A stretch of DNA of 25,830 nucleotides from a virus. Shown piece by piece: positions 1 to 25,830 of this stretch. How positions within the stretch are numbered: position 1 is the stretch's first letter; each line of letters starts with the position of its first letter. Below the pieces are notes generated by a model. It had not been told where the DNA came from. It did not search any database and was given only the letters and a program-made list of their open reading frames with translations. A program made the translations under genes and the position numbers. The stretch lies in IMG/VR virus record IMGVR_UViG_3300017605_000304, positions 1 to 25,830 of that record; one strand, written 5' to 3'.

Positions 1-193
1 CATCTGGGCTGTTTACGTCGGTTGTGCTGATTTGGTGGCCGGTTTGGGTATTTGTGTATTCTGTGAGCATTAGGTTAGCTTCGAGCCATATTGCTAACTC
101 TAGGGACATCTCTCCTAGTTCGGGTATTATGGGAGAATTGCCTATTGTGCGGTTAAATAGTAGGAGGTGAGTCTCTTGGTCGAATATTGGCAT
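1..193 (-). CDS. Hypothetical protein, 3' end outside window
   Basis: An open minus-strand frame starts at the ATG at 193-191 and runs off the left edge, giving at least 64 residues (starts MPIFDQETHLLLFNRTIG). A purine-rich GGAGAG lies about 14 bases upstream, rather far for a Shine-Dalgarno. The visible part is mixed helix-like sequence with no motif I recognise. It is followed upstream by the hairpin at 209-258. It appears to be the most distal visible member of the leftward array. Function unknown; the reading frame itself is reasonably likely because it stays open with protein-like composition. Confidence 0.5.
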   Translation of the reverse strand, partial: MPIFDQETHLLLFNRTIGNSPIIPELGEMSLELAIWLEANLMLTEYTNTQTGHQISTTDVNSPD

Positions 194-208
194 TTTTCCG
201 GTCACTCT

Positions 209-258
209 CCGTGCTGGTTGGTATCTAGGTTGTCGATGACCTAGGGATTATAGCACGG
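209..258. repeat. Two-step inverted repeat upstream of the leftmost gene
   Basis: The outer arms CCGTGCT (209-215) and AGCACGG (252-258) are perfect complements. They enclose the inner arms CTAGGT (225-230) and ACCTAG (239-244). This nested layout resembles the hairpins at 1891-4056 but the sequences differ. It lies just upstream of the start of the leftmost minus-strand gene, so it could act in that gene's leader or end an upstream transcript. No T-run follows. Confidence 0.5.
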
Positions 259-311
259 AGTGCGACCTTACTTCACGCGGATGAGCCGCGAGCCAATATC
301 CTGTCTAGCGC

Positions 312-329
312 GATCTTGTGGCCAAGATC
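312..329. repeat. GATCTTG/CAAGATC inverted pair
   Basis: GATCTTG (312-318) and CAAGATC (323-329) face each other across four bases, and the right half continues as CAAGATCAAC. This is the leftmost member of a motif family (GTTGATCTTG and its complement) that recurs up to position 2749. A short loop and perfect 7-bp arms allow either an RNA hairpin or a dimer-binding DNA site. Confidence 0.6.
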
Positions 330-870
330 AACTTTTTGGCTATGGGAAAAATCCGGACAAATTGGGTATTTGGTTTCTTGTTTCCTTATTTCTAAAATTT
401 AATCGCGAATAGGAAGTATTGTCCTAGTTTCTAGAGTACTGTCCTTATGCGGTAATGTTCTTGTTGGTGAGAAAGTGCGGGTAAAGTGATAGAGAGAAGA
501 GTTTAAGAACAGAGTAGTCGGCGCATCCAGAAGAAACTTATGGTACAGTTTATTTCCGGTTATGTCCGTATTTGTACCGAAAAAATTTTCTTAAATGCTT
601 GTTCTTGTAGATTACAGGTATTTATAGAAAATTTGGTTTTCTAGGGTTTTACGCAGTGGAGAAGTGAGTAGGTTTGGGGTTGAATGTCCGATTGGAACAA
701 GTGTTGGACTGCGATATGAGTGGTAACTAGGGGGGGTCGAGCGGTGTCTATAAGAACCTCAAGCCGAGAAGAAACTTTTATTGGTGGAAATTTCCCCCTA
801 TTTGGTGATTTTGGGCATGTGCGATTTTCCCCCCGGTTTGTTGGTTTGTGGGTGGGATTGGTTGTGTATG

Positions 871-906
871 TGCCGACTTTTTGCGAAAAGTCCAATTATT
901 GAGGAC
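871..906. repeat. 36-bp direct repeat, copy 1
   Basis: This block matches 5520-5555 at about 32 of 36 positions, in the same orientation. It begins TGCCGACTTTTTG and ends AGGAC. Copy 1 contains a perfect stem GACTTTT-TGCG-AAAAGTC, which is imperfect in copy 2. Both copies lie in gene-poor DNA. Confidence 0.65.
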
Positions 907-962
907 TTTGTTCGATAGGTATGAAAATAGGTGGACATGGGTTGAAATGTCCGAATTTGAAA

Positions 963-1004
963 GTGGATCTTGAACGAGGTGTTGATCTTGTGTTCAAGAT
1001 CCAC
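963..1004. repeat. 13-bp perfect inverted repeat carrying the GATCTTG motif
   Basis: The arms GTGGATCTTGAAC (963-975) and GTTCAAGATCCAC (992-1004) are exactly complementary. The 16-base loop holds another GTTGATCTTG copy (981-990). So three motif copies lie within 42 bp, which suggests clustered binding or pairing sites rather than a simple terminator. No T-run follows on either strand. Confidence 0.65.
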
Positions 1005-1017
1005 AATCAAAATCTGA

Positions 1018-1061
1018 CATTTGGTGATTTATTGTTGTTTGTGGTGATTTATTACCAAATG
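1018..1061. repeat. Inverted repeat enclosing a 12-bp direct repeat
   Basis: CATTTGGT (1018-1025) and ACCAAATG (1054-1061) are complementary. Between and partly within them TGGTGATTTATT occurs twice (1022-1033 and 1042-1053). It covers the stop codon and 3' flank of the minus-strand gene ending at 1052, so it may be a transcript-end structure for that gene. Confidence 0.5.
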
Positions 1062-1294
1062 AACTGCATTCCACCGTGTCGGTTAGATGTGGTAGTTTCT
1101 AACCGCTTTAGTCGTGCTTCGGTGGCTTCGTCTGCTATGACGCAGTTTGTAGTTTTTCGGTAGATAAGTCCGATAGGATTCGGTACGCGAATTCCGGGCT
1201 GTTTAGGTCCGAATGGGTGCTTCTTTCGCTTTGACCGTTGTTTGGTTGTATAGGGCATTGGCGGATTAGTTGGCTGTTCGTTGTCATTTGCCAT
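1052..1294 (-). CDS. Basic hypothetical protein
   Basis: A minus-strand frame of 80 residues from the ATG at 1294-1292 (starts MANDNEQPTNPP). The open frame extends upstream to 1378 and offers ATGs at 1309 and 1378, but none has a good ribosome site; the chosen start has only a weak GGAC a few bases upstream. The middle is strongly basic (KQRSKRKK) and the C-terminal half looks like an ordinary folded or helical segment rich in Arg and Glu. No family recognised. A nucleic-acid-binding role would fit the charge but is only a guess. The frame is weaker than its neighbours and could be spurious. Confidence 0.4.
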   Translation of the reverse strand: MANDNEQPTNPPMPYTTKQRSKRKKHPFGPKQPGIRVPNPIGLIYRKTTNCVIADEATEARLKRLETTTSNRHGGMQFIW

Positions 1295-1540
1295 GTTTGT
1301 CCGTTTCATGCTGTTGATGGTTAGTTGATCTTGCGTTTTGCCTGGCTGAGCTGCTGCCTGTGGTGTCCAGGGAGGCATGCGGCCCGCTGTACTGGCCTGT
1401 GAGCGCTGTTGATCTTGTTTTAGTACCGTTGCCTGGGTATGAATGTTGATCTTGTTAGGATCGCTCTCAGCAGGTCATGACAGTATATGATCTTGAACTG
1501 CAAGATCATATACCATCAAGATCAGCCGATTTATTGTGAT
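1295..1540. other. Gene-free stretch with clustered GATCTTG motifs
   Basis: No convincing gene. GATCTTG occurs at 1327-1333, 1411-1417, 1448-1454 and 1489-1495, and CAAGATC at 1501-1507 and 1517-1523. The first three carry the full GTTGATCTTG form, all in one orientation. This is the densest part of the motif family. Confidence 0.5.
1483..1513. repeat. Strong hairpin downstream of a leftward gene
   Basis: Perfect 13-bp arms GTATATGATCTTG (1483-1495) and CAAGATCATATAC (1501-1513) with a 5-base loop. It lies about 28 bases past the stop codon of the gene at 1541-1870, read on the minus strand. It could end or protect that transcript, but no U-run follows, so it is not a textbook intrinsic terminator. 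The stem also presents two GATCTTG half sites. Confidence 0.65.
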
Positions 1541-1870
1541 TTATGTGTACATGTGTGGATATTCCGTTATTACGTACAATAGTGCCTGATGATGCGTTGT
1601 GGACTTACTGTACGTAATTTCCGGAATGAACCAATCGTGTGGTTCGCTGATATTGCACCAACCTATAGGTGTTTGCCAGGAATACACGATATACACATCT
1701 TGTGCGTTTAAGCGTGCTGTGAGCTGATCTACGAGGAAACTAGGCAATATTCCGGTTTGGAAGGAAACCCTCTCAATTGACCGAATTGCACTGATGTTTC
1801 CCCTTTGGAATGGTTCAAGCTTTCTGATGGCTTCCGCCATGATAAGCCTGGTATTCATCTGTGTGCCCAC
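1541..1870 (-). CDS. Hypothetical protein, 109 aa
   Basis: I place the start at the GTG at 1870-1868 because the bases before it read GGACATTGGAGACAAAA, almost the same leader (GGACATAGGAGACAAA) that precedes many other genes of this array. An ATG four codons in (1858) lacks such spacing. The protein has a helical N-terminal third (MAEAIRKLEPF) and an aromatic-rich C-terminal half (VYIVYSWQTPIGWC). No family recognised. The hairpin at 1891-1952 lies directly upstream and a strong hairpin lies downstream. Confidence 0.6.
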   Translation of the reverse strand: MGTQMNTRLIMAEAIRKLEPFQRGNISAIRSIERVSFQTGILPSFLVDQLTARLNAQDVYIVYSWQTPIGWCNISEPHDWFIPEITYSKSTTHHQALLYVITEYPHMYT

Positions 1871-1890
1871 TTTTGTCTCCAATGTCCGAT

Positions 1891-1952
1891 TTAGGTGGGT
1901 CACAGCACTGTTGATCTTGCAGGGAAGATCAACAGCACTGAAATACACCTAA
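1891..1952. repeat. Nested intergenic palindrome, copy A1
   Basis: The outer arms are TTAGGTG (1891-1897) and CACCTAA (1946-1952). The inner arms are CTGTTGATCTT (1908-1918) and AAGATCAACAG (1925-1935), exact complements. The element fills the gap between the gene start at 1870 and the stop at 1949-1951, which lies inside the right outer arm. This copy's inner arms carry the GTTGATCTTG-family motif. Confidence 0.75.
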
Positions 1953-2143
1953 TTTGCGTAACTAGGCCATTCTGAGATGGTATCTTCGATAGATGGCGAA
2001 TCGTACGTTAAGTAGTCTTCGTCTGGATCGTACTCATTGTCCGATTCATCCTCTTCGTCGTAATCGTCTTCTTCGTCGTAATCGTTCTGAATGGTGTATC
2101 TGTCCTCATATTCCATTTCGAGAGATTCATCCGGTTCGTACAT
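1949..2143 (-). CDS. Very acidic small protein with YDEED repeats
   Basis: 64 residues from the ATG at 2143-2141, with GGAAGGAA about five bases upstream. The centre is a tandem acidic repeat (two copies of YDEED followed by more Asp/Glu). More than a third of residues are Asp or Glu. Such a protein could mimic DNA charge, as phage DNA-mimic inhibitors do, but no family signature supports that and the repeat may partly follow from the 9-bp nucleotide period seen here. It lies between palindromes A1 and A2. Confidence 0.6.
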   Translation of the reverse strand: MYEPDESLEMEYEDRYTIQNDYDEEDDYDEEDESDNEYDPDEDYLTYDSPSIEDTISEWPSYAN

Positions 2144-2163
2144 TTTATTCCTTCCGATGTGGA

Positions 2164-2242
2164 TTAGGTGGACATGGAGGGAATCAGTACTGATTGTATG
2201 TCTTTGTATGTGTACGTACTGATTCCAACCAAATGCACCTAA
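2164..2242. repeat. Nested intergenic palindrome, copy A2
   Basis: The outer arms are TTAGGTG (2164-2170) and CACCTAA (2236-2242). The inner arms are GGAATCAGTAC (2180-2190) and GTACTGATTCC (2216-2226), exact 11-bp complements with a 25-base loop, longer than in the other copies. The right outer arm overlaps the stop codon of the next gene upstream. Confidence 0.75.
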
Positions 2243-2421
2243 ATGTCTAGTCTTTGGAGCGTTTCGTAGGAAACAACCATTTCTAGCTGGTTTGGCTTGT
2301 ATGTCTCGATTTTGCCAGATGGCCACAAAATGACCACATTGCCAGCATCTGTCACTCTTAGTACCTTTCCGACTGGTTGTGCCAATGGCACTATTTGTAC
2401 CAAATCGTTAGGTTTAATCAT
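2239..2421 (-). CDS. Small protein with possible SH3/KOW-like barrel
   Basis: 60 residues from the ATG at 2421-2419, with AGAAGGG eight bases upstream. The pattern V-x-I-V-P with GKVLRV, a turn DAG, VVILW and a second turn PSG suggests a small five-strand beta barrel of SH3 or KOW type over residues 6-50. That reading is by pattern only. Such folds often bind nucleic acid or partner proteins. It is flanked by palindromes A2 and A3 and has the same gene-palindrome-gene spacing as its neighbours. Confidence 0.6.
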   Translation of the reverse strand: MIKPNDLVQIVPLAQPVGKVLRVTDAGNVVILWPSGKIETYKPNQLEMVVSYETLQRLDI

Positions 2422-2434
2422 GATGTGTACCCTT

Positions 2435-2492
2435 CTAGGTAGACATGGCTCAGAATCGGATTGTATGTCCGATTCTGACCAAATCTGTCTAG
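2435..2492. repeat. Nested intergenic palindrome, copy A3
   Basis: The outer part is divergent: CTAGGTAGACA (2435-2445) faces TGTCTAG (2486-2492). The inner arms CAGAATCGGA (2451-2460) and TCCGATTCTG (2468-2477) are exact 10-bp complements with a 7-base loop. The outer sequence changed on both sides (AGACA/TGTCT), so pairing was kept while sequence moved. Confidence 0.7.
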
Positions 2493-2494
2493 AA

Positions 2495-2674
2495 CTATCG
2501 GATACGTTCCATTACTTCCCATTGATGGTCAAATACACCGATTAGCGTCAATGTGAGCGATGTGTCTGGGTTTGCTGTGATTCGACTCAATCGCCACTTT
2601 GTGTCACTGTTGTCACGTAATGCGATGTATTCACCATTTGAGAAGTAAACACCGTTTGCAGTAGGAATGTTCAC
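2495..2674 (-). CDS. Hypothetical protein, 59 aa, coupled start
   Basis: I place the start at the GTG at 2674-2672. It follows GAAGGGGACAGA, matching the array's usual leader, and it overlaps the TGA of the upstream gene in a GTGA arrangement, so translation is likely coupled. The longer open frame up to 2773 would need a TTG without a ribosome site. The product is beta-rich (NGVYFSNGEYIALRD, then WRLSRI and TLTLIGVFDHQWEVM), perhaps a small barrel. No family recognised. Confidence 0.55.
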   Translation of the reverse strand: MNIPTANGVYFSNGEYIALRDNSDTKWRLSRITANPDTSLTLTLIGVFDHQWEVMERIR

Positions 2675-2835
2675 TCTGTCCCCTTCAGTACCGTTTGTCC
2701 GATTTTTGCCCCGTTGATCATGTGGGCCAAGATCAATTGCTTCAAGATCAGCGAATGCGCCTGATTTGCGCAATTGTTGAGGAATGCGTTATGCTTCCTG
2801 ATTTGACCAACTGTGAGGCTAATTCGGTGCTTCAT
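2671..2835 (-). CDS. Hypothetical basic/helical protein, 54 aa
   Basis: From the ATG at 2835-2833 the frame reads MKHRISLTVGQIRKHNAFL and ends at the TGA at 2673-2671, inside the next gene's GTG. An AAAGGAG lies about 10 bases before the start. It is predicted to be mostly helical and basic. Three GATC-family motifs (2713-2749) lie inside it and shape part of its sequence (LKQLILAH region). It sits upstream of the coupled gene at 2495-2674 and fills what would otherwise be a gap. Function unknown. Confidence 0.5.
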   Translation of the reverse strand: MKHRISLTVGQIRKHNAFLNNCANQAHSLILKQLILAHMINGAKIGQTVLKGTE

Positions 2836-2850
2836 GGTATTTTGCTCCTT

Positions 2851-2906
2851 TTAGGTGGACATGGGACATTTGGGTTGGTTATCCCAAATGTCCGAAATTC
2901 ACCTAA
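2851..2906. repeat. Nested intergenic palindrome, copy A4
   Basis: The outer arms are TTAGGTG (2851-2857) and CACCTAA (2900-2906). The inner arms GGACATTTGGG (2864-2874) and CCCAAATGTCC (2883-2893) are exact 11-bp complements with an 8-base loop. On the minus strand the element runs from the stop codon of the lipoprotein gene to the AAAGGAG of the next. Confidence 0.75.
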
Positions 2907-3070
2907 TCGCCCTTGTTTGTGGTCCATTCGACTGCTTTTCCATCGACATATACCACATTACACGGAGATGATGGGGTATTTCCCAAACATGTAATATTTG
3001 CTGTTTCGTCCGTTTTGCATCCTGATGTCAAGATTAGGATGATTACCGCAACAAATGTCCATTTACGCAT
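2903..3070 (-). CDS. Small lipoprotein
   Basis: 55 residues from the ATG at 3070-3068, with GGGAG five bases upstream. A short charged N-terminus (MRKW) is followed by a hydrophobic stretch at residues 5-14 and the lipobox LTSGC, with Cys18 as the expected lipidated residue after signal peptidase II cleavage. The mature part has two more cysteines (Cys28, Cys37) that could form a disulfide outside the membrane. Small phage lipoproteins often act at the cell surface, for example in superinfection exclusion; that role here is inference from localisation only. Confidence 0.65.
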   Translation of the reverse strand: MRKWTFVAVIILILTSGCKTDETANITCLGNTPSSPCNVVYVDGKAVEWTTNKGD

Positions 3071-3081
3071 GTATGCTCCCT

Positions 3082-3138
3082 TTAGGTGGACATTCGGCAA
3101 ATCAGCGTTTATGTCTGATTTGCCTAGGTATTCACCTA
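3082..3138. repeat. Nested intergenic palindrome, copy A5
   Basis: TTAGGTG (3082-3088) faces CACCTA (3133-3138). The inner arms GGCAAATCAG (3096-3105) and CTGATTTGCC (3115-3124) are exact complements with a 9-base loop. It fills the gap between the lipoprotein gene and the gene at 3136-3327. Confidence 0.72.
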
Positions 3139-3327
3139 CTTTCGCATGATTAGTGTGTTATCAAAGGTTTCAACCGAATTGCTCGTTATGTGCTCAATGA
3201 TGATTTTGTCATTGAAAATGAGTAATCTGACGGTTAGGCCGTTATCGGTTATAACGTGTATCATGCCCGATTCGTGATTGTAAATCACCATTGCACCGTC
3301 TTGACTCATTATTTGGAATTTGTCCAT
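3136..3327 (-). CDS. Hypothetical beta-rich protein, 63 aa
   Basis: Starts at the ATG at 3327-3325, with AAAGGAG about five bases upstream. Alternating hydrophobic residues (MVIYNHESGMIHVI, TVRLLIFNDKIIIEHI) suggest a compact beta sheet of four or five strands. No cysteines, no signal peptide, no known motif. It is flanked by palindromes A5 and A6. Confidence 0.6.
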   Translation of the reverse strand: MDKFQIMSQDGAMVIYNHESGMIHVITDNGLTVRLLIFNDKIIIEHITSNSVETFDNTLIMRK

Positions 3328-3338
3328 GTTACTCCTTT

Positions 3339-3395
3339 TTAGGTGGACATGAATGGTATGGGATGTTTAGTCCCATACCAAACAAAAACACCTAA
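3339..3395. repeat. Nested intergenic palindrome, copy A6
   Basis: The outer arms are TTAGGTG (3339-3345) and CACCTAA (3389-3395). The inner arms TGGTATGGGA (3354-3363) and TCCCATACCA (3371-3380) are exact complements with a 7-base loop. The stop codon of the DUF2637-like gene directly abuts the right outer arm. Confidence 0.75.
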
Positions 3396-3983
3396 TTAGG
3401 CTTCTACGGCACTAAAGGTAGGAATTGTGGCGATGGCCGGCTTTGGTGTAACTGCCGGCTTTTTCGGAGTTGCCGTCTTTACCGGAGTTGCTGCCTTTGT
3501 CGCTGTTGTCCGTTTTGCAGGCGTTTTTGCGGGAACGGGTACTGTTGTGGCTTTCGCCACGCTAGGTACCTTTTCTACCACTTTTTGCGTTGTGTCCTTC
3601 ATAGCCAAAATGAGCATTCCGACTATAGATGGGAAGTCTACCACAAATGGGTAAGGTTTGGCGATATACCACGGTTGTCCGTTTCGCAACGCTTGCTCAT
3701 AAATGTGGTATCCGCTCATCCCAAAAGCGATAATTGCTACCAATCCGAGCCCAATCCACACGAATACTTTAGAAAGCCACCTTTTGAGCGGAAGGTAGCT
3801 AATCGTGTGAATGGTCCCAAAAAGGACAATTACCGGAAAGACTGCATAAGCAACAGGTTCCGCGCTAAGCGCCGTAGAACGGACATTAGAGAAAATCGAC
3901 ATAACTAGGGTAAGTCCGACAAGTACCGATCCCCAGAATCGTCCCTTTTGATACCGTGTACGCGGAATGCGCAGAAGATCCAT
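3396..3983 (-). CDS. DUF2637/SpdB-like membrane protein with basic tail
   Basis: 195 residues from the ATG at 3983-3981. Four hydrophobic segments lie at about 17-33, 43-63, 72-94 and 112-128. The third and fourth, joined by GYHIYEQALRNGQPW and followed by PFVVDFPSIVGMLI, match the DUF2637 pattern (helix, short amphipathic link, P-x-x-V-D, helix), a family found in actinobacterial plasmid spread (SpdB) and phage proteins. Residues 136-185 are a low-complexity Ala/Lys/Pro/Thr tail resembling histone H1, probably cytoplasmic and able to bind nucleic acid. It is the largest gene of the leftward array. Family assignment is by motif memory, with no search done. Confidence 0.65.
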   Translation of the reverse strand: MDLLRIPRTRYQKGRFWGSVLVGLTLVMSIFSNVRSTALSAEPVAYAVFPVIVLFGTIHTISYLPLKRWLSKVFVWIGLGLVAIIAFGMSGYHIYEQALRNGQPWYIAKPYPFVVDFPSIVGMLILAMKDTTQKVVEKVPSVAKATTVPVPAKTPAKRTTATKAATPVKTATPKKPAVTPKPAIATIPTFSAVEA

Positions 3984-3993
3984 TTTAGGCCCC

Positions 3994-4056
3994 TTTCAGG
4001 TAGGGAAAGCACAGAACGGTATAGTTAGTACCGTTCTGCACTTTTTCTACCTGAAA
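3994..4056. repeat. Nested intergenic palindrome, copy A7
   Basis: The outer arms TTTCAGGTAG (3994-4003) and CTACCTGAAA (4047-4056) are exact 10-bp complements, although their sequence differs from the usual TTAGGTG/CACCTAA. The inner arms CAGAACGGTA (4012-4021) and TACCGTTCTG (4029-4038) are also exact. This copy lies in the leader of the DUF2637-like gene. Confidence 0.78.
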
Positions 4057-4196
4057 GTGCAGTAAAGTCACTGTTTAGATCTCAATGTCCGATTTCAGGG
4101 TGATTTTCCGGATTCCTCCGTCAGCGTCCCCTCGGCCGCTACCATTCTATTGTAACACACTCAAATCGGGCAATTGTTAGAATATTCGCAATTCCC
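4057..4196 (-). promoter_or_regulatory. Leader and likely promoter of the leftward block 1
   Basis: No gene here. On the minus strand an extended -10, TGTTACAAT, occurs at 4157-4149, preceded by GATTTGAGTG, which resembles the context of the -10 at 6361-6369. The CRP-like site at 4200-4215 lies about 50-60 bp upstream of that -10, a usual activating distance. No clear -35 is seen, which fits an activator-dependent promoter. Transcription would enter palindrome A7 and then the DUF2637-like gene. Confidence 0.45.
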
Positions 4197-4301
4197 CTAT
4201 GTGATCTGTGTCACACCCGATACGCTAGCTAAGAGTAGTAAGAGTAGAATGCAATAGATTAAGCAGTTCCATGCTATTGCATCCCCTTCGCGTTGGTTCA
4301 T
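4197..4301 (-). CDS. 34-residue single-span membrane peptide
   Basis: From the ATG at 4301-4299 the frame reads MNQREGDAIAWNC and then a hydrophobic helix (LIYCILLLLLLAS, residues 14-26), ending at the TAG at 4199-4197. A perfect AAGGAG lies eight bases upstream. Short charged N-terminus, one membrane helix and a small C-terminal tail are typical of phage toxin-like, holin-accessory or membrane-modulating peptides, but no family can be named. Its last codons overlap the CRP-like site at 4200-4215. It sits between the second and first repeat styles of the array. Confidence 0.6.
   Translation of the reverse strand: MNQREGDAIAWNCLIYCILLLLLLASVSGVTQIT
4200..4215. promoter_or_regulatory. CRP/GlxR-type palindrome 1
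   Basis: TGTGATCTGTGTCACA fits TGTGA-N6-TCACA exactly. This is the consensus bound by CRP-family regulators, including actinobacterial Crp, GlxR and Cmr. It overlaps the end of the 34-residue gene and lies upstream of a leftward extended -10 at 4149-4157. Confidence 0.65.
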
Positions 4302-4316
4302 GCTGTTTTCTCCTTA

Positions 4317-4696
4317 ATGTACGGATATAAACTGTCTGCCCAAGTTTGTCCGTTTTAGAGATGATGAATCGTGCTATGTGCGCTGATTTCGTACAATAGC
4401 TCTTTAGTCGCCTGAACCGACGCATATGCATCCGGATAGGTGAATTTCAGGCTACACCACACATACAGTGCAGATCCATCTAAAGCCGACATTTGGTACG
4501 GAAGTGATGGATCGTACTTTTCCATCGGATTGTTGACGATGTGCCACAATATCGTGACATGTCCGCTTTGTCCGATAAAGAAGTCATTTGACTGATTCGT
4601 ACTACTTCCATCCCAATTGTCCCCGTATCCTACGGGAAGAGATGAATTGTCCATTTTGCCCCTCACTGTCTGGGCAGACAGCATATAACCGTACAT
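4317..4696. repeat. Gene-enclosing inverted repeat, cassette B1
   Basis: The arms at 4317-4341 and 4672-4696 are inverted copies, 22 of 25 matching, and enclose the gene at 4355-4654. The right arm overlaps the left arm of the next cassette by three bases. A tight hairpin CTGTCTG-GG-CAGACAG also overlaps the right arm. Confidence 0.72.
4355..4654 (-). CDS. Hypothetical protein, 99 aa
   Basis: I start at the ATG at 4654-4652 because GAGGGG lies four bases upstream in the array's usual leader form; an upstream extension to 4723 would run through the inverted-repeat arm. The N-terminus is Gly/Ser/Asn-rich (PVGYGDNWDGSSTNQSND) and the rest is mixed, with aromatic clusters (YVWCSLKFTYPDAY). It could be a small globular alpha/beta protein. 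No family recognised. Enclosed by cassette repeat B1. Confidence 0.6.
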   Translation of the reverse strand: MDNSSLPVGYGDNWDGSSTNQSNDFFIGQSGHVTILWHIVNNPMEKYDPSLPYQMSALDGSALYVWCSLKFTYPDAYASVQATKELLYEISAHSTIHHL

Positions 4697-5102
4697 GTGC
4701 GGATATAAGAGGATATGACCCAAGATGTCCGATTAGTACTAAACTTCCTGAATGAAGAATTCGGTATCGTATGAGTCGTTAAAGGTGGTATCTTCCCATT
4801 GGTCCGGATCGTTCATAATACCCGGATCATCATGAATGTCGCGAATGTCCGCTTCTAGTGCGGACCAATTATCCATTTCGTACTCTTCCGCTTCATTCAT
4901 CTCATTCTGGACCCATTTGAGCAAATTGGTAATAGCTTGCGCAAACGTCCTTTCTTCGCCCAAAATGACCTCAATGGGAGACATGCATGGATCTGCGGAC
5001 GTATCCATCTTATCCGTCAAATCCCACTCAGTATAACCGTAAGTCCACATTTTCTACTCCATTTTGGTGAACTCAGGTCATATCCTCATAAATCCGTACA
5101 TG
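4694..5102. repeat. Gene-enclosing inverted repeat, cassette B2
   Basis: The arms at 4694-4720 and 5076-5102 match at 24 of 27 positions in inverted orientation. They enclose the gene at 4739-5050. Neighbouring arms of B1 and B3 overlap its ends by three and five bases. Confidence 0.75.
4739..5050 (-). CDS. Acidic hypothetical protein, 103 aa
   Basis: Starts at the ATG at 5050-5048, with GGAG seven bases upstream. Strongly acidic, with a helix-forming centre (AQAITNLLKWVQNEMNEAEE) followed by Asp-rich segments (DIRDIHDDPG, DPDQWEDTTFND). No cysteines essential for a motif and no membrane segment. Function unknown; an acidic protein-interaction role is possible. Enclosed by cassette repeat B2. 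Confidence 0.62.
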   Translation of the reverse strand: MWTYGYTEWDLTDKMDTSADPCMSPIEVILGEERTFAQAITNLLKWVQNEMNEAEEYEMDNWSALEADIRDIHDDPGIMNDPDQWEDTTFNDSYDTEFFIQEV

Positions 5103-5461
5103 TAACGTTAGACTGGCATGTCTCATATGACTGGAATTATCCGATATGCCCGATTTGTCCAACTTCCCACAGGTATGCGAACTCTACCTGCTCTTGTGCG
5201 GGAATGTTATTCTTTCTGGCATATGGACACTGTTGCAACCAATTGACCGTTACCTTGTTTTCGCCCGATATTCTCTCAATGACCACTCCGAGACAAATGT
5301 CGGTAAAGATAGGGTTGTCCGATTCGGCATCCCATGCGTGGATAACGCATGGATTGTGTATTCCGTCCGGTTCTAGCTTGGTTACGAGTGTTCCGTCCAT
5401 GATTGGCATAGTTTCTCCCTATTGTCCGTTTTGAGAGACATGCCAGTTTAGCGCTACATGT
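5098..5461. repeat. Gene-enclosing inverted repeat, cassette B3
   Basis: The arms at 5098-5124 and 5435-5461 match at 24 of 27 positions in inverted orientation and enclose the gene at 5137-5409. Both arms carry the short TTAGAC/TTTAGC-like core seen in several cassettes. Confidence 0.75.
5137..5409 (-). CDS. Hypothetical protein, 90 aa
   Basis: Starts at the ATG at 5409-5407 with AGGGAG about five bases upstream. An internal ATG three codons in is possible. The sequence is mixed alpha/beta: GTLVTKLEPDG, then CVIHAWDAESDNPIF, and LGVVIERISGENKVTVNWL, which looks like two antiparallel strands with a turn. It holds three cysteines without a C-x2-C pattern. No family recognised. Enclosed by cassette repeat B3. 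Confidence 0.6.
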   Translation of the reverse strand: MPIMDGTLVTKLEPDGIHNPCVIHAWDAESDNPIFTDICLGVVIERISGENKVTVNWLQQCPYARKNNIPAQEQVEFAYLWEVGQIGHIG

Positions 5462-5614
5462 ACCCCTAAATCCCTCCCCCTCCCACTATGTTCCACCTGT
5501 GGTGGGTTTGTCTAGAGGCTGCCGACTTTTTGTGAAATGTCCAATTCTTTAGGACGTTATACGCCCTTCCCTAAGGAATCGGACAAGTCGGATTTGTGCT
5601 ACTTGTCCGTCTTG
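5462..5614. other. Palindrome-dense gap between cassettes
   Basis: No gene. It holds CCACCTGTGGTGG (5493-5505, self-complementary ends), the second copy of the 36-bp repeat, an inverted repeat 5539-5553/5570-5584 (13 of 15), and GGACAAGT/ACTTGTCC at about 5581-5608. It breaks the otherwise back-to-back cassette series between B3 and B4 and may be a control or former cassette site. Confidence 0.5.
5520..5555. repeat. 36-bp direct repeat, copy 2
   Basis: Matches 871-906 at about 32 of 36 positions in the same orientation. The GACTTTT stem of copy 1 is only partly kept here (GACTTTT/AAATGTC). It lies in the gene-free gap between cassettes B3 and B4. Confidence 0.65.
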
Positions 5615-5943
5615 CTAGGAAATGTACTCTTTGTCAGGCATGTCCGTTTTGCACTATTTAGGAGTTATATACCCTATTGGCCCATTCGACCTGATTTTCG
5701 CCGAAACGCTCGATTTGTACCTTAAGTGCGATTAGCACCTCTTGTTCCAAATCGGTGGGAATGCCCGCATTGACCAGAGCCTTCCGAAATGCCTGATATG
5801 GGTAGTCTAGGTCGATCTGAGCCATTTCGCCCAGTCCTTCCCGAATGTCCATTTCGAGGCTTTCGTCTGCAAAGCCCATTACGTCCATTTTGTCTCCTTT
5901 GTCCGATACGTCGGACATGCCTGATAAGGAGCACATTTCCTAG
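5615..5943. repeat. Gene-enclosing inverted repeat, cassette B4
   Basis: The arms at 5615-5646 and 5912-5943 match at 29 of 32 positions in inverted orientation, the longest pair. They enclose the gene at 5658-5888. The right arm ends on the first base of the next cassette's left arm. Confidence 0.78.
5658..5888 (-). CDS. Acidic hypothetical protein, 76 aa
   Basis: Starts at the ATG at 5888-5886, directly after the standard leader AAAGGAGACAAA. Acidic N-terminal half (MDVMGFADESLEMDIREG) and a helical C-terminal half (QAFRKALVNAGIPTDLEQEV, IALKVQIERFGENQ). In the N-terminal half Asp or Gly falls on nearly every third codon, following the 9-bp nucleotide period. Function unknown. Enclosed by cassette repeat B4. 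Confidence 0.62.
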   Translation of the reverse strand: MDVMGFADESLEMDIREGLGEMAQIDLDYPYQAFRKALVNAGIPTDLEQEVLIALKVQIERFGENQVEWANRVYNS

Positions 5944-6270
5944 ATGTCGGGATTCAACCCCATATGTCCGGATTGTCCGATTTGTCCTAGTTGGCTAGGA
6001 TTCGGGGGATTCTACCCATATAGTCGGCAAAGCCACCAAATGTCATGACAACAGAGGGATCGTCCGCAATGTCTAGCATGTCCTGTGTTTCCTCATTTGG
6101 GAAGAATGCCTGATCTGCCTCATTCTTCTCATTTGTCACGAAATGTCCGATTTGCGGTAGTCCGCACACATTGTCGTAGTAAAGCACCTGATGTACGGAA
6201 TATCGTGCTTTGGCCATTTTGTCCTCCTATGTCCGTTTTATCCAGACATATGAGGATGATTCCCGACATC
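5943..6270. repeat. Gene-enclosing inverted repeat, cassette B5
   Basis: The arms at 5943-5971 and 6242-6270 match at 25 of 29 positions in inverted orientation and enclose the gene at 5987-6217. This is the most divergent pair. Confidence 0.7.
5987..6217 (-). CDS. Hypothetical protein, 76 aa
   Basis: Starts at the ATG at 6217-6215 with AGGAGG seven bases upstream. Basic and aromatic N-terminus (MAKARYSVHQVLYYDN) and an acidic middle (NEKNEADQAFFPNEETQDML). No motif recognised. It is the first gene downstream of the leftward promoter region at 6275-6440 and is enclosed by cassette repeat B5. Confidence 0.62.
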   Translation of the reverse strand: MAKARYSVHQVLYYDNVCGLPQIGHFVTNEKNEADQAFFPNEETQDMLDIADDPSVVMTFGGFADYMGRIPRILAN

Positions 6271-6459
6271 TCCACTATTGAGTTGATAAGAGACGATTTG
6301 AGGGGGTTTCGCCCGATTGCCCGGTTCCTCCTCGTTTGTCCGTTCTGCCCTACTACCTCCAGTATACCACACCCTATATCCGAAATGTCCGAATTATCAT
6401 CATATTTCAGGGAGAAGTTGATCTGTGATCTTCGTCACACCGAAATATCCGTCATTTCC
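6271..6459 (-). promoter_or_regulatory. Leftward promoter region 2 with conserved leader
   Basis: On the minus strand an extended -10, TGGTATACT, lies at 6369-6361, preceded by GATATAGGGTG. The CRP-like site is 6424-6439. Downstream of the -10, positions 6275-6321 form a leader block nearly repeated at 8548-8594 (about 40 of 47 bases). No gene is visible. This should drive the leftward genes starting with 5987-6217. Confidence 0.5.
6424..6439. promoter_or_regulatory. CRP/GlxR-type palindrome 2
   Basis: TGTGATCTTCGTCACA fits TGTGA-N6-TCACA exactly. It is preceded by GTTGATC, as is site 3 at 8785. It lies about 60-65 bp upstream of the leftward -10 at 6361-6369. Confidence 0.65.
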
Positions 6460-6499
6460 GATATAGTAGCTTTAGACCGTCATGTCCGTTTTGGTATGG

Positions 6500-6652
6500 T
6501 TAGTCCGTATTGCAGAAAAAGCCCGGAACGCCCGAAATTTCGTATCCGCACCCAAAGAGAACAATGCCCTTGTTTGTCCCGTTATAGACTCTTATGTTCC
6601 ACAACGTGACAAATGTCAGGATTAGGACGATTGTCCAAATTGCCCTCTTCAT
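6500..6652 (-). CDS. Small secreted or membrane-anchored protein, 50 aa
   Basis: From the ATG at 6652-6650, overlapping the upstream TGA as ATGA, so coupled to the gene at 6649-6849. It reads MKRAIWTIVLILTFVTLW, a charged start plus a hydrophobic helix (residues 5-18), then a short polar part with two cysteines (Cys35, Cys47) that could be disulfide-bonded outside the cell. It ends at the TAA at 6502-6500. No lipobox. Signal anchor or signal peptide are both possible. Function unknown. Confidence 0.6.
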   Translation of the reverse strand: MKRAIWTIVLILTFVTLWNIRVYNGTNKGIVLFGCGYEISGVPGFFCNTD

Positions 6653-6849
6653 GCCGATACGTACCTTGGATAGGCATTTCGGTGCATAAGGTACGATTTC
6701 TCCGCTAAGCGAAGTTCGTCCTCTATGACCTCAATGTCCGGTTCGTCCAGAATGTCCAAAATGCCAAAAACGTCGAATTTGTCTAACATGTCCATTTTGT
6801 TACGAAATTCCCTTTCGTCCAAAATGTCCTGATAGTTCATTCTAGGCAT
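6649..6849 (-). CDS. Acidic hypothetical protein, 66 aa
   Basis: I start at the ATG at 6849-6847, preceded by AAAGGAG with seven bases spacing; an upstream frame extension runs into the repeat arm. The centre is rich in repeated Asp-Ile/Leu (DILDE, MDMLDKF, ILDILDEPDIEV), which follows from the GTCC/GGAC-type 9-bp period and may still form an acidic helix. The C-terminus is basic and aromatic (SYLMHRNAYPRY). Function unknown. Coupled to the membrane peptide downstream. Confidence 0.6.
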   Translation of the reverse strand: MPRMNYQDILDEREFRNKMDMLDKFDVFGILDILDEPDIEVIEDELRLAEKSYLMHRNAYPRYVSA

Positions 6850-6905
6850 GTTTGTACTCCTTTGTCCGTTTTGTACGGACATGACGGTTTAGAGCTACTA
6901 TATCC

Positions 6906-7269
6906 GATATACCCGTTTTAGACTGGCATGTCCGTTTTGCATTACTTTACAGTGATTTTACCGTTTTGGAGCTTTTCGACCGTCGCGTACCATTTGCGGT
7001 TGTTGTACGGGTTTGGACCGGTAACGGAGTATTTGACCCCAATGACCAAATTGTCCGCACTGCCCGTAAAGGGCGTATGGTCCGAAGTGCCGTATACGAC
7101 CACATCATCCGGATTTGCCTCAATTGCCCGCTTTAGGGCAGCTTTGGTAGGAATGTCCTTTCCGTCCGATCTGTTCTGTACGCCCACATTTACGTAGCTT
7201 GCCACGTTTTGCTCCTTATGTCCGATTTGTGTTTTAATGTCGGACATGCCAGTTTAGAACGGGTATATC
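6906..7269. repeat. Gene-enclosing inverted repeat, cassette B7
   Basis: The arms at 6906-6934 and 7241-7269 match at 27 of 29 positions in inverted orientation and enclose the gene at 6942-7205. Both arms hold TTTAGA in the plus orientation, which accounts for both mismatches. Confidence 0.78.
6942..7205 (-). CDS. Hypothetical beta-rich protein, 87 aa
   Basis: I start at the GTG at 7205-7203 because AAGGAGCAAAAC lies directly before it, whereas the ATG at 7247 lies inside the inverted-repeat arm. The product begins MASYVNVGVQNRSDG. It has a helix (TKAALKRAIEANPDD) followed by VVVYGTSDHTPF and LVIGVKYSVTGPNPYN, then KWYATVEKLQNGKITV, a possible alpha-plus-beta fold. The helix-turn-strand pattern could bind DNA or protein, but no family is recognised. 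Enclosed by cassette repeat B7. Confidence 0.65.
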   Translation of the reverse strand: MASYVNVGVQNRSDGKDIPTKAALKRAIEANPDDVVVYGTSDHTPFTGSADNLVIGVKYSVTGPNPYNNRKWYATVEKLQNGKITVK

Positions 7270-7271
7270 AT

Positions 7272-7601
7272 GAATCATCCGGTTATAAATGGGTATGTCT
7301 CGTTCTGTCCGATTTTAGGCGGTTTGTGACCTTTCGAGTACCATGCGACGATGATCCCGAATTGTCTGTAATGCCCTACTTGTGGCAAGTTGGTCGTCTT
7401 CGTCCTCTATGCCCGATTCGACCACTTTGTCCCATATCATTTGGAATGTCCAAGTTACCAGCATTTCTGCCTTTATGGCCGCAAAGACCGCTTTGTGCAC
7501 CTTTGGGCTTCTTGTCCATAGATATGGCATTTGCACCGTTTTGGCCATTTCGTCTCCTATGTCCGTTTTGGGAGACATACCCATATATGACCGGATGATT
7601 C
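7272..7601. repeat. Gene-enclosing inverted repeat, cassette B8
   Basis: The arms at 7272-7301 and 7572-7601 match at 28 of 30 positions in inverted orientation and enclose the gene at 7315-7548. Two bases separate it from B7 and three from B9. Confidence 0.8.
7315..7548 (-). CDS. Hypothetical helical protein, 77 aa
   Basis: Starts at the ATG at 7548-7546, after the standard leader GGACATAGGAGACGAA. Predicted mostly helical: SPKVHKAVFAAIKAEMLVTW, FQMIWDKVVESGIEDEDD and TSRALQTIRDHRRMVLERS. The basic C-terminal helix could contact nucleic acid, but no helix-turn-helix is clear. Function unknown. Enclosed by cassette repeat B8. Confidence 0.65.
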   Translation of the reverse strand: MAKTVQMPYLWTRSPKVHKAVFAAIKAEMLVTWTFQMIWDKVVESGIEDEDDQLATSRALQTIRDHRRMVLERSQTA

Positions 7602-7604
7602 TAA

Positions 7605-7889
7605 ACAATCCAGGTTTAGACGCATATGTCCGATTTGGTTACTTTTAGGCGTCTTCGACCAGTTTGATCACAATGTCCGAATCGTGCATATAGTCCTCTA
7701 TGAGAAAACTGCGATCATTGCGAAGAATGTCCTCAATCTCCTCTTTGAGTACTATGTCCACATTGTCGAATCTGTCCGCTTCTGTCTCGATTAGTACCCA
7801 AATGTGAACTTTGCCGTTTTCGTCCACATATTCCATTTTTGTCTCCTATGTCCGTTTTGGCCGGACATATGCGTTTAGACCTGGATTGT
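7605..7889. repeat. Gene-enclosing inverted repeat, cassette B9
   Basis: The arms at 7605-7632 and 7862-7889 match at 26 of 28 positions in inverted orientation and enclose the gene at 7645-7836. Between the ribosome site and the right arm a second ATGTCCG faces the arm's CGGACAT, giving a local hairpin next to the ribosome site. Confidence 0.8.
7645..7836 (-). CDS. Acidic hypothetical protein, 63 aa
   Basis: Starts at the ATG at 7836-7834 after GGACATAGGAGACAAAA. Begins MEYVDENGKVHIWVLIETEA, which looks like a beta hairpin, then acidic helices (IVLKEEIEDILRNDRSFLIED). The product is strongly acidic. No family recognised. Enclosed by cassette repeat B9. Confidence 0.62.
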   Translation of the reverse strand: MEYVDENGKVHIWVLIETEADRFDNVDIVLKEEIEDILRNDRSFLIEDYMHDSDIVIKLVEDA

Positions 7890-7892
7890 CTG

Positions 7893-8229
7893 GATAATCC
7901 GGTTATGGGGTGTATGTCCGATTTGCACTATCTGTCTAAATTGCGCCGATTTTCCACGGTTCGACCTCTATGAGCGTTTCGCCCACAATGCCCACTACGT
8001 TCCAATCGTCGTCTATGACACATTCGCGCATAATGACCGTATTGCCCAGATTGGGTAGTTCGACCACTATGTACAGTTTGTCCTCATTGTCCGGAGTGAG
8101 CATAAACTCCTCATATCCGACGATTGTCCCAAATTCGACCCGAAAGTCGTCTTTGTCCAAATAGTACGTAGTTTCCATTTTGTCTCCTATGTCCGATTCG
8201 GCGGACATACACCCTATGACCGGATTATC
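7893..8229. repeat. Gene-enclosing inverted repeat, cassette B10
   Basis: The arms at 7893-7920 and 8202-8229 match at 26 of 28 positions in inverted orientation and enclose the gene at 7936-8178. Confidence 0.8.
7936..8178 (-). CDS. Hypothetical beta-rich acidic protein, 80 aa
   Basis: Starts at the ATG at 8178-8176, after GGACATAGGAGACAAA; a longer frame to 8262 would cross the repeat arm. The strands VEFGTIVGYEE, KLYIVVELPN, TVIMRECVIDDDWNVVGIVG and TLIEVEPW suggest a small barrel. It lies in the clearest 9-bp-periodic stretch: sixteen successive 9-mers in one phase from 7963 all begin with G on the plus strand. Function unknown. Enclosed by cassette repeat B10. Confidence 0.65.
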   Translation of the reverse strand: METTYYLDKDDFRVEFGTIVGYEEFMLTPDNEDKLYIVVELPNLGNTVIMRECVIDDDWNVVGIVGETLIEVEPWKIGAI

Positions 8230-8237
8230 CGATCTGT

Positions 8238-8530
8238 CTCTCAAGTCCCCTATGTCCGGCATGTCCGCTTTTGCTTAGATCTGACCGGTTAGGAAGGCTT
8301 TCTCCAGTTTCACCAAGTTTGTCTTGGTTTCGACTAGCTTGTCCAGTTTCGCCGTGATTTGTCGTACTGCGTCCTGGAATGTCGTGATATCATCCCGAAT
8401 GTCCAGGTTTAGCACGTCTTGGGAGATTTCGTCTAGATCTGCGTTGAAATGTCCCGCAATGGCGTCTTTGTCCATCTTTGTCTCCTTATGTCCGTTTTGT
8501 CGGACATGCCGGATATGGGAGACTTGAGAG
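8238..8530. repeat. Gene-enclosing inverted repeat, cassette B11
   Basis: The arms at 8238-8267 and 8501-8530 match at 27 of 30 positions in inverted orientation and enclose the gene at 8275-8475. It is the last gene-bearing cassette, next to the control region. Confidence 0.78.
8275..8475 (-). CDS. Coiled-coil-like hypothetical protein, 66 aa
   Basis: Starts at the ATG at 8475-8473, after GGACATAAGGAGACAAAG. Almost wholly helical with heptad-like hydrophobics (VLNLDIRDDITTFQDAVRQI, AKLDKLVETKTNLVKLEKAF), so a short coiled coil or oligomeric helix bundle is likely. It is the first gene of the leftward array downstream of promoter region 3 and so is probably the most strongly expressed. Function unknown. 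Enclosed by cassette repeat B11. Confidence 0.65.
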   Translation of the reverse strand: MDKDAIAGHFNADLDEISQDVLNLDIRDDITTFQDAVRQITAKLDKLVETKTNLVKLEKAFLTGQI

Positions 8531-8784
8531 CTTTGCCCTGTCTGTCGCTATTGAGTTGAAAAGTGACGATTTGGGTTGGTTTCACCGGTTTGCCGGAAGT
8601 GTCCGGTATTTCCGTTCCGCCCCCTTGGTGCACCTTCAGTCTAGCATAGCCCGGTCTGTGCTACTATGTCGTATATGTCCGTTTTATGGTCATATAGCAG
8701 GGCAAGTTTTGACCCACTATATTAGTACAAATCCGGACATATACGATATATACGGGCAGAACGGGGCAAATGGGGATGTTGATC

Positions 8785-8800
8785 TGTGACGTACGTCACA
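8785..8800. promoter_or_regulatory. CRP/GlxR-type palindrome 3
   Basis: TGTGACGTACGTCACA is a perfect 16-bp palindrome and fits TGTGA-N6-TCACA. As at site 2 it is preceded by GTTGATC. It lies upstream of the leftward array. Confidence 0.68.
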
Positions 8801-8881
8801 CTGACCCACTATATGGTGATATGTCCCATATGCCCGTTTCAATATGCCCCTTATATGGGCATATATCCGGACATACCGGAC

Positions 8882-8897
8882 TGTGATGTACGTCACA
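8882..8897. promoter_or_regulatory. CRP/GlxR-type palindrome 4
   Basis: TGTGATGTACGTCACA fits TGTGA-N6-TCACA exactly, 97 bp from site 3 centre to centre (about nine helical turns), so the two could be bound on one face of the DNA. Confidence 0.66.
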
Positions 8898-9203
8898 CTG
8901 TGAGGTATATGATGATATGCCCCTTATATGTGGATATAGGGTAATATGTCCGTTTTGCGATGATTGTGCGTGTCCGGATTATGAGTAAATAAGATGATAT
9001 ATTAACTATATTATGAAATAAGATGATAAATTGGACATTTTGGCAGGTTCCACGTAGATCTAAGATGAAAAGAAGTGTTAGTGAATTGACATAGTAATAA
9101 ATCGATTATTCTTAGATTCAACGAGGATTGGCTGTAAAAAGAAGTGTTAACAAATTGACAGTATTATAAGCATATAATTGAAAATAATGTGATTTAGTGA
9201 AAT

Positions 9204-9223
9204 TGTGTCAGTGTCTTGACACA
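9204..9223. promoter_or_regulatory. Palindromic operator-like site
   Basis: TGTGTCA (9204-9210) and TGACACA (9217-9223) are perfect 7-bp arms with a 6-bp spacer. The site abuts the -35 of the putative late promoter at 9231, a usual place for a repressor or activator dimer. Confidence 0.5.
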
Positions 9224-9230
9224 TCAATAG

Positions 9231-9259
9231 TTGACGCATGATGTGGGTACTGCTACTCT
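9231..9259 (+). promoter_or_regulatory. Putative late-operon promoter
   Basis: TTGACG (9231-9236), a 17-bp spacer, then TACTCT (9254-9259) preceded by TGC, an extended -10. Transcription would start near 9266, about 23 bases before the ATG at 9289, leaving room for AGGAGG at 9276-9281. Confidence 0.5.
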
Positions 9260-9288
9260 GTTCTTGAGGACTCTTAGGAGGTGAACAC

Positions 9289-9624
9289 ATGGGTAACTCA
9301 GCCGACAGACCGCAGTCCGATCCTTCCTGGGATCCGATCCGCGCATTGGAGAACCTTAAGTTAGAACGCGCATTAGACAGCACGGATACTCCTGATCTCG
9401 TTGCTAGACGATTATTCAAAGAGAATCTTCCTGTTGCTGTGATGGCCATTTGTCATCTTGCTACATACTCAGATACTGAAGTAATAAGATTCAACGCGGC
9501 TAAGTTCATTGTTGAACGGACAATGGGTCCAGCCGAGCGTGTTGTTTCTGAAACTGGTAAGCATGCATGGGATGACATTTACGATAACGTTGTCACCGAA
9601 GCGGAAGGCTATCTTAGCCGATAA
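9289..9624 (+). CDS. Putative terminase small subunit
   Basis: 111 residues, with AGGAGG seven bases before the ATG. All-helical composition; the segment TEVIRFNAAKFIVERTMGPA resembles the conserved helical region of small terminases in actinobacterial phages (residues repeated as R-x-x-A-A-x-x-x-x-x-R-x-x-G-P-A). Small terminases recognise the packaging site and hand DNA to the large subunit. The first position of the late operon supports this. Between it and the large subunit lie six small genes, which is more than usual. Its first residues are polar and probably disordered. Confidence 0.55.
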   Translation: MGNSADRPQSDPSWDPIRALENLKLERALDSTDTPDLVARRLFKENLPVAVMAICHLATYSDTEVIRFNAAKFIVERTMGPAERVVSETGKHAWDDIYDNVVTEAEGYLSR

Positions 9625-9645
9625 TATCAGCGAGGGTAGCCTTCC
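9603..9645. repeat. Hairpin across the small terminase stop codon
   Basis: GGAAGGCTA (9603-9611) and TAGCCTTCC (9637-9645) are exact complements with a 25-base loop that holds the stop codon. It is followed by CCTGTGGTGTTTT and the next ribosome site. It may attenuate or process the late mRNA. Confidence 0.5.
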
Positions 9646-9672
9646 TCCTGTGGTGTTTTAAAGGAGGGGATT

Positions 9673-10173
9673 GTGCCGGCAAGACGTGGACTTCGCGGAG
9701 ATAATGTTATCTACCGCAGTGCATCTGGTGACACCATGGCAGTTGTACTAAGTGGAGGACAAGGAGATGCACCTGCTGCTCCGGTTGCTGTTGGTAGTGG
9801 TACAGGTGGAACTCTAGCTGCCGCATCTTACACTTACAAAAATACTTACGTCAAAGATGGCGTTGAAAGTGCTCTAAGTGCTGCAAGCAATACATATGCA
9901 TCATCTGGATCAACTTCTTCAGTCGCATTAACAGTTGCGACAGTAGCCGGTGCGACTTCATACAAGATTTATGGTCGTACTGGTGGATCGTTCTTGCTTA
10001 TGAACACTATTACTGCCCCAACAGTACTATACACAGATACCGGCGCAGATACTCCATCCGGAGCTGCACCAGCAACTAACTTCAATGCAAGTTTCAGATC
10101 TCCATATACTGGACATACAGCTGTCACTGGTGTACTTCCTGGTGAGACTGCTGGCACCTACCAGAATATATAG
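9673..10173 (+). CDS. Ig/FN3-like virion protein
   Basis: 166 residues from a GTG preceded by AAGGAGGGG. After a short N-terminus (DNVIYRSASGDTMAV) residues 30-140 form an Ig- or fibronectin-III-like domain: GTLAAASYTYKNTYV, SSVALTVATVAGATSYKIYG, and an end Y-T-D-T-G-x-x-T-P-S-G-A. The same pattern occurs in the tail tube protein at 19420-20694. Such domains decorate phage heads and tails and bind weakly to surface sugars. The gene may encode a head fibre or decoration protein; the position before the large terminase is unusual for either. Confidence 0.6.
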   Translation: MPARRGLRGDNVIYRSASGDTMAVVLSGGQGDAPAAPVAVGSGTGGTLAAASYTYKNTYVKDGVESALSAASNTYASSGSTSSVALTVATVAGATSYKIYGRTGGSFLLMNTITAPTVLYTDTGADTPSGAAPATNFNASFRSPYTGHTAVTGVLPGETAGTYQNI

Positions 10174-10180
10174 GTGAAAA

Positions 10181-10501
10181 ATGCCTGGATATGCAGTAAT
10201 TAATACCAGACCCAGAGTATTATTCTCGGATAACTCCAATGTTGCTGTTGGTACTCCGGTTGTAAGTAGCTACACAAAATTGAATAAAACGTCTTTCATT
10301 CTGACAAAAACTAATGGTGGCGGAACTTACGGTATGACATTAGATTGGTCTATGGATGGAAGTACTGGAGTATTCCAGACTACTTCTGCACCAGCCAATA
10401 ATACGCCAACAACAATTAGTGCATTATGTCCGTACGTACGTTTCACTATTAGTGCAACGGGCAGCAATCTATCATCGCACCAAACCACTCTTATGATATG
10501 A
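10181..10501 (+). CDS. Hypothetical beta-rich virion-type protein
   Basis: 106 residues with AGGTG a few bases before the ATG. The sequence is Ser/Thr/Asn-rich with alternating strands (TSFILTKTNGGGTYGMTLDW, STGVFQTTSAP, YVRFTISATGSNLSS), typical of a jelly-roll or tail/fibre beta domain. It follows the Ig-like protein directly and may pair with it in the virion. It ends TGA overlapping the next ATG. No family recognised with certainty. Confidence 0.5.
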   Translation: MPGYAVINTRPRVLFSDNSNVAVGTPVVSSYTKLNKTSFILTKTNGGGTYGMTLDWSMDGSTGVFQTTSAPANNTPTTISALCPYVRFTISATGSNLSSHQTTLMI

Positions 10502-10704
10502 GCAATAGAGGTGTAGATTGTCTTGGTGCTACCATCGATAGTGATGGTACACCGAATTTTGCTTTCATATGTGATTGTGGTGTTACAACAGTAATAAAAT
10601 TAGTAGATTTAGGCGATAATCCATTGGAATTCGCTTACACATGTCAGTGTGAAGAAGTTCATTGGATCACAATTCAACGTGGGATAGAAAATGAAATTCA
10701 GTGA
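10498..10704 (+). CDS. Cys-rich, possible zinc-ribbon protein
   Basis: 68 residues; the start overlaps the upstream stop (ATGA), so it is probably coupled. CDCG (about residues 25-28) and CQCE (about 49-52) form two Cys-x-Cys knuckles spaced like a zinc ribbon, with beta strands between. Two further cysteines or histidines complete possible ligands. Such small ribbons bind nucleic acid or stabilise adaptors. Function not established. Confidence 0.5.
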   Translation: MSNRGVDCLGATIDSDGTPNFAFICDCGVTTVIKLVDLGDNPLEFAYTCQCEEVHWITIQRGIENEIQ

Positions 10705-10870
10705 AGCAGTCGAATTTATGTTTGCAAAAGGGAAAGCACGGCGACCGCTTTTTAGAAATAGATATGTGACTTATGATAAAGAGATAGCGCTTTTTGTGGA
10801 TGACGAAAATAGAACCTGGGTTCCACGGCCGGAAGATGCAGTCGCGGAAGATTGGGAGTTTATTCAGTAA
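10691..10870 (+). CDS. Short DUF2829/Tad2-like protein
   Basis: 59 residues from the ATG at 10691 to the TAA at 10868-10870, overlapping the previous gene by 14 bases. It starts MKFSEAVEFMFAKGKARRP and ends PEDAVAEDWEFIQ, the two hallmark segments of DUF2829: M-K-F-x-E-A with a following G-x-x-x-R-R, and a C-terminal A-E-D-W-E. Characterised members (Tad2) sequester the cyclic-ADP-ribose-type signal of the Thoeris anti-phage system. This copy is shorter than the usual 80-100 residues, so ligand binding cannot be assumed. There is no good Shine-Dalgarno; translation is probably coupled. Confidence 0.5.
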   Translation: MKFSEAVEFMFAKGKARRPLFRNRYVTYDKEIALFVDDENRTWVPRPEDAVAEDWEFIQ

Positions 10871-10899
10871 TTCCACCTGTGGTGTTTTGGGAAGGAAAT

Positions 10900-11040
10900 G
10901 TGGTATCGATGAGTGCCGATGTAATTTTGTTTATATGTGCGCTTATTTGTATGCTGATTTCCGCTGCTGGGTTTAAGACCGGTCGTATTAGTATGTTTCA
11001 TTTGAGTCTTGCATTCTTGATAGCGACATTTTTGGTTTAA
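10900..11040 (+). CDS. Two-helix small membrane protein
   Basis: The start is either the GTG at 10900 (GGGAAGG just upstream) or the ATG at 10909; I take the first for its ribosome site. The product (46 or 43 residues) has helices around VILFICALICMLISAAG and SMFHLSLAFLIATFLV with a short basic loop (KTGR) between. Similar short membrane proteins are common beside terminase genes in actinophages, with no known role; a holin-like role is possible but the gene is far from any lysin seen here. Its stop lies one base before the terminase ATG. Confidence 0.5.
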   Translation: MVSMSADVILFICALICMLISAAGFKTGRISMFHLSLAFLIATFLV

Positions 11041-11041
11041 T

Positions 11042-12457
11042 ATGACAACACAACAGGTGCGGGCGGTATCTAAGGAGAAGTATTTCGAACTCATTGGATA
11101 TAAACCACACGAAAAGCAGCGTTTATTCCATGATTCCAAGGCTCGGTTTAAGATTCCCGTATGTGGTAGACGGTTCGGAAAAACATATATGGGTGCTCGT
11201 GAGGCCGAACCTATTCTCATGATACCAGACAAACGAATTTGGATTTGTGGTCCTACTTATGACCTGGGTGAGAAAGAATTCCGGGTCATTTGGCAGGATA
11301 TGATTGTAAAACTAGGACTTGGTAAAGAAAAATCTGTAAAACGCTCATTTAACAAACGTTCTGGCGATATGTACATAGAATTTCCGTGGAATACAAGACT
11401 TGAGGTTCGCAGTGCTGATAGACCTGAAACTTTGGTTGGTGACGCGCTTGATTACGTCATTATGGCCGAAGCTGCGAAGCACAACAAAGAAACCTGGGAC
11501 CGATATATTAGACCAGCCCTGGCAGACCGGCGCGGTAGTGCCACATTCAGTACCACGCCCGAGGGGCAAAACTGGATTCACGACCTATGGCAGTTAGGCA
11601 GAAACCCACTTTTTGAAGAATACGAATCATGGAGATTTCCTTCGTGGGAAAATACTCATATTTACCCTGATGGTCGTACTGATAAAGAAATTCTGTTACT
11701 CGAACGTACTATGCCGTTCGAGTGGTTCCAACAGGAAATTGCGGCTGACTTTACCTCGTTCATGGGGAAGATTTACAGTGAATGGGATGAAGTTACGCAC
11801 GTAAAGCCACATGTTTACAACCCAATGTGGAAAAACTACATAGCATTCGACTGGGGTTTCGTAAACCCGATGGCCGCAGTTGAATTCCAAGTAGATCCGA
11901 TGGATAGAATACATGTTTGGCGACTACATTATAAAGTACACACCAGACTTGAAACATTTCTCGACCAAATGCGGACAAGAGAACAGCCAAAAGGTTACAA
12001 AATTGATTTATGTTTTGGCGATGCGGCAGATCCTGAAGCGAATGCCACTGTTTGTGCTAAGTTTGCACCATGCATTTCCAAGCCAGAATCTAAGACCAAC
12101 TGGCGAGAAGGCATAGATTTAGTCAAACAATTTTTATCAACCAGGACCGTGGGGCACGCAGACGAATTCGGCACGCCCATAGATGAGCCCTGGCTGTTTG
12201 TAGACCCGTCCTGTGGTGACCTAATCAGAGAATTCAACAATTATCGTGCGGCTGCACCATCTACTGGTAAAAACAACAGAAACCCAAGAGAAGATGCACA
12301 AAAATATGATGATCATGCTCTAGATGCACTACGTTATGGATTGATGCATATTTTCAAGCTTGGTTGCACTATGAGCTTAACTGATATTTATGGAAATGTC
12401 GAAATGAAAGACATTCCAGATACTGGTTATTTCACGCAGAATATGGAATTCGCATGA
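11042..12457 (+). CDS. terL: Terminase large subunit
   Basis: 471 residues, the ATP-driven DNA packaging motor and headful or end-cutting nuclease. The ATPase half shows Walker A GRRFGKT (residues 42-48), a hydrophobic Walker B ending in E143 (YVIMAEA), and a coupling motif STTPEG (170-175). The nuclease half has the RNase-H-like acid set D270 (IAFDWGF), D327 (CFGDAAD) and D423/D424/D428 (YDDHALDAL). Length is normal. No Shine-Dalgarno is visible; TAATATG links it to the membrane gene, so reinitiation is likely. Its TGA overlaps the next start. Confidence 0.93.
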   Translation: MTTQQVRAVSKEKYFELIGYKPHEKQRLFHDSKARFKIPVCGRRFGKTYMGAREAEPILMIPDKRIWICGPTYDLGEKEFRVIWQDMIVKLGLGKEKSVKRSFNKRSGDMYIEFPWNTRLEVRSADRPETLVGDALDYVIMAEAAKHNKETWDRYIRPALADRRGSATFSTTPEGQNWIHDLWQLGRNPLFEEYESWRFPSWENTHIYPDGRTDKEILLLERTMPFEWFQQEIAADFTSFMGKIYSEWDEVTHVKPHVYNPMWKNYIAFDWGFVNPMAAVEFQVDPMDRIHVWRLHYKVHTRLETFLDQMRTREQPKGYKIDLCFGDAADPEANATVCAKFAPCISKPESKTNWREGIDLVKQFLSTRTVGHADEFGTPIDEPWLFVDPSCGDLIREFNNYRAAAPSTGKNNRNPREDAQKYDDHALDALRYGLMHIFKLGCTMSLTDIYGNVEMKDIPDTGYFTQNMEFA

Positions 12458-12753
12458 GTGATTTAGCTGAATTAGTACCTGGAGAGTCTTATGATCTTGG
12501 AAACGGCGTAAGATATTCAAAGTGCTTAGATAAAGATGGAAATTGGTTTGCTATTGATGAGTGGCACCTAACTCCTGATGGTAAATTATGTGGTGGTTGG
12601 GTACCATTTGATGTTCAAAGTAAATACGTGACGAAGGCATCTGCCAAGTGGACTGTAAACAGTTACGATCCGCTTGATTTATCGCCTTCGCTTCTTTGTA
12701 CTCGCTGTAATCATCATGGATTTATTAGGCAAGGCCAATGGATACCAGCCTAA
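12454..12753 (+). CDS. Hypothetical protein with C-terminal Cys-x2-Cys
   Basis: 99 residues; the start overlaps the terminase stop (ATGA). Begins SDLAELVPGESYDLGNGVRY; the middle has EWHLTPDGKLCGGWVPFD and the end is SPSLLCTRCNHHGFIRQGQW. C-x2-C followed by His-His suggests half of a metal site. Position after the large terminase and length are conserved in my recollection of actinophage genomes, where it is left without function. It might be an adaptor or capsid-associated protein. Confidence 0.6.
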   Translation: MSDLAELVPGESYDLGNGVRYSKCLDKDGNWFAIDEWHLTPDGKLCGGWVPFDVQSKYVTKASAKWTVNSYDPLDLSPSLLCTRCNHHGFIRQGQWIPA

Positions 12754-12768
12754 GGGAGGTGACAAACG

Positions 12769-14292
12769 ATGACAATGACACCAGATGAAGTTATTGATGC
12801 AATAGAGCAACAACAGACCGATATGTCACGTGCACTCACACTTAGTGAGGCTATGGAAAAGTATGATCTAGTTTCCAGTGTATATGATCCTGTTAATGGC
12901 TCTTTTGTAGTTATGGCTGAACGCGACCCTAAGCTAAAGCCTAGTACTGCGTTTGCCGAAATGGGTTATGCTTCGTTATCACCTTTCACAGCTTGGACTC
13001 GTGATGAGCGTGTTGGTGAATTAAGAGATAAGCTTGGTATTCGTAAATATTACGATATGAAGCGAGCCGATGGCACTGTTCGTGGTGGGCTTAGATTAGT
13101 AAAAACACCAGTTATGGCTGCCAGATGGTTTATCGAACCAGCTAGTGATAGTGCTCTAGACAAGAACATTGCTAAATTTGTTGAAGAGAATTTGTTTGAG
13201 CGCTTGAATATGCCTTGGCATCGTGTGCTCGAAGATGCTCTTTTGATGTGTGAATATGGTTATATGCCATTGGAGAAAGTTTATGGTGTTGACTCCGATG
13301 GTAGAATAATATTGAAGAAATTAGCTCCAAGACACCCACTTGACATTCAAGAATGGCACTTTGATGTAAATGGTGGTCCTAACGGTATCGTAATGGATCC
13401 AACCGAAGCAAATGGTTGGCAATCTGTTTTCATTCCAATTGAAAAGCTTGTTGTTTTCACCTTAGAACAAGAAGCTGGCGATATTCGAGGCATTTCATTA
13501 CTGAGAAGTGCGTACAAGCACTACTTCTACAAGGATACTCTTTACAAAATTGATGCAATTCAAAAAGAACGTCATGGTATTGGTGTGCCAATTATTAAAC
13601 TGCCCTTGGGTTATACAGATGATGACAAAAAGCTGGCTGAAAATCTTGGTCGCAACATGCGTACAAACGAGCGTGCACATGTTGTTATTCCGGAAAACTG
13701 GACAGTTGAATTTGCTAAATTAGAAGGTCAGCCAGTTGATTGTTTAACATCTATTAAGCACCATGACGATAGAATTATGACCAACATTCTTGCGCCATTC
13801 TATGATGATCCTAATGCGCAAGAAAAATCTATGACTATGTTCTACAAAGCTACTAGATACATTGCATCAACGATTGGTGATACATTCAATCGTTGGGTTA
13901 TTAAGCAGCTAGTGGATTTCAACTTTAGTCGTGGCAAGTATCCGATTCTGCGTGCGCGTAGAATTGGTGAAAACGAAGATCTACGTACGTGGTCATTTGC
14001 TTTCAGAAACTTGGTTGGTACCAATTCTATCATTCCGGACGACGAACTTGAGAAGTTCCTGCGTATTGAACTAGATTTGCCGCCGGCAGATCCTAGTACT
14101 GCTCGACCGCTTATTACTGCACAACAAACATCAGGTACACCAACTGGTGATGGCAGTACTGATACGCCAGGAAACACTACTAATCCTACAACTAACGTTG
14201 GACCACCAAAGGTAGGATTACCTAGACAGAAGGCCAAACCTCCTGTGGGTGTTCCAAAAGGAAACTCCGGAACAGATCGTTCTGGCTCTTAG
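12769..14292 (+). CDS. Portal protein, DUF935/Mu gp29-like
   Basis: 507 residues, preceded by AAGGGAGGTGACAAACG. Portals form the dodecameric DNA gate at the capsid vertex. The segment KYYDMKRADGTVRGGLRLVK, then PVMAARWFIEPASD and KNIAKFVEENL matches the N-terminal pattern of Mu gp29-like portals (DUF935). A clip/stem-type region follows, and the last 60 residues are a Pro/Thr/Gly-rich tail that is probably disordered. Position between terminase and protease is as expected. Confidence 0.88.
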   Translation: MTMTPDEVIDAIEQQQTDMSRALTLSEAMEKYDLVSSVYDPVNGSFVVMAERDPKLKPSTAFAEMGYASLSPFTAWTRDERVGELRDKLGIRKYYDMKRADGTVRGGLRLVKTPVMAARWFIEPASDSALDKNIAKFVEENLFERLNMPWHRVLEDALLMCEYGYMPLEKVYGVDSDGRIILKKLAPRHPLDIQEWHFDVNGGPNGIVMDPTEANGWQSVFIPIEKLVVFTLEQEAGDIRGISLLRSAYKHYFYKDTLYKIDAIQKERHGIGVPIIKLPLGYTDDDKKLAENLGRNMRTNERAHVVIPENWTVEFAKLEGQPVDCLTSIKHHDDRIMTNILAPFYDDPNAQEKSMTMFYKATRYIASTIGDTFNRWVIKQLVDFNFSRGKYPILRARRIGENEDLRTWSFAFRNLVGTNSIIPDDELEKFLRIELDLPPADPSTARPLITAQQTSGTPTGDGSTDTPGNTTNPTTNVGPPKVGLPRQKAKPPVGVPKGNSGTDRSGS

Positions 14293-14317
14293 TATATTAA
14301 ATAGGAAAGGAGTGAAT

Positions 14318-14590
14318 ATGAGATCCGATCCCCCACTGTCAGTACGCCAACGCAGGTTAGAAGCGCTCAAACCGGCCGTCAAGACTGTGCGTCAGAGTTC
14401 TGTCATAGAGATGTCCGAGCGAGCAACTAGAGGCTTCAAAAACAATGCGCAAAGGATTGCGTCCCGGCAAGGAATACCTTACGATAGAGCTGCTGCGATT
14501 CTGGCCGCGTCTAGCCGTCGGGCTTCCTCGGCGGCAATACGCAAAAACCCTAGACTTAAGAAGGTTAAGGGTCATGCAGATAACAAGTAG
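14318..14590 (+). CDS. Basic hypothetical protein, 90 aa
   Basis: I start at the ATG at 14318 after GGAAAGGAGTGAAT; an upstream extension overlaps the portal gene and has no site. Highly basic and helical (VRQRRLEALKPAVKTVRQS, AILAASSRRASSAAIRKNP). Located between portal and protease, it could bind DNA or the inner capsid, perhaps as an ejected or scaffold-associated protein. No family recognised. Confidence 0.6.
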   Translation: MRSDPPLSVRQRRLEALKPAVKTVRQSSVIEMSERATRGFKNNAQRIASRQGIPYDRAAAILAASSRRASSAAIRKNPRLKKVKGHADNK

Positions 14591-14592
14591 CC

Positions 14593-15897
14593 ATGCCCTA
14601 TAAAATAGTTCCTGGTAGTAGTCAATGCGATTCCAAGCCATTTGCTGTAGTTAAAGAAGCTGATGGTCATTTGATGGGATGTCATGCAACCAGGGATGAA
14701 GCTCTTAAACAAATGGCTGCGTTATATGCATCAGAACGTCATGGACTGTCGGAGGGAGGGAAAATGGGAATAACGGCTTCTTATATTCTCGACGTTGAAG
14801 GTCTTACCTTTAGCGAGCAGGATGGCGTTAAGGGGTCTTGGGTTCATGCGCTTCCGATTGGGACTTATAAGCACCCTCTCTATGGCACTATTGACATTTC
14901 TGCCGAACGTGCCAAGAATTTCGCTGAGAGTGTAGTATCCAAAGTCAGAGGAATTGAACCCAGTATTAACTATGTTCACGATAACAACAACGTAGCAGCC
15001 GGTTGGGTTAAGAACGCAGAACAGCGTTCAGACGGTGTTTGGCTATTCGTTGAGTGGACTGCGGATGCTGCTAAAGCCATTTCGGATAAGAAATGGCGTT
15101 ACTTCTCTTCTGAATATGCTGACGAATGGGAAGACCCACAGGGCAAGAAACACAAAGACGTGATTCTTGGCGGTGCGTTAACTAATCGCCCATTCATGAA
15201 GAACCTGGTTCCGATTAATCTTTCGGAAAAAACCTATGAAGCAGCTTTTGAGCTTGTTTCTATAATTACTGGAACAGATGTCGACTCCTTGAAGGGGGGT
15301 AAAGACGTGGGATTAAGCGAAGACGATCTTAAAAAGATAGTTGAAGGTGTAGCAACTAAGCTTTCTGAAGGAAAGACTCCACCAAATCCAGCAGATGTTC
15401 CTACTAAGTCTCTGATGGATATTCCAGAGCTTAAGGCACTTGCTGATGAAAACCCAATGGTTAGACTACTTGTTAAGACTGTTGAGGATCAGAAGCTAAA
15501 CCTAACGGAAAGCGCTCAAGCTGTTAAACTAGCTGAAATCAATGCGCGTCTGAAGGACTTCGATCAGTCGAAGGTTATTCTGACTCCAGTAGCCCGTAAC
15601 ATGGTTAGAGAACTCGCCGAGCAACTACCAGATGGGTTAAGTGCGAAGTTCTGGGGACTTCTTACTGAAATGAAGAAGGGTACATCCTTCCTCGTTGAAC
15701 TTGGCGAGCGCGCAGGTGCAACTGTGAATTATGGTTCACAGAAATCAGCCTATGTTCAGTTGCAAGAATTGGCTCAGAAGATCAAGAAAGATAACACAGA
15801 TCTTACTGATACTGATGCTTTTGATGCAGCTGCTACCCAGAATCCTTCGCTTTACAACCGTTACCGTACGGAACAGTTGGAAGGAGCTGCTAACTAA
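14593..15897 (+). CDS. Mu-I-like prohead protease with scaffold domain
   Basis: 434 residues. Residues 1-52 form a small cap with CDSKPFAVVKEADGHLMGCHA, a module seen at the start or end of phage head proteins. Residues 60-225 match the Mu gpI-type protease: PLYGTIDISAERAKNFAESV, AAGWVKN, VWLFVEWTADAAKAI, WRYFSSEYADEW and GGALTNRPFMKNL. Residues 240-434 are helical, charged and scaffold-like. Two internal in-frame starts have their own ribosome sites: the ATG at 14764 after GGAGGG and the GTG at 15307 after AAGGGGGG. The first start (14593) has none, so coupling to the upstream gene is likely. Confidence 0.82.
   Translation: MPYKIVPGSSQCDSKPFAVVKEADGHLMGCHATRDEALKQMAALYASERHGLSEGGKMGITASYILDVEGLTFSEQDGVKGSWVHALPIGTYKHPLYGTIDISAERAKNFAESVVSKVRGIEPSINYVHDNNNVAAGWVKNAEQRSDGVWLFVEWTADAAKAISDKKWRYFSSEYADEWEDPQGKKHKDVILGGALTNRPFMKNLVPINLSEKTYEAAFELVSIITGTDVDSLKGGKDVGLSEDDLKKIVEGVATKLSEGKTPPNPADVPTKSLMDIPELKALADENPMVRLLVKTVEDQKLNLTESAQAVKLAEINARLKDFDQSKVILTPVARNMVRELAEQLPDGLSAKFWGLLTEMKKGTSFLVELGERAGATVNYGSQKSAYVQLQELAQKIKKDNTDLTDTDAFDAAATQNPSLYNRYRTEQLEGAAN
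15307..15897 (+). CDS. Possible separate scaffold from internal start
   Basis: An in-frame GTG at 15307 is preceded by AAGGGGGG with seven bases spacing and would yield a 196-residue scaffold-only product beginning (M)GLSEDDLKKIVEG. This is the layout of lambda C/Nu3, where the scaffold is the C-terminal part of the protease gene made from an internal start. The site could instead be chance purine content in a Lys/Gly-rich linker. Confidence 0.45.
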   Translation: MGLSEDDLKKIVEGVATKLSEGKTPPNPADVPTKSLMDIPELKALADENPMVRLLVKTVEDQKLNLTESAQAVKLAEINARLKDFDQSKVILTPVARNMVRELAEQLPDGLSAKFWGLLTEMKKGTSFLVELGERAGATVNYGSQKSAYVQLQELAQKIKKDNTDLTDTDAFDAAATQNPSLYNRYRTEQLEGAAN

Positions 15898-16331
15898 TGG
15901 CTGGCGCAGGCGCAAATTTTGTATTAGATAAAGCTTTCCCGGTTATAGCTACATATAACAGCTCAAGCACCAACGGTGTGCAGAAGTTCAAGCTAGTTAA
16001 GTTCAGTGCTACTGTAGGTAGCATCGACCTTAACGTTGCTTCTAACACACGCTCTATCGGTGTTGTTCAGGAAGACATTGATGCAACTAAGGTTGCGTCA
16101 GGTAAGATGAACGCCGATGTTCGTATGATGGGTATTACTACAGTAACATGCACAACTGCGGCATCTGTTGTGCTTGGTAGCATGGTAATGTCATCTACTA
16201 CTGGTGGAGTACTTCTTGCGGCAACTTCTGGCAACTTCCCTATCGGAATGATTGTTGGAATCACAGGAACACTTGCCGATGGTAACCTTGTGCAGATGCT
16301 GTTGACTCCAGGTCTTCCGGCTCTACCGTAA
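15897..16331 (+). CDS. Head decoration protein
   Basis: 144 residues; the start overlaps the protease stop (TAATG). Small-residue, beta-rich sequence (FVLDKAFPVIATY, KFKLVKFSATVGSIDL, GVVQEDIDATKVASGKMNADVRMMG) resembling capsid decoration or stabilisation proteins of the DUF2190 type that sit on the capsid lattice. Position directly before the major capsid gene is classical. Name by context and pattern. Confidence 0.72.
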   Translation: MAGAGANFVLDKAFPVIATYNSSSTNGVQKFKLVKFSATVGSIDLNVASNTRSIGVVQEDIDATKVASGKMNADVRMMGITTVTCTTAASVVLGSMVMSSTTGGVLLAATSGNFPIGMIVGITGTLADGNLVQMLLTPGLPALP

Positions 16332-16353
16332 TATTGAGGGGAGGGAAAGGTAA

Positions 16354-17334
16354 ATGGCGGTTTATAGTCCTACTGGTTCCGGCAGTGTACATGTTGATCA
16401 GGTACTTACCAACATCAGCATTGCATGGCCGAATAATGGTTTAGTTGGCGAAAACCTACTGCCAAGTGTACCAGTTAAAAAGCAATCAGACAAGTACTAC
16501 ATCTTCGGCCGTGAAGGCTGGCTACCAGAGGATGATACTCGGGCGCCAGGTACAGTTGCCAACGAAATTGCTGGTCTTGCTGTATCAACCGACACGTACT
16601 ATGCACGTGAGCACTCTCTTCAAATTCCGGTAACAGACGAAGAGCGTGAAAATGTTGATTCTCCACTAGCACCAGATCGTGATGCAACTGAACTGGTTAC
16701 ATCTAAGATCATGCTGGGTAGAGAAGTTGCTATTAAGACGCTGGTTACCACAACAGGTAACTATGCTTCTGGTCTTAGCACAACTCTTTCCGGTGCAGCT
16801 CAGTGGAACTCAGCTAACTATGCTACATCAGACCCAATTTCTGACTTGCGTACTGGCAAGACTGCGGTGCACGCAAGAATTTTCCAAGAGCCTAATACTC
16901 TGATAGTTCCTTATCAGGTCATGACTGCATTGGAAGATCACCCTGATTTCCTAGAGCGCATTAAGTACTCGGAGCGCGCAATATTCTCTCCAGAACTTCT
17001 TGCAGCAGTACTAGGTTTCAGCAAGGTTATTGTGCCAGGTGTGGGTCTTAACACTGCAAACCCAGGTGCAACTCCAACATTGGGTTACCTGTGGGGTAAA
17101 GATGTTGTTATGGCTTGGGTGCCTCCGCGTCCAGGTCTTAAGATTCCCGCCTTTGGTTATGAGTTTACTTGGCAGTCACAGTATGTTGATCGCTGGCGTG
17201 AAGATCAGCGCAGATCTGATCTGATTCGCGCTTCTCGTCGCTATGACCTGAAGTTAACAGCTCTTGGTGATGCTGGTAGCTCAGATGCTGGTAAATCAAT
17301 TGCTGGTTACCTAATCAAAGCTGCTATCGCCTAA
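16354..17334 (+). CDS. Major capsid protein
   Basis: 326 residues, with GGGGAGGGAAAGG upstream. The N-terminal region LVGENLLPSVPVKKQSDKYYIFGREGW and the following acidic REHSLQIPVTDEERENVDSP are typical of a large group of actinophage HK97-fold capsids. RIKYSERAIFSPELLAAVLG and the C-terminal VDRWREDQRRSDLIRASRRYDLKL are further family segments. No delta-domain before it: scaffolding is likely supplied by the protease/scaffold gene. Confidence 0.88.
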   Translation: MAVYSPTGSGSVHVDQVLTNISIAWPNNGLVGENLLPSVPVKKQSDKYYIFGREGWLPEDDTRAPGTVANEIAGLAVSTDTYYAREHSLQIPVTDEERENVDSPLAPDRDATELVTSKIMLGREVAIKTLVTTTGNYASGLSTTLSGAAQWNSANYATSDPISDLRTGKTAVHARIFQEPNTLIVPYQVMTALEDHPDFLERIKYSERAIFSPELLAAVLGFSKVIVPGVGLNTANPGATPTLGYLWGKDVVMAWVPPRPGLKIPAFGYEFTWQSQYVDRWREDQRRSDLIRASRRYDLKLTALGDAGSSDAGKSIAGYLIKAAIA

Positions 17335-17350
17335 GATTGGGGACAGTACC

Positions 17351-17593
17351 ATGCCTAAGAAATTATTCGCTGTAACTAATATTAAGTCCGGACCAGATAA
17401 GTTTTATGCTGCTGGTAGTGAACTTGATCCTAAAGAACTTGGATTGACAAAAGAACAACTACTTGAATTACATCGTGAAGGTGCAGTTGAACTTCGCGTT
17501 GTAGAAGATGAAGAAGTTAAAGAAGAAGTTTCGACGCCAGATTCAGATGAAGCTAAAGAAGAAACTGTCGGAGGATCTTCAGTAGAGTTGTAA
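17351..17593 (+). CDS. Small head-associated hypothetical protein
   Basis: 80 residues. N-terminal fold-like segment (KKLFAVTNIKSGPDKFYAAG, then DPKELGLTKEQLLELHREGAV) and a highly acidic tail of about 30 residues (EVKEEVSTPDSDEAKEE). A weak GGGGAC lies upstream. Small acidic-tailed proteins between major capsid and connector are common in siphophages and may aid capsid or connector assembly; no specific function known. Confidence 0.65.
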   Translation: MPKKLFAVTNIKSGPDKFYAAGSELDPKELGLTKEQLLELHREGAVELRVVEDEEVKEEVSTPDSDEAKEETVGGSSVEL

Positions 17594-17605
17594 AATCGAG
17601 GAGTA

Positions 17606-18058
17606 ATGGCTCGCATTACTACCGCTGATGCTCAAGGGTGGGCAGAGTCTACTAAAATGACTTTGTCCTCCCTTGATGCATCACTAGTATCTCAAATAGA
17701 ATCCGAGATAATATCTCGCCTTAATAGCATCTTTGTCACTACTGGGTGGACGAATGATACAAACACTCCATCCGTTGTTAAAGTCATAATTGCGAAAACA
17801 TATGTAGCATGGTTATATGATCGCCAATATAGTGAGAACCAAGAAGGCGGTAATGACTATGCGGCAATGCTTAGAGCAAATGCCGAGATGCTTATGGAAG
17901 GTTTAATTAACGGCACTATTGGAATTCCTGGTGAAACACCAACGGGGGCAGGAATCGGTGCCAGTTTCTATCCTAATGATGCATCTTCTGCATTAGAACC
18001 TACTCCCGATGATCCTTCATTAGGACCAGCTAAATTCTCTATGGGTAAAGTGTTCTAA
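17606..18058 (+). CDS. Head-tail adaptor
   Basis: 150 residues, with GAGGAG directly before the ATG. All-helical N-terminal two thirds (DASLVSQIESEIISRLNSIF, VVKVIIAKTYVAWLYDRQYS, YAAMLRANAEMLMEGLING) then a Gly/Pro-rich tail, as in HK97 gp6-type adaptors that form a ring below the portal. Its stop overlaps the next start (TAATG). Assigned by order and helix pattern. Confidence 0.68.
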   Translation: MARITTADAQGWAESTKMTLSSLDASLVSQIESEIISRLNSIFVTTGWTNDTNTPSVVKVIIAKTYVAWLYDRQYSENQEGGNDYAAMLRANAEMLMEGLINGTIGIPGETPTGAGIGASFYPNDASSALEPTPDDPSLGPAKFSMGKVF

Positions 18059-18744
18059 TGCCTGCAAGAGATTTCCCAAGACCTGGCCTTGGTAGTATTG
18101 CAGGGGCCGTTACTGGTGCTGGCCCAGGATTTATGCGTGGTGGTCTTGCAATTCACATAGATGAATATGGATCATTTGTAAAAAATTCAAAAATATATGC
18201 AGGTATGATCGACAAACTAGGTATGTCATTCAAAAGTTTTCGTGAACCATTAGAACTATCTCTTGACAAAGTTATAATTCCATCAATTACTCAAAACTTT
18301 GCTGCACAAGGTCGGCCAGCTTGGACGCCCTTAGCTCAATCTACTATTGTAAATAGACTGTATCAGAATTTTCCACGTGGTCCTATTCTACAACGAACTG
18401 GTAGATTAAGGCGTGAATCAACTAGAAAAAACATTTGGGATATTTCTGCTAGTGAAGTAAGAATGCGTGCGGTATATTTTGATCAAAAAGTTCCATATGC
18501 TCAATTTCACCAATCAGGAACTAGAATTAGAACTGTTACCAAACACACTTTGACAACTTTCATGGAAGGATCTAGCGGATTCACTTCATTTAATGCAAGT
18601 AAGAAAACTACTAAACAAGCTACAATGCCAGCTCGTCCTTTTGTATTATTACAACTTGATGAAGAGGTTGAAATACACAACATATTTATCGATTTTATGC
18701 AGTTACAAGTCAAAAAACATTGGGGAGAGGGGGATAATCTATAA
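18058..18744 (+). CDS. Mu gpG-like virion morphogenesis protein
   Basis: 228 residues. The segment FAAQGRPAWTPLAQSTIVNR, IL-x2-TGRLRRES, YAQFHQSGT and MPARPFVLL follows the phage virion morphogenesis (tail completion S / Mu gpG, PF05069) pattern. These proteins act at the head-tail joint. The first 50 residues are an extra Gly-rich and helical lead. Overlaps both neighbours by one base at start and end, a tightly coupled set. Confidence 0.75.
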   Translation: MPARDFPRPGLGSIAGAVTGAGPGFMRGGLAIHIDEYGSFVKNSKIYAGMIDKLGMSFKSFREPLELSLDKVIIPSITQNFAAQGRPAWTPLAQSTIVNRLYQNFPRGPILQRTGRLRRESTRKNIWDISASEVRMRAVYFDQKVPYAQFHQSGTRIRTVTKHTLTTFMEGSSGFTSFNASKKTTKQATMPARPFVLLQLDEEVEIHNIFIDFMQLQVKKHWGEGDNL

Positions 18745-19190
18745 TGGCACATACAGATAAAGATGAAGTTGTTGCTGATTTTCTTTTCAATTTATTAACT
18801 ACAAATAAAGTTACATTACAACTTGATGACGTGTTATATGGTAATCAAATAATGATTCCGCATGCTAGTGCCGCAGTAGTAACAGCTATGGGTAAAAGAC
18901 GAACACTAGCAGGAGTTTCGGCTCCTGGCGGAAGAACTTTAAACGAACTAGTAGTAAACATAGAAATGCATTGGAGCAGAGTTGGTGATGAAGGAACAGA
19001 AAGAAAAAATGCAGATAATAGAGCTACTGCCTTAGAAGCCATTATACATCAGGATACTACACTCGGTGGCATAATCATCCATGGATTTATAAACCAAGTT
19101 GATCGTGGTGAAACACAATTTGCTAATGGTAGCATGTTTCGAAGTGTGCGTATGATTTTCGTTGGTCAAACCAAGACGTATTTGTCTTAA
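18744..19190 (+). CDS. Putative tail terminator
   Basis: 148 residues. Helical N-terminus (DEVVADFLFNLLTTNKVT), strands ELVVNIEMHWSRVGDEG and a C-terminal hairpin FRSVRMIFVGQTKTYL, consistent with gpU-type tail terminators that cap the tail tube and bind the connector. The gene order (adaptor, gpG-like, this, tail tube) supports it. Function by position mostly. Confidence 0.6.
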   Translation: MAHTDKDEVVADFLFNLLTTNKVTLQLDDVLYGNQIMIPHASAAVVTAMGKRRTLAGVSAPGGRTLNELVVNIEMHWSRVGDEGTERKNADNRATALEAIIHQDTTLGGIIIHGFINQVDRGETQFANGSMFRSVRMIFVGQTKTYLS

Positions 19191-19402
19191 TGATTCGGGA
19201 GAGTGTCATGCTTCATTTTGAAGTCGAATCAGACAGGGACGTTACTGTTAATGCAATTGGGCTTCTAGAAGCTGGCGTTCCTGTTGTAATAACGGATGAA
19301 ATGAAAGAGCTTTTTAGAACTGTACAAGGTGTGGATTTAGTTAATGCTAATTTTCCTCACTTCGTAAAAATTACTGCTGTTATTGATGACTCAGATCAAT
19401 AA
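19190..19402 (+). CDS. Hypothetical protein, 70 aa
   Basis: The start at 19190 overlaps the previous stop (TAATG). A second ATG at 19208 has GGGAGAG upstream and would give a 64-residue product beginning MLHFEVESDRDVTVN. It has strands and one helix (TDEMKELFRTVQGVDL). Small proteins between tail terminator and tail tube are frequent in this type of genome, unnamed. It may contact the tail tube. Confidence 0.6.
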   Translation: MIRESVMLHFEVESDRDVTVNAIGLLEAGVPVVITDEMKELFRTVQGVDLVNANFPHFVKITAVIDDSDQ

Positions 19403-19419
19403 TTAGGAGGGGAGGATAA

Positions 19420-20694
19420 ATGGCTATAGGAATTGGTGCCTCTGGTATTGCTGGCATTGGTATAGAACAACTTTTGCCACCAGTACAGTCGACAGCTACT
19501 ACTTCTACTTCTGGTGGAACATTACCAACTGCTTCTCTGTATAGATACTATGTTACTGCGATCAATGCTCTTGGTGAAACTACTGTTAGCAATGAGCAGT
19601 CAGTAACTACAGGTGCAGGTTCTACCAACTCTAACACAGTAAACTGGGTAACAGTTGCAGGCGCCACTGGATTTAGAATTTATCGTACTGCTGCCGGTGG
19701 TGCTACTGGTTCAGAATTGTTCTTAGTTGCTGTTGGTCTGGTTACTACATACATTGATACAGGTTCGTTAACACCTTCTGGGGCTCTTCCTACTACTAAC
19801 ACAGCAGTTACACCGGGAACTTATGCAGCACCAGTAAAATACTTCCCATTCATTAGTGAAAGCATTACTATTGCGGAAGAAACTGTTTGGCGTAGACCAA
19901 TAAGACAAAGTGCTGACATCATTGGTGCAGTAGCAGGAAACTTCAACCCTGCTGGCGACCTATCCATGGAAGCGCTAGAAGATGTCATTTTGTACTTCCT
20001 GTGGTGCTCCAGAACATTAATTGTAAAATCTGGTTCTGCTCCAAACTTTACCTATACAATAACACCGACAGCTGCTGCCGTAGCTAATAAAACATTCTCT
20101 CTAACAGTAGTTAGAAATGGAATAGTTTTTGGTTATGTTGGTATGTGCCTTAACAGCTTCACGTTTACGCCAGATAATGGTTTGTTAATGTTCAACACTA
20201 ATGTTGTTGGACGAGATGAAGCTGTTCAATCACTTCCAACAGCTACATTTCCAACGACAGTTCCATTTGGTGCTGGACAGTACTCAATTGAAATTCCTAC
20301 CGCTACACCAGTTCTTGATACAGACACATTTGAATTCACTGTTGAAGATAATGCTGAACCGGCCTTCAGACTTAAATCCACAGGGCGTGGAGCTACGTTC
20401 ATCAAGTATGGTGAACGCAACTCTACTATGACAGTCGAACGTGATTTCCAAGATAGAACTGATTATGATGCATTCAAGGCAGTTACTTCTCAGAGCGTAA
20501 CATTATCAGCAACTAAAGGTGTCAACAATTCAATTACAATGCTTGCACCAGTGGCTATCAAAGACACTTATGAAGTAGGCTTGAGTGGTGAAGGTGATCT
20601 AGTTCGTGCCTCAGTTGCCTACAACAATGTAATTGATGGTACTGGTAAGTCTTGGCAAATCACCATTAAGACTCAAGAAGATATTCTTCCATAA
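19420..20694 (+). CDS. Major tail tube protein with inserted Ig-like domain
   Basis: 424 residues, preceded by AGGAGGGGAGG. The tube part is split: the N-terminal strand MAIGIGASGIAGIGIEQ and then YAAPVKYFPFISESI onward (residues 144-424) form the tube fold. Between them residues 22-130 are an Ig/FN3-like domain (SLYRYYVTAINALGET, GATGFRIYRTAAGG, YIDTG-x-x-TPSGALP) closely patterned on the protein at 9673-10173. Display of such a domain on every tube subunit would decorate the tail surface. Confidence 0.82.
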   Translation: MAIGIGASGIAGIGIEQLLPPVQSTATTSTSGGTLPTASLYRYYVTAINALGETTVSNEQSVTTGAGSTNSNTVNWVTVAGATGFRIYRTAAGGATGSELFLVAVGLVTTYIDTGSLTPSGALPTTNTAVTPGTYAAPVKYFPFISESITIAEETVWRRPIRQSADIIGAVAGNFNPAGDLSMEALEDVILYFLWCSRTLIVKSGSAPNFTYTITPTAAAVANKTFSLTVVRNGIVFGYVGMCLNSFTFTPDNGLLMFNTNVVGRDEAVQSLPTATFPTTVPFGAGQYSIEIPTATPVLDTDTFEFTVEDNAEPAFRLKSTGRGATFIKYGERNSTMTVERDFQDRTDYDAFKAVTSQSVTLSATKGVNNSITMLAPVAIKDTYEVGLSGEGDLVRASVAYNNVIDGTGKSWQITIKTQEDILP

Positions 20695-20785
20695 CGTGTA
20701 TGAAATAATAACTATAATTTTGTTGGGCTTTGTCGTTAATGGTTGTGTTGTTAACTTAAAACAACCTAGGAAGAGAGCATATAAA

Positions 20786-21175
20786 ATGCCTGTAGCAGTT
20801 GTAACTGAAAATATAAGTGACAAAATTCCACTAAAGACTCTTCCGCCCGACGGATATGTCGTGGTTCGTAGAATGTCATATGGTGAGGGATTAACTCGTG
20901 AAAGTAAGGCAACGAGATTATTAGTTGCTGGTGGTTCTGACAATAAGGGTAAAGACTTCCAAGGTGAAGTTGATATTCAAACGGAAGCATTAGCTCTTTG
21001 GGATTTTGCTAATCTAATTGTGGAACACAATTGCCAAGATCTCGATGGAAGATTGCTTAATTTCAAAAATGTCAATGATGTTAAGAAATTATCTGATACA
21101 GTTGGAAAAGAAATTGGCAAAATAATCGATGATTTCAACGCAGCAGAAGAAACCGACGACGTAAAAAACTCCTAA
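20786..21175 (+). CDS. Tail assembly chaperone, unshifted product (gpG-like)
   Basis: 129 residues from the ATG at 20786 (weak AGGAAGAGAG upstream); the open frame extends back to 20633 but overlaps the tail tube gene. Starts MPVAVVTENISDKIPLKTLP; has a helical middle (ALALWDFANLIVEHNCQD) and an acidic C-terminus (DDFNAAEETDDVKNS). As usual it lies just before the tape measure gene, whose product it coats during tail assembly. It ends at the TAA at 21173-21175, four codons after the start of the slippery site. Confidence 0.75.
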   Translation: MPVAVVTENISDKIPLKTLPPDGYVVVRRMSYGEGLTRESKATRLLVAGGSDNKGKDFQGEVDIQTEALALWDFANLIVEHNCQDLDGRLLNFKNVNDVKKLSDTVGKEIGKIIDDFNAAEETDDVKNS

Positions 21176-21399
21176 AAGAACTCAGAAAGGGGGTATTAGT
21201 ACCCAACGCCAAAATAGATAAGGAAGCTGCTGACGTTCTAAATATTATAAATATATGTGAAAAATTCTCAACTCTACCAAGCTCTGGTGGTTTGTTAGAT
21301 CAAGACAAATTGTTTGTGTTTGTATTACAAAATGTCTTGGTTTGGAGAGAACAAAGAGAAGCCGCAGATAGACGTAATGCTAAGGCATCTACTAAATAA
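20786..21399 (+). CDS. Tail assembly chaperone, -1 frameshift fusion (gpGT-like)
   Basis: At 21163-21169 the sequence A-AAA-AAC sits in the right phase (GTA AAA AAC) for -1 slippage. After the shift the frame continues CTC CTA AAA GAA and stays open to the TAA at 21397-21399, giving about 204 residues in total. The added part (KELRKGVLVPNAKIDKEA, LFVFVLQNVLVWREQREAAD) is helical and basic, as for the T part of lambda GT. The frame has no good start of its own. Minor fusion product expected. Confidence 0.75.
21163..21169 (+). promoter_or_regulatory. Slippery heptamer AAAAAAC
   Basis: A-AAA-AAC in frame with the upstream gene, a canonical -1 site with Lys-tRNA AAA/AAC slippage. It is followed four bases later by the zero-frame TAA. 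I did not find a strong stem close downstream by eye; the heptamer alone may suffice in bacteria. Confidence 0.75.
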
Positions 21400-21413
21400 G
21401 GTAGTTGTTATTT

Positions 21414-24050
21414 ATGCCTTTTAGTGCCACAAGAGATCTTTGGTTAGTTCTAAAAGCCCGTGACGAAGGTACACGGGCTATGCGTAGTTTCTCTCGTGAT
21501 ATCAGAATGGTTGGAGATAATGTAAAGCAAGCAAATCTCCAAGCTGCACGATCTGCTCTGCGTAATCAAATGGCAATGCAAAGATTAACCGGTGCTTCTC
21601 AAAACGACATTATTGCAACACAAAAAAGAATAGAACAAGTTGATAAAGATATAAACAGCATGCGGGTAGCTCGTGCTGCAATGGAAGAAAATAGAGTAAG
21701 TGCACAAAAACTTGGCACTGCTCTAAATGGTGCAGCTTCAACAATGACTGCGGTTGGTACTGGATTACTCATTGCTGGCGGTTTAGGATTAGCCGGCATG
21801 AAAGGTCTGATTACTAGCGCGATAGATTATCAAAAGCAATCATCTCTAACTCGAACTCAGGTAGATAAATTCGCACTTTCATTAAAAGATGTTGAAGATA
21901 TTGGACTTAGAGTAGCAAATAAAGTTGGTGTTGGCTTTTCACAAATCCAACCTGCATTGTTCGACATCTTCTCCTCAATGGAAGTTGGAGCTGCTGACGC
22001 TGAAAAACTTCTGACAATATTCGCGAAAGCTGCTGTTGCTGGTCAAACTGATATTAGCTCGGCTTCCCGGGCTACTATTGGTATTCTGAATGCGTTCCAA
22101 TTACCATTAACTTCTATAAACCATCTTATGGATATCCAGTTCCAGTTGGTTAAGGAAGGTATTGGTACATATGAAGAGTGGACCCAAAGAATTGGTTTGG
22201 TTTCACCTTCAGCGGTTAGATTCGGTCAGTCTGTAGATATGATGGCAGCAGCGTTAGCTGCCTCAACCCGTATGGGTATCTCAGCCGCACGATCAGGTAC
22301 GGCTGTAGCTCGTGCTATGGATGCAATGTCTAATCCAACAGCTGTAAATAACCTTAAGCAATTAGGTGTTAAAGCAACAGATGCAACTGGTAAGTTCAGA
22401 CCAATGATTGACATTTTACGTGACTTTAGAAAAGTTTTGGAAAAGGTACCACAGGCAGATAAGATAAAAACACTTCTTGGAGTTTTCAAGGGTGCTGGTG
22501 GAACTATTGAAGCAAGAAGATTCCTCCAGAATATGCTTCTAACGCCTGGAAACTTGGAACTTTTCCAAACTATCTTTGAAACTATGTCAAAAGAATCAGG
22601 ATCATTCGAACAAGCTTATGCAATTATGGCTGATACAGCCGCTACGAAATCTGAATTACTGGCGAACAAATGGGAAACATTAAAGGTTAAAGCTGGCGAA
22701 GCGCTAATTCCAACATTTATGAAGATAGTTGATGCTATTGGTAAGGTTTTCGATTGGTTTAACAAATTAGATCCTAAAACTCAACGAATGATAACACTGG
22801 GAATAGCATTAGGACTAGCTTTAGCTACTCTTAGCGGTGTGTTGTTAATAGTTTTGGGTAGCATTGCAGCATTTGTTGCCGCAGTTGTGACTGCGGGACC
22901 AGTATTACTATACGTTCTTGGTATATTAACATTGTTGGGATTAGGATTTACAGGTCTAGTTACTGCCATAGTTTTAGCATGGCGCAGGAGTGAAGATTTC
23001 CGTGGAACTATAAAAGATCTAGGCAAACAATTTAAAGATTTCTATACTAATCACGTGATTCCAACCGCAATGGCAATAAGAGATGGCTGGGAAAAGTACA
23101 TGAAACCAGCTCTCACAGCTCTTGCTGACATAATAGTCACAAGAGTATTGCCAGTTGCTAGAGAGATTACTAACTTCTTTACTAGTGAATTCTTCAAAGC
23201 CTTAGTTGAAGTTGGAAACAATGTAAAAGATTTCGTAGTTTTCGCTTTCAGAAAACTAGGCGACATAATACAAACATATGTAATACCAACCATTAACGCG
23301 CTAACTAAGTTCTATTATGAACATAAAGCTACTATAGATCAAATTGTTGCTGCACTTGTGTGGCTTGGTAAATGGTTACTAAAGATTGCACTTATTCTTG
23401 GTGGCGTCTTAGCTGTAGTACTAATAGGTCCAGTTGTTGCAGCCTTTGTTGCTGTTGGAGCTGCTATAGCTGGCGTAATCATTGGTATTACGTATCTGGT
23501 TGAAGGTATTAAGTGGTTGGTACACTGGATTGGTACTGAAGCTCCAAAGGCTTGGAATGGTCTTTGGGATACTGTTCAATCAGTTATAAGTAAGATTAGT
23601 ACTGCATGGATGGGTATAAAGGATGCTTTCAATGGCGCCAAAGATTGGTTAGTTGATGCTGGTAAAAACATCATTAACGGACTGATTGATGGCATGAAAC
23701 AACAAGTTGGTAACATTGTTGGAACTGTAAAAGATATAGCTAAACGAATTCGTGATTACTTCCCATTCTCACCGGCGAAAACTGGTCCATTATCTGGAAG
23801 AGGCAGCCCATTTATTGCCGGTCAAAATATTGGTAAAATGTTAGCTAGAGGTATTGGTAGTAAAATGGATTTGGTTAATGGTGCAACCAATCTAATAGCT
23901 AGCGCATCAGGAGTTCGAGCACCAAATCTTAATGGGGTAGAATCCACAGGTCGTACTTATAACCAAAACATCGTTGTTAACACACAAGAACTTGATCCTC
24001 GTAGACAAGCTGCGGAACTTGGTTGGCTACTTGCTGGTAGGTCATCATGA
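21414..24050 (+). CDS. Tape measure protein
   Basis: 878 residues from the ATG at 21414 (a TTG at 21405 is a possible alternative, closer to AAGG). Residues 1-110 are helical and coiled-coil-like with basic start. Residues 120-420 match the TP901-like tape measure core (PhageMin_Tail: VGFSQIQPALFDIFSSMEVG, RMGISAARSGTAVARAMDAM). Hydrophobic segments occur at about 460-530 and 645-690. The C-terminal region DYFPFSPAKTGPLSG is the typical late tape motif. At about 1.5 angstrom per residue the tail would be near 130 nm. Its stop overlaps the next start. Confidence 0.88.
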   Translation: MPFSATRDLWLVLKARDEGTRAMRSFSRDIRMVGDNVKQANLQAARSALRNQMAMQRLTGASQNDIIATQKRIEQVDKDINSMRVARAAMEENRVSAQKLGTALNGAASTMTAVGTGLLIAGGLGLAGMKGLITSAIDYQKQSSLTRTQVDKFALSLKDVEDIGLRVANKVGVGFSQIQPALFDIFSSMEVGAADAEKLLTIFAKAAVAGQTDISSASRATIGILNAFQLPLTSINHLMDIQFQLVKEGIGTYEEWTQRIGLVSPSAVRFGQSVDMMAAALAASTRMGISAARSGTAVARAMDAMSNPTAVNNLKQLGVKATDATGKFRPMIDILRDFRKVLEKVPQADKIKTLLGVFKGAGGTIEARRFLQNMLLTPGNLELFQTIFETMSKESGSFEQAYAIMADTAATKSELLANKWETLKVKAGEALIPTFMKIVDAIGKVFDWFNKLDPKTQRMITLGIALGLALATLSGVLLIVLGSIAAFVAAVVTAGPVLLYVLGILTLLGLGFTGLVTAIVLAWRRSEDFRGTIKDLGKQFKDFYTNHVIPTAMAIRDGWEKYMKPALTALADIIVTRVLPVAREITNFFTSEFFKALVEVGNNVKDFVVFAFRKLGDIIQTYVIPTINALTKFYYEHKATIDQIVAALVWLGKWLLKIALILGGVLAVVLIGPVVAAFVAVGAAIAGVIIGITYLVEGIKWLVHWIGTEAPKAWNGLWDTVQSVISKISTAWMGIKDAFNGAKDWLVDAGKNIINGLIDGMKQQVGNIVGTVKDIAKRIRDYFPFSPAKTGPLSGRGSPFIAGQNIGKMLARGIGSKMDLVNGATNLIASASGVRAPNLNGVESTGRTYNQNIVVNTQELDPRRQAAELGWLLAGRSS

Positions 24051-24907
24051 CTCTAGGATTGAATGATTATGAATTTCAGCTCAATGATTCTGGGGTTCGC
24101 TTAAACACTACTTCAGCTATACCTTTTGTTGACATAAATAAAGTTTCCGGTCTGGACAATGCACCATATCGTGAAACTACTCGTGATCACGAAGGTGTAG
24201 ATGGAGGCTTTCTAGATGCAGAGTTCGAAAAAGGTCGAGATATAATTCTAGAAGGTGTTGTCTTTGGTGATCTCACTAGTGTTGAACCTTATTTAGATTC
24301 ATTAAAATATAACTACGCTCCAGTAACAAGTCCAATACCATTCTACTATAAATCTAGCGGTGTAACCGAACGAGTTATTTTTGTGAAAACTCGCGGGGTG
24401 AGATTCGACTGGGACTCTGCTAGAAGAATAGGCACAACAGATATTCAATTCCTAATGTTTGCCGAAGATCCTCGGATATACACTAATGTTTTAAACAACA
24501 CAAATATCAGTTACGGCGGAGATGCTGGATTAGGTTTGGCATTCAGTTTTGGTTTCAACATTAACTTCGGTGGTGGTGCTACACCTGGCGGTGGAACGTT
24601 TACTAACGATGGTAACAGGTCCACACCTGTGGTGTTTACTATAACAGGTCCCGTTATTAATCCAATTATTTACAACTATACTACAGGTAAAACTATGTCG
24701 TTCATAATAGAATTAACTGGTTCGGATACTTTAACCATAAATACTAACACCCGCACTGTATATCTAAATGGAAATTCAAACCGTAGAAATACCATGCAAA
24801 CCTTTGATTGGATATTTTTTGATCCAGGTTCAAATCTAATTGGATACGGTGGTTCTAGTGGTAGTGGAAGCGTTTTGAACGTGCAATATAGATCAGCTTG
24901 GCGCTAG
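24047..24907 (+). CDS. Distal tail protein (Dit-like)
   Basis: 286 residues; the start overlaps the tape measure stop (ATGA). Residues 1-145 (LNDYEFQLND, then DHEGVDGGFLDAEFEKGRDI, EGVVFGDL, and FVKTRGVRFDWDSARRIGTTD with FLMFAEDPRIY) match the N-terminal hub-ring domain of siphovirus distal tail proteins. The C-terminal part after a Gly-rich linker (160-195) is a galectin-like beta domain. It forms the hub connecting the tube and the tip. Confidence 0.8.
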   Translation: MTLGLNDYEFQLNDSGVRLNTTSAIPFVDINKVSGLDNAPYRETTRDHEGVDGGFLDAEFEKGRDIILEGVVFGDLTSVEPYLDSLKYNYAPVTSPIPFYYKSSGVTERVIFVKTRGVRFDWDSARRIGTTDIQFLMFAEDPRIYTNVLNNTNISYGGDAGLGLAFSFGFNINFGGGATPGGGTFTNDGNRSTPVVFTITGPVINPIIYNYTTGKTMSFIIELTGSDTLTINTNTRTVYLNGNSNRRNTMQTFDWIFFDPGSNLIGYGGSSGSGSVLNVQYRSAWR

Positions 24908-24920
24908 GAGGTGAAAACAA

Positions 24921-25830
24921 ATGGCTGTAGTTAATCCTTGTGGATTCTTACAGAATGCTGGTGCTACTCACACAGCAGAACAAATGCGTAACTGGTTTAG
25001 TATACTCGTAGCAGGTAACAAATCAGCAAACTCATTGATTATGCGCCAGGGTGTTCACCCTAGCTCTGGTAATACGCTTTCAGTAACACAGTCTGGCTCA
25101 CCAGGTATGAGCGTAGTAGTAAAATCTGGTCATGCTATGATCTCTGGTACTGAAGGTACAAAACAAGGTATGTATTCTGTATTAAACGATGCTGACGTAA
25201 CATTATCAATTGCAGCTGCACACGCAACATTAAACCGCATCGATAGTGTTATATTTAAGGTTGAAGATCAAGCTTATTCTGGCAGCAATAATACAAGTTC
25301 TCTAGTCGTTGTTACTGGTACACCAGCCTCATCTCCTAGCCCACCAACACTGCCGGCGAACTGTATTGAACTTGCACGTGTAAGCGTTGTTGCATTAGAT
25401 ACTCAGATCACTAATGGTGAAATTACTGACATGCGTCAGTACATTTCAGCAGTTGGTGGCATAATTCCAGTAGCCACTAAAGCTATTCGTGATGCTCTTA
25501 CTGGTTTGTATGATGGTTTTGCGGTATATAGACAAGACATTGATGCAATTAATATCTATAATGGATCCGAATGGAAGTTCTATGGGCGACCAAATGGCGC
25601 GGATATTATTGCTACTAGCCAGACTACAACATCAACTACATATGTCGATTTAGCTACTGTTGGACCTACAGTAACAATTGAGCATGGTACCTCAGTTGAG
25701 GTAACAATTGGGGCACAGCTTTTGAACTCAACTGCTACCATTACAGCGTTCATGAGTTTTGCAATTTCTGGTGCTAATACTAGAGCAGCTTCTGATGATG
25801 TTTCGATGGGTATTTCCAACAACACTTTGA
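24921..25830 (+). CDS. Tail tip/baseplate protein, 3' end outside window
   Basis: Starts at the ATG at 24921 after AGGAGGTGAAAACAA and stays open through the right edge, at least 303 residues. N-terminus MAVVNPCGFLQNAGATHTAE, then QMRNWFSILVAG; later ARVSVVALDTQITNGEITDM with a following DMRQYISAVGG segment is the usual pattern of minor tail or baseplate-upper proteins in siphophages. The C-terminal visible part is a Thr/Ser-rich beta domain. A host-recognition role is likely but the rest is not seen. Confidence 0.75.
   Translation, partial: MAVVNPCGFLQNAGATHTAEQMRNWFSILVAGNKSANSLIMRQGVHPSSGNTLSVTQSGSPGMSVVVKSGHAMISGTEGTKQGMYSVLNDADVTLSIAAAHATLNRIDSVIFKVEDQAYSGSNNTSSLVVVTGTPASSPSPPTLPANCIELARVSVVALDTQITNGEITDMRQYISAVGGIIPVATKAIRDALTGLYDGFAVYRQDIDAINIYNGSEWKFYGRPNGADIIATSQTTTSTTYVDLATVGPTVTIEHGTSVEVTIGAQLLNSTATITAFMSFAISGANTRAASDDVSMGISNNTL

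Follow-up and report, generated by a model that had tools for sequence, protein, structure and literature searches.

Probable intercistronic mRNA hairpins with a shared base and private, compensated upper stems in uncultured phages

Nearly every gene of a leftward operon in the virus record IMGVR_UViG_3300017605_000304 is preceded by a nested palindrome, which raises the question of whether these elements are structures of the DNA or of the mRNA, and what they do for the genes behind them. The window analysed is the whole stretch of 25,830 nucleotides. The operon genes lie on the minus strand and, judging from their position, are presumably early. The first is orf3396 (3396–3983, 195 aa), which is membrane protein-like by its hydrophobic segments as judged by eye, with a DUF2637 match below the cut-off. 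It is followed by orf3136 (3136–3327, 63 aa), orf2903 (2903–3070, 55 aa; lipoprotein-like, below the cut-off), orf2671 (2671–2835, 54 aa; orthologues in 6/6 phages), orf2495 (2495–2674, 59 aa), orf2239 (2239–2421, 60 aa; SH3-like, Pfam PF23044, just above the cut-off), orf1949 (1949–2143, 64 aa), which encodes an acidic protein, and orf1541 (1541–1870, 109 aa), which has a GTG start with a GGAG ribosome site before it. A promoter-like extended -10 sequence, TACAAT (4149–4154, minus strand), was chosen by eye upstream of the leader element A7 described below, and a similar hexamer was found by eye in each of the six phages, 148–263 nt ahead of the start of the orthologous gene; both are predictions from sequence only.

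The palindrome scan revealed seven nested palindromes, A1–A7, between positions 1891 and 4057, as the initial annotation had claimed. The scan of positions 1801–4100 gave 7 palindromes against a mean of 0.004 and a maximum of 1 in 1000 dinucleotide shuffles. Read on the minus strand, A1 (1891–1952) precedes orf1541, A2 (2164–2242, with a loop of 25 nt) precedes orf1949, A4 (2851–2906) precedes orf2671 and A5 (3083–3138) precedes orf2903, and in these four the TAG stop of the upstream gene (orf1949, orf2239, orf2903 and orf3136, respectively) lies within the 5' arm. The stop codon of orf2495 is directly upstream of A3 (2433–2494), which precedes orf2239, and A6 (3339–3395) fills the gap from the TAA stop of orf3396 to the ribosome site of orf3136. 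The description of the elements as spanning from one stop codon to the next ribosome site holds for A1–A6, each of which is located between these two signals. It does not hold for A7 (3993–4057), which lies in the untranslated leader of the operon, ahead of its first gene, orf3396, and has no gene upstream; the A7 orthologues, present in 6/6 phages, are placed likewise. Nor are the elements strictly in successive gaps, as the boundary between orf2671 and orf2495, where the stop and start codons overlap (GTGA), is the only cistron boundary of the stretch without one.

All seven elements carry an exact inner stem of 10–11 bp, as had been proposed. The outer arms are TTAGGTG/CACCTAA in A1, A2, A4 and A6 and TAGGTG/CACCTA in A5, while in A3 (TTCTAG/CTAGAA) and A7 (CTTTCAGGTAG/CTACCTGAAAG) they are altered on both sides and still pair, in agreement with the same annotation. 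The folding z-scores ranged from -5.7 to -11.5 (A1, -8.7; A2, -5.7; A3, -7.8; A7, -11.5), with predicted RNA energies of -23 to -40 kcal/mol, and A7 is the strongest hairpin within the window. In A1 and A7, tandem G·U pairs below the inner stem extend the stem to 16 pairs. The covariance model R1 scored A4 at 74.2 bits and A6 at 72.3 bits, both being among its training sequences, and A5 at 42.8 bits. Judged by R1 only, A3 scored 21.7 bits and A7 24.3 bits, which is not above unrelated loci, the best of which reached 25.6 bits; the assignment of these two elements is based on the palindrome scan and position instead. None of the 4227 Rfam families tested against the window matched at the gathering score. 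Intrinsic terminators, which have a U-run behind the hairpin in the direction of transcription, were considered as well: no minus-strand terminator-like site was detected in positions 1000–5200, and A7 matches on the plus strand only.

In total, 31 such elements were found across six related phage contigs, preceding diverged orthologous genes, and the carriers make up one small family of bacterial viruses, all of them uncultured. The base stem of 6–7 bp (up to 11) is nearly constant in sequence, with Watson–Crick pairs at positions 3–5 in 29/29 elements. The whole stem mostly covers 24–29 positions and is interrupted by mismatches that cluster at pairs 7–15; above these, the upper stem is unconstrained in sequence and the loop is mostly short. 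The mismatch zones are of at least two kinds, GATTTGG/CCATGTC and AGAAAAAGTGC/GTGCTTTCCCT, and a tandem U·G/G·U motif (GUGC..GUGC) is seen repeatedly where the upper stem begins. The outer arms also differ among the phages, with TATGTG/CACATA, TTTGAT/ATCAAA and TTGGGT/ACCCAA occurring. Long inserts are tolerated at the tip: A7 reaches 99 nt in contig G007 and 138 nt in contig G004. The latter was considered as a case that keeps the 3' arm only and was rejected, because the 5' arm is present farther upstream, beyond a tip insert, in an element that is complete at this length. Over all the phages taken together, an upstream stop codon could be assigned for 23 elements; it falls within the 5' arm in 13, directly before the element in 3 and elsewhere in 7, and the spacers to the start codon measure 9–46 nt.

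The searches beyond these contigs added no members to the family. An A7-type pattern matched nine stretches; five of these are contigs that do not belong to the family and that gave neither an R1 match nor a tblastn match to TerL or any of the 22 window proteins. A short pattern matched at least 120 stretches, and R1, run on 77 loci among the matches listed, gave no score above 23.6 bits. The alignment of orf3396 orthologues retrieved no phages beyond the known family contigs, and the single-sequence query with orf3396 found no relatives. TerL gave no close match among bacterial genomes; its profile gave one match of 61%, on a scaffold titled Bacterium UASB270, which is insufficient to name the host.

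The comparison of orthologous elements showed that in every alignable element the inner arms had changed jointly, which gives good support to the earlier proposal of selection for structure. Homologues in which one inner arm had changed alone were sought and none was seen. Pairing of the inner arms, 1.0 for native pairs, dropped to 0.62, 0.46, 0.42 and 0.27 when arms were swapped among orthologues, and to 0.40 when all were swapped against all. In a MAFFT alignment of eight elements the covariation was 0.511 against 0.140 ± 0.038, and 0/500 shuffles were as high. Contrary to the initial annotation, the inner arms are not wholly unrelated between copies: by eye, several of them extend into a genome-wide AAWCGGACA motif. 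The inner arms of one genome avoid pairing with each other no more than with arms from other genomes: the longest cross-pairing run was 5.07 within genomes and 4.92 across them, and 75% of label permutations gave a difference equal to or below the observed one.

The mismatches within the inner stems indicate which strand is concerned. On the mRNA strand, G·U outnumbers A·C by 40 to 2; the recurring tandem motif supplies part of this excess, the counts being 16:2 without tandems, and they are 15:2 when limited to the 22 elements from a strand-symmetric scan. An energetic preference for the mRNA strand was also expected and was not found, the sums over 22 elements being -674 for the mRNA and -688 for the other strand. 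As the strand energies are thus equal overall, the strand argument is carried by the G·U and A·C counts alone. By these counts, the target of selection appears to be the leftward mRNA and not a DNA palindrome, and the elements are very probably hairpins of that mRNA, as far as can be judged from the sequences. A DNA-level role, as dimeric protein sites (operators or the start-associated sequences, ESAS, discussed below), cruciforms or recombination sites, would agree with the palindromic form of the elements, with R1 scoring the other strand too and with predicted energies that are alike on both strands. However, inner arms with no common sequence could hardly be read by a DNA-binding dimer, the promoter scan of positions 1000–5200 gave four promoter-like matches, all of them outside the elements, and the 40:2 ratio is not predicted by a DNA site. 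It largely refutes this reading, which we consider highly improbable, and speaks against the dimeric protein sites suggested at first. Scarcely more probable is that the inner arms have no function and that templated quasi-palindrome repair at replication perfects and compensates them without selection. The arms are indeed most perfect nearest the tip, and the loop and tip accept the long inserts of the two A7 elements mentioned above; yet such repair leaves unexplained the bias for G·U over A·C, which weakens it, as well as the kept mismatch zone and the same placement before orthologous genes in six phages.

Among the roles open to an mRNA hairpin, our best reading, held tentatively and at somewhat below an even chance, is that the intercistronic hairpins mark cistrons for processing or protection. 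The polycistronic leftward mRNA would carry a hairpin in front of nearly every cistron, and each would offer a double-stranded RNA signal for a host ribonuclease of the RNase III type to bind or cut or, alternatively, would act as a 5' block. The base and mismatch zone would position the cut just before the next ribosome site, and the message would be split into separately translated, 5'-protected cistrons; the sequence of the upper stem could drift because only a helix is needed there. The location of A1–A6 and of the assigned stops, the constant base with its mismatch zone, the compensation and the G·U bias are in keeping with this reading. A search of the records for a phage gene for RNase III was negative (0/7), so that the enzyme would have to come from the host, and the conserved base sequence counts against an enzyme that reads the double strand alone, which would not need it. 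The main rival, less probable in our view, is that the hairpins insulate or couple translation: a stop codon in the 5' arm, brought near the next ribosome site, would control the access of terminating ribosomes to the next start, or the hairpin would keep the ribosome site clear of upstream RNA. The 16 stops within or directly before the 5' arm fit this, as does the sole element-free boundary of the window, whose overlapping start and stop codons are themselves a coupled design. It is also in line with a 2025 review, according to which structure directly after a stop codon reduces coupling (PMC12548453). Against it stand the 7/23 stops located elsewhere, the variable spacers, and A7, which with its orthologues has no upstream gene and is nevertheless the strongest element in the window and kept in all six phages; processing or protection therefore fits this leader better than coupling. 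It is unlikely, though less so than a DNA-level role, that the elements are RNA operators, in which the base and mismatch zone would bind an RNA-binding protein of phage or host (an antiterminator, a chaperone or a repressor of translation), with the upper stem as no more than a clamp. The conserved CATGTCCACCTAA side and mismatch zone below a free upper stem, and the tandem U·G/G·U motif, are what such an operator would show, but the mismatch zone is of more than one kind, the outer arms vary among phages and the partner protein is hypothetical. Whether such hairpins cut, protect, insulate or couple could be tested by arm swaps in a reporter, for which the family provides 31 natural replicates, each at a defined place, whose arms have changed without loss of pairing.

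The elements resemble several known repeats in part. Integron attC sites also combine conserved outer arms with private, pairing inner arms and occur one after each gene. Their core sites are RYYYAAC..GTTRRRY, whereas the arms TTAGGTG..CACCTAA have the opposite orientation, vary among the phages and in many cases depart from that motif; no R''/R' core was found, and identity with attC was rejected. The ESAS of cluster K mycobacteriophages are likewise inverted repeats with variable spacers in gaps upstream of non-structural gene starts, kept with the gene family (PMC3203893, PMC11373665). Their arms follow a 17-bp consensus, departures from which do not support RNA pairing (Pope 2011, PMC3203893), and those of Adephagia contain SigA-like promoters (2024, PMC11373665). 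Here, in contrast, the arms are private, with no common 17-bp consensus and an all-against-all swapped pairing of only 0.40, native pairing is kept and no promoter-like match in positions 1000–5200 falls inside an element, so that two look-alike classes of start-associated palindromes, ESAS without RNA pairing and RNA-pairing elements, can be separated. Dyad repeats of 17 bp and 18 bp are known from cluster O mycobacteriophages and from cluster EG Microbacterium phages (PMC4351075, PMC7302621); they also form many short palindromes per genome, often in gaps, but have short, near-invariant arms and look like DNA protein sites. Among the titles listed for the open-access literature under the terms used, none appears to describe comparable elements.

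The closest counterpart in design is found in the RNase III sites of the T7 early region, named R0.3, R0.5, R1, R1.1 and R1.3. The T7 early gaps 0.4–0.5, 0.7–1 and 1.2–1.3, folded as a yardstick, contain hairpins just before the next gene, which favours the processing reading. Like the T7 sites, the elements described here are single mRNA hairpins in gaps between or ahead of genes that are early by position, with a long, interrupted double-stranded stem. Compared by eye, the folded T7 gaps have their common sequence in the upper stem, whereas in the present elements it lies in the base and each upper stem is private, a reversal that counts against the processing reading. Kinship of sequence is not seen; the design appears much alike, and no homology is claimed. 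It is possible, although rather doubtful, that the phages have built a general RNA punctuation of cistrons, with a single hairpin for each cistron, the stop in the 5' arm, the ribosome site after the 3' arm, the base and mismatch zone recognised and helicity sufficing above. This would be an independently evolved, inverse-design counterpart of the T7 processing sites: from one relative to the next the upper stems would be replaced entirely, with the mark remaining at its gene.

The window (25,830 bases, IMG/VR) represents a tailed phage; TerL lies at 11042-12457, and small genes oriented leftward form a block at approximately 1-8.5 kb. The seven nested palindromes claimed in the initial annotation (A1-A7, numbered upward by coordinate and lying in the order A7 to A1 on the mRNA) were all recovered at 1891-4057 by a palindrome scan with an exact inner stem of at least 9 bp and outer arms of at least 6 bp. 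In 1801-4100 the scan detected seven palindromes, whereas 1000 dinucleotide-preserving shuffles averaged 0.004 and never exceeded 1. Folded as leftward-strand RNA, each of A1-A7 is predicted to form a single hairpin, with energies from -23 to -40 kcal/mol and z-scores from -5.7 to -11.5.

The whole-window scan revealed an eighth nested palindrome at 945-1022 (outer arms AAATGTC/GACATTT, inner arms GTGGATCTTGAAC/GTTCAAGATCCAC), which is unlike A1-A7 in sequence and is composed of CGGACA-type (AAWCGGACA) and GATCTTG/CAAGATC repeats. CGGACA, mostly as AAWCGGACA, occurs 50 times on the leftward mRNA strand of 1-9200 (4.1 expected) and 11 times in antisense (1.2 expected), and 13 of the 50 copies precede a listed start by at most 60 nt; the late region is not enriched (2 vs 1.8 and 2 vs 2.5 expected). 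Five relatives are likewise enriched, with 36-52 copies vs 2.6-3.9 expected, and the motif may represent a genome-wide, oriented signal of stoperator-like, antitermination or Chi-like type. The GATCTTG/CAAGATC cluster at 300-1530 (7 and 4 copies), partly in inverted pairs and recurring at 1913 and 2728-2743, may be a distinct site for a protein or for partition.

The TerL search gave 49 loci, and 12 of their records received handles (G numbers). Additional stretches were analysed for six of these records and the existing loci for the rest. The search of related phages with a covariance model, suggested in the initial annotation, was performed with model R1, built from eight elements. It matched seven of 11 whole records (the window, G005, G007, G008, G009, G004 and G011), while no match was present in the whole records G001, G003, G010 and G006. 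As G011 repeats G004 (99.4-100% identity over the compared region), six distinct phages, including the window, carry the elements, and the element set covers these six phages and essentially one operon. The best control scores were 25.6 bits on 46 loci of other phages and 23.6 bits on 77 pattern-picked loci. A4 and A6 were training sequences; A5, A2 and A1 scored 42.8, 37.8 and 32.2 bits, respectively. The scores of A7 (24.3 bits) and A3 (21.7 bits) were no higher than the controls, and these two elements rest on the palindrome scan and their position. No Rfam match was found in the window.

The element list, made partly by eye, gathers 29 elements used for the pair counts, 22 from strand-symmetric palindrome scans and seven read upstream of orthologous genes; two later elements bring the total to 31. 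One of these is the A7 orthologue of G004, which spans 138 nt (15825-15962 of its stretch L074), carries a long palindromic tip insert and has a predicted fold of -79.9 kcal/mol; the tip of the G007 A7 orthologue is likewise long. The other, at 5919-5989 of G005, has a GAAA loop and lies outside the main operon behind the stop of another gene. By eye, 5700-5990 of the G005 stretch L069 holds this element, then a very short reading frame and an apparent tRNA-like sequence. The hairpin base is 6-7 bp long, or 11 bp in A7, and nearly constant in sequence; it is followed by pairs 7-15 with at least one mismatch in nearly every copy (the exception is the A1 orthologue of G005), an upper stem of 8-20 pairs without common sequence, and a loop of usually 4-12 nt, sometimes 19-25, apart from the inserts in the two A7 orthologues.

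Elements in the same place were available for the orf3396, orf2671 and orf1949 families in six phages each and for the orf1541 family in three; for orf1949, tblastn matched only G005 and G007, and the acidic genes in G008, G009 and G004 were placed in the family by eye, from their likeness. Protein identity to the window was 36-47% for the orf3396 family and 41-56% for the orf2671 family, the two families aligned. The claim that pairing is kept despite changed sequence was borne out, as orthologous inner arms differ and the eight pairs nearest the loop had a paired fraction of 1.0 with their own arms vs 0.62, 0.46, 0.42 and 0.27 in the four gene families when the 3' arm came from an orthologue (for orf3396, four of six elements were used, the two with tip inserts being excluded). 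Swapped all-against-all, pairing was 0.40. In the MAFFT alignment of eight elements (alignment A2), 89.1% of cells pair vs 68.6% in shuffles, with two-sided changes in 27 cells vs 9.7. Covariation, scored on a structure taken from the same alignment, was 0.511 vs 0.140, with none of 500 shuffles as high, and fell to 0.076-0.147 on sliding by 1-3 columns. The outer arms compensate as well: in all 29 elements, pairs 3-5 are of Watson-Crick type, with the variants TTAGGT/ACCTAA, TATGTG/CACATA, TTTGAT/ATCAAA, TTGGGT/ACCCAA and TTTCGCTAG/CTAGCGAAA.

A mismatch that reads G.T on one DNA strand reads A.C on its complement; palindromes that acted as DNA, or were merely perfected by repair, would be expected to show the two equally often. 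The inner segments on the mRNA strand contain 40 G.U and 2 A.C (exact two-sided p ~4e-10 if independent); the mismatches are non-independent, as a tandem GUGC/GUGC motif recurs, and with tandems removed the ratio is 16:2 (p 0.0013). The ratio is 15:2 in the 22 scan-found elements and 25:0 in the seven read elements; as these were taken on the mRNA strand, their count may lean towards G.U. A strand-symmetric search of the gaps found a stem (score at least 7.5) in 27 of 33, with 48 G.T and 23 A.C over whole stems, although composition alone favours A.C (expected ratio 0.68). The A.C cells fall mostly in the mismatch zone, and pairs 16-26 contain 33 G.U and no A.C. Predicted energies are alike on both strands (sums -674 and -688 kcal/mol for 22 elements), which counts against selection on the mRNA strand. 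The pair counts are good evidence, though short of overwhelming, for selection acting on the leftward mRNA.

Promoter, ribosome sites and gene starts are readings from sequence. The proposed span between one gene's stop codon and the ribosome site of the following gene applies on the leftward mRNA to A6 through A1 and fails for A7, where no gene ends. A promoter-like extended -10 lies upstream of A7, and -10-like hexamers, located by eye, precede the first-gene start by 148-263 nt in each of the six phages, which makes A7 a probable leader hairpin. The first gene, orf3396 (3396-3983), encodes hydrophobic segments and a Lys/Thr/Pro-rich tail and weakly matches DUF2637, below the cut-off; DUF2637 is mainly actinobacterial, which gives no more than a faint hint of the host. 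Within the stretch, only the orf2671/orf2495 boundary lacks an element; its stop and start codons overlap (GTGA). Across elements, the start codon lies 9-46 nt downstream of the 3' arm (20 and 20 nt in A1 and A2, starts 1870 and 2143).

An upstream stop codon was assigned for 23 elements; it lies inside the 5' arm in 13, directly before that arm in three and elsewhere in seven. This placement inside an arm favours the main rival explanation, in which the hairpins insulate or couple translation, but the leader hairpin A7 argues against it. At the level of sequence comparison, hairpin-forming sequences are shown to be kept at fixed places, with a free upper-stem sequence and a G.U bias on the mRNA strand. 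We infer that the elements work through double-stranded RNA: as signals for processing or protection, they would divide a long message into its cistrons. A recognisable RNase III gene was present in none of seven phage records, so a host enzyme is assumed to act.

Among the open-access titles listed for the terms searched, none appears to describe such elements. The extended start-associated sequences (ESAS) of cluster K mycobacteriophages are similarly placed; according to their authors, departures in the two repeats give no support for RNA pairing (Pope 2011, PMC3203893), whereas the same test on the elements described here has the opposite outcome. The ESAS of Adephagia are described as containing promoters (PMC11373665). 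The closest working parallel, in design only, is phage T7, whose early gaps, folded as a yardstick, likewise carry hairpins immediately upstream of the following gene. One of these T7 hairpins, R1.1, is described as driving mRNA maturation and protection (PMC8708148). The shared sequence lies in the upper stem in the folded T7 gaps, whereas in the present elements it forms the base.

Follow-up and report, generated by a model that had tools for sequence, protein, structure and literature searches.

Organization of the leftward gene array

The window analyzed here is the whole 25,830-nucleotide stretch of the uncultivated virus record IMGVR_UViG_3300017605_000304, and between positions 4317 and 8530 it carries a row of small leftward genes, each enclosed by its own inverted-repeat pair (B1–B11). 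B6 encloses two overlapping genes. An all-against-all inverted-repeat search of the whole window, repeated with an independent tool, finds exactly 11 gene-enclosing pairs in this region, with 229–385 nt between the arms; the only other pair is a weaker one without a gene at 8665–8750. Spacers between neighboring cassettes are −5, −9, 151, −2, 188, 1, 2, 3, 2, and 7 nt, hence the arms lie back to back except around B3/B4 and B5/B6. The inner end ATGTCCG is exact in 7 of the 11 pairs, whereas B3 and B8 end in ATGTCTC, and B1 and B2 differ. Promoter-like sites (CRP-like) occur only in the few wide gaps or outside the array. An element resembling the boxA antitermination signal of ribosomal operons lies at the start of the leftward units.

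Table 1. Coordinates of the cassettes and associated elements in the window (arms named in mRNA sense).
Position	Strand	Feature	Partner	Matching or detail
4317–4342	−	B1 3′ arm	4671–4696	23/26
4671–4696	−	B1 5′ arm		
4355–4654	−	gene in B1		99 aa, no family match
4692–4720	−	B2 3′ arm	5076–5104	26/29
5076–5104	−	B2 5′ arm		
4739–5050	−	gene in B2		103 aa; orthologues in related loci L013, L015, L016 and L017, in their own stems
5096–5124	−	B3 3′ arm	5435–5463	26/29
5435–5463	−	B3 5′ arm		
5137–5409	−	gene in B3		90 aa; protein cluster of 8 cassettes
5615–5646	−	B4 3′ arm	5912–5943	29/32
5912–5943	−	B4 5′ arm		
5658–5888	−	gene in B4		ATG start at 5888
5942–5973	−	B5 3′ arm	6240–6271	28/32
6240–6271	−	B5 5′ arm		
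5987–6217	−	gene in B5		76 aa
6460–6489	−	B6 3′ arm	6875–6904	28/30
6875–6904	−	B6 5′ arm		
6649–6849	−	first gene of overlapping pair in B6		66 aa
6500–6652	−	second gene in B6		50 aa; start overlaps the stop of the first
6906–6934	−	B7 3′ arm	7241–7269	27/29
7241–7269	−	B7 5′ arm		
6942–7205	−	gene in B7		about 87 aa, GTG start
7272–7301	−	B8 3′ arm	7572–7601	28/30
7572–7601	−	B8 5′ arm		
7315–7548	−	gene in B8		77 aa; protein cluster of 9 cassettes
7605–7632	−	B9 3′ arm	7862–7889	26/28
7862–7889	−	B9 5′ arm		
7645–7836	−	gene in B9		63 aa
7892–7920	−	B10 3′ arm	8202–8230	27/29
8202–8230	−	B10 5′ arm		
7936–8178	−	gene in B10		80 aa
8238–8267	−	B11 3′ arm	8501–8530	27/30
8501–8530	−	B11 5′ arm		first stem of the array in mRNA sense
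8275–8475	−	gene in B11		66 aa
8546–8572	−	boxA-like element, leftward unit 1		AAATCGTCACTTTTCAACTCAATAGCG; 15 nt before the B11 5′ arm
6273–6299	−	boxA-like element, leftward unit 2		next to the B5 5′ arm
4069–4095	−	boxA-like element, leftward unit 3		outside the array; downstream gene 3396–3983
8785–8897		two CRP-like sites, upstream of unit 1		8785–8800, 8882–8897
6424–6439		CRP-like site, upstream of unit 2		in the B5/B6 gap
4200–4215		CRP-like site, upstream of unit 3		

The pairs lie well above chance. The 11 real pairs score 17–24, and two further weak pairs score 11, whereas 150 dinucleotide shuffles of the region reach at most 14 and average 0.007 pairs of score 14 or more. The observation of the earlier note, an array of single-gene cassettes in private inverted repeats, is therefore confirmed, and the shuffled control that the note had named in advance as a test did not reproduce it. 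No convincing Pfam or PHROGs match was found for the encoded proteins, and no Rfam family reached the gathering threshold in the window.

Conservation of the helices in related phages

Related phage contigs carry the same arrangement, with 138 pairs in 32 loci and up to about 12 private helices in tandem, in which the arm sequences differ but complementarity is kept. In this phage and its relatives, nearly every small gene of a long operon is bracketed by its own matching pair. In the arrays with five or more stems, the own partner is the best partner in 94 of 94 cases (−45.7 against −24.9 kcal/mol for the best wrong partner). In addition, the unconstrained minimum-energy fold of the 4.2-kb mRNA-sense region contains all 11 stems, B2 only in part (18/29). 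In most of the remaining sequence of 12 relatives, no further arrays were seen, only two weak chance pairs.

The earlier note had compared the repeats with the processing stems that flank rRNAs, but had argued from the mismatches against simple selection on the mRNA fold and for DNA-level or antisense-level selection. Its interpretation is partly supported: the rRNA-stem analogy stands well, whereas the strand argument is wrong. The tally of 29 mismatches (16 G-U in plus-strand RNA, 6 in mRNA, 7 transversions) is reproduced exactly; however, the mismatches that are G-U only in plus-strand RNA sit at two fixed central positions. Outside this core, mismatches over the 32 loci are G-U in the mRNA sense 71 to 13, biased the same way in the window clade (33:4) and in other clades (38:9). 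In 49 orthologous comparisons, 416 both-side changes keep pairing and 1 breaks it, while 45 one-side changes keep it and 13 break it. The arms are therefore kept as mRNA helices, not DNA sites.

Each helix is about 29 bp and consists of 12 bp, a C.A mismatch, 2 bp, an A.C mismatch, and 13 bp, close to two-fold symmetric. In 75 core-anchored stems, positions −10 to −1, +1/+2, and +4 to +15 pair (Watson-Crick or G-U) in 97–100% of stems, with several pair types at most positions and almost no antisense-only G-U outside the core, the mismatches of the core-bearing stems being situated at positions 0 and +3. Two unpaired positions at spacing 3 occur in 57 of 86 window-clade stems and in 19 of 52 others, and 206 of 220 central unpaired positions are C.A, A.C, or U.U. 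The order is C.A before A.C, with 51 C.A and 0 A.C at position 0 in the window clade and 15 to 2 elsewhere. Many stems in other clades lack the full core while keeping the helix. The longest unbroken Watson-Crick or G-U run is 13–14 bp in most stems and above 20 in only about 9 of 138, although some stems are unbroken over 28–33 bp. Meanwhile, the interior of the ORFs gave a mean structure z of −2.5 against −1.3 for structural genes; since the stretches were unequally selected, this value is not used as evidence.

boxA-like elements at the operon starts

The boxA-like element, which the earlier note had not noticed, precedes the first stem by a few to some tens of nucleotides. With at most 6 mismatches to a seed based on actinobacterial leaders, it is found before 19 of 32 first stems against 17 of 1920 random 90-mers (0.9%). 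A matrix made from the phage elements finds the boxA position, about −140 before the 16S gene, as its best hit in the leaders of Paenibacillus (0/500 shuffles as good), Lysinibacillus, and E. coli, the last two at weak scores, whereas two of the five rRNA leaders tested gave no boxA hit. The match to E. coli boxA alone is modest, with 24 of 2000 shuffles as good.

Searches for isolated relatives, host, and processing enzymes

The array was found in no isolate. A search of the phage collection gave no nucleotide match, the terminase stayed below 60% identity with the nearest at about 35%, and two cassette proteins had no match; Arthrobacter phage Wollypog and the parts of Ajin and Kurnik that were read show no stems. 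A terminase scan of bacterial genomes gave only two distant hits, and WhiB is absent in 16 records. No phage-encoded RNase III or RtcB was found in 16 relatives' records.

Predicted processing of the enclosed mRNAs

The array is best read as a set of leftward polycistronic operons laid out like an rRNA operon, with a boxA-like antitermination signal followed by leader–trailer-type helices, in which each gene (once, a coupled pair) is enclosed in the mRNA by its own long-range helix, closing over the leader, the ORF, and a short trailer. In this view, the private arm sequences act as addresses, so that each 5′ arm finds its own 3′ arm among many. Most likely the RNase III of the host, or a similar dimeric double-strand RNase, cuts these helices, and its 2-nt stagger would fit the 2 bp between the two central mismatches. 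Each gene would then be released as a single mRNA whose ends stay locked in the remaining inner helix of about 13 bp, with the Shine–Dalgarno sequence free between helix and start codon. The sequence evidence establishes the mRNA-sense helix, its pair specificity, the mismatched core, the back-to-back layout, and the boxA-like element, while the cutting, the enzyme, the cut position, the end protection, and actual antitermination, including NusB/NusE recruitment and read-through of terminators, are inferred from sequence alone. The helix spans more than the duplex of about 22 bp expected of an RNase III site, for which long-range pairing is allowed, albeit with two mismatches. However, published RNase III sites in E. 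coli and B. subtilis are almost always paired next to the cuts (PMC11780869), whereas here the expected cut sites touch mismatches, and the limited unbroken duplex is as expected if the stems avoided RNase III. We place the probability of this reading at roughly 0.55. A more far-reaching version, which remains tentative, is that boxA-modified RNA polymerase reads through, the address helices close each gene in turn, and a sequence-specific dimeric RNase recognizes the symmetric C-NN-A mismatch core, giving single-gene mRNAs with locked ends; such core recognition would be a new kind of RNA processing signal.

Long-range end-to-end pairing is known for rRNA precursors and a few single mRNAs. 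A whole array of protein-coding genes, each with a covarying private helix and with boxA-like elements at the operon starts, would show that phages have taken over the rRNA-operon plan for mRNAs, which would be a new way of organizing protein-coding messages. The arrays offer a natural set of well over a hundred mutually orthogonal mRNA-closing helices and make it testable whether end closure sets mRNA life and translation in bacteria; in addition, the conserved mismatched core gives a clear handle on which enzyme or protein reads it.

Comparison with known systems

The leader–trailer helices of bacterial pre-16S and pre-23S rRNA likewise form long-range helices, of about 27–30 bp in E. coli, that enclose the product downstream of boxA, with variable sequence but kept pairing and several products in one transcript (PMC10250234). 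The phage helices instead enclose small protein-coding genes with their ribosome-binding sites, form tandem arrays, and possess a stereotyped mismatched core. In phage T7, early polycistronic mRNA is divided between genes by RNase III at double-stranded elements, but these are local hairpins between genes, whereas here the two strands of each helix flank the gene. In the case of icaR of Staphylococcus aureus, the 5′ and 3′ ends of the mRNA pair over a single gene and make an RNase III substrate (PMC3868564); that short pairing blocks the Shine–Dalgarno sequence and triggers decay, whereas in the phage arrays of about 29-bp helices the 3′ arm pairs upstream of the Shine–Dalgarno sequence, which lies outside the helix. 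In Bacillus subtilis, host RNase III cuts helices whose strands lie hundreds of nucleotides apart with a 2-bp stagger (PMC11780869), but these are scattered single sites, paired around the cut, without gene-by-gene arrays. Integron cassettes and Xer pdif modules also bracket genes with imperfect inverted elements around a core; they utilize shared recombinase sites, whereas the phage arms differ between cassettes and covary as RNA.

Alternative explanations

The strongest alternative, although less likely, is that the helices form in the mRNA but are not cut, insulating and closing each gene, with the two central mismatches keeping host RNase III from cleaving a long duplex. The short unbroken runs and the paired surroundings of known RNase III sites (PMC11780869) agree with this. 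However, mere avoidance predicts any mismatch, yet the types are almost only C.A, A.C, and U.U in a fixed order, and some stems are unbroken. Furthermore, closure alone does not explain protection of ends, since without cuts there are no ends.

An unlikely alternative, which can coexist with the main reading, is a translation switch, in which the inner end of the 5′ arm pairs either with the 3′ arm (leader open) or with the leader beside or over the Shine–Dalgarno sequence (leader closed), so that only complete mRNAs are well translated. Pairing of the last 10 nt of the 5′ arm with its own leader is stronger than with other leaders of the same phage (−9.40 against −8.78, 0 of 2000 shuffles), the typical form being ATGTCCG-acaaaa-CGGACAT-AAGGAG. 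Nevertheless, the effect is small, CGGACA is a common motif in the region, no local hairpin of this kind is evident in several clades, and neither the outer half of the helix nor the core is explained.

Less probable still, the symmetric core may be the binding site of an unknown dimeric double-strand RNA-binding protein that regulates or packages these mRNAs without cutting. The two-fold symmetric mismatches, the symmetric G-U positions near them, and the strong preference for 5′-CNNA on both strands would fit, but no candidate protein was found, and many stems in other clades keep the helix without the full core.

Terminators or promoters within the arms were rejected, since spacers between most cassettes are −13 to +12 nt and the CRP-like sites lie elsewhere. 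Finally, the DNA-level readings, including the invertible cassettes, looping sites, and cassette capture raised in the earlier note, are not needed and are very unlikely: read as DNA, each pair does have inverted arms around a core in direct orientation (TNNG), as in attL/attR-like half sites after insertion of a circle into a palindromic site, and arm halves recur in different combinations in different phages, but the arms are private rather than a common recombinase site, the gene is on the same strand in all retained pairs (although the filter required this), and the 71:13 bias toward mRNA-sense G-U has no DNA-level reason.

Gene-Enclosing Inverted Repeats in the Window and in Related Contigs

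In the 25.8-kb virus record, a search of the whole window for ungapped inverted repeats, in agreement with a second search, yields exactly 11 gene-enclosing pairs, together with one weaker pair that encloses no gene. The 11 pairs score 17–24, whereas the best of 150 dinucleotide shuffles scores 14. The observation in the earlier note thus holds: its coordinates, the back-to-back layout, the coupled gene pair within the sixth pair (B6), and its count of mismatched positions (16 that remain G-U in plus-strand RNA, 6 in mRNA-sense RNA, and 7 transversions) are all right.

Related contigs in IMG/VR were reached through the terminase. Close relatives, with a terminase identity of about 75–84%, carry arrays of about 6–12 pairs in the same place, leftward and upstream of the terminase. 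More distant relatives (about 53–60%) carry shorter arrays or single pairs, with quite different and in part GC-rich arms. After filtering, which requires the long ORF to lie on the minus strand and to fill at least half of the gap between the arms, 138 pairs in 32 loci remain. A scan of most of the remaining sequence of 12 relatives gave no arrays elsewhere, only two weak chance pairs. In the phage collection, nothing matched the array DNA, and the nearest terminases are about 35% identical.

Positions of the features in the window and in other loci (L numbers denote individual loci outside the window)
Sequence	Position	Strand	Feature
Window	4317-8530		11 gene-enclosing inverted-repeat pairs
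Window	8665-8750		Weaker inverted repeat (16/17, 52-nt loop, no gene)
Window	4200, 6424, 8785, 8882		CRP-like palindromes TGTGAN6TCACA
Window	3984-4095	minus	Third leftward unit: boxA-like element and 38-nt imperfect local hairpin
Window	4300-9000		Recurrent motif TGTCCG/CGGACA and variants
Window	9088-9260		Several TTGACA boxes
L016	near 2699		Leader similar to that of the third leftward unit
L061	1763-2119		Member of cassette protein family A2
L241	217		boxA-like element
L241	1453-1920		80-nt inverted repeat (68/80)
L204 (Arthrobacter phage Wollypog, about 23238)	2239		boxA-like element TTTTGGTAACTAAATAGTG
L210	10588-12608		Repeated palindrome CTGACAGTACTGTCAG

Pairing in the mRNA Strand and Covariation

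When all pairs are read together, the mismatches that are G-U only in plus-strand RNA cluster at the center of the stem. Outside the central nine positions, mismatches are G-U in the mRNA 71 times and in the antisense 13 times, and the bias holds separately in the window clade (33:4) and in other clades (38:9). Anchoring 75 stems on the two-mismatch core gives a clear picture, in which the stem is paired from about −12 to +16, and the 2 bp between the mismatches are always paired but variable. Sense G-U pairs are situated mostly at −4 to −2, at +5 and +6, and near the outer end (−12), whereas antisense-only G-U is nearly absent outside the core. The stem ends lie about 13.5–14.5 bp from the center on both sides. 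The argument in the earlier note, that the strand preference of the mismatches speaks against selection on the mRNA fold and for DNA-level or antisense-level selection, therefore came from the core positions and reverses with more data.

The cassette proteins fall into 68 clusters, 18 of which have more than one member. Orthologous genes in different phages have different arms, each still self-complementary: 416 both-side changes keep pairing and 1 does not, while 45 one-side changes keep it and 13 break it, although these comparisons share lineages and are not independent events. In arrays with at least five stems, every 5' arm has its own 3' arm as its best partner (94/94). Furthermore, the unconstrained fold of the 4.2-kb mRNA-sense region shows all 11 stems, the second (B2) with only 18/29, whereas the antisense fold shows 9 of 11. 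Family A2 of the cassette proteins, with the consensus IRPQMMYNYxRNGLIVxG, is found at the L061 locus and in 14 relatives, across distant clades. It has no PHROGs match and, judged from its appearance alone, is a putative small DNA-binding protein.

The Mismatched Core

In 57 of 86 window-clade stems and in 19 of 52 others, two unpaired positions lie three apart near the center of the helix, mostly C.A and then A.C, with U-A and A-U between them, so that both strands then read 5'-CNNA. Of 220 central unpaired positions, 206 are C.A, A.C, or U.U, all of which fit an A-form helix. A few stems have no mismatch. The 2 bp between the mismatches equal the RNase III stagger, but published RNase III sites are paired beside the cut (PMC11780869). 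The core can thus be read either as a cutting signal or as protection from cutting. The former is preferred here, without being regarded as settled, because the mismatch types and their order are so restricted and because unbroken stems exist.

Operon Starts and Leaders

Most cassettes touch, so promoters must lie in the wide gaps or outside. CRP-like palindromes occur at four positions in the window, against 0.3 expected by chance, and in the arrays examined, they are never found inside back-to-back cassettes. These palindromes lie upstream of each of three leftward units, suggesting control by a host Crp/GlxR-type regulator. In the third leftward unit, the boxA-like element is followed by the local hairpin instead of a gene-enclosing stem. 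The weaker pair without a gene is located between the CRP-like sites and the boxA-like element of unit 1. The TTGACA boxes precede the rightward structural genes and are apparently their promoters.

Upstream of the first stem lies a conserved element with the consensus AAATCGTNNNTTNANAACTNAANAGNG, which resembles boxA of Gram-positive rRNA leaders, and an actinobacterial form was used as the seed for its search. With at most 6 mismatches, the element precedes 19 of 32 first stems, against 17 of 1920 random stretches. As an independent check, a matrix built from the phage elements was run on five rRNA leaders. The best hit was at the boxA position in Paenibacillus (0/500 shuffles as good), Lysinibacillus, and E. 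coli, the last two at scores that shuffles often reach, while Priestia and Deinococcus gave none. In the E. coli record, the boxA sequence starts 143 nt before 16S, in line with the published boxA deletion −147 to −133 (PMC10250234). A pattern of the element found 10 viral contigs in all of IMG/VR, six of them already found in this analysis to carry stems and two more with stems. However, a looser pattern also hits many phages without such stems; hence, the element is not confined to arrays. One boxA-like element is situated in the noncoding stretch after the endolysin gene of an isolated phage, Arthrobacter phage Wollypog, without stems.

The 5' arm ends a median of 26 nt before the called start codon, and the 3' arm begins a median of 12 nt after the stop. 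The leader of the window clade typically reads AAAACGGACATAAGGAG. The inner end of the 5' arm pairs with its own leader slightly better than with others of the same phage (0 of 2000 shuffles), which leaves room for a translation switch. The TGTCCG/CGGACA motif and its variants recur through arms, leaders, ORFs, and the noncoding stretch 8540-9000, well beyond the arms.

Interpretation of the Helices

The feature is a tandem set of mRNA-level helices, each closing one gene, in operons that start like rRNA operons. It would work like the leader-trailer helices of pre-rRNA, but it is not a member of that family, since it encloses mRNAs. The interpretation in the earlier note is partly supported: its comparison with the processing stems that flank rRNAs is well supported as an analogy and stands, whereas its DNA-level or antisense-level inference does not. 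The helices and their pairing rest on the sequence analysis itself, whereas processing by host RNase III is the most likely purpose but is inferred from sequence alone; a search for a phage RNase III in the records of 16 relatives found none. No report of such arrays was found in the papers searched, among which most subscription journals are missing.

Other Repeats in the Loci Examined

In L241, the 80-nt inverted repeat has internal repeats of the GATTGAGGGCA type and lies downstream of a boxA-like element. In L210, the palindrome is repeated about every 550–890 nt.

Follow-up and report, generated by a model that had tools for sequence, protein, structure and literature searches.

A directional 9- to 10-base DNA lattice across a block of small phage genes and its resemblance to BldC-binding repeats

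We analysed a stretch of viral DNA of 25,830 nucleotides (IMG/VR record IMGVR_UViG_3300017605_000304; the window) and found that ~1 to 8,970 of it carries a lattice of direct repeats. The repeating unit is (A/T)(A/T)T-GTCC-(G/C)n on the plus strand, which reads AWWNCGGAC on the minus strand. It is close to certain that the lattice is a pattern at the DNA level. Judged from the sequence, there is about an even chance that it is a continuous binding track for a filament of the BldC family, which would coat and control the block of small genes lying within it (Table 1). That the lattice is a DNA-coating track for some protein, all such readings taken together, is highly probable. The size, strand and place of the block genes suggest that they are early-type genes, and none of the block proteins that were scanned had a Pfam match above cut-off. 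A first-pass annotation had placed a 9-base quasi-period at 6727-8262; the location was confirmed, yet the pattern fills the whole block.

Table 1. Positions of the lattice, palindromes, genes and landmarks in the window.
Feature	Position	Strand	Remarks
Main lattice	1950..8700	+	Direct repeats at 9- and 10-base steps; hidden Markov model segmentation, unit counts, spectra
Strongest unbroken lattice stretch	6440..8696	+	Cassettes and gaps; spans the coordinates of the first-pass annotation
Weaker, broken lattice	1..1895	+	Segments 1-150, 784-959, 1092-1315, 1523-1895
Reversed lattice	3717..3923	-	Transmembrane-coding part of minus-strand gene 3396-3983 (195-aa protein)
Reversed lattice patch	4360..4528	-	Within gene 4355-4654
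Reversed lattice patch	4996..5101	-	5' end of gene 4739-5050
Block edge before small terminase gene	8718..9043		Noncoding; orientation alternates: 8718-8780 (-), 8781-8840 (+), 8841-8892 (-), 8893-8972 (+), 8973-9043 (-)
CRP/GlxR-type palindrome TGTGATCTGTGTCACA	4200..4215		Outside forward lattice segments
CRP/GlxR-type palindrome TGTGATCTTCGTCACA	6424..6439		In the lattice gap at 6411-6439
CRP/GlxR-type palindrome TGTGACGTACGTCACA	8785..8800		
CRP/GlxR-type palindrome TGTGATGTACGTCACA	8882..8897		
Small block genes (~18)	1949..8475	-	Mostly 50-110 aa; lattice in all three codon phases; 8275-8475, 7936-8178, 7645-7836, 7315-7548, 6942-7205, 6649-6849, 6500-6652, 5987-6217, 5658-5888, 5137-5409, 4739-5050, 4355-4654, 3396-3983, 3136-3327, 2903-3070, 2671-2835, 2239-2421, 1949-2143
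Example cassette	8238..8530		Gene 8275-8475 between cassette-specific inverted-repeat arms 8238-8267 and 8501-8530
Structural genes	9289..25830	+	Including a small terminase-like protein; no lattice by spectra or hidden Markov model
TerL	11042-12457	+	
Portal	12769-14292	+	
Protease	14593-15897	+	
Capsid	16354-17334	+	
Tape measure	21405-24050	+	

A cyclic hidden Markov model of the lattice, refined on relatives, gave the plus-strand consensus N(T/A)(A/T)T-G-T-C-C-G. The step between units is 9 in ~57% of cases, 10 in ~37% and rarely longer, with a mean of 9.46-9.5, and successive units share their orientation. About 710 units were decoded in 1,950-8,700, and ~916 in 1-8,700 with every base forced into the lattice. 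The best-conserved column is a C-G pair, whose guanine is preceded on its 5' side by T in 64% and by C in 20% of units (84% together). Recounting the runs of nine-mers described in the first-pass annotation gave 16 of 16 starting with G at 7963-8106 and 12 of 13 at 6727-6843, and runs were also present at 8137-8262 (11 of 14) and 7035-7133 (8 of 11). At 1990-2143 the lattice is present, but the phase given for it fails (3 of 17) and another phase holds there. The weaker run reported at 4700-5460 falls within the stretch covered by the block lattice model.

In the spectrum of GC against AT bases (S/W), 6727-8262 has a peak of 45.5 at period 9.4, compared with at most 10.4 in 60 dinucleotide shuffles, and 1900-8500 has a peak of 55.2 at period 9.27 (at most 8.5 in 25 dinucleotide shuffles). 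The peak of the structural control, 9300-15900, is 6.3 and lies within its shuffles (at most 9.2). The spectral peak near 9 that had been anticipated thus rises above controls in 1900-8500 and not in 9300-15900, and the shuffles rule out chance or dinucleotide composition as its source. Autocorrelation in 6727-8262 is +0.13, +0.13, +0.08 and +0.08 at lags 9, 18, 27 and 36, and downstream of 8,500 it is small or codon-like. Sliding 600-base windows gave peaks at 9.2-9.9 over most of 1-8,700, and period 3 was dominant past 9,300. When six phages were pooled, the period was 9.46 (half height 9.21-9.71). Projecting GC against AT gave the strongest signal, 12 times that of white noise, and projecting purine against pyrimidine gave almost none. 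Phase coherence is lost over ~100 bp. A fixed period of 9 does not describe these data, which reflect a mixture of 9- and 10-base steps. Ordinary DNA curvature, also proposed at first, is not supported, as the period is 9.46 instead of ~10.5, the half-height range lies outside the 10-11 bp of the helical repeat, and the repeating element is a motif with a direction.

The lattice is found in noncoding DNA (460 units) and in every codon phase (235, 109 and 112 units), with much the same motif throughout. Gene 6649-6849 has 9-base lattice steps; gene 8275-8475 has mostly 10-base steps, hence the lattice phase cycles through the codon. When synonymous codons of the 18 genes were resampled from the codon usage of the block itself, summed spectral power was 40.9 ± 2.2 (largest of 200, 47.7) compared with 92.7 for the real genes, and it was 22.5 ± 1.9 after shuffling of codon order. 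The lattice model gave +699 bits for the real genes, -219 ± 33 for synonymous-resampled and -632 ± 29 for codon-order-shuffled genes; this model was partly trained on the window sequence, and spectral power, which is training-free, had the same outcome. None of 200 controls matched the real value in 17 of the 18 genes, and 2 of 200 synonymous resamples did so in the remaining one. The codon control had been named as the result that might refute the pattern, and the lattice lies far above it. The claim that the pattern lies at the nucleotide level and does not depend on the proteins therefore stands. Because the periodicity partly survives synonymous resampling, amino-acid choices also serve the lattice. 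The small acidic proteins do have Asp-rich three-residue patterns where the lattice keeps one codon phase, as would be expected if it arose secondarily from amino-acid periodicity or codon bias. The probability of this is practically nil in view of the noncoding and all-phase units and the loss on synonymous resampling.

A joint two-strand model revealed patches of reversed units inside genes, in which the period is still 9.4-9.9. Residues encoded by the reversed patches are the more hydrophobic (Kyte-Doolittle +0.40 versus -0.38 in 61 called genes of seven phages), a comparison based on just four reversed patches of at least 12 residues. The reversed unit may keep the track going where Asp codons at every third residue would not be tolerable. 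Such flips of orientation within genes, one of them in the stretch that codes for a membrane segment, suggest that the target is double-stranded DNA and not RNA. A signal in RNA would present GGACA every 9-10 nt of the cassette mRNA to an RNA-binding protein or for control of folding. The cassette genes and the lattice do mostly keep a fixed relative orientation, and the inverted repeats enclosing the cassettes could pair in RNA; the upstream arm of the example cassette itself contains reversed lattice units. Against such a signal, orientation changes within single genes and alternates in the noncoding block edge, no Rfam family was matched, and AT/GC rather than base identity carries the strongest signal. 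We regard it as most unlikely.

The identity of neighbouring units exceeds the composition expectation by just 0.01-0.03 on 0.37, and by ~0 at 10-base steps. With so little extra likeness of neighbours as compared with distant units, the lattice is not a recent tandem expansion, and the mutational or expansion footprint considered in the first-pass annotation is not supported as a recent event. Growth of the block by duplication of a 9-10 base unit, followed by decay, would agree with a signal that is highest at the edge facing the terminase genes and weakens away from it. The near equality of adjacent and distant units, the identical consensus kept by diverged phages, and the maintenance of the lattice by both synonymous and amino-acid choices leave only a very slight chance for it. 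Homologous cassettes are reshuffled as modules between phages, and the lattice stays.

Relatives of the window were found by comparison of TerL and capsid proteins, and the lattice was scored in close relatives whose sequence extends to the left of the terminase genes. At TerL identity of at least 75% it was present in L001, L002, L003, L005-L009, L022 and L042, and for L004 it was seen at the other end of the contig (G003). A first set of relatives at TerL identity of 64% or less had it in none, and a capsid scan added the carriers L351, L371, L378, L384 and L392 (70-72% capsid identity). In whole records the lattice is limited to a single block left of the small terminase gene, spanning 8-12 kb in this phage family. 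Such a block is carried, among others, by G004 (81 kb), for which a 127-base terminal overlap indicates a circular, complete genome, by G037 (110 kb, 123-base terminal overlap, complete), and by G007 (76 kb), G031 (74 kb) and G039 (92 kb), with terminal overlaps of 123, 123 and 69 bases, respectively. In long genomes of the window's clade the lattice peaks near the terminase side and weakens outward.

De novo training on single genomes recovered the unit in five of six other lattice phages. The correlation with the matrix of the window's clade was 0.95-0.97 in G030, G032, G037 and G039 and 0.91 in G031; in G033 it was 0.62, with steps mostly of 10. Latticeless control genomes gave a codon-like period of 9 and correlations of 0.13-0.27. 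A scan of viral contigs for TGTCC triplets at 9-base spacing returned mostly chance matches and repeats of exact period 9 (L087, L110, L124, L187 and others), and no further long 9.5 lattice. A DNA search against named phages found no match. By TerL, the named phages that come closest have Arthrobacter and Microbacterium as hosts (33-35% identity), and by capsid protein the phages of Pseudomonas, Arthrobacter and Roseobacter rank about equal. A TerL search of bacterial genomes gave no usable host, its sole close match being a contig of Bacterium UASB270.

A head-to-tail winged-helix filament was guessed from the spacing of the lattice, before the BldC motif was compared. Streptomyces BldC binds 9-bp direct repeats head-to-tail with the consensus AATTXXXX(C), and it was crystallised on 5'-CAATTCGGACAATTCGGACA-3', in which the site is the 9-bp direct repeat AATTCGGAC (PMC5859096). 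Arg30 of BldC reads the guanine of a C-G pair together with its 5' pyrimidine, a YpG contact (PMC5859096). The AT block and C-G pair of the lattice lie in the register of AATTXXXX(C), with this C as the top-conserved column, and lattice and crystal site share both the key C-G pair and the pyrimidine on the 5' side of its guanine. The lattice matrix gives AATTCGGAC 8.34 bits out of a maximum of 9.43 (p 3e-5 with the register fixed as predicted); allowing any rotation or strand, it is in the top 0.1% of random 9-mers (p 0.00095). Four natural smeA-sffA units gave a combined p of 4e-4. The lattice thus shares with BldC sites the direct repeats ~9 bp apart and the YpG step, and its admixture of 10-base steps departs from published BldC sites. 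The distance from AT block to C-G pair, fixed in the BldC repeat, varies in the lattice. For the optional tenth base, a position separating the AT block from CGGAC has the best log likelihood (-42820.7, against -43191.6 for a position separating C from the next A), which puts the extra base within the AATTXXXX(C) repeat as published. This would mean either that the C is read by one protomer together with the AT block after it, or that the binder differs from Streptomyces BldC. The early proposal of a protein lattice with a 9-bp footprint thus appears apt in length, motif and register, which fit the BldC repeat, but a strict 9 is too narrow.

BldC homologs are encoded in the wider phage family (G025, G026, G030, G031, G032, G039, G041, G044 and G045) and match the BldC structures 6AMA and 6AMK (phmmer 7e-21 and 3e-6). 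In an eight-row alignment of them (A3) the residue taken as the equivalent of Arg30 is invariant. Lattice and homolog occur together in G030, G031, G032 and G039. A BldC-like gene is absent from the lattice phages G003, G004 and G007 of the window's clade, two of which are circular and complete, and from the complete lattice phage G037, and the circular genomes G025 and G044 have the homolog without the lattice. A self-contained phage BldC system was dropped as a general explanation because several lattice phages lack a BldC-family gene. The presence of the lattice does not follow that of a phage BldC gene, and therefore the common binder is probably the host's. That some relatives encode BldC without a lattice, and some lattice phages lack the gene, also counts against the BldC-family reading. 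A different phage or host protein (for example an HU-like, ribbon-helix-helix or other winged-helix architectural protein) might coat the block, with a convergent likeness to BldC. The lattice evidence applies equally to such a protein; the 9/10 spacing and the position of the extra base are unlike Streptomyces BldC, and the four lattice phages without the gene favour it as well. We consider it rather unlikely, given that motif, register, arginine-contact pair and YpG step all agree with BldC and that inspection of the small genes common to lattice phages made no other candidate evident.

We favour as the binder a member of the BldC family, whose small MerR-like winged helix-turn-helix proteins polymerise head-to-tail on 9-bp direct repeats. 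The wing would be taken up by the narrow, AT-rich minor groove of each AWWNCGGAC unit, and a conserved arginine of the recognition helix would read the C-G pair and the pyrimidine 5' of the guanine. Hundreds of consecutive units would let the filament spread across the small-gene block to the left of the terminase genes. Promoters and coding sequence would both be coated, and the block would be silenced or its expression timed. Coating is favoured over isolated operators or a decoy because coverage of genes and gaps is unbroken. As a decoy, the hundreds of sites would titrate a BldC-type regulator of the host and alter host development or expression in infection; the ~700-900 units in the window and the role of BldC as a developmental repressor (PMC6428758) would suit this. 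A sponge requires sites and not unbroken coverage, and keeping the lattice continuous takes strand flips and altered coding sequence in ~18 genes, a cost that a noncoding sponge would avoid. A decoy is accordingly improbable.

The filament may leave gaps at CRP-type activator sites, where CRP-type activation would act. In lattice phages, 13 copies of TGTGAN6TCACA lie in the 92 kb of lattice blocks and a single one in the 799 kb counted outside (p 2e-12); all 13 belong to the window's clade, and two of the four in the window lie outside forward lattice segments. With slightly less than an even chance, the multi-kilobase winged-helix track over ~20 genes is a sequence-encoded chromatin domain that silences or times early genes through a developmental regulator of the host; such a track would constrain synonymous codons and amino acids and adjoin the CRP-type sites and the terminase region. 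The lattice, its unit and conservation, its place at the DNA level and its match to the published BldC repeat are observations; we infer BldC-family binding, a binder usually derived from the host, and an outcome that may be silencing or timing, or else protection of the DNA. If this is true, a bacterial virus carries a regulatory code over kilobases of coding DNA that shapes codons and amino acids, phage early-gene control is tied to a bacterial developmental regulator, and the reach of head-to-tail winged-helix filaments such as BldC becomes testable. The lattice also shows that DNA-level demands help to set the protein sequences of ORFs in such blocks, which bears on annotation and on claims of de novo genes.

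The lattice can be compared with several known systems. The 10-11 bp A-tract periodicity of bacteria is similar in having an AT/GC period near the helical repeat in coding and noncoding DNA, but the lattice has a period of 9.46, a directional motif and a single block, and it occurs in phages, which as a group are nearly without the A-tract signal (PMC3431218). The phi29 protein p6 is likewise a coating protein with a periodic signal in a phage genome and a role in transcription control. Its period is 12 bp (11 in GA-1) with right-handed wrapping and no base motif, unlike the lattice with its period of 9.46 and base motif, and its recognition regions are near the genome ends, in contrast to the track of 8-12 kb in lattice phages (PMC10899789). 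Mycobacteriophage stoperators are also numerous asymmetric regulator sites in one phage genome, but they are scattered, whereas the lattice is contiguous (PMC9283540). Lambda Xis and RdfS form head-to-tail winged-helix oligomers on DNA by indirect readout, at short regulatory or recombination sites without a long sequence-encoded track (PMC11963761). In the crystal, BldC assembles cooperatively and head-to-tail into a filament along pseudo-continuous DNA, and its sites at whiI and smeA-sffA share with the lattice the directional 9-bp direct repeats in variable number, the AT-rich block with a C-G pair four bases downstream, and the YpG at the contacted guanine (PMC5859096). BldC sites have 2-4 repeats of 9 in promoters, whereas the phage lattice has hundreds over 8-12 kb, including coding DNA, at steps of 9 and 10.

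A cassette-specific inverted repeat of 26-62 nt flanks nearly all of the minus-strand cassettes between 4317 and 8530 of the window, so the 5' leader of each gene is able to pair with its own 3' end. Unlike these cassette-enclosing arms, the intergenic repeats in 2164-4066 are local hairpins. Comparable arms of approximately 28-32 nt are found in the lattice blocks of the viral records G039 and G037. The period-3 coding signal is weak over much of 1900-8700 compared with the structural genes, and ordinary gene finders may therefore overlook such genes.

Two further motifs were found. The CRP/GlxR-type palindrome TGTGAN6TCACA occurs 13 times in lattice blocks (92 kb) but only once elsewhere in the same records (799 kb). 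The word TTGATCTTG is present in 7 copies in the window, where 0.39 would be expected; the copies sit within and next to the weak lattice's gaps, some are arranged as inverted pairs, and they might be sites of another regulator. In the noncoding strip from the first cassette gene to the small terminase gene (8718-9043), lattice patches alternate or reverse orientation, as they do in the corresponding strip of the viral contigs L005, L007, L009 and L042.

Coordinates of motif sites, example repeat arms and BldC homolog genes
Feature	Record	Position
TGTGAN6TCACA (motif match)	window	4200, 6424, 8785, 8882
TTGATCTTG	window	323, 982, 1325, 1409, 1446, 1911, 2728
Cassette inverted repeat	window	6906-6934/7241-7269
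Cassette inverted repeat	window	7892-7920/8202-8230
Cassette inverted repeat	window	8238-8267/8501-8530
BldC homolog	L301	1474-1662
BldC homolog	L399	1378-1677
BldC homolog	L401	1456-1722
BldC homolog	L402	1462-1725

Strong stretches of exact period 9 (9.02 on the grid) were detected in the viral contigs L087, L110, L124, L142, L156, L161, L187 and L194, and that of L187 spans almost 13 kb. These are likely to be protein or tandem repeats, distinct from the 9.46-base lattice. In the relative L392 (G033), the lattice steps are mostly 10 (mean 9.9-10.0) and the unit has diverged, which may reflect a different binder specificity. Phages of the wider family of the window encode homologs of BldC, the Streptomyces protein that forms filaments on 9-bp direct repeats, and the lattice is present in some of these phages and absent in others.
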